From Branchiostoma floridae (taxonomy: Eukaryota; Chordata; Leptocardii; Amphioxiformes; Branchiostomatidae), in contig NC_049983.1 of NCBI RefSeq assembly GCF_000003815.2, positions 7,580,530 through 7,644,529 of the forward strand: a stretch of DNA of 64,000 nt. The letters run 5' to 3'. Under the pieces are notes generated by a model that was not told where the DNA came from, searched no databases, and saw nothing but the letters and a program-made list of their open reading frames with translations. Both the position numbers and the translations under genes were made by a program. Positions 1 through 64,000 of the stretch are shown piece by piece. Position 1 is the stretch's first letter. Every line of letters starts with the position of its first letter.

Positions 1-540
1 TGACAGCTAAAGGTTTAAGACTGGGGTGGAACAATGTAAGTGATTCCCTTATTTAAGCTACAGTGCAAATCAAGGCTCATTCAGGCATCCAGTGGTTGCC
101 TGCGAGACTTTTGTTCATCGGTAAATACTATATCATAGAATAAACCTGTCACCATCATAACCCACCACCAGACAAACGTGTAACGTTAGTACAAATAGTA
201 GCTTCTAATGCTCCTTTTGTGCACCATCGCTTCCTAACAACCACTGCCAAGCCGAAACCAAGCAGGCTACAATGCCGGGTTACACCGAAGGAGACTTGTT
301 GTTGGCTTTTAACTCTCTGATGGTAGGACGGTCAGTAAAGGAAGCTACACCAAGTGCACTTGTCAAAAAAGTGCTAATTTTACCGACATTCGGGTCGCAG
401 GATCGTGCCTGGCTATACGCCACTACCTCAACTTGATTGTAAACCACTCAAAATGGGATAGGTACAGAGGTGGAGTGGCGCAATCTCTCATTTTTCCAAA
501 CCGACCTAACATTAAAAGCACCTTCATTGCTATGTATTGT
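1..540. other. No gene seen; repeat-derived flank
   Basis: I see no convincing coding exon here. Bases of about 60-150 resemble the stretch near 13900-13990 (shared wording around the 'gcgagacttttgt...aaatactat' and 'gaataaacctgt' motifs), so this flank is probably part of a dispersed repeat. The rest is unassigned. Confidence 0.5.
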
Positions 541-1010
541 CTGAAGTTTCGATGGTATAGCGCACGTTTCGACCATAAAGCGCAAGTTTCGATCGTTTAA
601 CGCTAGTTTCGCTGGTATAGCGAAAGTTTCGGCCATCAAGCGCAAGTTTCGAACGTTTAGCGTAAGTTTCGCTGGTATAGCGAAAGTTTCGATCGTTTAG
701 CGTACGTTTCGCTGGTATAGCGAAAGTTTCGGCCATCAAGCGCAAGTTTCGAACGTTTAGCGTAAGTTTCGCTGGTATAGCGAAAGTTTCGATCGTTTAG
801 CGTACGTTTCGCTGGTATAGCGAAAGTTTCGGCCATCAAGCGCAAGTTTCGAACGTTTAGCGTAAGTTTCGCTGGTATAGCGCAAGTTTCGATCGTTTAG
901 CGTACGTTTCGATGGTATAGCGCAATTAAGTTTCGGCTATCAAGCGCAAGTTTCGATCATTTAGCGTAAGTTTCGACCATTCAGCACAAGTTTCGATCGT
1001 TTAGCTTCCT
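541..1010. repeat. 21-bp tandem repeat array with a GTTTCG core
   Basis: About 22 units of roughly 21 bp, each carrying AAGTTTCG followed by variants of ATCGTTTAGCG, CTGGTATAGCG or GCCATCAAGCG. Variants alternate to give a higher-order period of a little over 120 bp. Because the period is close to seven codons, long open frames on the minus strand are a by-product and are not called as genes. Two stray units recur at about 1160-1200, and a related reverse unit lies near 29400-29420. Confidence 0.9.
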
Positions 1011-2690
1011 GTGCAGGCAATCTGGGTACCGCCTAGCAAGCATTTTTCTATGACCTCCATGGGCGCCGATATGCGTTGCACATTGAGTCCAGCATTGCTA
1101 CATATTGTCTAAACATGAAAATTGGAGGAAACACAAGAAAGCAGGAGAATGTCCCAGGCTGAAGTTTCGATCGTTAGGAGCAAGTTTCGATCGTTATAGT
1201 CCTGCGCAGACCTTCTGGGCAACGTGTGTCCAGCATTTTTGTATGGCTTTCTTGGGCGCCGATTTGTGTTGTTTCCTGATCGCTCATGTGTTCTATTGAG
1301 TCCAGGTCTGTCAGAAAACAGCGCAAATCAGCCACAAAAGCTGTTTTTATAGAAAATCGTCAACCACCCGAAGACCTGCGCAGGGGAACGTACTCGTGTT
1401 GACTTTACTGGGTGTAACTGTTTTGCGTGCACGCATGCAACGTTAACGGCACTAGACTATTTGATCTGCAACACAACTATATGCAAAATATTCAAGAAAA
1501 AATACATGTAGAATGATGGAATGCAAGAAAATAGCTTTTTGTCGAACATGTGGCATTGTATAACGTGCGTGTAAAATGGACCACAGTCGCTGGCGAACTT
1601 TGGACAGTTTCGGTCACCTAGATAGTCGTAGTTAATCTAAGGCAATAGTAAAGGAAGTAACTAGCCACAGTGGTAGGTTCCTATCATCGTAAATATTGAC
1701 AGACCTTGTTCTAGATCCCACCTCAGCTGTGCCTCTGCTCAGGGTTTAGCTAAAACGTGGAGCTTTCTTTGTCATTTAATTTCCGAGTCCCGCAGAACAC
1801 TTCCTGGACACGTAAACGTCAGAACGTCATGCAGATGAATGTCGCGCAAGGGGGCATGGGAAATTCTGTTCAATGAAGTCGTTCACTCACTTTACCGAAA
1901 CTCCAAGCAGATGTTGGTCGAACCCTGCCATGTCACCGATCTTGTGCCCGGACTCCAGGAAGAATAGTGAAATATCAGTGACTAATGGAGATCCTAATTA
2001 AAACCAAGCCAAACCAAATAATTCATAGAGGTATGAGGTCCCCCAACTATTTTTGGTTGTCTTTATCTATTTCAGGCTCTCACTGGCCCATATGATGCAA
2101 CGACAAACATGAAAAACATAGAATATGTACAACATTTTAAAACATCCTGGAAATATTATGGCTATGTACAGAGGCGCCGCCAGAGATTGGTGAAGAATGA
2201 ATTGCGGTAAAATGAGTCGGACCTAAGCACAGACTGTACAATGGTATTGGATGAATTGAAAAGCCTATTCCCAAAGGAATGGCACTGTTTACGCAAGCTG
2301 GCGTCGAAGGTATCAGTATGGCTGAACACAAACATTTCGCTAGCACTGCAAGATCTAGGAAAACTCATTATTATACGAAAACATTTGTTGTAAGCAATGC
2401 GACATTTGGACAGGGCACTCGAAAGAAATCAATTCTATAACTGCGCACCAAAAAGCCGGGAGCAATGAGATGTGAACAACTAGTGTTTTCTTAGTAGTTG
2501 GTGAACAAAGAAAAAAAATCCGAATTATAGTATTTGCACGACAATACAGACCCCTTAGCTGGGCGAGAATACAGTCATCATCACTCAGTCTGTCGTTAAT
2601 AACAATTCCAAGATATACAAAAGATGTGAAAAATCTCAAACAGTATTGTTACAGATCACCATCCTATTGTTTTGTTTCCATCTTTTTCGT
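1011..2690. repeat. Repeat-rich stretch with a dispersed-repeat copy (1395-1935, +)
   Basis: Bases from about 1395 to 1935 match the repeat at 4010-4690: the 'gttgactttactgggtgtaa' start, the 'cactagactatttgatctgc' block, the 'gacagaccttgttctagatc' block and the 'caagcagatgttgg' end. No transposase frame is visible, so this is a non-autonomous or decayed element. I see no supportable gene in the remainder. Confidence 0.7.
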
Positions 2691-2694
2691 GCAT

Positions 2695-3015
2695 TTACCT
2701 TTTCAACAGTCCCGTCAACAATTTCCAAAGTAAGGAAATCAGGAAGGAAATCAGTTGAGGGATGATGATGATGATGATATAAAGCAGCAAGCCTACAGCT
2801 TTCGGTATCAGGTATTCCAATGCCTCACACACTGTCACTAGCACGCCTGCTAAGGCCTTACTGATCAACACTAGCACATTGATCAACGCCGTAAACACCA
2901 TCTCTATCACATATGGCAAGGCCTTGACCACCGCAGGAAGCAGATATGGCAACGCCAGTAGAGTGAGCCCTGCCACCACCACCATGACTAGGTTTCCTAA
3001 GACTTCCCCCTCCAT
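2695..3015 (-). CDS. Small hydrophobic membrane protein, copy 1 (hypothetical)
   Basis: A 106-residue frame starting at the ATG at 3015 and ending just before 2695. After a short acidic start (MEGE), almost the whole chain is hydrophobic, with several possible membrane segments, Leu-Pro-Tyr breaks, an Ile run near the end and a basic tail (LLKR). The start is chosen because the paralogue at 5814-6143 has the same Met, whereas the longer upstream frame is shifted there. The Ile run is coded by a GAT/ATC triplet repeat that differs from copy 2 by a whole codon. I recognise no family. It may be the last exon of a gene or a repeat-borne frame. Confidence 0.4.
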   Translation of the reverse strand: MEGEVLGNLVMVVVAGLTLLALPYLLPAVVKALPYVIEMVFTALINVLVLISKALAGVLVTVCEALEYLIPKAVGLLLYIIIIIIPQLISFLISLLWKLLTGLLKR

Positions 3016-3924
3016 AGCCCTGGAGTCCAGTCGAACAGTGTCGTGAGGTTTCTCGGACGATGTATCAAAGGTTGACTCTGTTTGATAGGAAGGAATGTTC
3101 ACGGAGTTATTACATTGTTTTCAGCAAAATGCTTCATGAAGGCAAATCTATACTTGCGCTCCTTTTGCGCCGGTGTAATTTTTCCGACTACTACAATATC
3201 TACGCGACTCAACCTCTGCTTGGTGAGTAGGCAAATCGGCATGCGTAAAAGAAAAACCAGACATGGTTACCTTTATAAACGAGTACTACAAATAGTAGCT
3301 TGTAGTGAACCTTTTGTGCAGAACTTAAAGATTAAATGGATGCGTATGTAAACGGAAGGTTGTCCAGGATAAAGTTTTGATCGCCAGCAAATAAACATGT
3401 TAGCGACAGGGCGCTGGAGTTTTTAATGGCTTTTTTCTGAGTTGTGTTGTTTTCTGGTCGCTTTTTGCTTGATCTTAAAACAACGCAAATTGGCCGTAAG
3501 TCGGCATTATCATGATAGAAAACCGTCTGACACACAGAAAACATTTGCAGTAGGGGATTCCCCAACTGTAATTGGGGTGACTCATCTGTGTGTGACTGTG
3601 CCGTGTGCTGTCAGTTTCATATGTAGCAAAACCACTAGATTATTTGATCTACAACTATATGGAGAATTATATGTAAAATGGGACAATGCAAGAAAAGCTC
3701 CTTTGTTCGAACATGACATATCATATAACATGTGAATTGTAAATCGGCTATGATCAGGTATATGTACGTTAACGTTATGCGGATCCGAAATACTAGTAGT
3801 CATAACGTGGGACATTACAAATGGGAAATCCAGCGCGACACAATGTTGTTACCCCAACTAAACTGCATCTTAGAGCAGTTTGAGGTCGTTCGAAGTTGAT
3901 TGAGGTCGTTTGAGGTGTTTATAC

Positions 3925-4015
3925 CCCCGTCACATGTAGCGAAAATCGATCGGACGACGAGTTTGCGAGCTTTAAATTACGAGGAGGCATGACCCTGGTG
4001 TCGACGAAGAAATGG
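3925..4015. mobile_element. Half-copy of a palindromic MITE
   Basis: The block 'gcgaaaatcgatcggacgac' through 'aatggcagagttc' matches the left arm of the full palindrome at 34345-34540. The opposite arm is missing. An equivalent half-copy sits at about 6870-6975. Confidence 0.7.
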
Positions 4016-4690
4016 CAGAGTTCGTACTCGTGTTGACTTTACTGGGTGTAACGTTAGGAGAACGTACTCTTGTTGACTTTACTGGGTGTAACGTTAACTG
4101 TTTTGCGTGCAACGTCAACGGCACTAGACTATTTGATCTGCGACTGGCACAACTATATGCAAAGTATCCAAGCAAAAATACATGTAGAATGATGGAATGC
4201 AAGAAAATAGCTTTTTTTTAACATGAGGCATAACGTGCAAACATGTAAAGTGGATCACAGTCGCTGGCGGACTTTGGACAGTTTCGGTCACCTGGATAGT
4301 CGTTGATAATCTAAGGCAATAGAAAAGGAAGAAAATCGCCACAGTGGTAGGTCCTTATCATCTAAAATATCGACAGACCTTGTTCTAGATCCCACCTCAG
4401 CTGCGCCTTTGCTCTAGGTTTCGCTAAAACGTGCAGCTTTCTTGTCAATTGAACTTCCAGGTCCACAAGATCACTTCCTGGACACGTAAACGTCAGTCAT
4501 TGTGGGAAGTACCGCGCCAGTGCTTTATAAAGGTGACTGTTGCGCAAGGAGGCATGGGAAATTGTGTTCAACAAGGTCGTTCACCTACTTCACCAAATCT
4601 CCAAGCAGATGTTGGGATGGGAAATTTTAAGGTTGTGACTGGCTGCCCAGATGGGCTCATGCTAAACGTAGGTTGCCAGCTAAAACTTAC
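4010..4690 (+). repeat. Dispersed repeat, fullest forward copy
   Basis: This is the most complete copy of a family also seen at 1395-1935 (+), 8345-8830 (-), 13520-13670 (+, partial), 22745-23050 (+) and 23195-23625 (-). It contains no long coding frame. The copies share an order of short blocks ending in a 'ccaagcagatgttggga' motif and a 'gggctcatg' stretch. It is probably a non-autonomous DNA element, but terminal repeats were not pinned down. Confidence 0.7.
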
Positions 4691-5813
4691 GATTTTTCAG
4701 TGACATATCTAAAGTCATCCAGCCCTACTTAACACAAAATGATTTCAAATAATTCCTAGAAAATTAAGAATACGATATTGTGAATATACATGAATTATAT
4801 AATCTATTCATTACTTCACTTGCTTCAATTTCTAAAGATAATGAATGCTTCTTTTCACTACAAAACCTAAGAGTCGGTTACCTATGACTCTTGCAAAAAT
4901 AAAGAATCACTTAAAATAGTAAAGACATGGAAATATTACTTTTTTGTGCAACATATATAAAGCTTGAGACAAAACCACAGAAAACATACAATCATTTCAA
5001 GTCCTAAATTATTTAATATCAAAAGAATTCATGAAGAAAATGGAAGGTTTTACATCAACTGTCTTGAAACACTTTAAGATCATCTGATCTTTGTCTTCAT
5101 TCATATACAAATACATACGGTTGAGTACATTTCTGAAAAGTAATTTGATGGGTAAGAAAGTGTAGTTTACATCATGAGTGACTAAAGATAAATAAGTCAA
5201 ATATGATACGAACAAAATATGACACTTCTCACATTGTCCGTCCAGAATTCTTCAGGGACAAAATATGCCGCAGGAAAAGTTTTCACGAAGAAACACCCTA
5301 TGTGTTCCTGTCATATCATTCTAGCATTATGAATTATGACAAGCCTTAGTCTATATTACACTAATGTTTTGTCCGGCGTATATGTAAATGATTTACAGTC
5401 TGATATAGTCCAAGACATAAGATATACAACATTAGATACATGTATATCAAAGCAATAAAGCAATACACAGTGGTGAAATAACCATACACTGTTAGCCTTC
5501 AGTGTGTGTGTGTGTGTGTTTATTTGTGTCAGTTATAAGTTAAATTGTGTAAAGCTGTGTGCATAGATTGTGTAAATGTGCAAGTCATTTGCATAATTCA
5601 GATCAAATATAAACTTGGAATTCTGCAAACCGAAGGGACTTCTACACATACAACATGTGTCTTTTGTTAAGAAGACCATCATAAATACAATACAATAGAT
5701 TATGCTAATTACAACGCTGTTTGCGTAATCAATCAGACAAAATGGAACAGTAAATACTTCATAGAGGTATTAGGTCTCCAAACTCTTGTTTTCTTATCAT
5801 GTTTTTCTTGTAT
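4691..5813. other. AT-rich non-coding stretch
   Basis: No gene is supported. The first 80 bases continue the repeat family (compare 13600-13750). The 5380-5480 part loosely resembles 42540-42600. A short TG microsatellite lies at about 5503-5519. Confidence 0.5.
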
Positions 5814-6143
5814 TCACCTTCTTAATGGTCCCGTCAACAATTTCCAAAAGAAGGAAATCAGGAAGGAAATCAGTTGAGGGATGATGATGATGATATAAAG
5901 CAGGAAGCCTACAGCTTTCGGTATCAGGTATTCCAATGCCTCACACACTGTCACTAGCACGCCTGCTAAGGCCTTACTGATCAACACTAGCACATTGATC
6001 AACACCGTAAACACCATCTCTATCACATATGGTAAGGCCTTGACCACCACAGGAACCAGATATGGCAATGCCTGTAGAGTGAGCCCTACCACCACCACCA
6101 TCACCACCACCATGACTAGGTTTTCTAAGATATCCCCCTCCAT
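5814..6143 (-). CDS. Small hydrophobic membrane protein, copy 2 (hypothetical)
   Basis: A 109-residue frame with ATG start (MEGD), closely similar to the frame at 2695-3015. It carries a three-to-four-codon expansion of Met/Val after the start (an ACC/CAT triplet repeat in the DNA) and one Ile codon fewer in the C-terminal Ile run. Length changes are in whole codons, which fits a conserved frame but also fits triplet slippage. Several membrane segments are likely. No signal peptide or known family is recognised. It lies within the second copy of a direct duplication. Confidence 0.4.
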   Translation of the reverse strand: MEGDILENLVMVVVMVVVVGLTLQALPYLVPVVVKALPYVIEMVFTVLINVLVLISKALAGVLVTVCEALEYLIPKAVGFLLYIIIIIPQLISFLISFFWKLLTGPLRR

Positions 6144-6975
6144 ATCCCCGGAGTACAGTCGACCAGTGAAGATAGAGTGCCGTGAGGTTTCTCGGACGAT
6201 GTATCAAAGGTTGACTCTGTTTGATAGGAAGGAATGTTCACGAAGTTATTACATTGTTCAGCAAAATGCTTCATGAAGGCAACTCTATCTCTATGCGTAT
6301 GTAAACGGATAAGGAAATGTCCAGGATAAAGTTTTGATCGCCAGCAAATAAACATGTTAGCGACAAGGCGCTGGAGTTTCAACGGCTTTTTTCTGAGTTG
6401 TGTTGTTTTCTGGTCGCTTTTTGCTTTATCTTAAAACAACGCCAATTCGCCATAAGCCGGCATTATCATGATAGAAAACCGTCTGACACCCAGAAAACAT
6501 TTGCAGTAGGGGATTCCCCAACTGTAATTGTGGTGACTCATCTGTGTGTGACTGTGCCGTGTGCTGTCAGTTTCATATGTAGCAAAACCACTAGATTATT
6601 TGATCTACAACTATATGGAGAATTATATGTAAAATGGGACAATGCAAGAAAAGCTCCTTTGTTCGAACATGACATATCATATAACATGTGAATTGTAAAT
6701 CGGCTATGATCAGGTATATGTACGTTAACGTTATGCGGATCCGAAATACTAGTAGTCAAAACGTGGGACATTACAAATGGGAAATCCAGCGCGACACAAT
6801 GTTGTTACCCCAACTAAACTGCATCTTAGAGCAGTTTGAGGTCGTTCGAAGTTGATTGAGGTCGTTTGAGGTGTTTATACCCCCGTCACATGTAGCGAAA
6901 ATCGATCGGACGACGAGTCTGCGAGCTCTAAATTACGAGGAGGCATGACCCTGGTGTCGACGAAGAAATGGCAGA
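5814..6975. repeat. Direct segmental duplication, copy 2
   Basis: Same orientation as 2695-4015, starting about 3.1 kb further on. It lacks the roughly 230-base insert seen in copy 1. It ends at the half-MITE motif and then diverges at about 6976. Confidence 0.85.
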
Positions 6976-8344
6976 GTTCGCCACCTACGCTTTCTTGGTA
7001 ATTCAACCCACTGGTCCACAACATCCCCTCCTGTTGGAAATGTAGAGCATGCAGAACACCGTATTCATCCGCGACCCAAAAGTAGTTCGCGCACAAAGTA
7101 GTATGTTAGTACTTCTTGGGAGAGCCGCACTGTAGACAATAACACTTCCTGGACCGTACTTAAACGCCATTACGTCATGCAGGTGAATGTCGCGCAAAGG
7201 GGTATGGGAATTACTGTTCGACAAGGTCGACGTGATCTCCAAGCAGATGTTGGGAGCATGATCGTAATGTTTTGACTGCCGAGATAGGTAACATGCATTG
7301 GCATAATACCGGTAGTAAGACTTATACCGGTAGATTAAAAATACTGGAACTTTAAGAGATCTACACATGCAACAATAGTTATTTCTGAGCTGTGCACACT
7401 TCAGACATCTAGGTGTCCAATACATCATTTACAAAGCATCGATAGCAATGCATTCGAAGACAACAATGCCAAAAGTTTTTAGTATCTTTTTCGGGGTAGG
7501 CAGCTCGTCGTGGGACGAACACACTGTCACATTCATTGCCAAATTTATAGATCATAATAACACATGCTCACGGCACAAGACGAACATGATTCAACAACAA
7601 TCTTGAATTTCTGTTGGTGACCTACAACTCATGTAAAAGTGTGAAGAACCGTTGCATAATAGCCCGGATCTACGACTGAATGGGCAAAATTGAACGTACG
7701 CAGCCATTTTCCCGCCATTTTTATATCTACGCCAGCAGTGAAGTGTTACGTCATAGCGGTTGTGACGGACAGAAGTTAAATGAAAATTCTTGACAGTATA
7801 CGTCCGTTTTCTCATGACATTTTGTATGCTCATGCAGGTTTATGTTTTATGCATTTACTAACAGAAAAGGAAGGAACATCAGAGGATATATAAATGTACA
7901 CAGCGGCAGTTAATTGTGCCGTGTTTCTTCCTACCGGTATTTTTTACCCCCTCCCAACCACGCGCCCGTTCGCCGTGTAATTCCGCGGCGTGTTACAATT
8001 ACAATATTACGCTTTTAGCAGGACAAGAGTGGCAGAAAAGTTACACAGAAGAAGTGGCAAGGGTAACCTATAACAGCAACATGTAACTGGAGAAAATGAT
8101 GCGTTGACAATTTGTCAAATCAGTATGGCTAGAGAAATCGTCGTAAACGTACCGGTATTATGATAATAGATGTTACATGTTGAAGCTTGAAAGCCAGTCA
8201 AAACGTCTGCTTGGACAATATATTTACCCAGCCCTACAAGACAAAAAATTTGTCTCTGCAATCCAATTCTGAAAAAAAAAAGATATGACATACTGTAACA
8301 TGTTATCATTTACATATTACATGTGTCACAGTGTTACTTAGCCA
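6976..8344. other. No gene seen
   Basis: Short frames only, without codon pattern or splice context. A fragment at about 7140-7260 (the 'cacttcctgga' through 'ccaagcagatgttggga' blocks) is another degraded piece of the dispersed repeat family. A fragment at 8180-8235 matches the stretch near 23060-23130. Confidence 0.5.
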
Positions 8345-8830
8345 ATACCCGTACCTGTCATCAGCCAGTGTCTTAAAATAGCTAAATCTGGCCAGCCAGT
8401 CAAAACGTTACGATCTTCCATCCCAACATCTGCTTGGAAGTTCCATAACTTGATATGGGTGGGCGACCTTGCTGAATAGAAACTTCCCATGCCGCCTTGC
8501 ATGGCATTTACTTTCGTGACGGACTAACGGTTTATAACCGTGTCTGTCTAGGAAGTGATCTTAGCTTGTGGACTTAGAAGAAAACGTCACGTTGTAGCGT
8601 CACACTGAGCAGAGGGACAGCTGAAGTGGTTTCTAGAACCAGGTCTGTCGATATTTATGATTGTAGGAACCTGCCAATATAGCGATTTACCTCATTTGTA
8701 TTGTCCTAAATTGTCAACGACTATCCAGGTGACCCGAAACTGTTCAAAATTTGAAATTTACATGTCTCAGTGAGCAACTGCGATTCACTGTATAATCGCA
8801 TTTAATATACATTCAAATAATGTCTCATGT
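8345..8830 (-). repeat. Dispersed repeat, reverse copy
   Basis: This is the reverse complement of the family at 4010-4690, recognised by the 'catcccaacatctgcttgga' start, the 'gaaccaggtctgtcgatatt' block and the 'ccaggtgacccgaaactgtt' end. It is non-coding. Confidence 0.7.
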
Positions 8831-8851
8831 TCGACAAAAAGGACCTTATGT

Positions 8852-8975
8852 CACTGACGAAAACTGGTGGATTCCAGTTGAAACGTCTGACCGTTTCCAA
8901 AATCATATCCAGTTGCTTGAGTAACTGCTTTTGGGCGTATCTTATTACCTGGATTTCTAACCTTCATCGACGTGT
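8852..8975 (+). repeat. Repeat with hammerhead-core-like motif
   Basis: CTGACGA (8854-8860) is followed by a 6-bp hairpin stem (AACTGG/CCAGTT) and GAAACG, then a possible short stem III (ACG/CGT). This order matches the conserved core of hammerhead ribozymes found in Penelope-like elements, but a paired stem I is not evident. The same repeat, degraded and interrupted, lies at 60126-60460. Confidence 0.45.
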
Positions 8976-9227
8976 CACCTTATATCTATTGTTGATTGGG
9001 TGTAGTATAGTAAGTCAACACAGGAACATTCCACAGCCTCCTGCAAAGGAATTCTGAGTGGCTTACATTTTCTATAGCCTTTGTGTCCGCTTTGCGTTGT
9101 TTTTTGGTCGTTCATGTGTTCTAATATGATCCACACATCAACCCTAGTAGTTGACGTAAAAGCCTGGCCTTGATAGAACACAAAAGCGATCATGCAGAAC
9201 AACGCAAACCGACATAAATTCACTGGT

Positions 9228-9327
9228 NNNNNNNNNNNNNNNNNNNNNNNNNNNNNNNNNNNNNNNNNNNNNNNNNNNNNNNNNNNNNNNNNNNNNNNNN
9301 NNNNNNNNNNNNNNNNNNNNNNNNNNN
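9228..9327. other. Assembly gap (100 N)
   Basis: A run of 100 unknown bases. The uniform length suggests an unsized scaffold gap, so missing exons of the gene downstream (10262-12889) could lie here. Confidence 0.95.
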
Positions 9328-10261
9328 TTAGTAGTTCATTTTGTACAACATTTTCTATGGTACCTACATACCAAAAATCACGAAAATGCGTTGTTTCTTT
9401 CTTAGTATTACTTTACTAGTATCCTCTTGAGAAATTTTTGACAAAAATGCACTTGCTATCCAAAACTACCCCCTAAGCTAAGGGGTCCAAACTTATGACA
9501 CTTCTTCCTGAGCACAAGAGCTATCTAACATCCAAAAAGCTTGTTCAGAACACGAGATAGCTAAACCGGAAGTTACGCTGCAGTACCAAGGGAAGCCGCT
9601 AGGAGGCTCAAAATATAATCGTTTCCAGCTTTTGTCACACCTCGCCTACGTACCAAGTATGAAACCAATCCACTCAGCCGTTCTTGAGTCACAGTATCGT
9701 GTTGACACACACACAGACACACACACACAAACGCTAGTGAAAGTATAACGACCATGAATGTTTCATAGCGGTAATCATACAAAATAAGAGAATTTTGCAT
9801 AATCTATTCGGATATTCTATCATAGGAGTTTTTTTCGATGTGTGTATCTCTTGTCCCGAACATGGTATGGTCTCGATGTTTGGGTGGCAGATAGCTTTTG
9901 ACGTTGGGACAAGGTGGGGCAGGTTTGCATAAAATCTATTTCATTGAGGTATGAGTTCGCCGAACTCTAGTTTTAATTAGTTTGCAGAAGTCATGAATTA
10001 CATACGATGTAAGCTCTTTACACTGTTCCTTTCTAAGAACACCTTCTCATGGTAATAACCGGACAAGGCACAAGATCACGAAGCTGTCTGTATACCGGAT
10101 AAGCCCTGGATTGGCAGCTTAAGGGTTTTGATAAAAGTTTGATCCTTGTTGAAAATTCCCACTAATTACAAGTACATTGTAGCCATTTAGATGAGTTAAT
10201 ATACATTCTTCGGTTCGAAATTTACAATATTTTTTTTTAATTTCCATTGCATTGCATTGAG
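9328..10261. other. No gene seen; 5' flank or intron of gene A
   Basis: No exon resembling the transmembrane or spacer exons of the two paralogous genes was found here. A short CA tract lies at about 9711-9730. The last 30 bases form a pyrimidine-rich acceptor (ending in AG at 10260-10261) for the next exon. Confidence 0.5.
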
Positions 10262-12889
10262 TTCCGACCAAATCTTGTCCACAGGTCAGTCGTCCCGTAC
10301 TGGTTTGAAGAGATGTCTCTCGTGGGGCATGTGAAGATGTACCACGACAAACCCAAAGAGGGAGAAAAGCGCATAAAAGAGTTGTTTAGGGGCCTTATTA
10401 TGGCAAAATTCAGTGTCATTGGACAAATCAATGCCGGTAGGCCACCAAGGGCCAACCGCTGCCGGATAGAGTACACAGGCAGCATGTTCGAGGGTACCAC
10501 ATTTGGTCGACCCATCGAGTTTGACGTCATGATCGTGATTGACGGCTCGGAAGATATCGAGAGCCAGGAGATCACCCCAGGGTACGTCAGGCTCCGAGCC
10601 AAGCCCCCCTTCCCTCACCGATTTTCTAAGTGTCTTAATGGAGACCAAAACATCAACCCGACAAAGATGCTGGACTGGTTTTATGGGCTTGTGCAGAAAG
10701 CGGTCAACAAAGTGAGTCCACCACTCATTCATGTATGAACAGTTTACTAGTATTCTTGTATGTATTGAGTGGTCTTCAAAAGTCACTCATCCTGTTATTT
10801 CACAATATTCACAGTTGCCGTCTTAGGTCAGGTCACATTTACGAACCGTCGCTCAGTCAGGCAGTTTGCAGCAACATAAATCAAGTATGCTATGAGAGGC
10901 AACTGACACACAAAACAGAAAAAAGAATAGCCATGGTTCATGAGCTTAACGTCTGTATGTTTCTTGATAAACACTTCAGTCTTTCGTTCTCGCATAAAGC
11001 CTGGGCGGGCCCCGGTTCGGAAATATGACCCTAGCACCAACCTTCAAAGCTTTTGACAAGTTTGTTAGAACAAGGTAGCACACAACTCTTTGTGCCGTTA
11101 CTCTTTTGTATTTAGGAAACGTATATTTAAACGTTTTCTACATGCAAAAGAGTTAAAACAAGTGGAATAGCTACATTCAAATAGCTAGGATATAGATAAC
11201 CAAAAAGTTAACGTGTCTAACATGGAATACAATTTTACAGATATCAACCTCGTCCTGTGATCCTGTTTCACTGACGGTCTCTCGCCACGGACCAGCTGTC
11301 ATGGTGAGCAAGCCTCTTCTTTCGTTAGAATAACTTGAACTGCAAACCCAAAGGGTTGAACTTTGCCTTAAGCATTGGGTTATTATTTTTCAATATACTA
11401 CATTCTGTATTCATTCTGAATAAACCATTGATAAAGTTTTTATTGCAGACAGGAGAAAATGGACATCATTGATTCAAGCCCAGAATACTTTTTCTGACTT
11501 CATTATGCAAGATTAACACTGAAGAAGTTGCCCATTTATCCATATCTAACAGGTTAATATAAAGGAAAGGAACGGCTTATCCATAGACGTGGACCTGGTC
11601 CTGTGTATCCAGCTGGATGATCAGTACTACGTCGCCAAACCGTACAAGCCGTACGCGGACGAACCTCCGTACTGGTCCCTGAGGTGCGATCCTGCCATGC
11701 TGTGGAGACAGTCCTTCTCTGTCGACGAGACCAGTACGCTAAAAAGGTCCGATGTGACAAGTGTTAACTTTGTAGATCAGTATTTGATACTTGAGTTGCC
11801 TGAGTAGAGACAATCTACAGCCCAATGTAACAATAGACATGTCACATGAGACGTTCTACCTCTAGGTAAATTTGTTTACCATACGACCACCATGGTGAAA
11901 CCCTATTCTGCGTCTTGTATTACTTACATGTATGCAATGTACTTACTTACCTAGGCCTACTGCCCGTCCCCTTTTGTATCAGCCAGAGGTTAACTGGAAT
12001 GTGCAGAGGCAGATCTTTTGCAAATCAAAATCCCTTTGGACTTTGTTATTTAGTAAGGGGTTGCTTTGCGCTGTCCTGTGGTCAAATCAACATCATAGTG
12101 AACGCAGACTAGCCTATGTACCTGTACATTGAAAATTAACCAATTATTCAGGATTGACGGAGCCAACGAATACCGCCGTGACTGCCTCCGCGTCCTGAAG
12201 GAACTGTTCCGGAGGGAAGCAGGTCTGGACAAGCTCACGTCCTTTCACCTGAAGACAGTCCTGCTGCACATGTGTCAAGAAGAGGACCAATGGCAAAGAA
12301 GCAAGATGAACGAGCGTTTCTTTGACCTGCTGAGGAGGTTGGTTGTTCCTATATCATAATATAATAGACTTATCATCTCCATGAATATGGAGATATAGTT
12401 TTGGGTGTGTCTGTTAGTCTGTCGTCTGTGTTTCAAACGATGTTTGCCCCCCACCCCCTCCCCCACTAGCAGCTAATGTGTATGGTATGTAGGTAGCTAA
12501 GACAGAAATGTACATAATGAAAGCCAAGTAGTGGCATTATGTATATAAGTCCTTAATTTGCATAATCAGTGCGAAAGTGTCATAATTCTTAGAAGTGGTA
12601 AATGGTTCTACTACAAACATTGTGACTGGTGTAAGTTGTTCAAAGGTGCACGTAACCAATCATAGATTATGCTAATGAGAGTCTTGTGCATAATCAGAAT
12701 ATTTTCCGCAGGATCGAGTCGTGTCTGCGAGAAAGACGTCTGCCTCACTTCTACCTGCCTGAACTGAACCTGTTGGACGGCATCCGTCAGGACACCATCG
12801 AGAACATGCGGGGCCGCGTCAAACATTTGATAGACAACGAACTTGATACAAGAGTTTCTATTGCGGCAACCCTTGTTGCGTACAAGTAG
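10262..12889 (+). CDS. cGAS-like receptor / MAB-21 domain protein, gene A (N-terminus missing)
   Basis: Five exons are inferred from GT/AG sites and paralogue alignment: 10262-10711, 11241-11303, 11553-11746, 12152-12337 and 12712-12889 (stop). They total 1071 nt, an uninterrupted 356 residues. The first exon holds the nucleotidyltransferase core with TGSMFEG and the E-F-D-V-M acidic pair. The third exon supplies the next acid (SIDVDLVL). The fourth and fifth carry the MAB-21 helical lobe (SFHLKTVLLH, LPHFYLPELNLL). All three metal-binding acids are present, so it could synthesise a cyclic or linear nucleotide signal; this is family knowledge and not shown here. The exon at 10262 starts in phase 0 where the paralogues continue upstream. 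No membrane exon was found, perhaps because of the gap at 9228. The C-terminal end differs from genes B and C. AATAAA lies at 13063. Confidence 0.8.
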
Positions 12890-13062
12890 GCAAATATATC
12901 CTTGAATGCTTACACCGTAGAACCAATAGTGTAAATTTCATTTTCATTTTTATATAACTAATATGTTGACTCATTCATACCGATAGATATCCATACATGC
13001 CTGTTTAGTTGTACTGTAAGTAGTTATAGACCTTACGAAAGTCGCTGTACTTTTGTCGTGTC

Positions 13063-13068
13063 AATAAA
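13063..13068 (+). terminator. Polyadenylation signal AATAAA, gene A
   Basis: A canonical AATAAA about 175 bases after the gene A stop codon, in a T/A-rich stretch, suitable as its 3' end signal. Confidence 0.5.
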
Positions 13069-13519
13069 GATTTCTATATGATAGTTGCAAACATTATGTA
13101 TTACTAATAAAACAAGCCAATGGCGATGTTGAAGTAACGGACCAAGAAAACAGCATTTATGAATGATTGTATCGAAATTAAAAGTTGATCATTTTGAACG
13201 CTATGTAAACTACGTACTAAGTTCCCAGGAGAAGATGAACTGACGATGAACTACCTGCAGAGTTTCATCTAACCTTCTGGGACAGTATAAGTGATTATGT
13301 TTTTGATGCTCTTAAAGAAATGTTTCTGCTCACCCCAGACACTGGGAGTCTGTTGCACTGAAAAAACTACGACTTTTGCAAGAATAAGGCCACATCTATA
13401 TGGATGACATCCTCTGGGAACCCCGGCCCAAAACTGATGCGAGCTTGAAAATAAAATAAAAAAAGTTGCCTTCATTATGAAATCTAAATGGTCATAAAGG
13501 TTTAGAAAATGACAAGAGG

Positions 13520-13990
13520 ACATGGGAAATTCTGTTTAACGAGGTCGTTCACCCACTTTACCGAATCTCCAAGCAGATGTTGGGATGGAAGATCGTAATA
13601 TTTTGACTGGCCGTCCAGATGGGCTCATGTTGAACGTAGGTTGCCGCTAAATCTTAAGTCTCCCTCTGACATATTCATATTTATCCAGCCTTACTTAACA
13701 CAAAATCATTTCAAATCATTCCTAAGAAAATTAAGAAAACGGTATTATTAATAGATGTGTCTTTCTTTTCATTACTTCAATGCAAGTGCTTCAATGTCTA
13801 AAGAGAATACCCTTGCACCCTTGCACTGAGAGTATTACTGGATTTATTACTGGACTGGTTTGGAAACAATGTTGCAGTACTTTAACGATGCCCAGTACTA
13901 TAGTGATACTTTGCAATTCAGCCATCCACTGGTCGTCTGCGAGACTTTTGTCTATCAGTAAATACTATGTATGGAATAAACCTGTGCAAA
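13520..13990 (+). repeat. Dispersed repeat, partial forward copy
   Basis: This matches the 3' part of the family at 4010-4770 (the 'caagcagatgttgggatgg' and 'gatgggctcatg' blocks, then 'cttaacacaaaat'). The tail at 13880-13990 also matches the left edge of the window at about 60-150. Confidence 0.65.
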
Positions 13991-14090
13991 ATGCATCAAG
14001 TGGTGAAAATTCGGAAGCGTAAGACGCAAGGCAAGCCCACTAAATAAACATAATCATTCCAAGGCATCAAATCTTTATTTAGATACTTAG

Positions 14091-14624
14091 GCCACAGCAA
14101 GTAAATTTCATGGATGACATCAGCGCGCGCATTAATTTTCGCCTGATTTCAGAAAAAAAACAATAATTTTTTTTTCCTTCGGCGATGGTCAACATGACGA
14201 GAAAGTACCAAAATGGGCAAATATGTTGTATGTAGGCTTATGGTTGTACTTGTAGAAGTGACACTAGCCAGCAGGTAGCCATGACTGTATTTATAGAAGT
14301 GAAAGTAAAAATTTCATTAGATAGTTGTAAAAGTGGCCCCAATATGGAAGCCATGAGTGTAGTTGCCATGTTGGTAAGTGACACCAGTCTACCATACTAG
14401 CGTCACCTTTACTACACTAGTTCACGTCTTGAATACAGAAATGAATGCCTTGTAGGCTGTGATACCATGTTTCGTCGCTTCAATCCTTTTTTTATACGTT
14501 TATTGTGTATATTTGAAAAATTTAGCCATCTTGTTTTTTTTACCCGTCTTGTTTTTTTTTCGCCCTATCTCACTATTTTTGCCGTCTGCAGAGGATGTCA
14601 TCCATAAAATTTACTTGCTGTGGT
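14091..14624. mobile_element. Non-autonomous DNA transposon with ~30-bp inverted ends
   Basis: CCACAGCAAGTAAATTT... at 14091-14120 is the near-perfect reverse complement of 14595-14624, giving an element of about 530 bp. The interior is AT-rich with poly-A/poly-T runs and no transposase frame. The target duplication is not clear. Confidence 0.65.
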
Positions 14625-14673
14625 CTTATTGCAGAACATTAGCTTTTAGGAATGTTAAAATCATGGACCATTT

Positions 14674-14773
14674 NNNNNNNNNNNNNNNNNNNNNNNNNNN
14701 NNNNNNNNNNNNNNNNNNNNNNNNNNNNNNNNNNNNNNNNNNNNNNNNNNNNNNNNNNNNNNNNNNNNNNNNN
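14674..14773. other. Assembly gap (100 N)
   Basis: A second run of exactly 100 unknown bases, probably an unsized scaffold gap. Confidence 0.95.
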
Positions 14774-15349
14774 CGCTTTATGCTTCAAATATCTAAGTTC
14801 TTCTTTATCCCACTCATAAACCATTTCCAAGTATACACAACAATACATAATGCTCATTATTAAGTTATGAGAATTACATGTTAGAACATCTGAAAATTAG
14901 TTATAAGACTTTAAGTGACATCAAGAGACTGATTTCAAATATACAGATATACAACTATACAGATATTTCACTGTCTCCTTTCTGCTTACCTAAAATGAGA
15001 CGTCTATTTCAGAACGGCATTAGCCTATTGGGGCCCTGCGATCTAGATGCCTACCAGCGGTTATTGTGATTGTCGCCACAAACCAGCTGTCAGCCAATCA
15101 GAGAACAGGAATGTCTTGGGCTTTTTGCTTTCGAAAGCTGTCTCGCAAAGGCCGCTGGGAAGCTATCAGCCGATCATGTTATGTCTTACTCCTACGCCCG
15201 ATTTCCAACGGCTGACTGCCCATATAAGGGTAAGCTCATTAATATTCATAAGCAGGGCGGTGCGGAACTGGTCTGAGTGCGCTAGATAGCAGAGGTAACA
15301 CAAGGAGTTTCGACACGACTGTGGTCCCTCTGCGTAAGAGAATGGTTAG

Positions 15350-15715
15350 GCTAGGGTGGATAAGAGTAGAGTAGAATAGAGTATGGTACTACATAAAGTA
15401 GATTACAGTAGATCAGAGTACAGTAGAAAGTAAAGAGCCGTAAAGTAGAGTAGAGTGGAGGGAGGGTAGGAAGCAGAGTGGAGTAGAGTGTAATAGAGTA
15501 GAGTGCAATAGAGTAGAGTGTAATAGAGTAGAGTGTAATAGAGTAGAGTAGAGTAGAGTAGAGTAGAGTAGAGTAGGATAGAAAAGAGTAGAGTAGAGTA
15601 GAGTAGAGTAGAGTAGGTAGAGTAGAGTAGAGTAGAGTAGAGTAGAAAAGAGTAGGTAGAGTTAGATTAATATGGAGTAGAATGGAGTGGAGTGAAGGGA
15701 AGTAGAGCAGAGAAC
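15350..15715. repeat. (GAGTA)n pentanucleotide microsatellite, first block
   Basis: Imperfect GAGTA repeats with interspersed TAATA, GATAG and GGAGG variants, purest at 15540-15655. Matching purine-rich arrays continue at 16100-16125 and 16515-16740, and as the reverse complement at 35039-35150. Confidence 0.95.
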
Positions 15716-15723
15716 AATATATA

Positions 15724-16097
15724 TAGAATACAACACGGCGTATTCCGTATCACCCAAGGTGTCAGCCCGACCCGCGGGAGGGCTGAGACCGAGGGTGATG
15801 CGGAATACACCGTGTTGTATTTTATTTATGTCATACCCACCTGAGAAAACCACTGTTTTGATGCGAAATGCCCCAGAAGTTGAACAAATTTGTTGCCCTC
15901 GAAAAAAAAGCGTTGCAACAGTAATGTTCCAACGTCCGAATCAGGTATTCGAACTGTCGATGGCGCGGCACTCTGTCCACTCGAAACAGTTCGATTTATT
16001 CGAATGGAGCCCGTGTGATAAGCCCGGGCCGTACGGAAAGTTATCATCCGGTCCGGAACACCCGTATCGAACGTTTTCGCGTCACAGGTATGACATA
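15724..16097. mobile_element. Hairpin-bearing element inside GAGTA array, copy 1
   Basis: The first 100 bases form a long hairpin (arm ATAGAATACAACACGG, with its reverse complement ending near 15826). A second part is bounded by TTTATGTCATACC and its inverse GGTATGACATAAA. No coding potential was recognised. The unit is repeated at 16127-16515 with GAGTA repeats between the copies. Confidence 0.7.
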
Positions 16098-16126
16098 AAG
16101 TAGAGTAGAGTAGAGTAGAGTATATA

Positions 16127-16515
16127 TAGAATACAACACGGTGTATTCGGTATCACCCAAGGTATCAGCCTGACCGCGGGTTGTGATCCGACCCGCGGGA
16201 GGGCTGAGACCAAGTGTGATGCGGAATACACCGTGTTGTATTCTATTTATGTCATACCCACCTGAGAAAACCAAGGTTTTGATGCAAAATGCGCCAGAAG
16301 TTGAAAAAATTTGTTGCCCTCGAAAAAAAAGCGTTGCAACAGTAATGTTCCAACGTCCGAATCAGGTATTCGAACTTTCGATGGCGCCGTACTCAGCCCA
16401 CTCGAAACAGTTCGATTTTTTCGAATGGAGCACGTGTGATAAGCCCGGGCCGTACGGAAAGTTATCAGCTGGTCCGGAACACCCGTATCGAACGTTTTCG
16501 CGTCACAGGTATGAT
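16127..16515. mobile_element. Hairpin-bearing element inside GAGTA array, copy 2
   Basis: A near-identical direct copy of 15724-16097 with about 20 extra bases in the hairpin loop. Tandem copies separated by microsatellite suggest unequal exchange after one insertion, although a second insertion is possible. Confidence 0.7.
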
Positions 16516-16740
16516 ACAAAGTATAGTAGAGTAGAGTAGAGTAGAGTAGAGTAGAGTAGAGTAGAGTAGAGTAGAGTAGAGTAGAGTAGAGTAGAGTAGA
16601 GTAGAGTAGAGCAGAGCAGAGCAGAGCAGAGTGGAGTACAGTACAGTACAATAACTAAAAGTATAGTACAGTACAGTACAATACAGTAGCTATAGCGTGC
16701 AGTAGAGTAGAGTACAGTAGAGTAGAGTAGGATAGAAAGG
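16516..16740. repeat. (GAGTA)n microsatellite, second block, 3' of gene B
   Basis: Very regular GAGTA repeats at 16525-16610, then degenerate GAGCA/GTACA units. The block ends about 120 bases beyond the gene B stop codon. The same repeat in the opposite orientation follows gene C at 35039. Confidence 0.95.
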
Positions 16741-16857
16741 AGTCCTGGGATTGATATCATGTGAAAAAGCTGATTACTGAAATGTGCCTTAGACATTATA
16801 GCATTCTTGCAAACCTCATCCATCGAAAACCTACAAGATTGCAGGAACTGGTGGTAC

Positions 16858-19800
16858 TTATTGGCGAAATCCTAGTGAGAGCACTCTGTTTCTCTCATGT
16901 TCGCTGTCTATCAGACGTTTGATGCGGAACCGCATGTTTTCGATGGTCTCGCGACGTATGCCGTCCAACAGGTTCAGTTCAGGCAGGTAGAAGTGAGGCA
17001 GACGTCTGTCTCGCAGACACGACTCGATCCTGCGGAGATAAACAGTAAGATGTTGCATAGATAACATATCTCTGACGACCCTACACATCGTGGTTTCAGG
17101 AGGTTGAATGAGTACTGACATACAAATACTTAGATCAAATCAAACATGGTTTATTTGTCAGAAAAGGTGTGGCAGCCAAAGGCCCTCTTTACAAAACAAA
17201 GTATTGCACTACACCATCTCGTGTCGTAACATATTGCTACACAACGCTATACATTTAAAACGATTTAAAAGCATTCACAAATATGGCATTAAAATAATGT
17301 ATCGGCGTTAAAATTATCTTATAGGTTAAAATTCAATATCGACTAGATTACCTCATGGAATTGAAAATGCGCAGCATTGATAGGACTGGACTATTGATCC
17401 CCCTATAGATCCCCCAAGCGCTACGGTCCAATTTGCAATGTTGCACGCAGGGGGGTAGCTGAGCCCGACCGAGCCCAAACATAGCCCGGTAACCGCAGGA
17501 CATCCTACGGGGCCACGTAGGAGTCACGCCAGAAAGTGGTGAACAGCACCCCCTTTTTCAATTGGTACCTGGGCATTAATTGTGCAATGCATCAGAGTTT
17601 CTCGTGTAACATAAAAATCGTGTGTTTTGCGTCTTGTGGACTATGCTATCCTTTGAGCTATTGTCAGGGTCGCATTAAGCTTTGACACCATAAAGTTGGC
17701 AGAGGACAAACAAGACTTGCTTGCACTGCTATATGCCAAATATACAACAAAAATTCCATAGCAAAAGTTTGCAGTTTGGCTTTGTATGAAGCCAGGAACA
17801 TTAACTCTATTACGATCGAGTAATGACCAACCTCCTCAGCAGGTCCAAGAAACGATCGCCCATCTTGCTGCTCTGCCATTGGTCCTCTTCTTGACACATG
17901 CGCAGCAGGACAGTCTTCAGGTGAAAGGACGTGAACTTGTCCAGGCCTGGTTCCCTCCGGAACACGCTCTTCAGGACACGGAGGCAGTCACGACGGCACT
18001 CGTTGGCTCTGTCGATCCTGAAAAATTGATTGATTTTCAATGTACATGTACAAACTGTATATAGCTCAGTTTGCGTCGACTATGATGCTGATTCTAGCAC
18101 ATCACTGCGCAAAGGAGCCTCTACTAAAGTCAAAAGGGATTTTTGGCTGTAAAAGATCTGCCTCTACACATTGGCTAATGCAAAGTGCACAATAGGTTCG
18201 TGATGGTCGTACGGTCGTCGATCTACAAATACTTGTCTAATCTGACCTTGATATCATCCTGGTTTCGTAGACAGAGAAGGACTGTCTCCACAGCATGGCA
18301 GGATCGTACCTCAGGGACCAGTCCGGAGGTTCGTCCGCGTACGGCTTGTACGGTTTGGCGACGTAGTATGTCTGATCCAGCTGGATACACAGGACCAGGT
18401 CCACGTCTATGGACAAGCCATACCTTTCATTTATATTTACCTGTCAGAGATGGGGACAGAAGGAAGACAGTCACATCTTTGTATCCTAAAGCTATAAACT
18501 GGATTCAGAGAAACCTATTGCCAGGTAGCGCATATAAAAAGATATGCTGCTCTAATTATTCTGGGCTTTAAGCTATGGTATTTATTCAGAGTGTCTTGAT
18601 GATGCAGTTACTGTGGCAACTGCAAAAGATAACTGCAAAGCTCAGTTGTCCAATGTTTTTGGAAATGGCAAGAGAATCTAGACTCCCTTGCAGTCTTCGG
18701 AACGGGCGTTGGACCACGATTTTCAACGTTGACTATGTTCTCTTGTGCCCGGAAGGGAGTTTGCCGAGGAAAGGAGTTTGCTGTGAAAGGGGGTTTGGCG
18801 TGATAGCAAGTATATGCCCCATCCGTCAGAGCCAACGTTGAAAATCGCGGACCAACGCCCCCCCCCCAAAAAAAAAAGAATCCAAGAGAACCCAAGAAGA
18901 CCCAATGCTCCAGGCTGCACACAACGCAACAATCCATTAGATTTGTAGTAACGTTAAGATTTGTTTTGACGAAAGAAGAGGCTTGCTCACCATTACGGCT
19001 GGTCCGTGGCGGGAGACACTCAATGAAACAGGACTCCAGGTCGCGCTTGACACCTGTAAAAATTCATTCCACGTTAGAAAAATTATATGGTCGAACGTTT
19101 TCTATCTATAACACGCAGAGTAGTATGCCACATTGTTCTTGTAATGAATTTTATCAAACATATGGACACATGTGAAACATTGGAACTTGAAGTTGCTTTT
19201 TTTTCACTGGTTTGACGCACCAGAAAAAAATGGTCATACATCAATGACAATGAGCGATTGACCCACCTTGTTGACCCCTCTCTGCACAAGTCCATAGAAC
19301 CAGTCGAGCATCTTTGTCGGGTTGATGTTTTGGTATCCATCGAGACACCTAGAAAACCGGTGAGGGTGCTGCCAGGCTTGGAGCCTAGCGTAGCCGGGAG
19401 TCATCTCCTCGCCCTCGACATCTTCTGATCCGTCAATCACGACCATGATGTCAAACTCGTCTGGTTGACCAAATTTGGTGCCCTCGTACATACTGCCTGT
19501 GTACTCTATCCGGCAGCGGTTGGCCCGTTGAGGCCTGCCGGCATCTATTTGTTCCTTGACACTGTCAATTATAGCCCCAATGTATCTTCTAACCAACTCT
19601 TCGGCGCACTTTGTTTGTTCGTCATCGAGTTTCAGTTTCTTTTCATGGTACACCTTCAACTGCTCCGTGAGAGACAAGTCTTCACACCAGTCTGGGACTA
19701 CCGATCTTTTGACAGGGTTTGATGGGCTTTCGGGCAAGAAATTGCCTCCAACTCGGTAGTTGCCCCCACGAGCATAACCACAGAATTCCTGTACAGGGCG

Positions 19801-21747
19801 ATGAGGGACGGCCGATTCTCGCAATTCGTGGAACCTGTATGAGATCAATAGCCTTACCAGGGTGACGTGTGACTGTATATTTGTAATACTGTGGAATCTA
19901 AGGTTAATCAAATTTTGACCATTCAAATATGATATGTGGTCAGTTGTACGTAGTGCATGCAGATTTTCTTGGAAGTGACACCCGGCATTCATAGGAGGCA
20001 TATTCTTTTCCTTCCTTCCTTTTAACATTTCAACATACTTTTAATATTCCTTATTTAAAAACTGAGAAGATGCATGGGGGTTCGTAGTGGTCACAGTCTG
20101 CTCCGTGAGCATTGACTAGAGTCTTCGAAATAGCGAGCCAGCGGTTGTATTTTCACGTACCTTTCATCATCATCATTATCATCATCGACACTTCGCCAAT
20201 GTCGGTAGCTCATCAGCCCTCCGAGGAACAGAGCGGCACCGGCGGCAACAGCGGTCAACAATACTGCTGAACTTTCTGGCTCGTCATTTGGTCTATCTTG
20301 ATACCCATGGCGCCTGTATGGATTGAAATTCAATGTCACGGCAGTGAATAGAATTTTCATCAATCAGTGACTACTTTTGAAAGGTAAACACACGTACCTC
20401 CAAATTGTCGATGGCTATCAGGCCATCTTGTTCATGGAGTGACCTAGTTCTCGCGAGAGTTGTGAGAAATATGTCGAGATTTGCATGGATCTTCTACCCC
20501 CTCGTCCCGCCTCCTTGCGTAGTAGGGGTAAGTAGGACTTGGGCAGCACCCAGTGATCATTGCGGTTCAACTTCGCACCTTCCAACTGGATGTGAAGCAT
20601 CTTTGATTTTTCTTTGATGCCATGGCAATCTTTTGAAACAATATGTTTAGCATCATAGCTACAATATGAACAAATTGCAATCCAAATTGAAGAGCGTTTT
20701 CTACATCTTAAAACATAGTAGAAAAGACCTTTACATATCAGGCTGACCTGTAACTGTACATTTTCAAACACTGGGAAATAAAGAATTAGTTTTGACCATT
20801 TTGACCACTCAAATATGCCATCTTTCTATGGGAATAGTCGTGTGTATTGCAGATGAATGAGAATCGGCATCTATGTGTTCTTTTCCTTTTTACTTTCACA
20901 AATCATTCACATTCATACACCATTTCATCAAGTTGGTATATCTAAACTGCAGCAGAGGGGGGGGGGGGCATGCACGTCTTCGGTGCTCCCTTGGAAATCA
21001 GCCTACTAGACTGAAGGGACCACTCTATAAGATCAATAAATAAATAGTGTGACACAACGATAATTTTACGCACCTTTCCGGCACATTGTTGACACTTCTT
21101 CGATATTCGTCGTCTCTTGTCATCTGCCTTTCTGCTGGTTTGGGCAACCGAACTTCCGCCTTGTCCTTTGCATGCCTTTCTGGTTCAGCATTGGATCTAT
21201 CTTGACATCTGTCGTTCCTGTACGGATTGAGATTGAATACCAATTTTGAAAAAAAATAATAAGCTACAATTTTAACGGGCAGCAATCAAAGCAAAACGTT
21301 ACCCTTTCCTTAAAAGTGATACAAAGTCCTTAGTAATACAGTGGAAGCCAGTTAATTGTACGTTGGATAAACACACACTTCGGTCAATTGCACGGAATCC
21401 CTAAATCCCGTGGTGGTGGGGTCCCACTGGGTAACTACGCATTATCGCACACGACGGATAATTGCACGGAATTTACTGGCAAATTGGGTGTGCAATTAAG
21501 CGGCTTCTACTGTACTAAGGCGAGATTTCACAATATAAGTGCATAGGCAAATGACTGTTAAACGCAAATGACGCAAATAACCGTAGACATAGTAGCTTCT
21601 GATGTACCTTCTTTTGTGTTTATCAGCATCAGCATCGCTTCCGGTCAAGTACAAGTAAATCAGCCAGCCCGCAAACGCTGTCATCAGAAATCCTACGCAT
21701 GTGGTTACGGCAACTCGCAATATGGTTACAGCTGTCTCTATAACCAT
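16858..21747 (-). CDS. Membrane-anchored cGAS-like receptor / MAB-21 domain protein, gene B
   Basis: Eight exons, in reading order: 21747-21608, 21217-21074, 20313-20161, 19834-19267, 19053-18991, 18440-18247, 18017-17832, 17029-16858. They sum to 1620 nt, an intact 539-residue frame. Residues 9-34 form a transmembrane segment, then a run of Asp. Residues 47-95 are a charged spacer. Residues 111-129 (AVLLTAVAAGAALFLGGLM) form a second membrane segment followed by an Asp-rich stretch. The nucleotidyltransferase core follows, with GS at 259-260, E272, D274 and the third acid at D370. The MAB-21 lobe has SFHLKT near 451-456 and LPHFYLP near 493-499. All catalytic acids are kept. No cGAS-type zinc thumb is seen. 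By family analogy it would make a nucleotide second messenger on sensing a ligand. Membrane anchoring is inferred from sequence only. Confidence 0.85.
18704..18860. mobile_element. Small MITE in intron of gene B
   Basis: GGGCGTTGG...CAACGTTG at 18704-18731 is the near-perfect inverse of 18833-18860, giving a 157-bp element between the second and third nucleotidyltransferase exons. A poly-C/poly-A tract follows immediately. Confidence 0.65.
20161..20313 (-). CDS. Spacer exon of gene B containing a second membrane segment
   Basis: A phase 2-2 exon of 153 nt. It begins like the other spacer exons (RHGYQDRPNDEPE) but then carries a 19-residue Ala/Leu/Gly hydrophobic segment before SYRHW and an Asp run. 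The upstream intron end (CAATCCATACAG) matches the acceptors of the other spacer exons. This exon is unique to gene B. Confidence 0.75.
21337..21514. mobile_element. TA-flanked MITE (ends CAGTRGAAGCC...), copy 1
   Basis: TACAGTGGAAGCCAGTTAAT at the left pairs with ATTAAGCGGCTTCTACTGTA at the right, about 178 bp, bounded by TA. The short inverted ends and TA target fit a Tc1/mariner-pogo type non-autonomous element. It lies in the first coding intron of gene B. Confidence 0.75.
21608..21747 (-). CDS. First coding exon of gene B: transmembrane exon
   Basis: ATG at 21747, in a leader shared with gene C. It encodes a hydrophobic helix (ILRVAVTTCVGFLMTAFAGW region) and then a hydrophilic Asp/Lys-rich tail ending in a phase-2 donor (AG|GTACAT). 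Its equivalent in gene C is 29749-29882, which has the same position, phase and donor but a largely different protein sequence. Confidence 0.75.
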
Positions 21748-21800
21748 GATGCCGGACTACAGTCGCTCACTGAAGATGACCTGTTGGCTTCTCTAACGTC
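21748..21800 (-). promoter_or_regulatory. Conserved 5' leader of gene B
   Basis: About 50 bases upstream of the gene B ATG read, on the minus strand, AGAGAAGCCAACA...CTTCAGTGA.CGACTGTAGTCCGGCAT. The same string precedes the gene C ATG at 29700-29748. This is probably shared 5' UTR from the common ancestor. Confidence 0.6.
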
Positions 21801-22744
21801 GTGACTCTATTTTAGGGTATCCGCCAGTCATTCAATATACAGCCTCTTAACAATTGTTTCCTATACAAAAAAAGGAGAAAGCAACCGTAACTAACTCAAC
21901 TTTCTGACGTAACTGGCACACAAACATACCCTCATATGAAAGCCCGGATTTCTAGGGAAAAAATCTTGAAGTTTTAGACCCCGAACTATATGGAGGATTG
22001 GCTGGTGGATCCCATTTACTGAAAGACAGGTACTCGCGCCAATTGAACTTGTCAAGACACGTATGCATTTTACTACTAGTAGGCACTCAGATAGCAGGAT
22101 CTTGCATGGCTCATGCAAGGACATTATATAGTATGTAGTCTATTGAGCATAAATGATAAATGATAAACGCACATTTGCAAGTCCCCTCCTGTGTAGTCCT
22201 TCTCTGTGTGTGGCAGGCTATTTTTATGGTCACTGCCTGAAGGTCATCATGATTGAGACCAGCTCAATTGCTCACTAAGAGTGAGGACTAACTGACCCAA
22301 TAGGCAAAGCAGGGGGTACGAGGGCTGCTCGGGAAATTCCCTACCCCATTTAGAGCCGATTTGTGCTATTTTCTGATCGCTCATGTGTTCTTATGTTGCC
22401 AAGCTTATACGCCAACTTTTGGCATTGCCTTTGGCCATATTACAACACATGAATGATCAGAAAATATGCCCAAAGCCTGCCACAGGACACACACACACAG
22501 AGAGAAGGACTCAGCACAGGAGACTAAATATCTCTTGCAATCAAACATTTGCGATCACAATATACCCCTAATCGGCCAAAAAACAGAGAGAAACACCAAC
22601 CAACAAGAAGGCCTGTTCCAGAAGGCTACGGATCGGAAACGCCCAGAAATATACCTGTGGTGAAGTTCTATGGGCGTGACTGTGCTGTGTGCTTTCATGT
22701 GGACAAACGCTACTAGACTATTTGTTCGACAGCTACATTGAAAA
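21801..22744. other. No gene seen
   Basis: Non-coding. A fragment at 22345-22390 (the 'gatcgctcatgtgttct' motif) matches repeat sequence at 1260-1300 and 9085-9125. A short CA/GA tract lies at 22490-22505. Confidence 0.5.
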
Positions 22745-23050
22745 TCGGTTATGTAACGTTAATCAGGTCCAGGATAGTCATTGATATATATCGGAAATGC
22801 CAACATACCTTATTCTATATCCCACTCTGCACCTCTGCAATGAGTTTTGCTAAAACGTGGCGCTTCCTTGAGTAATTCAGCTTCCAAGTCCACAAGATCA
22901 CTTCCTTGACACGTTTAAACGTTAGTAAGTCACAAAGGTCAATGGCGCGCAAGGGGTCATGGGGAAGTCGTTTTTCGACTTTTACCGAACATCCGAGCAG
23001 ATGTTGGGTGGAAGACCGTATATTATGACTGACTGTCAAGATTGGCATCT
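22745..23050 (+). repeat. Dispersed repeat, forward member of an inverted pair
   Basis: It contains the 'ggcgcttcctt', 'cacaagatcacttcc' and 'gagcagatgttgg' blocks of the family at 4010-4690. A reverse copy follows at 23195-23625, so the pair can fold back over about 150 bases. Confidence 0.65.
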
Positions 23051-23194
23051 GATGAAGCCTGACAGCCGCAGTCAAAACGTTCTTCCATCCCAACGTCTGC
23101 TTGGACATTATATTTAACAAGCCCTACAAGGCAAAAGGTTGTCTATGCGATATCTGAAAGTATACTAAGTATGAATTAACTTAATCTGAAAACG

Positions 23195-23625
23195 GCTAAA
23201 CCTAGACACCGTGAAAACGTTACGCTCTTACATCCTAACATCTGCTTGAAGATTTGGTAAAAGTGGGTGGACGAGCAAACATTTCCCGTCCCCCCTTGCG
23301 AGCCATTCACCTTCGTTTAAACATACGTGTCCAGGAAGTGATCTTGTGGACTTCGAAGTTGAATTACCAAGAAAACGCCACATTTAAGCAAAATCCTGAG
23401 CAGAGACACAGCTGAAGTGTGATCTAGAACAAGGTCTGTCGATATTCATTACTGTCGGAACCTACCAATATAGCGATTTATCCCCTTTTTATTGTCCTAA
23501 ATTGTCAAGGACTTTCCAGGTGACCCATAACTGTTCAAAGTTTGAAATTGACATGTCTCCGCGACTGCGATCTGCTGTATAATCGTACGTTATAATGTAT
23601 GTCTCATGTTAGAAAAAAAAAATTC
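23195..23625 (-). repeat. Dispersed repeat, reverse member of an inverted pair
   Basis: Reverse-orientation copy closely matching 8345-8830, including the 'aacaaggtctgtcgatattc' and 'ccaggtgacccataactgtt' blocks. Confidence 0.7.
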
Positions 23626-25134
23626 CCTTTCTTGCATTCCAGCATTTTACGTGTCCCTTTGCCTTGGTGTTTTTCATATATTTGTAGATCAAATAGTAAG
23701 GTTGCTACACATGGAAGCAAACGACACGCCCAGAGTCAACACGGGAACATTCTAAAAGGTTGATATCACAGTTGGAACTCTCCATATAGCTAAATAGGAA
23801 AGCATTGTTGAAATACACTGAAACATCTTAGACTTCAGAAAAGTACTTACCCAATTTCAATCTTGAAAATTTATCTCACCAGACAGTAACAAGGGTCGTC
23901 TTTATAACCATTTAAAGAAAACAGGTGTTGACCAGCGCAGACCCCGAGGAATGCTTGCTCTATGACGACAGAAACCTCACCGCATGGTCTTTTTAGCGAA
24001 TGCCCACAAACGCCCACTCTAGAGAAGTCCGCGCTGCACGAATCTCATTTTTTTTGCTTGGAATATGTCCAAGTTGTGCTCCCATGTATTAATCCTGAGT
24101 TTCAAGTCAATCTATTGACCCGAAGTGACATAAATCAAAGTTTTCGATTCTCGATGGTCTTTTTAGCGAACGCCCAGCAAAATGTCTTTTTAGCGAATGC
24201 CCACTATATCCACAAAAATATCGGCCGTCGCGCAACGACACCTAAACCTACCGCCACAAACATGTTCAAGATGGTGTCCCATTGATGTGTACGGAGTTTC
24301 CGTGCTTTACAAGCATTTTAAGTCCCTGTTTTTGGTCAAAATGTACGGCGACGATACTACCATACTTTAACTATAGCAATTCAAAATGGCGGGCACTAGT
24401 CATGTGACCTCTTTGCGGGACTGTTCTATAAGTATCGCGGGAGGGATTGTTGTAGCATAGCTTCTCATACAACCATTTTAGAGTGAATTCTGAACAAGAT
24501 TTTCATTTCATAGTGCTATCATCTGACTGATATTTACATTGTGGTCATTTTTTCTGTGCTATTATTACCCAGGTTTGAGGAACTTAGTGCAAATTTGGAT
24601 ATTGATTCACCTCAGTGCCCAATTAATGTACAAAAGGCTCAGACACATTAGTGTTATAAACCTGAATAGGGGCAGGTAACCAATACTAGAAAAACATAGC
24701 TATTTATTATTAACAATACTATTTACATTATGATAATAACTCTTCACCAAACTGGACTTTTCTTATCTTTATTTATCACAGAAACATTGTTACAATGAGG
24801 ATTTGATTAGATGAGTATCTTTTACAGTGTGTACAAACTTATTTCAAATACAAAAATGTATTTCGTTTCACTTCCTAAATATTTTTAAAGTATTGGAAGA
24901 AGTTGACACATAAACAATATTAATTGCATTATTTATGTGCAGTAAAATGTGACCACATGTTATCAATAGCCTAATAAAATGTTGGAACATGGCACAAGCG
25001 GGCTCCCCTTCTGAGTACAGAAAGGAAATGTTTTATAACATTTAGTTATGACGTAGAAAATTCCAATTGTAAAATGTACCTTTATTAACATTTACAAACA
25101 AATTGTTTTTTTAAACTCTTAATAAATGACAACA

Positions 25135-25900
25135 ATACAGGTAAGTAAGGTGTGTTTCCTTTTATAACAGGCCAGGTAAGACACCGTACAGGTAAGTAAG
25201 GTGTGATTCCTTTTATAGCAGACCAGGTAAGACACCGTACAGGTGAGTAAGGTGTGTTTTCTTGACTACAGACTAGGTAAGACACCTTACAGGTGAGCAA
25301 CGTGTATTTCCTTTCATTACAGACCAGGTAAGACACCGTACAGGTGAGTAACGTGTATTTCCTTTGATTACAGACCAGGTAAGACACCGTACAGGTGAGT
25401 AAGGTGTGTTTCCTTGACTACAGGCCAGGTAAGACACCATACAGGTAAGTAAGGTGTGTTTCCTTTAATAACAGACCAGGTAAGACACCGTACAGGTGAG
25501 TAACGTGTATTTCCTTTGATTACAGACCAGGTAAGACACCATACAGGTGAGTAACGTGTATTTCCTTTGTTCACAGACCAGGTAAGACACCGTACAGGTG
25601 AGTAAGGTGTGTTTCCTTTGATTACAGACCAGGTAAGACACCGCACAGGTGAGAAAAGTGTATTTCCTTTGTTTACAGACCAGGTAAGACAACATACAGT
25701 TGAGTAACGTGTATTTCCTTTGATAACACGCCAGGTAAGACACCATACAGGTAAGTAAGGTACGTTTCCTTTTATAACAGACCAGGTAAGACACCGTACA
25801 GGTGAGTAACGTGTATTTCCTTTGATTACAGACCAGGTAAGACACCGCACAGATGAGTAAGGTGTCTTTCCTTTGCCTATAGACCAGATAGGGCATTATA
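25135..25900 (+). repeat. 51-bp minisatellite, left arm (about 14-15 units)
   Basis: On the + strand each unit reads CAGGTAAGACACC, then GTACAGGTGAGT (or GTAAGT), then a GTGT..TTTCCTTT tract ending in ACAGACC. Each unit therefore holds two consensus splice-donor-like strings and one acceptor-like string. The 51-bp period keeps long open frames in two registers on the minus strand. These are considered repeat artefacts. Confidence 0.95.
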
Positions 25901-26285
25901 CAGGTAAGTAAGTTGCTTTACTCACCTGTTTAATACCTATCTGGTCTATAGGCAAAGGAAAGACGCTTTACTCACCTGTATAATACCCTGTCTGGTCTAT
26001 AGGCAAAGTAAAGACGCCTTACTCACCTGTATAATGGCCTATCTTGTCTATAGGCAAAGGAAAGACACCCTATTCACCTGTATAATGGCCTATCTGGTAT
26101 ATAGGCAAGGGAAAGACACCTTACTTACCTGTATAATGCCCCATCTGGTATATAGGCGAAGGAAAGACACCTAACTTACCTGTATAATACCCTATCTGGT
26201 CTACAGGAAAAGGAAAGACGCCTTACTCACCTGTGTAATACCCTATCTGGTCTATAGACAAAAGAAACACACCTTACTCACCTGT
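25901..26285 (-). repeat. 51-bp minisatellite, divergent central block
   Basis: About seven units of a variant (CTATCTGGTCTATAGGCAAA core) in the opposite orientation to the left arm. They form the spacer of the foldback element. Confidence 0.9.
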
Positions 26286-27305
26286 GCGGTGTCTTACCTG
26301 GTCTGTAATGAAAGGAAATACACGTTACTCACATGTACGGTGTCTTACCTGGTCTGTACTGAAAGGAAATACACGTTACTTACCTGTACGGTGTCTTACC
26401 TAGTCTGTTATAAAAGGAAACATACCTTACTCACCTGTACGGTGTCTTACCTGGTCTGTAATGAAAGGAAATACACGTTACTCACCTGTACGGTGTCTTA
26501 CCTGGCCTGTGAACAAAGGAAATACACGTTACTTACCTGTACGTGTCTTACCTGGTCTGTTATAAAAGGAAACACACCTTACTCACCTGTACGGTGTCTT
26601 ACCTGGTATGTAATCAAAGGAAATACACGTTACTCACCTGTACGGTGTCTTACCTGGTCTGTTATAAAAGGAAACACACCTTACTTACCTGTATGGTGTC
26701 TTACCTGGCCTGTAGTCAATGAAACACACCTTACTCACCTGTACGGTGTCTTACCTGGTCTGTAATCAAAGGAAATACACCTTACTCACCTGTACGGTGA
26801 CTTACCTGGTCTGTTATAAAAGGAAACACACCTTACTTACCTGTACGGTGTCTTACCTGGTCTGTTATAAAAGGAAATACACCTTACTCACCTGTACGGT
26901 GTCTTACTTGGTCTGCTATAAAAGGAAACACACCTTACTTACCTGTACGGTGTCTTACCCGGCCTGTTATAAAAGGAAACACACCTTACTTACCTGTATG
27001 GTGTCTTACCTGGCCTGTAGTCAAGGAATCACACCTTACTCACCTGTACGGTGTCTTACCTGGTCTGTAATCAAAGGAAATACACCTTACTCACCTGTAC
27101 GGTGTCTTACCTGGTCTGTTATAAAAGGAAACACACCTTACTTACCTGTACGGTGTCTTACCTGGTCTGTTATAAAAGGAAGTACACCTTACTCACCTGT
27201 ACGGTGTCTTACTTGGTCTGCTATAAAAGGAAACACACCTTACTTACCTGTACGGCGTCTTACCTGGCCTGTTATAAAAGGAAACACACCTTACTTACCT
27301 GTATT
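26286..27305 (-). repeat. 51-bp minisatellite, right arm (about 20 units)
   Basis: Reverse complement of the left-arm units, with more copies. The splice-like strings are on the minus strand. One unit near 26535 has lost a base, which shifts the open frame, so there is no selection for a continuous protein. Confidence 0.95.
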
Positions 27306-28467
27306 GTTGTCATTTATTAAGAAGAGAAAAAACAATTTGTTTGTAAATGTTAATAAAGGTACATTTTACAATTGGAATTTTCTACGTCATAACTAAATGT
27401 TATAAAACATTTCCTTTCTGTACTCAGAAGAGGAGCCCGCTTGTGCCATGTTCCAACATTTTATTAGGCTATTGATAGCATGTGGTCACATTTTACTACA
27501 CATAAATAATGCAATTAATATTGTTTATGTGTCAACTTCTTCCAATACTTTAAAAATATTTAGGAAGTGAAACGAAATACATTTTTGTATTTGAAATAAG
27601 TTTGTACACACTGTAACAGATACTCATCTAGTCAAATCCTCATTGTAACAATGTTTCTGTGATAAATAAAGATAAGAAAAGTCCAGTTTGGTGAAGAGTT
27701 ATTATCATAATGTAAATAGTATTGTTAATAATAAATAGCTATGTTTTTCTAGTATTGGTTACCTGCCCCTATTCAGGTTTATAACACTAATGTGTCTGAG
27801 CCTTTTGTACATTAATTGGGCACTGAGGTGAATCAATATCCATATTTGCACTAAGTTCCTCAAACCTGGGTAATAATAGCACAGAAAAAATGACCACATT
27901 GTAAATATCAGTCAGATGATAGCACTATGAAATGAAAATCTTGTTCAGAATTCACTCTAAAATGGTTGTATGAGAAGCTATGCTACAACAGTCCCTCCCG
28001 CGATACTTATAGAACAGTCCCGCAAGGAGGTCACATGACTAGTGCCCGCCATTTTGAATTGCTATAGTTAAAGTATGGTAGTATCGTCGCCGTACATTTT
28101 GACCAAAAACAGGGACTTAAAATGCTTGTAAAGCACGGAAACTCCGTACACATCAATGGGACACCATCTTGAACATGTTTGTGGCGGTAGGTTTAGGTGT
28201 CGTTGCGCGACGGCCGATATTTTTGTGGATATAGTGGGCATTCGCTAAAAAGACATTTTGCTGGGCGTTCACTAAAAAGACCATCGAGAATCGAAACTTT
28301 GATTTATGTCACTTCGGGTCAATGGATTGACTTGAAACTCAGGATTAATACATGGGAGCACAACGTGGACATATTCCAAGCAAAAAAAATGAGATTCGTG
28401 CAGCGCGGACTTCTCTAGAGTGGGCGTTTGTGGGCATTCGCTAAAAAGACCCTCCCGAAACCTCACC

Positions 28468-29698
28468 TTTGACCACAGTTTTCACTGATACGCCCCCTCC
28501 CACCAAGTCAATGACATCTAAGGGTAAGAAAGTCGTGTGGTCCATGTCATAAGGGAGGCACATATTCGTGGTGATTCATATTAAGATTTAGAAGGTACAG
28601 AGAAGGACCCACTAACCGTCTCCTCCTCTCATTATCATCAGGAAGTGCGATTTTGGAGAGTTTTATGATCTTAGCAACGCCATGACACGTGTGCAGAGTT
28701 TTGCTTAGGAACACTGTTTGACCTTTGAACTGGGTTATACCAATGAGTTATAGGGGTTATTACTGTCTATTGCGACCAACCGCCAAATCCAATTAAAAAC
28801 AGTATATCTGGAGATGTTTTGCTGTCTATTGCAAGCACACTTGTTTGTTAGACAGTGACAAAATTGTCACCCAGAAGTAGCGCACGGCTAGATCACAAAT
28901 AGAAGAAGTTAGCCAAATAATTATTTACCATGGTATACCGTATAGGGTGATGGCTCTGTCACTCACTCACGGCCCGTAACCTCAGTGGTCGTAGGGGCTC
29001 CCCGACATCCAGTAGCAGATCCGTAGCCTATAATTAATCATCATAAATAATCATCATAAATAAGCTTAAACCACTTTGACGCTTGAAGAAATATGTAATG
29101 GATAAAAGGGAATTTTCAACCACCATATACACACTTTCATGCAGCTGTTTAATTCTGGTAGGTACTCTAGAGTAATAGATGAATGAGACCTTAAAGTCTT
29201 TGATCAAGACACTCTCCATTATGAACCTTGATTATTTGGCGAAGGTATGTGTTTCGTGAAACTCTAGTTGGTTCTAATATGGCCAATTATGATCGAAACG
29301 CCAATCCCAGTAGTTGAAGTACAAATTTGCCCTTAGAGCGATCATAAAAATTGACCAAAAAGCACTAGAAGATGCTAGCCACCCAGAAGACCTGCACAGG
29401 AGGCTAAACGATCGAAACCTCAGCACGGGGCAACCTTCCGTTTACTCTTCAAGTTCAGGCAAACGTAGCTCTTCTGGACTCGAATAGCTATTAATTAGGA
29501 GTTCAACATACACAAATGATAGGTTACACCAAGTCACGCCCATACCCGATCCCTGTCAGAGTGGTCTAAAATCACTTTTGAATATAAAAGATGAGATTGT
29601 GGTACATAGCCAGACAAGCGACCAGCATGCAAGTAAAATGGGCATTTTTTTACAAGTCCACTTGGTGTACCTTCTTTTCAGTAAAACGGAATTACGCC
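28468..29698. other. No gene seen; upstream region of gene C
   Basis: Short frames only. A fragment at 29380-29460 reverse-matches the 'aggctaaacgatcgaaa' and 'ttccgtttac' motifs seen near 1000-1200 and 3340. No clear TATA box was identified. Confidence 0.5.
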
Positions 29699-29748
29699 GT
29701 CAGAGAAGCCAACACTCCTCCTTCAGTGAACGACTGTAGTCCGGCATT
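29699..29748 (+). promoter_or_regulatory. Conserved 5' leader of gene C
   Basis: AGAGAAGCCAACA...CTTCAGTGAACGACTGTAGTCCGGCATT directly before the ATG. It matches the inverted leader of gene B base for base over most of its length. Confidence 0.6.
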
Positions 29749-29882
29749 ATGAATGAATCCGAAGAGGCCTTTGTTTTGCTAGTTGCCCTATCCATAGTCA
29801 TTGGGATACCAGTGTTTGTGGTCTGGCTGATCTACAAAGCTTGGAAGTGGCTGACAGGATACGAGAATGAAAACACTAGAAG
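29749..29882 (+). CDS. First coding exon of gene C: transmembrane exon
   Basis: It encodes MNESEEAF and then the hydrophobic run VLLVALSIVIGIPVFVVWLI, ending in an aromatic/basic border (YKAWKW) and a phase-2 donor AG|GTACAT. The acidic N-terminus and the basic border after the helix suggest the catalytic domain faces the cytosol. This is inferred from the charge rule only. Confidence 0.75.
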
Positions 29883-32800
29883 GTACATTATTACCTACTA
29901 CAGTAGAAGCCAGTTAATTGCACAACGGGTAATCACACACCTCTGTTAATTGCGCGAAATCTCAAAATCCCGTGGTGGTGCGGTCCAACTTAATAACTTC
30001 GCTTTGTTGCACCATTCGGATAATTGCACGATCGAAAAACCCTAACAAATTGGGTGTGCAATTAAGCGGCTTCTACTGTATTTATTTAACGGCGTTACGT
30101 ATGATCGCTTACATTTGCTTTTACCGGTCAATTGTCTCTGTTAACGTTACTTTGCCTTTATGAATATTAATTTTGTGTTAAGACATGTCCAAGCAATGTC
30201 TTTGTTCATAATTGTAGCTTGCTAAACAAATTGTTCTGCTTAACAAACTATTATTATGTTTGAGATATGATTATTTTGAAATCTTTGATTATTTAATGTG
30301 TACTACATTATGTTGAAAGGTTCCCCCTGTTTTTGTTTATTTAAAAAAACAATAAACAAATTAAAGAAAAAACAACAAACTTTTAAAAAAACTGAGCTAC
30401 AGTGGCAATCAATCTCAATCCGTACAGGCGTAGATCATACCATGGATATCGAGATAGACCCAACCATAAGCCAGAAAGGCATGCAAAGGAAAAGAAAAAG
30501 GACGAAGTTCGCTTGCCCGAAGCCTACGAATATCGAAGGAGTGTTAACGACAACGCCTTGCCAGAAAGGTACGTGTACTTCAAAAGACAGTACCATGGTC
30601 TCTCACTGATTCAATGATTTGACGCTTAGGATGAATCTAGACGTAAGAAGGTAAGTGTAGAATATAACTGTCAACTTTGAATTCTCGTCCATTACTTCGC
30701 ATTACGTAAAGAAGGAGAGTACGTTTTGCTTGAATTGCTAATTGATTGTACACGTACGTAGCATGCTAATATTGTCTAAAGAACGTTGCCATGGCTTTGA
30801 ATTTCAATTCGCACAGGCATCCGGGATATCGACATAGATTCAATGCTGAGCCAGAAAGGAGCACACGAGTACGGGAGGAAGTCGCCTCTCGGATCCCCGA
30901 ATGGCAGATGGAAAGGGACTACTTGAACGACTATCGAAGAAATGTCTTTCCTAAAAGGTACGTAAAAAGTCGGCCGTACTTCTCTGTTTTCAAGACTAAA
31001 GTTGACGCTTACAGAGCAATCTGCTCAGTTGCAATATAGGAAACGAAATTGTATATAATTTCGAATGAATGTGTATCAGGGTTTCCCTTGGGTAGTAATT
31101 ATTCTGTGATTGGATAAAGTGGATATCTCACTGGGCTGTGGCATCGTGGTGGTACGTTGGGGTTTGTTGACTATGGCATGCACCTTTGCGCTTTGTTTTT
31201 CCCAAGTTTCCCTTGCGCTCACAATGACGTGCAGCGCATTTGCGTTTCAGTGTAATATTAATGTAAAATTATTAAAATGCATCAAAAAGAGATTTGCAAT
31301 GATAAAAGGATGTTACCCTTCTGGTACTAAGCACAACATGTACGTAACATATGATGTGTCAATGGGGGGCATTGGCTCATACTCATAGTACTGTATGTTA
31401 ACGGCAAGGCCACTATGATGGGGGCACGCTGACAGCCTTTCGCCATTTGCGTTGTATTACCATTAAAAACACACATCACCTTTGGAGACATTTTGAGTTC
31501 CCCTACAATGTGATTAGCAGAATGAATGTCCAAATTGGATTTTGAAATGTACAGTTTCACGTTAGCCTGATATGCATTGGTGTTTCTATTAAGTTTAGGT
31601 AGGATGTACTAGTAGGTTCTGCTTAGATTTCTCTTTCATATCGCATCTTGCTAAACAAATTGTTGTGAAAAGCTATTTTAACATTGTATTTCAATCAATG
31701 CAGGCACATTAGATATCGACCAAGAGCCTATCCAGCGAGTTTTGGCACTGAATTCACCTTTGTGTGTGTCGACGATCCCCAATATCGGAGAGATGTCTTC
31801 AGCTCGCCCGCTCAGTCCAGGTATCCTGTGGTCGCGCTAGAAAGCAAATCACACCTTGTCAAAAGCTCAGTCGTCCCTGAATGGTTTGAAGCGCTGTATT
31901 TCACGGAGCAGTTGAAGATGTGCCACAGGAAACTGAAACTCGACGACGACCAAACAAAGCACGCAAAAGTGTTGGTTAGAAGATACATTGGGGCTATAGT
32001 CGACAGCGTCAATGAAGAAATCGATGCCAGCAGGCCAGAAGGGGCTAGCCGCACCCGGATAGAATACACAGGCAGCATGTACGAGGGCACCAAATTTGGT
32101 CAACCCGACGAGTTTGACATCATGGTCGTGATTGACGGCTCAGAAGATATAGAGGACGAGAAGATGACTCCCGGCTACGCCAGGCTCCGAGTCGACCAGC
32201 GCCCTTTCCTCCCTTACCGGTTTTCTAGGTGTCTTGCTGGAGACAAAAACATCAACCCGACAAAGATGCTTGACTGGTTCTATGGACTTGTGCAGAGAGG
32301 GATCAACAAGGTGGGTCCAACTCTCATTGATGAGTGAACAGGTTAAATTTTCGCAACTTGTTTCTTCAAACCTATATACTCACCACAGGTGCAAAAAGCT
32401 TAAGTCTTGACACACCTGTCTCAGGCCATTTAACGTTGTTACCAACTGCAACCGTCCTTGTGCAACTGTTTTTCTCTTGTCTTGCTATAGTGTGCTATGT
32501 TTATACCACTCGTTTGTTTTATGTGCTGTCTATTGAAATAAAGATTTGTGTGTGTGTGTGTCAAATCTATTTTTCTTTATTTTTTCAAAACATCGATATC
32601 TGCATTAGTATTAAAGACACCAACCAATATCATACGTTTCAAAGTTCGTACTTTTTTTTTTAATTTCTATACAAATTCATTACAAGAAAATAGGGCGGCA
32701 TGCTACTCTTTACATGATATTGATAGAAAACGTTCGACCATATAACTTGTCTCACATGGAATGGACGTTTGCAGATATCAACCTCGGCATTGGATCCTGT

Positions 32801-34759
32801 TCTGAAAGTCTCTCGCCACGGACCAGCCGTAATGGTTAGTAAATCTCTTTTTCCGTCAGAACTTCCGTAAGAAACATTCATGCTTCACTGCAAACCCGAT
32901 GGGTTATTGAGCTGTACTCAGTCTAAAGCATTCTGTTATATTTGTGTTCTTAAGCTTTGGGTTTTCTCTTTTCATTTTCTACCTCTGACAGGTTAATATA
33001 AAGGAAAGAAACGGCTTGTCCATAGACGTGGACCTGGTCCTGTGTATCCAGCTGGATCAGCAGACGTACTACGTCGCCAAACCGTACAAGGATTATGCTG
33101 AGGAACCTCCGGACTGGTCCCTGACGTGCGATCCTGCCATGCTGTGGAGACAGTCCTTCTCCGTCACCGAAACCAGGACGCTAGCAAGGTCAGATTTGAG
33201 GAGTATTTTAGATGCATATGTATTGGATATTGTATGGGCGAAGGAACCTTGCAACCTAACATGTCACTAGGCACTGGAGGATCTAAGTCTCCACCCTCCA
33301 AAATGTCCCTGGACTTTAGTAGTAGAGGCTACTTTGCGGCGTTTTGTTGTTAAATCAGCACCATGGACAAAACAGACTGAGCTATATTCGTGTACGTGTA
33401 CATCGAAAATCGATCAATTAACTGTTCAGGACTGATCCAAGTCTCATTTTAGCCAGGGGCCAAACCTCGATGTGAAGTGACAAATCTTTTGTAGTTTGCA
33501 GAGCAACACAACTCTAGAGCATTCTTTTAAGAAGGGTTAAGACATAAGTATAACCCAAACTGAGTTATATTGAAAATCAATGAACTTATCAAACCTTGCT
33601 CAGCATCGACGGAGCCCACGGGTGCCGTCGTGACTGCCTCCGTGTCCTGAAGAGCGTGTTCCGGAGGGAACCAGGTCTGAGCAAGTTCACGTCCTTTCAC
33701 CTGAAGACAGTCCTGCTGCGCATGTTTGAAGAAGAGGACCAATGGCAGAGCAGCAACATGGGCGATCGTTTCTTTGATCTGCTATTGAGGTTTGTCATTG
33801 CGAGTAATACAGTTTTATGTAAAGCTTAATTCTATATTTTTGTACTTTTTGTCATGTAGTCTACCTGACGTGTGTATTTTTCAAGCAACCTTAGTGCTGT
33901 TTGTCCTTTTCATGGCAAGAACGACACATGCACAAAACGCTAAACAATAATGAGCAAGATTTGCACAATACTTTTATTTTTCGTTCCTGCAAACAGATCG
34001 GTCGGGCCCCGGTCTGGAAATGTCATCCTGGCATTAGGGAGGATCCAAGTTCTTTTATACTCGGCAGTCAGGAACAGTTAACCTTTATCCGTAGGGTAAC
34101 CTATACCCATTATATATAAAATCGGGAATTTGGGGATCGTTAATTTTGCGGAAGGCAGTTTCACATTGCAAAATCTCGAAAATGTTGACATTTGAAACCC
34201 ACGTCGTTGACCTGAAATCTCTAAACACTCATTCTTTTTAAAACAACGAATCTAGGTTACCCCACGGATTGAGGTGAGCTTGCGCTACTCAATCAACCCT
34301 CTGAAACCACGGTAAATATTATGACGAGCTTCGCATAGGGTCGTTTAATATACCCCCCTCACATTAAGCGAAAATCGATCGGACGACGAGTCTGCGAGTT
34401 CTAAATTACGAGGAGGCAAGACCCTGCTGCCGACGAAGAAATGGCAGAGTTCCCCCCTTCCCGTCAGGGTCATGCCTCCTCGTAATGTAGAGCTCGCAGA
34501 CTCGTCGTCCGATCGATTTTCGCCTAATGTGAGGTTGGTATTAGACATATGTGTGCTGTTATCTGTGTAACATGTCAGTGTTAATTTCCGCAGGATCGAG
34601 GCGTGTCTGGAAGACAGACGTCTGCCTCACTTCTACCTGCCTGAACTGAACCTGTTGGACGGCATCCGTCACGTGACCATCGAGAATGTGCGCAGGCGCG
34701 TGACACAGCTGATCGACAATGAGCATGAGAGAAACAGAATACTTTACATTTGCTTGTAG
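29749..34759 (+). CDS. Membrane-anchored cGAS-like receptor / MAB-21 domain protein, gene C
   Basis: Eight exons: 29749-29882, 30428-30568, 30817-30957, 31704-32310, 32775-32834, 32992-33188, 33604-33789, 34594-34759. They sum to 1632 nt, an intact 543-residue frame. Residues 8-29 form a transmembrane helix. Two 47-codon spacer exons follow, related to each other and rich in Arg, Glu and Lys. The nucleotidyltransferase core has GS at 262-263, E275, D277 and D375, and the MAB-21 helical lobe ends with LPHFYLPELNLL and a short Cys/Leu tail. It is the closest relative of gene B. Exon 2 of the core lacks one codon and exon 3 has one extra codon relative to B, both in frame. Known relatives are cGLR sensors that make nucleotide messengers. 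Ligand and product are unknown here. Confidence 0.85.
29899..30080. mobile_element. TA-flanked MITE (ends CAGTRGAAGCC...), copy 2
   Basis: Same element as 21337-21514 (182 bp, TA borders), in the first coding intron of gene C. It has the same chromosomal orientation as the other copy although the host genes are inverted. Confidence 0.75.
30428..30957 (+). CDS. Two tandemly duplicated spacer exons of gene C
   Basis: Exons 30428-30568 and 30817-30957 are each 141 nt, phase 2-2. They share the plan R-x-GYRxR..N.EPER ... Y.RR.V.....P.R. Both are preceded by the same intronic string (TCAAT..G.ACAG) and followed by AG|GTACGT. Skipping either keeps the frame. Confidence 0.75.
34076..34300. mobile_element. 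Palindromic MITE, family 1, divergent copy
   Basis: Its ends ('taacctttatccgtagggta' and its inverse near 34265-34295) match the family at 40330-40550, 45503-45715, 49115-49310 and 52500-52730. It lies in the last intron of gene C. Confidence 0.6.
34345..34540. mobile_element. Palindromic MITE, full copy, last intron of gene C
   Basis: A perfect-looking foldback of roughly 80-base arms: CACATTAAGCGAAAATCGAT at the left and ATCGATTTTCGCCTAATGTG at the right, with the GACGACGAGTCTGCGAG and GAGGAGGCA blocks mirrored. Half-copies occur at 3925-4015 and 6870-6975. Confidence 0.8.
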
Positions 34760-35038
34760 CATGTGTAGGTATTACGTCGATCGATAGATATTGCCCACAT
34801 GTATTATTGTAATCCTGTGAGTTTTCAACAGCTGGGGTTTGCAATGATAAAGTGCAGGGAGGAATTAATTAGCTTTTTCTCATTAATCCTAAGACTCCTA
34901 CCTAAAAGAAATGTGCTCTATGTTCTATTCTACTCTACTTAATAATACCCTATCCAAGAAGGTTGAAAAAAGGAGTCGGATCAACTCCACACCACTCCAC
35001 TCCACTGTACTACACTGCACTGTACTGTACTGTACTCA

Positions 35039-35150
35039 ACTCTACTCTACTCTACTCTACTCTACTCTACTCTACTCTACTCTACTCTACTCTACTCTAC
35101 TCTACTCTACTCTACTCTACTCTACTCTACTCTACTCTACTCTACTCGGT
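35039..35150. repeat. (CTCTA)n microsatellite 3' of gene C
   Basis: A pure pentanucleotide run about 280 bases after the gene C stop, the reverse complement of the GAGTA arrays beyond gene B. Degenerate CCACT/TGTAC units precede it. Confidence 0.95.
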
Positions 35151-36129
35151 AGATGGGTAGGGGTGGCAAAAGGAAAGGTCAAGTTTGATAATGGGCCTAC
35201 TAGCGACGAGTTGTGGTTATTCAGTGGCGCTTTAAAGTTTGAGGTAAAATTTTCTGTAAGTGTCAGGTTAGTTATTCTTTTAAGAATTGATAGGTCTCGG
35301 AGCAAGAAGTAAGTTTGGGCCCCCTAGCGGCTTGTTTTGTCTGCCAATTTTGTTGCAGACTTTGAAACAGAATAACTCAAGAAAGGATCGACGGATCATC
35401 AGGATATAACAAGATATCTATGTTACGAAAACAAACAGCCTTAGAAATGCATCATTGACAGCAGACAGCTCATGAAGCCAAAAAATGTTAATGTTTCAGT
35501 CACAATTTTTACAACTATATTGCTTGCACTTTCTAAAAGTTGATGTGGACGATGTATGGCAACGTACAGAATAGATCATTTTATCACCTTCTCATATCGA
35601 ATGATTACCGTAGTATGTATCAAGTTACTTATTAAATAGATAACGTTATATCATAAATAGAATCAGTGTCGATAAAACAAAAAGTCGATATACCATCTGA
35701 ACTCATGATAGATCTTAAGGTCTAATCGATATAAACAAAACTAATTTTCTCCTCATATATTCCATAGTGAGTCATATTGACGAATAGTGATATTTGTTAC
35801 ATTCCTACATCATGACTACTTTGACATATTTACAAATTTTTTACCATGTGAGTTGAGTATGGAATTTGTGCCAACGTCACATGCTGAAACATACACTCTT
35901 CCTGGAGCAAACTTTGACTTGCTAAAATTAAACATCTTGTGTAGACTTATTTAGCGCTCCGAAACTTTAAAAATCGGTTGGTGTTATATATTAAATCCAG
36001 AGCGTTCCTAACAACTCAAAAGTAGTTCCTACGATAAAAATACAAAGTGTATCCTTCTGTGCGTCAATCACTATAGTACTGAAAGTCGCAATGTAGTTTA
36101 TATATCACAGTTATTGAAACATTTATAGT
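35151..36129. other. No gene seen
   Basis: An AT-rich intergenic stretch between gene C and the LRR gene. No exon or repeat was identified. Confidence 0.5.
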
Positions 36130-36135
36130 TTTATT
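36130..36135 (-). terminator. Polyadenylation signal AATAAA, LRR gene
   Basis: A minus-strand AATAAA about 150 bases beyond the stop codon of the LRR receptor. Confidence 0.5.
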
Positions 36136-36283
36136 AAACACCGCATTTATACTATGCCTTGGACATGTTGTGAGTTGATACTCTTCAAACCGACCACCTG
36201 TCCAAAACGTCCGGTCCTCCGGGTGATCGTCTTGAGCAGGTTTGACTTTATCTTCCCATTAACAGGTGTACGTTCATCATTAT

Positions 36284-38119
36284 TTAGATGTTTGGGAATG
36301 CAAGGTCGGTGTACGTGTTTTGCCTTTCCTGTCCAGAGGAATAGCCAGATGAGCGAGCAAACTGCCTGATGCCATCGGTTCCGTACGTTTTGGAAACTTC
36401 TGCACTGGTACCGGTTTGTTCACGGTTATATACGTCGCACTTAAGACGCGAATTTGAAGAAGGTTTTGATGTGCTGTTTGTTGTAGTCTCTTGTATGCAG
36501 GACTGACCGTCATCTAATTTTGGCGACTCATTGTCAACGCCATCTTCATCGGAAACTTCTCCTGGCTCGTATGGGCCAGATAATGCATTGGCGCCTTCAT
36601 TATTCTTAGGGCTGGTTTCACCTGCCGTCTCAGCGTCCATAAGATGATATTGAGGTACATCAAAGACATAAGGACAGCTTGCATACGGCTCAATCGTATT
36701 AGTTTTTACCACATTTACGCAAGCCTCTGTTTCTGACTTCACCACCTTACTTTCGACCTTGTCGTCATCAGTAACTTCCCCATGGTTGCCGGCATGATCA
36801 AAGGCCTGTGCTTCTGGACCAGGAAAGGTACTGGTGCCTTCTGTTTCCTCAGGATTGGTCATGTCTGCACTTTCGCCAATATGATATTGAGGCACATCAA
36901 AAACATAAGAAGACCTTGCATATGGTTCAACTGTTTCGGGTATAGTTTCGTATAAGCAGGAATCGGGGTCTGTTTCCGGACCATTGCTGCAGCCTTCCTG
37001 ATCATCAGCCTGGGCGTTCTGACTGCTTCCAGTTTGTTGAAAACAAGCGTTGTTTACAACTTGGCCAGCCGCAATGTTGTTTACGTGACCAAGCTGCGCA
37101 GTTGCGTTGTTAGATTGTTTCCTGACCAGTGCACAATAGAAAGCTAAGCCCACACCATTCAGGACAACTACCGCTCCAACTACTGATCCAGTCACCACCC
37201 AGACCCATGCCTTATTGGCAACGGTTTCGAATTCAGTAGTAACGTTTTGAGAAATCTCAAACATTTCAGCCTGCTGCGTTGTTAGTGGCAACAAGGACGG
37301 AGTACTGACGTCAGATGGATGAAGGCCCGTAGGACAGACTCTGTTAGGATCACAAGGTCTTAGGGCGGTCTTAGTCCAGCTAGAATTACATTCTGAGATC
37401 GTGAGCATGTGTAGCTCTTCGTTCTTTCGGTTATCAGGTGTTTTACAACGGAACAAAGTAGGGTTGTTGTACATGGAGGATGTAATTTGATTTTTCCTAA
37501 CAGTGTCGCACATGCCCGGTGTTTTCAAGTTACGGCACAAGTCCGCCAATACAGCGGCATCAACGGCCCATGCTAGTTTGCAGTCACAGTGGAAAGGATT
37601 ACCCGCTATGAAAGGTGCGTATGATATTTCTCGTTCATTTGGTACGTGCACGTTCCACCCAAGATCGCACATAGACAATGTCTTGATGTTATTGAAGGAA
37701 ACGTTCACTATTTCCAAGTTTGATACGAAATGCTTCACAGGATACATGTTTACACAAGACAGCTGATTATATGACAAATCCAAATGAACTAGCATGGGCA
37801 TGCTCTTCAGACAGTACCAAGGGAAGTAACTGATGTTGTTGTTTCTTAAGATTATGTTGTTCAAATAGGGTAGCGCCATACAGGGAAACGTGGTCAGTGC
37901 GTTCTTGGGAAGGTAAAGTTCAGCGAGTCTTGAGGGCAGGTCTTTGGGAATACTACGTAAGCCTTTGTTGTCACAGTTAATTTGGAGTAAAGTAGAATTC
38001 TGAACGTTACATCCTTGAGATTGCAGTTGTGAAAGTGCTGATGCTTCACAATTGTGCGGTGCGTTCAGAAATGTGAGGACCAAAGCTAGAAGGACAATCG
38101 TATTGTCATTGTATCGCAT
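36284..38119 (-). CDS. Single-exon LRR transmembrane receptor-like protein
   Basis: ATG at 38119 (MRYNDN) is chosen; the frame extends seven codons further up but only to a GTG. 611 residues. Residues 1-26 form a signal peptide. A Cys-bounded N-cap (GCNVQ...INC) follows, then three to four leucine-rich repeats (about 60-155), a C-terminal LRR cap (NPFHCDCKLAW, with partner cysteines), a Thr/Ser stem with N-glycosylation sites, and a transmembrane helix at about 305-330. The tail of about 275 residues is acidic and has two copies of EPYA..xYVFDVPQYH (398-413 and 477-492), YETI near 392 and YTDL near 603. The domain order is that of type I LRR receptors or adhesion molecules. The tyrosines may be phosphorylated SH2 docking sites (inference). 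The coding region has no introns. Confidence 0.85.
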   Translation of the reverse strand: MRYNDNTIVLLALVLTFLNAPHNCEASALSQLQSQGCNVQNSTLLQINCDNKGLRSIPKDLPSRLAELYLPKNALTTFPCMALPYLNNIILRNNNISYFPWYCLKSMPMLVHLDLSYNQLSCVNMYPVKHFVSNLEIVNVSFNNIKTLSMCDLGWNVHVPNEREISYAPFIAGNPFHCDCKLAWAVDAAVLADLCRNLKTPGMCDTVRKNQITSSMYNNPTLFRCKTPDNRKNEELHMLTISECNSSWTKTALRPCDPNRVCPTGLHPSDVSTPSLLPLTTQQAEMFEISQNVTTEFETVANKAWVWVVTGSVVGAVVVLNGVGLAFYCALVRKQSNNATAQLGHVNNIAAGQVVNNACFQQTGSSQNAQADDQEGCSNGPETDPDSCLYETIPETVEPYARSSYVFDVPQYHIGESADMTNPEETEGTSTFPGPEAQAFDHAGNHGEVTDDDKVESKVVKSETEACVNVVKTNTIEPYASCPYVFDVPQYHLMDAETAGETSPKNNEGANALSGPYEPGEVSDEDGVDNESPKLDDGQSCIQETTTNSTSKPSSNSRLKCDVYNREQTGTSAEVSKTYGTDGIRQFARSSGYSSGQERQNTYTDLAFPNI

Positions 38120-38251
38120 GTTTTCTGCAGGGACTATCACTTCACACGACTTTCCTCGCTTTCCCTAGTTGTAAACATTATTTCCTGGCCCGTGAATAAT
38201 TCAATCAGTTTGGTAAAATTCTTAATCATAAAGTTATTTATGCACAACAAG

Positions 38252-38735
38252 TTCCAGTGCCACTGTGAACCTGTAACCCCTAGCTCCAGTGCACTGTGAA
38301 CCTGTAACACCTAGCTCCAGTGCACTGTGAACCTGTAACACCTAGCTCCAGTGCACTGTGAACCTGTAACACCTAGCTCCAGTGCACTGTGAACCTGTAA
38401 CACCTAGCTCCAGTGCACTGTGAACCTGTAACACCTAGCTCCAGTGCACTGTGAACCTGTAACACCTAGCTCCAGTGCACTGTGAACCTGTAACACCTAG
38501 CTCCAGTGCACTGTGAACCTGTAACACCTAGCTCCAGTGCACTGTGAACCTGTAACACCTAGCTCCAGTGCACTGTGAACCTGTAACCCCTAGCTCCAGT
38601 GCACTGTGAACCTGTAACACCTAGCTCCAGTGCACTGTGAACCTGTAACACCTAGCTCCAGTGCACTGTGAACCTGTAACACCTAGCTCCAGTGCACTGT
38701 GAACCTGTAACACCTAGCTCCAGTGCATTGTAAAC
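38252..38735. repeat. 31-bp minisatellite upstream of the LRR gene
   Basis: About 15-16 nearly identical units (core CCTAGCTCCAGTGCACTGTG). Only a few C/A differences (CACC versus CCCC) separate the units, so the array is young. It starts about 130 bases upstream of the LRR gene start codon. Confidence 0.95.
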
Positions 38736-38749
38736 CAATCAGTATAGCC

Positions 38750-38784
38750 CTGACGAAGATGACAGACGGTCATCGAAACGTTGG
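38750..38784 (+). other. Hammerhead-core-like motif
   Basis: CTGACGA (38750-38756), a 6-bp stem GATGAC/GTCATC (38758-38763 and 38769-38774) with loop AGACG, then GAAACGTTGG. This matches the CUGANGA-stem II-GAAA core of hammerhead ribozymes in Penelope-like elements. A closed stem III and stem I are not seen, so activity is doubtful. Confidence 0.4.
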
Positions 38785-39234
38785 CTCTAAATAAATTTCA
38801 TAGTTGTGTATGAAGAACTTTGTGATTAATTATTTCCTGGTGTTAGCGCTGAAGGTAAGGGTTGGGCTCCTTGCTCTCAACACCGTGGATATCATCCTTT
38901 CAAAAATACTATATGTGGAGTTACTTTTACCTTATCAAGAAGCCTGTTGGTATTTGTATGCGGCACTGTTAAATTAGGTTATCAATAGTCCATATTATCA
39001 CATTGTCCTTATATGCCTAGAAAGAAATTAGATAAAAAAGTAGATAAATATATTTCGTCGTTCGTCTAGGGAGCAACGATTGGCTTACAATATTTTATAG
39101 CGGATATTATTTCCTATTTTTACTGTTTATCAGCTGAACACTCCAAATTTAGGTCACTTGCATTTAAGAACGCACGTTCGTAGCACCTGCAGCACAATTG
39201 ACTGATTATGTTGCCTACAGTCCCCTAAGATACT
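38785..39234. other. No gene seen
   Basis: An AT-rich stretch. The first 50 bases ('aaataaatttcatagttg') probably belong to the retroelement tail that carries the hammerhead-like motif. Confidence 0.45.
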
Positions 39235-41354
39235 GGAAACATGAAGTACTGTCTGACCACTGTCTCCGGCAGGTTTTGCTGGACACTTTTGATCGTCCCT
39301 GTCCTCGGATGACAGTCGATCTTTGGGCTGAGAAGACCGACTCTTATTATTAACTTCCTCAAGTTTTCGGACGTCTCGGGTTCTACTCTGGTCTCCTGCA
39401 TCAAAACAAAATTACCAGAATGACTCGAAGAAAAAAAAAACATCAACAGTTTGCAACAAGCAGTGAATATGTCTCAGTTTGTACTCATGAGCTTACCCCA
39501 TAAGAGAATGTCAGACATTCTATTTTGTGATTATATTGATTGCTACCTATACGTTATGATGAAATACGTTATTTTATTCAGGTGGGGTCGTGTCGTCAGA
39601 GGTCCTGGATGGAAGGAGATCTATCTCGGGACTAAAAGACCGTCTCGAAACTTCCTCTACCACTCTACATGTCAAAATACAACATGTTTGTCAATCAAAC
39701 AATAAGCAATGAATATTTTTACACTGAACTTGTTTGATATGAAAAGGTCGGACATCATATTGTGTGATCATATTGATTGCTATGTTCTGAAATGTACTTA
39801 TTTCCATCTCCCTACTTTGTTTAAGGAATCTTGCTCACCTTAAGATAAGCTGCAGCTGGCCAAGACGCCGCCTGCTGTAACACAAAACAAACAAATAAAC
39901 AAACAAATAACGTTATTGCACCACAATTGTACGAGGTAGAAAGTATGGCATCTACGTAGCTACAGTTCTATAGCTTAATTTGTAGTAGGAGATAAGTTTC
40001 TTACAATCATTGTAGGCCTTACAATCATTTGAGGAATTTCTAATGTCTAAATCTGCCATGAAGGGATTGTAACACATGCAGAACGCGGAGTGAGGAGAAA
40101 AGACAATGATTCGTGTGGCAATGGCGGCTGGTCACATGATCTCATCCTTCATCTTGTGAGCGGTGAACTTCATTTTCTCGAGAAAAATCTTCAGGTTTTC
40201 TGTGCGTGGGTGATTAGAGCAGACCAATCTTCATGTACTCTAATGTTTAAACTACACGCGTGTCTCCAACGTGCCTGTGGGGGCGTGTGGCGTATCATCA
40301 ACTCTCAGGGATCGAAATGCTTTTTTTTGCTAACTCTAGTTCATATTTATCCATGGGATGACCTTTATCCGTTGTCTTCAAAAACAGCACATTAAGGAGT
40401 ATTAAATCTGTGGTTTCAAATTTGCCATATTTTCACAATGTTCCGATTTGAATTCGAAACCACCGTCCGTTGACTTCATATCCCTTAATACGTTTTTTTA
40501 CAAACAACGAATATAGGTTAACTTCGGATAAAGGTGAACCAACGTTACAAGCATGCAAAATTGCAAGAAGGTAAAAATTTTACGTGCAATTTGAAAAATT
40601 TACAGGCAAAATACAACTAGTATATACTGCAATGTTCTAACCAGCATCCATCATTTCGTTCTTTGGTGGAATTTTGCTGCTGAGAACAGATAAGAATCAT
40701 GCCCATTCTGTCACTTTTGGCGGACAGAAATCAGCGCGTAAAAATATAGACACAACTTGAAATCTTGGAAAGATATCCACATAATCAACATGTAAGTTTC
40801 CAGCAAAACCGGGTTTGATTATCTAAAAAAATAACACCTACTGACGACCGTTGACAATCCTCGTCAGACAAACAAAGACACCGTGGCCACAGTATTTTTA
40901 CTATAGGACAGATATTTTCAACTTACAAGATTGCAAGTTCAGAATATTTTTACGTGCAAATTTCAAATATAATGTGCAAATTGTTAAGTTAAGTATGTGT
41001 ATTTCAAACCCCGACTCTCCTGCAAGACTATACTGCCTCTGTATGATTGACGGTAAACTTTGTAGAAATGACCATAGACTCTACTCTGCTTTGCTCTTGT
41101 TAATTTCTTCGACCGGTGAGCCCCGAAACGTGTGAATGCCTGATCATATAATCTGTTTTTTCAGGTCCGGTTTTTCAGGACCGGTACAATAAGAAAAAAA
41201 CGGTTTTCTACCGGTACACCGTACCGGTACCCAGCCCTAGTCCAGAACACAGAGGTCAAGGGTTCGAATCCTATTATGGCTCCAATTTGTGCAATCTTAC
41301 TTTCTTATAGAAAATCTCCTTACCTTGAGTTGTACCTGGCTAAGACGCTGCCTT
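39235..41354 (-). CDS. Possible exons of an unrecognised minus-strand gene
   Basis: Four minus-strand segments have splice-like borders: 41324-41354 (RQRLSQVQLK), 39839-39874 (RRRLGQLQLIL), about 39585-39672 and 39235-39408. The first two are paralogous to each other. The last two share an EEV...S.S...D.L.S....D pattern rich in Arg/Ser/Asp. A stop follows in the 39585 segment. The order and frame joins do not give one clear transcript, so these may be alternative exons, two decayed copies, or chance. Confidence 0.22.
40330..40550. mobile_element. Palindromic MITE, family 1
   Basis: Ends 'ctagttcatatttatcc' and 'ggataaaggtgaaccaacg'. The interior arms mirror the 'ccgttgt.ttcaaaaacagc' and 'aaaccaccgtccgttgac' blocks. 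About 220 bp, no frame. Confidence 0.75.
41160..41290. mobile_element. Truncated hAT-like end plus tRNA-like B-box fragment
   Basis: The GGTACCCAGCCCTA end resembles the right end of the hAT-type element at 54377-54787. It is followed by GGTCAAGGGTTCGAATCC, which matches a tRNA T-arm/B box and suggests a tRNA-derived SINE remnant. No full tRNA cloverleaf is present. Confidence 0.4.
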
Positions 41355-43516
41355 CTGTGACACCTGACGATGGCAGAGTGGGAAGAAAAATTATGAGTCT
41401 GGCAATGACGTCATATAAGAGCTTGTCACGTGTTTCAATCATCCACCACCTTGTCAGTTGAACACCATTTTTACTGTATGTATATGTCACCAGCATAATT
41501 TGAAAAAGTGCGGACTTGAAATTACTTCTTGTGTAAAGGAAAATCAAGTTCGAAATAGTTTACCTGTCGTTTCCCTGCGGTACTGCAGTGGGCTGTGTAT
41601 GTATGAGTGTTTCTTTGTGGATAACATTACTAGATCGAGCTTAGTTGTGATGGATAAAATGGAATTTATTCCAACTACTACTTATACACGCCCATGCTGT
41701 CGTTTGCTATGGGGTAGGTAATCTTTAGTATTTCTGAATAAGACTTAAAGTCTTAAAGAAAGGCATCATTATTTGGCGAAGGGATGTGTTCGTGGAACTC
41801 AATTATACATGTATACTACACTAAACGCTCCAAATCCCCCTCCCCTCCCCTCAATCATACGACCTAATTTCTTCCTAGCTATATCTGACAAAATAAATGT
41901 TTCTGTTCAGTACAAACCCTGGGAGTCCCTCATGCACTTACAGTACATGACATTGTATAGTAACCCACTACTCTTGCAATAAAGAATCAATGAGACTAGT
42001 GGAAATATACAAATGTGATGGGTTTTTAATGTGCAAAAGACAATACATGGTGAAAATTCAAAAGCGTGAGCCGTAAGACAAAACCATAAAAGGGATAGAA
42101 TCACTCCAAGGCCTCAAATCTTTGATATTGAAAAAGTTCTTGTAGAATATAGAGATTTTTACATCCTGAACCATTTTTGAGTGCCTGCTCTTTCCATCCA
42201 TTCATAATATTATACAAATAGTAAGGGCCATTGGTAAAAAAATGCATTTTGAAAAATTTACATCTTCTGAAACAATGCAAGGCACATAATACTACTATAT
42301 ATGTTTATGCATTAAAAAAGACTATTGTATACTAAAAACTTGGTTGGTTTGTGAACACATATGACACAAGCAGAATATGATCCTTTTCACATTGTCTTTC
42401 GAGCAATGTTAATAATGTCACATCTCTATGTTTCTGTCAATAATTGCATAGTTAATAATTGTGTTGCACCAGTGTCCTCATACCTTCTAATTCTTGTGCG
42501 TCTCTAATATCCGTACATGATTCAACAGCTTATCCTAATGCTTAAATATAAAATATAGATGTATACATATGAAAGCAATACAGCAATCCTTAGGCAAAGT
42601 GGTGAAGACATTTATTGTTTCTTAGCAACCATTTGAAAAATTATCATCCCATTAAATCTAATAAACTTTATTGAGTAGCTTCCTTGTTTCAGTATACAGC
42701 TCTCTTATCTCGCATTTGATTCTTCTTTGTGTCCTTTGCACATTTTTGGATAACAATGTCACATGGTTGTCTCTGAGTGCAGTTGGACATCAACTTACAT
42801 TGCATCATCTAGTTCAAATCTACCATGCCAATACGAGCGATCGTGATGACGCATTGGTAGGCAAAAAGCAGGTGTTTGGCAAAAGCGTGATTTACGTATT
42901 AACCAGTAATTTGATCTGCTAATTTAAATGTCAAATTTCAATCCAATCTGCTGACGTCCTGGTAGGCACCAACCGTCCATTACCCCAGATATAAACAACA
43001 ACAGCGATCGCTCGTATTCTCATCATTACCTTCACCAAGGAAGGTTGTGTTTTCAGTTATGCTAAAGTGGAGTGGCCATGGATTTACCTATGTGTGCATA
43101 ATTCAAGAAGCTGTTGATGTACCATCATGATATTTGCTAGGTATCTGGTAGAAAAAGATTTTTAAAAGTTTGATAACTTGCATTAAGAAAGCTTTCTATG
43201 GTGCTGCAGAGGAGCATGCATGTTTGTTTGTGTGTTTGTTTGCTTGTTTGTGTGTTTGTAAACAACATGGATTTGTGGATGAATTTTCATTATATTTGGT
43301 TTAGGTAGGAAACACAAAGATCAAGTTCGGTAACAGGCTAGGCCTCCTATTGCTTTGTTACGGTACTGCAATGGAATGTCACAGATTGAGGTGTAGTATT
43401 CTGGAAGTGCTATGGTCCAGAATTTTGAGTGGTGGATAGTTTATTTTATACGAATCTCTTCACATACTTTAAAGAATTAAAAGCACTCAATAGTTAAACT
43501 AATTCCTGGCTACTAG
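41291..43516. other. No confident gene; AT-rich flank
   Basis: Short frames only. The stretch 42000-42120 resembles 13960-14075 (the 'ggtgaaaattc...aagcgt' and 'ccaaggc.tcaaatcttt' motifs), so at least part is dispersed repeat. A TTTG/TGTT-rich simple tract lies at 43220-43262. Confidence 0.45.
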
Positions 43517-43522
43517 TTTATT
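43517..43522 (-). terminator. Polyadenylation signal AATAAA, coiled-coil gene
   Basis: A minus-strand AATAAA 71 bases beyond the stop codon at 43593, a normal spacing for a short 3' UTR. Confidence 0.55.
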
Positions 43523-43592
43523 GCAGAAAAAGGTCTACCACACTGGTTTGATATCTATACAACAATCATACAAGGCACTACTTTGCTCCTAT

Positions 43593-46500
43593 TTATCCCT
43601 CCTCTGTAGTCCCTTCTTGGGTCCTCTTCCTCCCCTTTTTTTTCTGGAAGCGTTCCTTCATCAACTTTCGCTTCTCCTCGTCCGTCATCCTGCCCCGCGT
43701 TTTCGGCCTTTCCTGTTCGCCGGCGGTCCCACCTTCCTCCGCGCCGCTGTTCACAGAGTCGCTGTCTGCGCTGTCGTCCAGGGCAAAGGCCTATCGAGGA
43801 ATAAAATAAAAGTCACGTATTGAGGTTTTCCTGAGGGAGAAAACGTATTGGTTTGCTGGTGTGTTCTTTTTCTTTCATTTGCCTGGTATAAAGGGTTTGC
43901 GGAAAAGGCTGGACTGTGCACCAGGCCTAGCTATCTGGGCTGGCTATCATGTGAAACTACTCAGATTCATAGCCCCAATTCTTTTTTTCACTCGTACAGA
44001 CTACATTGGGGCGAGTCTAATGGTATAGTATTGCATGCGAGTAGCTTGATTCAAGGCTAGAGGGAAAAATTCTGCATTTTTGCAAAAATGCTGCCTTTCT
44101 AATTTCTCTTGAACCCAAGCCAATTGAGTTGCAGCTGAAAGCTTAAGTTTCCAAAGGTTTGGCAAAATTTCCATATAGATCTAGGTACTAGATGGACATG
44201 TCCATTGTAACATTAAGTCTCATGATTCTGCCATGGTCCCAAAGACTGTCACAAAAATCATTTCAAAGAGATCTACAACTATATACAATGTAGCTTTAGT
44301 ATTAATGATGATATAAACACCTGCTAATATTGAAGCAAACTAAGCTGAAATGAGGTAAAAGCAAATTTGCACATCAATCAATCAAACATACAAACAAACA
44401 CTTCAAAAACTAAAATGACAACAAACTTGCCGAGGAAAAACACAATCTAAAACAAACAATTAACAAACATTTCTAAAAGTTTAAAATATAGATAAAAGTA
44501 AATGTAAATGCAGACAAACACAAAGTCAGCCATACTCAAATGATTATATTAAAGTAAGATAAGCAACCATGAATCAGTGTCAAATAAAACAAGAAGAATT
44601 ATGTAACTTACAATTGTTGGCAATCATATTTATTGACATAGTTAGGGCATTACTTTGTTTTTTAATGTCAATAAAGTACAGAATGATGTTTTAAACAGTC
44701 ACATAGCTTTATCATTTGAATCAAATCACCAGCATGCTCAAAGTGGCTTGAAACTGTTAAAACCTTTAAGAATATACTGTGAGAGTGATGTGTTGTAAAC
44801 CCATTCTTTTATCATGATTTTGAATGTGAAATTCAGAAAGCAAGATTTTGAATGTGAACAGAATTCAAAGACAGATTTTGAATGTGATCATGAACAGAAA
44901 GCCGTGTTTGAATGAAAAACACTGAAGACACACAAGGCAAACATCTATAAAGATAGAAGTTGGCAAAACCAAGGCACGCAGCACACGAAGCACCTTTAAT
45001 ACACCATAGAAAGTCTGGCTCAAGAGGACTTAGAAGCATCAGCCTCCACCTTGCAACAAACACCAACAAAATATTTAGTACCCACTCAACATATTACATG
45101 CGAACAGTCCAAACTGATCAAGAAAACCACTCAATGGACCGAGAAAAATCTGTCATGTGGACAGATTGTCACTTTAGAGTTAGACAGAACTGTGTTCAAG
45201 GGAAATATTATCAAAGGGGCCACCAAAAATTATGTAGAAGTGGACATTATGTATTTGACAATAAGTGACAAGGACACCAAACATATCACAGCAAAACAGA
45301 CATTGTGCTGTTAATGGCAGACGATGTGCAGTTTGTGACATCAAGAATGCTGGTTAACCACATTGTCAGTTACCGCATGTGGGGTTGGTGGTCTCTTACT
45401 GACATCCTTAAATGCCTTAGGGAATGCATCTTGTAGCTTGAAACACGAAGAATGAGAATGAGAAGGTTAAAAAGTGATGGATGTTAGTAATAGTTACACT
45501 TAGACTAGTTAATCTTTATCAAGGGTAAGCTATATCCATTGTTTTTAAAAACAGGCTATTTACGTGTAGGGATATCAAGTTGGCAGACAGTGGTTTCATA
45601 CATTGCAATCTGAATCAACCATCCGTCGACTCGAGATATCCCTATAGATACTTTTTAAAAGCAATGGATATACCAGTGGGTTACCCGGCGGATAAAAGTG
45701 AACTAGTGTTACATATAGATGTACAACAGAAGAAGGAATGTTGGAAACACAGCATTTCAGCATCTCCTCAAACACACACAACATTGCACAAAATCCAACC
45801 TTTAAGCACACCTTTACGCATGATTTAAGGTGTGCTTAAAGATCAAATTTCATGCAGTGACATGTACCACTGTGTCTGAATCAGAATCCACTGAAGAAAC
45901 TCGTAACAGATTTTCAGAGGATGTTACCTGAAGAGAAAAATCATACAATTGTACAGCTATTGTCATAACCAATCAAGACTATCAAGAAAATCTTTCAATC
46001 CACTAGTACTGTTTGAGTCATCTACGTAAGGTGACATGACACCAAACAGACTGGAGAAGCACATTTGTACAACTTACACTATTACACATTTGTATAACTT
46101 ACACTCTTACACATTTATGCAACTTACACTCTTAGTTGTGCAACTTACACTCTTACACAGTTGTGCAACTTACATGCTTACACAGTTGTGCAACTAACAC
46201 TCTTACACAGTTGTGCAACTTATAACTGTGCAACTTACTCTTACACAGTTGTGGAACTTGCACTATCTCTTACACATTTGTGCAACATATACAGTTGTGC
46301 AACTTACACTCTTACACAGTTGTGCAACTTACACTCATACACATTTATGCAACGTACACACTTACAGTTCTGCAACTTACATTCTCACACATTTGCGCAA
46401 CTTACATTCCTACATATTTGTGCAACTTACACTTTTACACATTTGTGCAACTTACACTCTTATACAGTTATGCAACTTAAACTCTTACACAGTTGTGCAA

Positions 46501-49500
46501 CTTACACTCTTACACATTTGTGCAACTTACACACACATTTGTACAACCTACACTCTTACACATCTGTGCAACTTACACTCTGACACATTTGTGCAACCTA
46601 CACTCTTACACATCTGTGCAAGTTACACTCTTACACAGTTGTGCAACTTACACTCTTACACAGTTGTGCAACTTTTACACAGTTGTGCAGAATGCAAAGA
46701 AAGGCTCATGCTAGTCAAGTCAATGTGGATACACTGTATGTGACCTGTGTGGAAAAATACTGTCAATACCTGATTTCATTATTTTGATATATAATTTTAC
46801 AAAAGACTGTTAAGAAAAGGATTTGTAAACTTACACTTTTCACGCCTAACTTTACGTCCGCCTCATCTGTGCGGAACTTGCGCATCATCTCCTCAGCAGC
46901 ACGGTTCATCTTCTCATCCCTGGAGAAATACAACAAGGAAAACGTCAAAATGCATAATAAGCAAAACACATCAATAATATGAAAAAAAGCCTAGTACAGA
47001 ACCACATCAGCATGGAATGGCCTATCAGATGCACAGTTTTAAACTATGAGAAATTCAATCTAAAACTGTTGGAATACGTGTACAATAAAAAAAAGTCATG
47101 CAAACTTGTTGCAAACATGTTACAGGTACATTGAAGCACATATGAGCAAAAAACACAAGCTAAATTTCACCTCCCTAACCAAAGTGGGGTATGCATGTTT
47201 GCACATGGATTGAATGTCATGTAAATTGTCTTTGCAAAGAACACAAGGTCTAATTGTAAAGGCCATGAATGAAACTAAACCTACAAACTGGATCTTGTGT
47301 CTGCTATCCTAGCCACACTAAAGATCATGACACGACAAATACATGTAGAAAGAGAGAAGAAAGGAAAAGGAAAGGAAAGTGATCTCGATCCAGTTTTAGC
47401 TCACTGAAGAGCAAGTCTTCCACTGGTCGTGACTGAGAGGACAGACGCTATGTACAGTATTTACAGGTTCATTGTACCGGGGAAATTCCCCTAGCTCTTT
47501 CCGACAAGCACAATGAACAGTGGACAACGGCTTAACGTCCTGTCCTAAGGACTGCAACCCTTTCCAGTAGCGTGTATGTCGGGTGAGCGACACAGCCGGA
47601 ATCGAACTCACGGCTTCTAGTTCCAAAGGCAGGGCTGCTGACAACTGGACTACGCGCGCTACCCGAAGAAACGCAAATGAGCACCTGGACAGCTGCTGCA
47701 CGTCCTGTGGGTTGAGCATCTCCTCGAACTTGGCCTGGCTGGCGCGCTGCCGTGCCTTGATGGTCATGGTGCGCTCGTACTTCACCTTGTCCAGACGCTC
47801 CTTCACCATGGTGAGCTGGCGCTGGCGGTCCTCCTGTACATTATTCATAAGTTTATTTTTAATGAATATGGTAGCAGTGTTCTAGCCAGAATTTTGAATG
47901 GAAATCCTGTCGAAGGTGCAACGATCCTAGGTGGGTCCAGGAGCATGCTCCCTGGGAAAGTTTTGAAATCTAGACCCTATGAAAGGCTCTTTCCTTTGTT
48001 TTGAGGGGCAAATTTTAATGGTAGACTCAGCTTGGTTCAATCAATATCTTTACATGTCAATTTTTGTCCGTCACAGAGGAAGAAATGGGCAAAATTTGCG
48101 TCCATCCCCAGCATCAAAATTGCTGGCTAGAATCCTGTATGGTAGTGATAAAAACAGTTTCCATACTAAAGATTTAGGACAAATACTGAAAAAATATTCT
48201 ATTTCAGTAATTTACCTTTTGACCATTCAATTTTGAATATGTCCATGTCACCCTATATATCCCAACGTCTTAACAATCAACAAATTTGTTTTAAGATCAT
48301 GTAGAAGTTTTGTCAATATGGTATCATTTACTTAAATACATGTACTATTTATGTACTATTTCTATATGTTGTACTTACTAATAGTCTAATAGGGCATGAA
48401 TGTACAAAGAACTTTGAACATGTTTTGTTGTGACCTGTACTTAGCCAGTCTGGCAAAACTGTATGATAAAGTTCATAATTTAAAAGAAAACTGATGGTTT
48501 CTGAAGAATCTCAGGACAGCTGAAAACCATCATTGATCAATGCGCTGGAGTACTCAAACAGATGAATGACTTCAGATTGTTTTGTACAAGAGTTAACAAG
48601 AAAAGGATTCTCACGTGTTGTGTCTTCTCTAGGATGGTCTTCTGTCTCTCCCCCAGAGTGAAGACCTCCTGAGCAGCGCTGACTCTCGTCTTCCTGCGCT
48701 GTTCCAGCTTGTGTTGGACCTGAACAAAACCAGTCACCCGATCAGTAAACAAGTAAACAGAACAACTGATAAACACCTTCTACATTGCACTACTTGGTTT
48801 GTTACTAGTGCTCTTAGTAGATTTTCCTTATTTTCTTAATATGTATTGACAATTATTTGTTTCGTTTTTCTTTCAATTGATCTTTTTTAATGTAATGCAT
48901 ATGTTTATCAATAATTATCAACAATTATAATAACCAAAATGAAATTAGCCACGGTAAAGGAAGGCGAAACTCCAGATAAACCTTTCGGGTTTCTCCAGCA
49001 TGTTGTACTCACTTTTTGTAACATTATGTTTTTTATCATAATGTGCAAATAAACAATTATAAACAAAACAAATAAGGAAAAAGCTTGAGCAAAGGTTTAT
49101 GACAATGGTGGTAATGCTCGTTAATTTTTATTTGCAGGGTAACCAATACCCATTGTTTTTTTAAAAACAGGGTATATATTCAGGGATATCAAGTCAAAAG
49201 ACAGTGTGGTTATAAAAATATTGCAATTTGAAACCAACATCGATTGACTTAATATCCCTGAATAGCAGATATATGTTGCCCCGCAGATTGAAGGTAAACT
49301 AGCGTTTTACTTCAGCTTGACCTGTAAACAACTTTAGCTTGTGATGAATGCATAGTGTACAATTGTATCACAATTCATGCCAAACGAGTTAGAGGCAAAG
49401 TGTACTTTAGACCCCAACGGCCCACACTCAACAGAGACGGGGGGCGGCATAGACTTTCTGAGACTTATGACACATCCTGCAAAAGTGGCGTGTTCCTGAC

Positions 49501-52500
49501 GTCACTGCTGGAGATAGAGAAGGTCATTCTGTGAACAAGGTCGATGGAGTTTGACCGAAAATTTAGGGTAAGTCATTGTATTAATTCAGTGTTGGAAAGA
49601 AAGTTTAGCAATTTCTATAGAGGCAAAGTGTTTAGTAATACCCTACCTGTATAGAAGCACGCTCTTTCTCCCTAATAAGCTTTCTCTCAGCCTTCTCCTT
49701 GTCTGACCGGAGTGACTCCAGAATCTCGTTCTGTTTCTCCTTGGACAAGTCCACGTTGATGACAGTCTTCTCACGCTGCATGGAGAATCCGGGCTGGGGT
49801 ACAACAAAGAAATTCATTATGTTAGAATAGTTTAGGTCCCCTGCTAATGGAACAGTCGATGCATGCTGACTGAGCCCTCTGGGGTGCAATGGAGGTCAGT
49901 CTGGTTAGAGAGACTCAGTGTCATCAGTACGCAACTCTCGTGTCGTCGGAAAAGGCTTTGATCAACATGTTTGTGCGCTAGTGTCCTTGAATATTCCCTG
50001 GCAGCAGAGGGATAGAGGCGAGTTGACACATCATTCATATTCCTTATGAATTTAGACAAACCTTTAATAACGTATCTGCTCCTACATTTTCAGTATCACA
50101 AAGAAGCGAGAAGAATTTGAATTCACTCAGTAGAATATGATCCTTGTTTTGGATGACATTGTAATTTGCACAAATTCAAAATGTGAAAGACTTTAAAGGT
50201 ATACTTTGTTTTTTTAACTCAATACAATAGGTGTATACAAAACTTCTGTGCTACATACAGGCATGGCTCCCTTCTCAGATTTCTTCCTCTTCTGTTCCTC
50301 CTCTTCTTTTTTCTTGGCCTCTGCCGCCAGCCTCCTGGCCTCACGCCTGGCTTCCAGTCTCTCTTGCAGCTGGAAAAGAGAAAAAAAATAAAAGGATGAG
50401 AAAAATAGTCACTAACATTGAACTTCCTGTATCATCAACACCCTCACCTTGTCTTTTGATGATAACCATGTACAAAACTGAGTTACAACAACTAACATTA
50501 GACCTGTCCTTGGTGCTGAAAATCACCACATGTAAATCTCATCTACAGTTGTGCTAGCATTGTTCTGTTGTTTTTATCATCTCTACTTTTTATGTTAATA
50601 TTCTGTAACTCTTCTTCATTATACTGGAATACTTCCCTTTTCATTATAAAGCTGCTCTGTACATTGGAGTTCTGATCATTATTTTACTGAATAACGATAC
50701 AAAAAAAGAATCTACATGTTCAATTTTGGAGGCAAAATTGGAGCTGTGCAGGTATTTCTGGTGTCTACCTGCACCTAACCTGCACTGGTCCATGTACTGG
50801 GTTTTATACATAAATGCCATACAATGTATGTGTATGTGGATTATTATAAGCTGCATTGACCGTTTCTGGCTATAGAGTATAAAAGAAAATATAGCAATGG
50901 TTCCAGAACAATTTTAGTATGATCCATACTTCCTAATTTCAGAGTGGAGCAGGTAAAATTTGTCTGGTGCAGGTAATTTTCAATGTTACCTGCACCAGTG
51001 CAGGTATGCAGAAAAAAGTATGCCGAGCCCTGCATTTCTAGTTCCTAGTCTTCTCACCTTGTCTCCATGTTTGGCCTTGTCAGCAGCAGCCATCTGACTG
51101 AGGTGTGCAGCCTGCTGGGAGGCGCGCTGGATCATGGCGGCCGCCATGTCCTCCTCGTACATCTGGTTCTCCCGTTTCGCCTTCCGCGCCGCCAGCCGCT
51201 CCTTCAGCTGGGCACGCTGACGGGCCATGTCAGAGGTTAGCGCCTGTGATTAGAAAAAAAAAACAGTTGGTGTTTTTTTTAACCGAGTGACACTTAGGCG
51301 CAAACTATTTTTCAATGATTCTAGAACTTTTTGGGACAAATTCTTTGCCTGCCTGAGGATGAACCTATCATTCTCTATGCTCATTATGGGACACCACCTG
51401 GAAGACGTAGACATGGAAGTTACTTACTACTACCTACTACATGTACTTATATCTAGTACATCCAACAGCTCCTGGGAGACTATAATGGCCAGTTGACTCC
51501 AAAACAGTTCAGGCATCTTGTTCAACAAAAGGGACCAGAAGGAACTTATTGCATAGCAGCCCAACAATGATGATGATGATGAAGACTGTCACATTTGTGC
51601 CTTAAAAATCATTTACAGAAAGACATTTTGGTCTAGTGCTATTGATAGAATGTTGACAACTCCAACTTAATTTCTTTTTGACTACTTGGTACACGAGGCA
51701 GCTTTTTTTACTACCAAGATTTTAGACTTCAATCTTCATGACGGTTTAAGTCTTTATCCTTTTGATTCAAATGAAAGTACCTTTTTCAGAATGATATTCT
51801 GGTACATCCTGCTCTTATATTCTCAACATACTCATAGTGTTGATACATGAAATGAATCTTAGATAGCTTATAGAAATTCCTAAACTTTCTTTCCAACACT
51901 GAAATTAATATAGGGACTTACCCTAAATTTTCGGTCAAACTTCGTCGACCTTGTTCACAGAATGAACCTCTCTATCTCCAGCAATGACATCAGGAACACA
52001 CCACTTTTGCAGGAGGGGGTCAAGTATCAAAAAGTCTATGCCGCCCCCCCCCCCGTCTCTGTTGAGTGTGGGCCGGTGGGCTCTAATGTACACTGCCTGA
52101 TACTTTTTGATACTTATGACCCCCTCCTCCAAAAGTGGCTTGTTCCTGACATCACTGCTGGAGATAGAGAGGGTCATTCTGTGAACAAGGTCGACAGAGT
52201 TTTACCAAAAATTTAGGGTAAGTCCCTGTATTCAGTGTTGGAAAGAAAGTTTAGCAATTTCTATAATGTATTCTACCATTGAACACAAATGAACTTTCAT
52301 GCTAAGAATCTTAGATAGTTTTTCTTTCTCACCTCCTTCTTTGCCTTGTACTGCTTCTCTAGTTCAGCCATGGCTGCATCCACATCGATGTCCTCACCCA
52401 GTTGCCCTGTAGGAGGGCAAGCAATTCATCATCAGACATTCCTCAATGACAAGTCTGTAGAAGTGGACTCAAGAACCTCAATGCATGCAAAAGTCTAACG

Positions 52501-55500
52501 CCTAAGTTCACCTTTATTTGTGGGGTAACCTATATCCGTTGTGTACAAAAACAGTATATTTAGGGATATTAAGTGGACGAATGGTGCAATATTTTGAAAA
52601 TAACTGCAATATTTTGAAAATATTACAATTTAAAACCACCGTCCGTCGACTTAACATCCCCAAATCAATACCATGTTTTTAAAAACAACAGATATAGGTT
52701 ACCCTGCGGATAAAGGTGAACTAGCGTTATTTCTTACTCACAACTCTGACATGTGTCTTTACATGGGAAAGAATTTTTTTGGGGGGGGGGGGGAGTCTGG
52801 AAAAAGGGGTAAGTATGAAGAGATGTTATTTTAGTGAAGAAATTCATTGCATGTCTTGCAATTGCTTTGTGCAAATTCTTGCAATTACCTTTATGGTATA
52901 CATTTGGATAAAAAGAATGTTTGGTCTACCACATCTTGCCTTTGGTAGAGTCTAACTACTGAGTATCTAATACCAGATCAGACAAGAACAAAAAATAGTC
53001 CTGCCTTCAAGTACCAAAGTTGTCAACCAAGGATTGATGTGTTCAAAAATATTTGTACTTTCCTAGAAAAATCGTAGGGTGGAATTCATTGCCATCAAGT
53101 GCAGTAGGACCATCCTCAATAAACAACATTTTGTAGTCATACTAGCAATGACAAGGTGTGACAGCTCGTCCTGTGTAATATAACCAGCTGCCTGCGAAGC
53201 TGGTGTGATATCATACAGATACAGTACTAGTGCAAACATAGTTGCGGTAGATTTCAGCACGCTTAAGTGCTATCTATTTATCTATTTAATATTGAGATTC
53301 TGTATCTGTATTTATATAGCCGGTATAACCGCCGTTCGGCGTAACACACCAGATTCTCTATATACATAGACAATGATGAAACAGGTGTCAGAAGACGCCT
53401 TTTCATAGCCGCCATACCAAAATCATAACAATGATACATCAAATAATAATACACATGAATACAATATAAGAACAAAGGGCGTAATCAACATAAAGCTCAA
53501 ATCAGGATAAATCAACACACATACATTATTAAGTCAAATCTATAGAATAGTTATTAGATAGGACAAATTAGCGTGGCCTTGTAGGAAGGCAAGTGGTGCA
53601 ACCGCATGACAATGACCGTGTGCAAGTCTGCTCTAAGTCTGTTTGTCGGAATCTATTTTGCATGAAGGAGGAGAGTTTTCGTTTGAATTTCGTATTTGAG
53701 TGGATTTACAAATTGTGCAAACCTGTGCAGGACAGGTGTAGTTGTCTCTGCATCTTTCCTTGTCAGTCAGAGGAGGTATGATTGCAGGTGTGATTATGTT
53801 AACCACCTGTAGTCAAACTTTTTCTGACTGATAAGTAAAGGAATGCAGAAGACAACAAACTTTTATCAGGTAAACTGGCAGTGTCTGGACTGTTTTTCAC
53901 TTGTGATTAGGGGCCGAAAACAAAACTTGTGCAAAGCAACATCTCACAGTGGAATGATTACATGTAGTTTGCAACTTGGTGTCAGAAGTGGGATTGTTCA
54001 ATAATCTCAGTCTGTGAATGCCAAACCCCACTTCCTACTTACAACTCCGAGGTATGTTCTTTATTGTGGTAGAATTAAGAGGTGAGTCTGAAAAGGGGTA
54101 AAAGTACATTTGTTTGTTCGTTTATTTATTTTACACAACAAAATAATAAGAAATAATATATAAAACAGGTGCAGGACTAACACAATCATATCTTCTAATA
54201 ATACAAAAAATATGTATGATCAATGAAATCAATAAATAACAAAGGAGAGATACTAACGCATATGTTATAATATTACAAAAAAGTTTTTCATCTATTACTA
54301 CCCAAAAAATTAGTTTGTCTCTCCTGCGTGATAGGAACTTTCTGTAAGAAAATTTTGGCCTTATTAATATCATAACTAGGGCTGTGTACCTAAACAAATT
54401 TCAGGTACAGGTACAGGTACAGGTACAATGTACACGGGTTTAGGTACAGGTCCGGACCTGCACCTGTACCTAAAAAAGTTTAACCAATTTAAACATGTAG
54501 CTAACTGTCTTTTCTAGTGATAAATTGTCATCTTTGTATTTGGAATTACATGTTTGAGTCTCAAAACAATTTCTTCTGCAAGTTTTCTTAAGTTTCAACT
54601 GCAAGATTATCACCATTGTCATTGTTGATTCGGGATTTACTTGTCCATCAGTCTTAAAAAGTAGTGTTTAATAGAGATTTAGTTTGTTTAGGTACAGGTA
54701 CAGGTACACAGATGTTTAGGTCCGGACCTGTACCTAAACATTTTATTAGGTACGATACAGGTACGGGTATTTAGGTACACAGCCCTAATCATAACTTTTA
54801 TTATTGCTACAGAAAATGAGGAAATTTACTCTCTGTGCCACGAGGAAGAAAATGCTCCAAAACTTCACATCATTTTCTATTACTTGATTAACCATTAGCC
54901 TGCTAAGGCAGGTCTTTGGCACATAATTTTGAGTTAGGTACTTATTGATTATGGGCTTAGGCAGCAGTGATAAGGTTAAAAAGTAGCCGCATGCTCTGTT
55001 CTGTGAGGATGAAAAAGCTCCCAAACCATACGCCATTTTCCACCACAACTTCTGTAACCTCTATCATACTAAGGTAGCCATACTAAGGTAGTCTGGGCAC
55101 AAAATTTGCATTGATTTTGGGTTTAGGCAGCAGTGAAAAGGTTGAAAAGTAGCTGCATGCTCTGTTCTGTGAGGATGAAAAAGCTCCCAAACCAAACGCC
55201 ATTTTCCACCACAACTTCTGTAACCTCCAGTGTGCTAAGGTAGCCATTTGGCACAAAGTTTGCATTGATTGTGGGTTTAGGCAGCAGTAAAAAGGTTAAA
55301 AAGTAGCCACATGCTCTGTTCTGTGAGGACGAAAAAGCTTCCAAACTATGCCATTTTCCACCACGAAATGTTTAACCTAAGCCTGCTAAGGTAGCCATTT
55401 AGCACCAAATTTGAACCAATTAAAATTATAGGGTTTGGTAGCAGGAAGATAGTTAAACAAACCTTTCTTGATGAGCTCCTGCTTCTGTTGCTCCAGCTCA

Positions 55501-58500
55501 TCGTCCAACTCCTGCATCTGTTTCTCCTCCTGCCCACTGATGGCCTTCTCCTCCCGGCTACTGGTGCTGTCCGTAGTGCCCGGCCTGTCCTGTGCGTCGC
55601 TCGCTTGTCCGAGCACCACGGCGGCCAGGTTGTCCAGCCAACCTTCCCTACGCGCTCTACGCTGATCGTCCTTCAGGCTTTTCAACATGTCTTCCTCCTA
55701 TAAATAGCAATGTTACAGGTAGAGCCTATTATACATGTCTATTGCAGCAAAAAGATTTCAGATATATAGTCACAGTTTTGTAGTTATTCCTAAAAGATAT
55801 TTTGATATTAAGGATATTGCCATCAAAATAAGGCCAATTCAACTTTATTGTAAAATCCTGTTCAAAGAGCTGTTGAGAAATGACATGACTGACATAAAGG
55901 ATAAAAAAATGACTTCAGAAAAAGTGGAAACTGAAGATGGAGAAAAAGAAAGTTCTACATGCAAAACTTATGCCTGATTCTACTTGACAGACAATCCTGG
56001 GATAGGCTGATACTAGCAAGTTTTTCAATGGATTTGAAGTGATGTTGTAACAGGGCTGTCTCCAGCTTTAATTTTTTGCCCTACTCATTGTCTGGTAGCC
56101 CATGTTAATTCTTGTTGCTGAATCTGTCTTTTTAAGCACACAAAACAACATTTCCAACAATTTCATGTCATGAAGTTCAGATATTTTGGATGGCTGTGGT
56201 GAAATCTTTTTTCTGTCCTAATAACAAGCAAATTTTAGACCTGAGAAACCTACCAGTGAACCAGACAGCACAGAGTTGAGAGCGTTCCCCTCTGCCTCTT
56301 GTTTCTGCTGCAGTTCTGCCAGGAGCAGCACGGAGGCCTCGCCTGTTATCTCCTCTGGTGTCTTACCTTCTGACTGGGGAGTCAGCTCTCTGCTTTTACC
56401 TGGATGAAAATGAATTGACAGACATTTATGCACCAAATTATGGACATTTTGAAATATACTATATCTTGAACATACATGCAGTCTTCCTCATTACACAAGC
56501 TTCTTTAATTCTCCAGCAATTGTCTCCACAACCATTTCTTGTTTTCTTCAGACAACAGATGGTTGCCAAGAGAATTAAAGGAGGTTGCGTAACAATGAAG
56601 ACTATGTCCAATTGATGTACAATGTATCAACCTGATGAAACTATTTACGGGATCGTATCTGTCAACAAAGCATGATAAAACTTTTAGAGTCATCAGTGTT
56701 CTATCTGCATATTATTAACATGACATCACAGAAGCAGTGGATTGCTCATTCCTTTACAAAGACTGGAGTTCAACATTCAAAAGTTTTGCGTGAGATTAAA
56801 TTGCTTCAGATTTCTAAAACAGATAATTTCAAGCTAAAATCTTGTGCATTTAAACCAACTACATGACCTCTGACCTTCCATGGCGATGAGCACGGCCTGC
56901 CCCAGGAAGTGGTTCTGCTCGCTCTGGACCTTGGCTCGTTCCGAGACATCGGTGACCTCTTCGCCTTCCGCTACCCTCTGTCGCCACGCCTGGCGCTGGT
57001 GGCGGAGGCTTTCCAAGTTGCTCGTCAGTTCCTGATGAATGAAAGAGAGCATTAGGTACATGAAAACAGTTCCTGTCCAAGGTGCTGAATTGGGAAAAAT
57101 GACTGTTTCTGTTGGCGGAGGCTCTCCAAATTGCTCGTCAGTTCCTAATTGTGAATAGTGAAGGTCCTGCTGGGGGAGGCTGAAACAAATGAATCATCTG
57201 TTTCTGATGAAGAATAATAAAATTGACTTCATGAAAACAGTGTCTGTCTGTCTGTCTTAGATGAAGAAAATACATGAATGAAGCAGCAGCTGTCAAAATT
57301 CCTATCAGTTCCTATTTAATGAAAAAAGACAAATAAAAAAAGGTCCTGTCCATGGCACTGAATTAGGTTTAAAAAAATTACACGCTGTCAGTGGAGGCTC
57401 TTCAAAATGCTCATTACATGTAGTTCCTAATGACAGAGAACAGCTTCAGAGTTTTCCACAGCCCTGGATTTCTTTCAATCAGAACCCATGCTTAGTGTCT
57501 GGAGTGATTTCATGTATTAGATATGCCAAATCTTTCTGTCATGATGACAGATAGGACATCATTTAAAAAAGATTAATTGCATGATGGAATGACAGATGCT
57601 GGGCATAATCTTTTGTAACTACATGATAATAGTTCCTGTCCTTGGTGCTGAATTAGGAAGTGATGCTGCAGGATGACACAATCACTGGAAAGTGTCCTGC
57701 AAATATAATCTCACAATAAAACCACAATATAATATAGCAGCAATTATTCTAAGGGAAAGGCTAATAAAAGTTTTGAAAGAAAGCAAGCCAATCTCTTACA
57801 ATTTTCTGATGGAATATCAACAGATATTCAAAAGGAACATATTGGCTCACAAGCTTCTAGTTTGCTAAAATGAGAGGGGATATACTTTTAATATTAAATA
57901 CATAGAAAAACAAATAGTTTTATATAGCAACAATGTTGCAGAGATCAACATGGTCTATCTGTCCTTTGTTACTGACCTCGTCAGCCATCTTGTTGACCTC
58001 TGCCCTCCCTGCCTGGTTACCCTCGGCGGCCTGTACCAGCTGCATCAGCACGTCTCTCTCTGCACTGTGCTTCTTCTCCAGCTCTGTAAGTACAGCCACC
58101 TGCAGACCTACTGCTCCTGTGTTTTACACAAAGTGTAAACATTTGCATATAAAAAACTGGGACGAAAATCAAGGATACAGTCAAAACTGCCCAACACCAG
58201 TAAGGGGACGAAAAAATCTAGTCCATGTGGATAGGTGGTAGCTGAGGACAGGACTCTAAATGCTTGTGTCCATTAGAAAAATTATCTCCCAAGCCAGCAA
58301 AAAGTGGTTGCATTGACCAAGTGGTCCTTATGTATGGGTGATCATAGAGGTTCAACTGTATATTATGATACAACAAGACAATATCTAGCAACCAAACACT
58401 AAGAATACAAGTTTTTGGCCAACACAGTAGCGAATTTTAAGTTCTAAACCTAGCCATTTCAACAAGTCTGAATAACTCTACATACAAACTGAGTCTTTAA

Positions 58501-61500
58501 AGACTTTCTTGGGTAATCTAATTCTAAGACTTTCCTCTCACCTTCTTCTGCAATCTTGGTCTTCTCCTCTTCCTCCTCTAGTCTTTGGTCCTCCTCTTCC
58601 TGACGTAGACGTTCCTCCAGAGCCTCCCGATTGGTCAGATCTGCTTGTTCCTGTTTCTTCTTCTTGCGGGCAGCCAGCCTCTCCTGGGCAAGCTGCTTCT
58701 GACGTTCTCTGTCTTTCTCCACACTACAGCGAAACAAGATGATCAGATTCCCTTGTGTATATCAAAGACAGTGTAAATGTCCTGTAAACCATAAATTAAT
58801 TTACGAATTGTATTACATGGGGAAAGGCGGTTCAGGAGCGTTTTAAATTTCTGGCTGAAACAATTCTGTTACTGAACATTGTTGTTGTAACCCTAATGGC
58901 ATATACAGTGTAAGGTAAGGAAGTTTTCTTGCTGTTTCTGTAGCAGAGTATATCTTTACAGGGAGGGGTTGCTAGCCCTTCGAAATTCCCTTAAACATGC
59001 TTTCCTTGAAATACGTTGCTGCCCACACAAACATGTCCTGACCTGGGACTTGAATACGGGTCTTACAGTTACAAACTAACTGGAACCAGCTCCTTGAGCC
59101 ACAGGGCTGTCCCTAACTCTATATTCAATTCACATTGAAAATGCATATTTTTGTCATCGTGAATTTACGGTGGAAAGGTCACAGCAAATACCACAAAAAC
59201 CAAATCACATACATTCCAAGACGGATGGCAATGAGGAATATGGCAAAATGTTTATTGCAATCTTAGAGAAAAAGGTACCATTCAAAGAAGTCAGGGATGT
59301 TTCAACATAATAAATGTTATTCTACTAGTAGAATATACTTACTTTGCTTCCTTTGCTGCTTCGTTCCTCCTTGCAATGCTGAACACGATGGCGGCACTGT
59401 CGAATTTGTCCTCCTGGTTCAGACGTTTCTGTTCTCGGCGCAGACGGGCGAGCTCCAACTGCCGCTTCCTCTCAGAGTCAAACCTCTCGTCTTGCCCACG
59501 CAGACTGGCCAGGAGAGCCTCTTTCTCCGCATCAAAGTTGTTCTGAAGTTCTGCCAGGATGTTCTATATAAAATGATACACATGCTGGTTAGGTGTCTTA
59601 CTTTACTGTATGTAAGTCCTCAAAATCCCTTGTTCAGCCTATTTGTCATCGAAACACGTCCAACAAGATCTCTATATGTCTGAAAAAAATTAAGCACTAG
59701 ACACAGATAGGCCTAGCAAATTTCTGTGTCTGTAAAACCAAACTAGTGAGATAAAATCATGTCTTTTTACTTTTAATTACAAGTTCAACTTTCCTTGTTT
59801 ATTTGCAACGTTATTCAGTAACAATGAAAAGCAACCAAAAACATGTTTTTAGGCCTTCCTTCAAACTGAGATTATGTGTATGATCATGATAATAAGCAAA
59901 ATAAGATTAAGCAAGAGAAAGATTTAAGCAAGAGAAATCATTTTATACATAATAGCATAATGCAAAACCGGCAGACTGGTTACCTTACTGACTACCAAAA
60001 TATTGTCTTTCTCCCCTTTATGAATATCAATTCATAGTTAGGATAAACCTGTTCTTCAACTAGATCTGTTTTACATATCAATTCATAGCTAGGATATGCT
60101 CTCCAACAGATCTATCCAGTGTTACTGACAAAAGACATCCGATGGTGTCTGAAATGTCTGACCGTTTCCAAAATCATATCCAGTTGTTGGAGTACTGTAA
60201 ATACAGAAACATTCGCAGTGGTTTAATGTTCGAGTTTTTTGCGGTGGCCGCTTTACTGCAAACTTAAAACCACCGTGAACATTTTTCCATGGCAGTAAGA
60301 GACTACAGCGCATGGTGGTACCGCAACTTAAAACCAGCACGAAGAGTCCTTTTTCCCGCTATCGCGAAATTAAATCCCCGTGAACTTAAATGCATTTACA
60401 GTAACTGATTTTTGGCATATCTATTCTTATTACCTGGATGTCTAACCTTCATCAACCTTTCACAATTTCATCAATTTCATCACAATTTCATCACAATTTG
60501 AACTGTACAATAACCATACCTTGGGAAGATTCCTCTTCTCCTCCTCCTCTTGAATCTCATCCAGTGTGGCATCATCAGTGGCGAGTCCCTGGGCCTCTCT
60601 CTCAGCCTTCAGCTGCCGTCGCCGTGCCAACCGCTCCTCCAGCTGTTTCTTCTGGTCCGCCCTGGCCTCTCCTAGCAGCCTGGCCAGCTCTGAAAATTAG
60701 CACACAATGTTTTCTTTTTTAATTGATTCGTTCAATGCAAGGCCATTTGACCACTTCCAGGCAATGAACTTACATGTGGGTGGTGGATGGTGAAAACTAT
60801 TTTGCATTAAGATAGCAATGGACACTCAGTGGATTGAACGTTGTATACAACAGTGAGAATTACATAGTTTGACAGTCTGAGGAAAGAAGCTGTTGCTGTA
60901 GAAGGACTTTGACACTGGTAATTTAATGGTGTTGATTGAACTAGAGGAAAACGTAAATGAAGTAGTACCCTACATGTATATTGGGTAGGTTTGATGACTT
61001 CATTACAAGAGTAGTGTGCATAGACCAGTGGTAAGCTGCCCTGTCTATGGACCAGGAGTTTAAATCCTGGCTGTGTCAAGACATGCATGCTACTGGAAAG
61101 GGTCACAGTCCTTAGGAGAGGACATTAATCCTTGGTTCATTATTTATTGTGATTGACTGCGTGAAAGAGCTAGGGGAAATTTCCTGGCAAAATGAACCTG
61201 TAAGACTTAGTACTATACATAGAGTCTCTGTCCTCTGTCACAACCAGTGGAAGAATAGTTCTCCAGTGAGCTAAACTAGTTTAACATCAAATCACTTTCA
61301 CAAAAAACTTTCATGACATCAAGTAGAACCTGTTAAGGTTTAAAAAATCACACTTGTCTCACCCTCTTGGTTCTTGATCCCCTCCCCTAACAGAGCGGCG
61401 GCCTCGTCAAACTTGCCCTGCTGTCTGAGCCGGCGTTCCTGTAGCTTCATCTTCACCAGGCGGGCCTGTCTCTCCTTCTCTGACAGGGCCGCCCACTCAG

Positions 61501-62890
61501 CCTCACCCATGGTGTCAATCAGAGCCTAAAGGACAGATATGCCATGTTAAGTAACAGTCCTTCTTGCACTAGATGGCTTACAGGGTAGCAACTATTTCCA
61601 TTTCTGTAGCCGTTAGGCCACACAACTTCGGCTTTGCGTAATCACTACAACAGGGGCTAGTTCAAATGTCATGCTCCTTTCCAAATGCTGTGTGTACCAG
61701 ACAAAGCAGTATGTACCATTTTCTTAAAATCCTTATTGGTATGACTCAACTGGGGATTTAACTCACAGCCTACCGAATGCAAGCAAACACTTTACTTTCA
61801 AAGCCATTGTACAGTTTGGAACATTATTATGTTTTTTTGTTTTGTTTTTTGTCTACATTAGTCACAAGTCAATCTCCTTCTTGCCCTAATGCTGTTGGTA
61901 ATCTACATCCAAAACTTGGAATTCCAACATTTGGGTTGATATTGTCAACTTGAATCTTTACTTATGATCAAAGTTGTTAACCATTATACTAACTTACAAA
62001 ATTGTAGAAACTTTGATACAAAGAAGAATAAAGGCAACAACATTTTTTTTTCTATATCCATACCAAGTCTTATGCACTGTATGTCTTCATTTACACATTG
62101 ATGAATGAATGAATGACCTTGATGCCAATACTAGCTGAATCGTGATGTTGAACAAGCCAGTATGACACAATATATGGCATGTACATGTGTAATACCTTAA
62201 CTTCTTATAAGAGCCTCAGATAAGAAACACAGTCTGAAGATTCCCTCTCTCACCTGCATGATGAGCTTGTCCCTCAAGGCATCATACTTGTCCTCCAGTG
62301 CCTTCACCAGTTCTCCTTCAGAACCACCCTCCTCCGGAGACTTGGGTCGTCCGCCCGTCAGCAGTACGGCCGCCACGTTATCGTACCACCTGTCTGCACG
62401 TGCTCTGTACTGCACCGTCTTTAGCTGCTTTAGTGTGGCCACGGTCTGATGGTGATAGTGGGAGACTGTTAGTTAAGGAGCTTACTGTAGATCGTAAAAC
62501 TTTTGCAGTGGTTTTATTTTAATGGTTTTATAGGTGAACTCACTGTGACTCCATGGCACTGCAAATACATGACTTGTATATGTCTAAGTTCCTTGTTTGA
62601 CAGATGTTCTGTAACAGAATTCTTTCTATTCAAAATGCCTTGAAACCCTCTGTCAGACTGTTTTCCTGCTACTGTAAAAAATCCAAAACCACTGGAAAAT
62701 GAATTCATAGCACTAGTCTTGTATTTTGATTGTATTGTAAGCTTTCTGAGCTCTTTGTTGTATTGCACTGTCTTCCACATCCATTGTTTACACACAAAAA
62801 CAGTAACATAAAATTGAAAGAAATCGATTTCTCAGGTGACTGAAATACAACTAATTGAAGAGGGTGCTGCAATAGAACTAAAGATCTTTA

Positions 62891-62930
<40 letters not shown>

Positions 62931-64000
62931 GTTTTAACTATTTAGCAATAGTCTATTTATAAAGATTTAAAGGTTTGTCTCTTTATTGGGTTACCTTTGA
63001 AGCCAGGTCCTGTAAGAGATAGTGGCTCTCCTTGTCCTGGTGCTGCTGTAGATCAGCCAACAGTGAGACGTGAATGTCGTCATCGCTCAGCGTCTTTCCC
63101 TCCTCAGCAGACTGCAGGGCTACCAGACAGCACTCCACTCGCAGGGCTGTGGACTCCTGAAGAAAAAACCCACCAAGTTTAAGTTGATATTACCACTCTC
63201 AAAAAAATTAGTGGAACAAATCTCAATCTCAAGATGATGGCAATACCAGCATAATACAAATGTAGTTGACATGTATATGGCCTCCCTTGGTCAATATTGA
63301 TGGTAAAATCCTAATTGATATTAGCCCTACAGCGTCGACTGTGGCTATAAACAGTCCTGTACGAGAATGACAGTCTCTGCCACATAGCTGTATATGGCAC
63401 ATCTGTAGGCTGACTCAGGTCTTCCTTTTACCAACATAAGGAGCATACTTACTGATAGCATGAATGATAAGTTTGACAAGTTGCAAATTGTCTGCCACAT
63501 AATAGTCTTATCAATTGCATTCTTCTCATAGACCAGTACAGTTACGTTCACCAATTGAATATAGTAGACACTGCACCATACTCTCAGCTCATACACATAC
63601 CACTTCAGGATGGAACAAAAAAAGTGGCTAGGGTTAGCTTAGTAAAGAGCTAATTTAAAAACTCTTTCCCAAACAATAAGTTCATGCATTGAATTTGTCC
63701 AGTATGGTTGTCTTTTTCAGCATTGAACTGAACAATCACCTAGGTAAAATGGGCTTACAGTCCCAGACACCATTACTTCCAAGGTCAGACATTGAATGGA
63801 TAAGAATTATAGCTAACCTCAAATATCTCCTCCTGTTCGTCCTGAGTTTCCGAGAGTTCAGCGGAGCTCTGTTCCCTCCAGTCTCTCCTGATCTCACCCA
63901 GCTCAAACAGCCTGTCCTGTCTGTCCTGTTCTGTCACTGCCTGGGCCTTCTGGCGACCTGAGCTGCCTGACGATCCCTCTGTCTGCAGCAGCTGTATGTA
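43593..64000 (-). CDS. Large coiled-coil protein, 21 exons visible, 5' end outside window
   Basis: Inferred exons in reading order: 64000-63828, 63156-62995, 62445-62254, 61525-61363, 60689-60520, 59563-59343, 58723-58542, 58083-57977, 57031-56875, 56399-56254, 55697-55463, 52406-52333, 51243-51058, 50369-50259, 49793-49647, 48719-48615, 47833-47685, 46919-46835, 45927-45868, 45436-45374, 43790-43593 (stop). The protein is rich in Glu, Arg, Lys and Gln with long predicted helices (ERLAARKKKKQEQAD, QKKQLEERLARRRQLK). It ends in a basic tail (RFQKKKGRKRTQEG). Several exons are paralogous: the 62254 and 55463 exons share RAR..RWYDNVAAV-like blocks, 62995 and 56254 share EGKT..(D/E)I...LLA.LQQ.Q, and 61363 and 59343 share KFD.AA. 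No enzymatic domain or named family was recognised; a cytoskeletal or ciliary scaffold is possible. The 45374 and 45868 exons are the least certain. Confidence 0.75.
45503..45715. mobile_element. Palindromic MITE, family 1, intronic
   Basis: Ends 'ctagttaatctttatc' and 'gataaaagtgaactag'. The arms mirror AGGGATATCAAG and GAGATATCCCT. No frame. Between the 45374 and 45868 exons. Confidence 0.8.
46065..46690. repeat. 25-bp minisatellite in intron
   Basis: About 25 units of ACTTACACTCTTACACAGTTGTGCA-like sequence (unit shown in part: CAACTTACACTCTTACACA). As 25 is not a multiple of three, all three + frames stay open and give repetitive Leu/Thr/Cys peptides. These are not genes. Confidence 0.95.
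47395..47668 (-). mobile_element. tRNA-derived SINE, copy 1
   Basis: On the minus strand it starts GGGTAGCGCGCGTAGTCCAG, has a B box GAGTTCGATTCCGG, and then a body with 'gctactggaaagggt', 'agtccttaggaca' and 'aaagagctaggggaa', ending 'cagtgagctaaa'. The same body is at 61010-61280. It lies only about 16 bases beyond the splice donor of the 47685 exon. Confidence 0.75.
49115..49310. mobile_element. Palindromic MITE, family 1, intronic
   Basis: Inverted ends around 'gggtaaccaatacccattgt' and 'ggtaaactagcg', with mirrored GGGATATCAAGTC and GACTTAATATCCC arms. Confidence 0.75.
49390..49625. mobile_element. Half-copy of the long palindromic MITE at 51872
   Basis: It matches the right half of 51872-52265 ('cctgacgtcactgctggag', 'gtgaacaaggtcga', 'aaatttagggtaagtc', 'cagtgttggaaagaaag'). 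The left arm is lost. It sits directly beside the 49647 exon. Confidence 0.75.
51872..52265. mobile_element. Long palindromic MITE (~390 bp)
   Basis: Nearly the whole element is an inverted repeat with arms of about 170 bases: TTTCTTTCCAACACTGAA at the left and TTCAGTGTTGGAAAGAAA at the right, then GACTTACCCTAAATTTT mirrored. The centre holds a poly-C run. It lies next to the 52333 exon. Confidence 0.8.
52500..52730. mobile_element. Palindromic MITE, family 1, best-preserved copy
   Basis: Ends 'aagttcacctttatttg' and 'gataaaggtgaactagcg', arms GTAACCTATATCCGTTGT and ACAACAGATATAGGTTAC, and inner GGGATATTAAGT mirrored. A nearby poly-G tract lies at 52780-52793. Confidence 0.8.
52800..54368. 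other. Long intron, no exon seen
   Basis: This lies between the 52333 and 55463 exons. Short frames without codon pattern or splice context. No named repeat was identified. Confidence 0.45.
54377..54787. mobile_element. Non-autonomous hAT-type element with intact 8-bp target duplication
   Basis: It begins TAGGGCTGTGTACCTAAA and ends TTTAGGTACACAGCCCTA. The flanks at 54369-54376 and 54788-54795 are both ATCATAAC. The 8-bp duplication and TAGGG terminus are hallmarks of the hAT superfamily. The interior is rich in AGGTACAGGTAC repeats with GGTCCGGACC palindromes. No transposase frame. Confidence 0.85.
54800..55445. repeat. Tandem intronic repeat of about 180 bp (3-4 units)
   Basis: Units share 'ggcagcagt.a.aaggtt.aaaagtagc', 'catgctctgttctgtgagga' and 'gccattttccacca' blocks and a 'gctaaggtagcca' block. 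The array abuts the donor side of the 55463 exon. Confidence 0.85.
57032..57700. repeat. Decayed tandem copies of an exon end and its donor-side intron
   Basis: GGCGGAGGCT.TCCAA.TTGCT at 57001-57020 (inside the 56875-57031 exon) recurs at about 57115-57145 and, weaker, at 57390-57415. A 'gttcctgtcc..gg.gctgaatt' string recurs at 57068, 57345 and 57635. The copies contain stops and lost splice sites, so they are non-functional. Confidence 0.6.
59035..59115 (-). mobile_element. tRNA-like SINE head
   Basis: The minus strand reads GGGACAGCCCTGTGGCTCAA, then a TATTCAAGTCCCAGG B-box-like block, spaced as in a tRNA gene. It is too degenerate for a functional tRNA. It is probably the head of a SINE extending to about 58920. 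Confidence 0.5.
60126..60460 (+). repeat. Hammerhead-like repeat, second copy, interrupted
   Basis: It matches 8852-8975 before and after an insertion ('gtctgaccgtttccaaaatc' left, 'cttattacctggatgtctaa' right). The stem II core is degraded (CTGACAA). Confidence 0.7.
60193..60403. mobile_element. MITE nested in the hammerhead-like repeat
   Basis: Left end TACTGTAAATACAGAAAC, right end AAATGCATTTACAGTA, 211 bp. The uninterrupted relative at 8852-8975 shows the empty site, and a TA or GTA duplication is implied. Confidence 0.75.
61010..61280 (+). mobile_element. tRNA-derived SINE, copy 2
   Basis: Head 'gtgtgcatagaccagtgg' with B-box-like GAGTTTAAATCCTGG, then the same body as 47395-47668 ('gctactggaaagggtc', 'agtccttaggagagg', 'aaagagctaggggaaa', 'ccagtgagctaaa'). 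Intronic. Confidence 0.75.
61590..61820 (-). mobile_element. Probable tRNA-derived SINE
   Basis: The minus strand carries an ACAATGGCTTTGAAAG head and a GTGAGTTAAATCCCCAG B-box-like block. The body is unrelated to the other SINEs in the window. Low certainty. Confidence 0.4.
62893..62929. repeat. (CA)n microsatellite
   Basis: An uninterrupted AC dinucleotide run of about 37 bases in the intron between the 62254 and 62995 exons. Confidence 0.95.

Follow-up and report, generated by a model that had tools for sequence, protein, structure and literature searches.

The question raised by this locus is whether two divergent genes, designated B and C, encode cGAS-like receptors (cGLRs) in which a membrane anchor, supplied by a separate first exon, precedes a complete nucleotidyltransferase (NTase). 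The position of cGAS in the cell is a central issue in how foreign nucleic acid is told from own. The window is the whole stretch of 64,000 nucleotides that was analysed; relatives were searched for in the assembly of 513 Mb, comprising 431 contigs.

Gene models

Scripted re-splicing gave eight exons for gene B (minus strand, 16858-21747) and eight for gene C (plus strand, 29749-34759), encoding 539 and 543 residues. Both the lengths and the coordinates agree exactly with the intact frames described in an earlier note on this DNA, and 16858-34759 is the exact span bounded by the two stop codons. In the two genes all 14 introns are GT-AG, the phases agree and the frames are open through to the stop. 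The two first exons, separated by 8 kb, are directed away from one another, in accordance with the head-to-head order previously proposed. The exons, with the evidence for each, are as follows.

21608-21747, minus strand: gene B exon 1, start codon and hydrophobic helix (splice sites; hydropathy 1.91; common 5' leader)
21074-21217, minus strand: gene B exon 2, charged linker, 144 nt, symmetrical phase (splice sites; resembles C exon 2)
20161-20313, minus strand: gene B exon 3, linker with a second hydrophobic segment, 153 nt, skippable in frame (splice sites; hydropathy)
19267-19834, minus strand: gene B exon 4, NTase core with GS and EFD (splice sites; Pfam; motif)
18991-19053, minus strand: gene B exon 5 (splice sites)
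18247-18440, minus strand: gene B exon 6, third acidic residue (IDVDL) (splice sites; motif)
17832-18017, minus strand: gene B exon 7, Mab-21_C (splice sites; Pfam)
16858-17029, minus strand: gene B exon 8, end of Mab-21_C and stop (splice sites)
29749-29882, plus strand: gene C exon 1, start codon and hydrophobic helix (splice sites; hydropathy 2.97; common leader)
30428-30568, plus strand: gene C exon 2, basic linker, 141 nt (splice sites)
30817-30957, plus strand: gene C exon 3, basic linker, 141 nt (splice sites)
31704-32310, plus strand: gene C exon 4, NTase core with GS and EFD (splice sites; Pfam; motif)
32775-32834, plus strand: gene C exon 5 (splice sites)
32992-33188, plus strand: gene C exon 6, third acidic residue (splice sites; motif)
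33604-33789, plus strand: gene C exon 7, Mab-21_C (splice sites; Pfam)
34594-34759, plus strand: gene C exon 8, end of Mab-21_C and stop (splice sites)

The dN/dS of the core is 0.52 between B and C (dS 0.23), and 0.56 and 0.79 when B and C, respectively, are compared with paralogue A of the same window. The possibility that B and C are pseudogenes was rejected on account of the open frames and the core dN/dS of 0.52. The two are almost certainly real genes of the cGLR family.

Nucleotidyltransferase core and active site

Both Pfam domains score above the cut-off in both proteins: Mab-21 (PF03281) with 68.3 bits in C (1.3e-18) and 66.9 bits in B (3.2e-18), and Mab-21_C (PF20266) with 74.3 bits in C (9.4e-21) and 81.7 bits in B (4.8e-23). 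A search of the PDB with C as the only query gave 51 distinct sequences at E <= 1. The top match is cGAS-like receptor 1 (8gjy), with 97.8 bits (E 5.2e-27) over both domains, followed by MAB21L1 (67.0 bits), cGAS (62.9 bits) and MID51 (61.1 bits). At the sequence level the core therefore aligns with cGAS and MAB-21, in Pfam for both proteins and in the PDB for C. Structure prediction of C exon 4 alone (202 residues, three rows) gave a pLDDT of 41, too low to serve for a fold comparison.

The catalytic pattern of B and C is YTGS-X11-EFDI followed later by IDVDL, so that GS and three acidic residues are kept in both. Together with the two Pfam domains this upholds the description of the core as a complete MAB-21/cGAS-like nucleotidyltransferase. 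The published cGLR motif, as printed in PMC9980059, is h[QT]GS-X8-20-[DE]h[DE]h-X50-90-h[DE]h. The spacing from EFDI is 93 (B) and 95 (C) residues to VDL and 91 and 93 residues to IDV, slightly above the printed 50-90. The motif was accepted all the same because pig cGAS (91 residues by the same count) and 8gjy (102 residues), between which B and C fall, also exceed this range. On balance B and C probably make a cyclic nucleotide. Orthology of B and C to MID51 was rejected, since C scores higher against cGLR1 than against MID51 whereas another gene of this genome, on C18, matches MID51 best.

The paralogue cluster

Seven Mab-21 core loci lie on contig C5 between about 7,516,500 and 7,615,300 (approximately 100 kb), namely Z (plus strand), X1, X2 and X3 (minus), A (plus), B (minus) and C (plus). 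An additional piece similar to exons 7/8 is found at about 7,432,700 to 7,433,800, and an exon-8-like piece at about 7,545,300. The TGS, the EFD and the third acid are readable in all seven loci. B and C are the only ones with a first exon plus a complete core. Z has an N stretch within exon 6, and its exon 8 was not found in the 4 kb downstream, where an N run is located. The core exon of X2 has an apparent interruption of some 470 bases. In X3 an in-frame TGA occurs early in the core exon, and the exon 7 match is partial and adjoins an N run. A first exon was looked for at paralogue A and not found; a 100-N gap is present at 9228-9327.

10285-12889, plus strand: paralogue A, five core exons (10285-10711, 11241-11303, 11553-11746, 12152-12337 and 12712-12889)

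A tree of the seven cluster cores and four outsiders, with long branches flagged among the outsiders, grouped the cluster (90/98) and, within it, Z with X1 (90/99), and did not resolve the other relations. No branch attained the star threshold of the tool.

The first exon

The earlier note held that both frames begin with a hydrophobic helix, and this is borne out by the Kyte-Doolittle hydropathy in a 19-residue window, 1.91 in B and 2.97 in C. At four of the seven cluster loci (Z, X2, B and C) the first exon combines an ATG and a phase-2 donor with a hydrophobic helix; X1 has a homologous first exon in which the helix is absent. The leader GAGAA.CC...GACTGT...ATG is invariant in all five first exons that were aligned (C, B, X2, X1 and one at 6.1 kb). 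At the DNA level, the leader and first exon of C matched X2 (79%), B (81%, mostly in the leader) and a small contig, C57 (78%). The one at 6.1 kb is an open reading frame with the appearance of a first exon.

5818-6143, minus strand: first-exon-like ORF of 109 residues with three hydrophobic segments and the common leader (hydropathy; leader alignment; donor-side end placed by eye)

A scan of the 154-kb cluster for exons combining an ATG, a helix of at least 1.9 and a phase-2 donor returned 10 rows, where 20 first-order Markov resamples averaged 0.75; on this basis the idea that the helix exons are chance ORFs was rejected. Of these 10, two rows represent a single Z exon, two correspond to paired copies (near 6.0 and 2.9 kb), two are unrelated and one is B exon 3, entered from an ATG in the intron. 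The helix is probably ancestral in the cluster, because Z and X1 form one branch while X2, B and C fall outside it. Exon 1 is likely to be part of the main transcripts of B and C.

Purifying selection on the sequence of exon 1 was looked for in pairwise dN/dS and not found. Between B and C, dN (0.65) exceeds dS (0.42); three other pairs gave a dN/dS of 0.84, 0.96 and 0.58, and two further pairs were saturated. Under simulated neutral change the helix stayed at or above 1.9 in 22-72% of runs at 20% divergence, 15-50% at 30%, 7-23% at 40% and 7-17% at 45%. The four real helix exons pass this drift test but were chosen with the same cut-off, and X1 fails; the support that the test gives to retention of the helix is therefore weak.

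Membrane topology and linkers

Over 15 residues on each side of the helix, the net charge (preceding/following flank) comes to -2/+1 for C, +1/+3 for Z, +1/-1 for B and +2/0 for X2. A cytosolic core is thus favoured by the flanking charges for C and Z, while those of B and X2 point neither way. Overall the core is likely to face the cytosol. Past the helix, C has a basic stretch of 102 residues (29 K+R vs 17 D+E); a stretch of 65 residues in B is not basic (16 K+R vs 15 D+E).

Exon 3 of B encodes a second hydrophobic segment (residues 111-129, hydropathy 2.16) that was absent from the earlier note, and the picture of a single helix may be wrong for B. If both segments span the membrane, the core would lie on the same side as the N-terminus. 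As exon 3 is 153 nt long and phase-symmetrical, skipping it would restore a single span.

Comparison with known proteins

B and C resemble cGLR1 (8gjy), the best match of C, and cGAS in having both Mab-21 domains and GS with three acids at similar spacing. They differ from these in adding an N-terminal hydrophobic helix and linker exons, and in the zinc ribbon of vertebrate-type cGAS, the pattern of which (H-X5-CC-X6-C) had no match in B or C in a pattern search. The order of short N-terminus, helix, linker and cytosolic NTase fold is also that of MiD49 and MiD51, which are anchored by their N-terminal helix and are, to our knowledge, catalytically inactive; C matches MID51 less well than cGLR1 (61.1 vs 97.8 bits). 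We likewise know of no catalysis by ITPRIP, ITPRIPL1 and ITPRIPL2, the D1 group of DANGER proteins. These have, according to PMC1784063, a membrane segment before the Mab-21 domain with an intron between, as in B and C. They are set beside B and C by this description, and none is among the PDB matches of C.

The earlier note had also stated that most described cGLRs are soluble. This is supported indirectly by Li and colleagues, in whose set of 3,020 cGLRs 87% have no added signalling domain, membrane helices not being counted; the added domains named there are TPR and ankyrin (PMC9980059). In that text 'membrane' does not occur at the start of a word, and 'transmembrane' occurs twice, both times about STING. 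The statement is overstated for the superfamily, in which membrane segments are known: the 2007 DANGER paper predicts membrane segments or signal peptides for several Mab-21 families, describes introns behind these, and puts forward exon shuffling in early vertebrate evolution (PMC1784063), and Itprip is located to the outer nuclear membrane (PMC6550788). A helix exon on non-vertebrate cGLR genes would be a parallel or earlier case. For Branchiostoma floridae, a review table gives two cGAS homologues (PMC10855445). No description of a membrane-anchored cGLR in lancelets was found among the listings and passages of open-licence papers that were searched. The parts are known, but the combination of membrane anchor and complete active site in one enzyme seems to be new.

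Alternative readings

B and C could be membrane-anchored adaptors without catalysis, in which the NTase fold binds a nucleotide or kinase and works through protein contact at a membrane; ITPRIP, MiD49/51 and the shrimp Mab21 proteins would be the models. The membrane segments and the exon-shuffling hypothesis on record for the superfamily (PMC1784063) agree with this, as does the placement of Itprip in the outer nuclear membrane (PMC6550788). Shrimp Mab21-1/2/3 are, like B and C, cGAS-related and belong to invertebrate antiviral defence; they are reported to bind neither dsDNA nor dsRNA, to synthesise no cGAMP and to activate IKKepsilon (PMC12928593). The same genome also holds a comparable protein, as the C18 gene encodes a helix and a Mab-21 fold in a single ORF of 378 residues with MID51 as best match (1.4e-15). 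That protein has, by eye, IRLLPAL at the position of the third acid, which is missing, whereas the catalytic positions are kept in B, in C and throughout the cluster, and the nearest solved match of C is a cGLR and not MID51. An adaptor role is rather unlikely.

The functional protein might instead be soluble, should its main transcripts arise from an alternative promoter or begin within a linker exon, with little or no use of the helix exon. The loss of the helix in X1, the in-frame Met codons in the phase-symmetrical linker exons, a Met 51 residues ahead of GS in the core exon of C and the want of visible purifying selection on exon 1 all fit such a start. The ATG, donor phase and leader common to the paralogues speak against it, and a transcript starting in the core exon of B could not make an enzyme because its first Met directly follows GS. 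We consider a soluble product decidedly unlikely. Cleavage of the helix as a signal peptide, with entry into the ER lumen or secretion, is highly improbable. The 19-residue helix core does begin early (residue 7 in C, 9 in Z and X2, 12 in B) and is preceded by a charge of +1 to +2 in B, Z and X2. In C, however, this charge is -2, the hydrophobic stretches are over-long, those of signal peptides being shorter, and the cytosol would be the expected place of an NTP-using enzyme.

Proposed mechanism

The preferred reading is that B and C, two members of a tandem cluster, are cytosol-facing, membrane-anchored nucleotide-signal synthases, probably feeding STING; we infer both localisation and catalysis, and chances that the whole is right or wrong appear evenly balanced. 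Counting against it are the restriction of a first exon with a complete core to B and C, the gaps in Z and X2, the second hydrophobic segment of B and the excess of dN over dS in exon 1. The proposal of membrane-tethered sensors in the earlier note is partly supported, by cores of cGLR type with a complete catalytic motif and by a helix exon that recurs at paralogous loci; the single helix may fail for B. In both genes the first exon would supply the membrane anchor of a Mab-21/cGAS-type nucleotidyltransferase with a complete set of catalytic residues. The helix would insert into an internal membrane and the linker would keep the enzyme at its cytosolic side, where ligand binding would turn on cyclic nucleotide synthesis, to be read by STING on a nearby membrane. 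The position of the sensor would be set by exon 1. The symmetrical linker exons would permit skipping variants, in B with the second hydrophobic segment in or out, and the helix-less X1 would represent a naturally occurring soluble protein.

If this is true, a catalytically complete cGLR would have an architecture otherwise known from the ITPRIP and MiD branches. The cluster would then be a natural experiment, with a near-identical catalytic core with or without a membrane tether and the anchor as a separate exon that is present, deleted or lengthened between close paralogues. More tentatively, and with a rather low likelihood, the lineage may have diversified the location of cGAS-like sensors and not only their ligands. 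Interchangeable first exons (one helix, a deleted helix, the three-segment exon and an optional second segment by skipping), together with a tail-anchor-like helix on a cGAS-like gene elsewhere, would then give compartment-specific nucleotide alarms feeding a single STING locus.

Other relatives in the genome

STING gave two exon matches, at one locus in the genome, and PF20266 at least 17 exon matches genome-wide. Two genes, on C7 and C11, have the motif NSGSYFE and, by eye, long basic N-termini; they are named putatively as cGAS-like from this motif. The C11 gene is without a hydrophobic tail, and in the C7 gene such a tail ends the same ORF as Mab-21_C.

Palindrome between genes B and C

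The interval between the two cGAS-like receptor genes B and C contains a large palindrome.

24142-28296, between B and C: large palindrome

The arms (24142-25111 and 27327-28296 of the window) are 970 nt each with 99% complementarity and enclose an inverted minisatellite with a 51-bp unit at 25136-27304. The head-to-head order of B and C may result from an inverted duplication, of which the palindrome is a possible trace.

Other sequences in and around the cluster and on contig C57

2600-3000 and 5818-6143 (-): pair of long hydrophobic ORFs
350-200 (-): degenerate cluster-type first-exon copy
G000:C57:318-411: match to the gene C leader and first-exon start
L014, about -13280 to -13760 relative to the window: apparent interruption of the X2 core exon
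36284-38164 (-): leucine-rich repeat ORF

The two hydrophobic ORFs are highly similar to each other. Three hydrophobic segments are present in the 6.1-kb ORF, which also carries the 5' leader of the cluster. The degenerate copy resembles B, by eye, in the leader and on the donor side. The match on the small contig C57 has 78% identity. The core exon of the paralogue X2 is apparently split between the VVPEWF and LTEQLKR parts by ~470 bases, perhaps a mobile-element insert. The leucine-rich repeat frame is unbroken over 626 codons (LRR_8 5.1e-8); inspection by eye also shows a hydrophobic segment in it, as well as a long tail.

Mab-21 relatives elsewhere in the genome

L019:4040-4780 (-): C-terminal ORF of the C7 cGAS-like gene
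L021:3746-4882 (+): single-ORF Mab-21-fold protein

The former ORF is closed by a hydrophobic, tail-anchor-like helix, which is absent from the C11 paralogue. The latter encodes an N-terminal helix together with the Mab-21 fold, and its best match is MID51.
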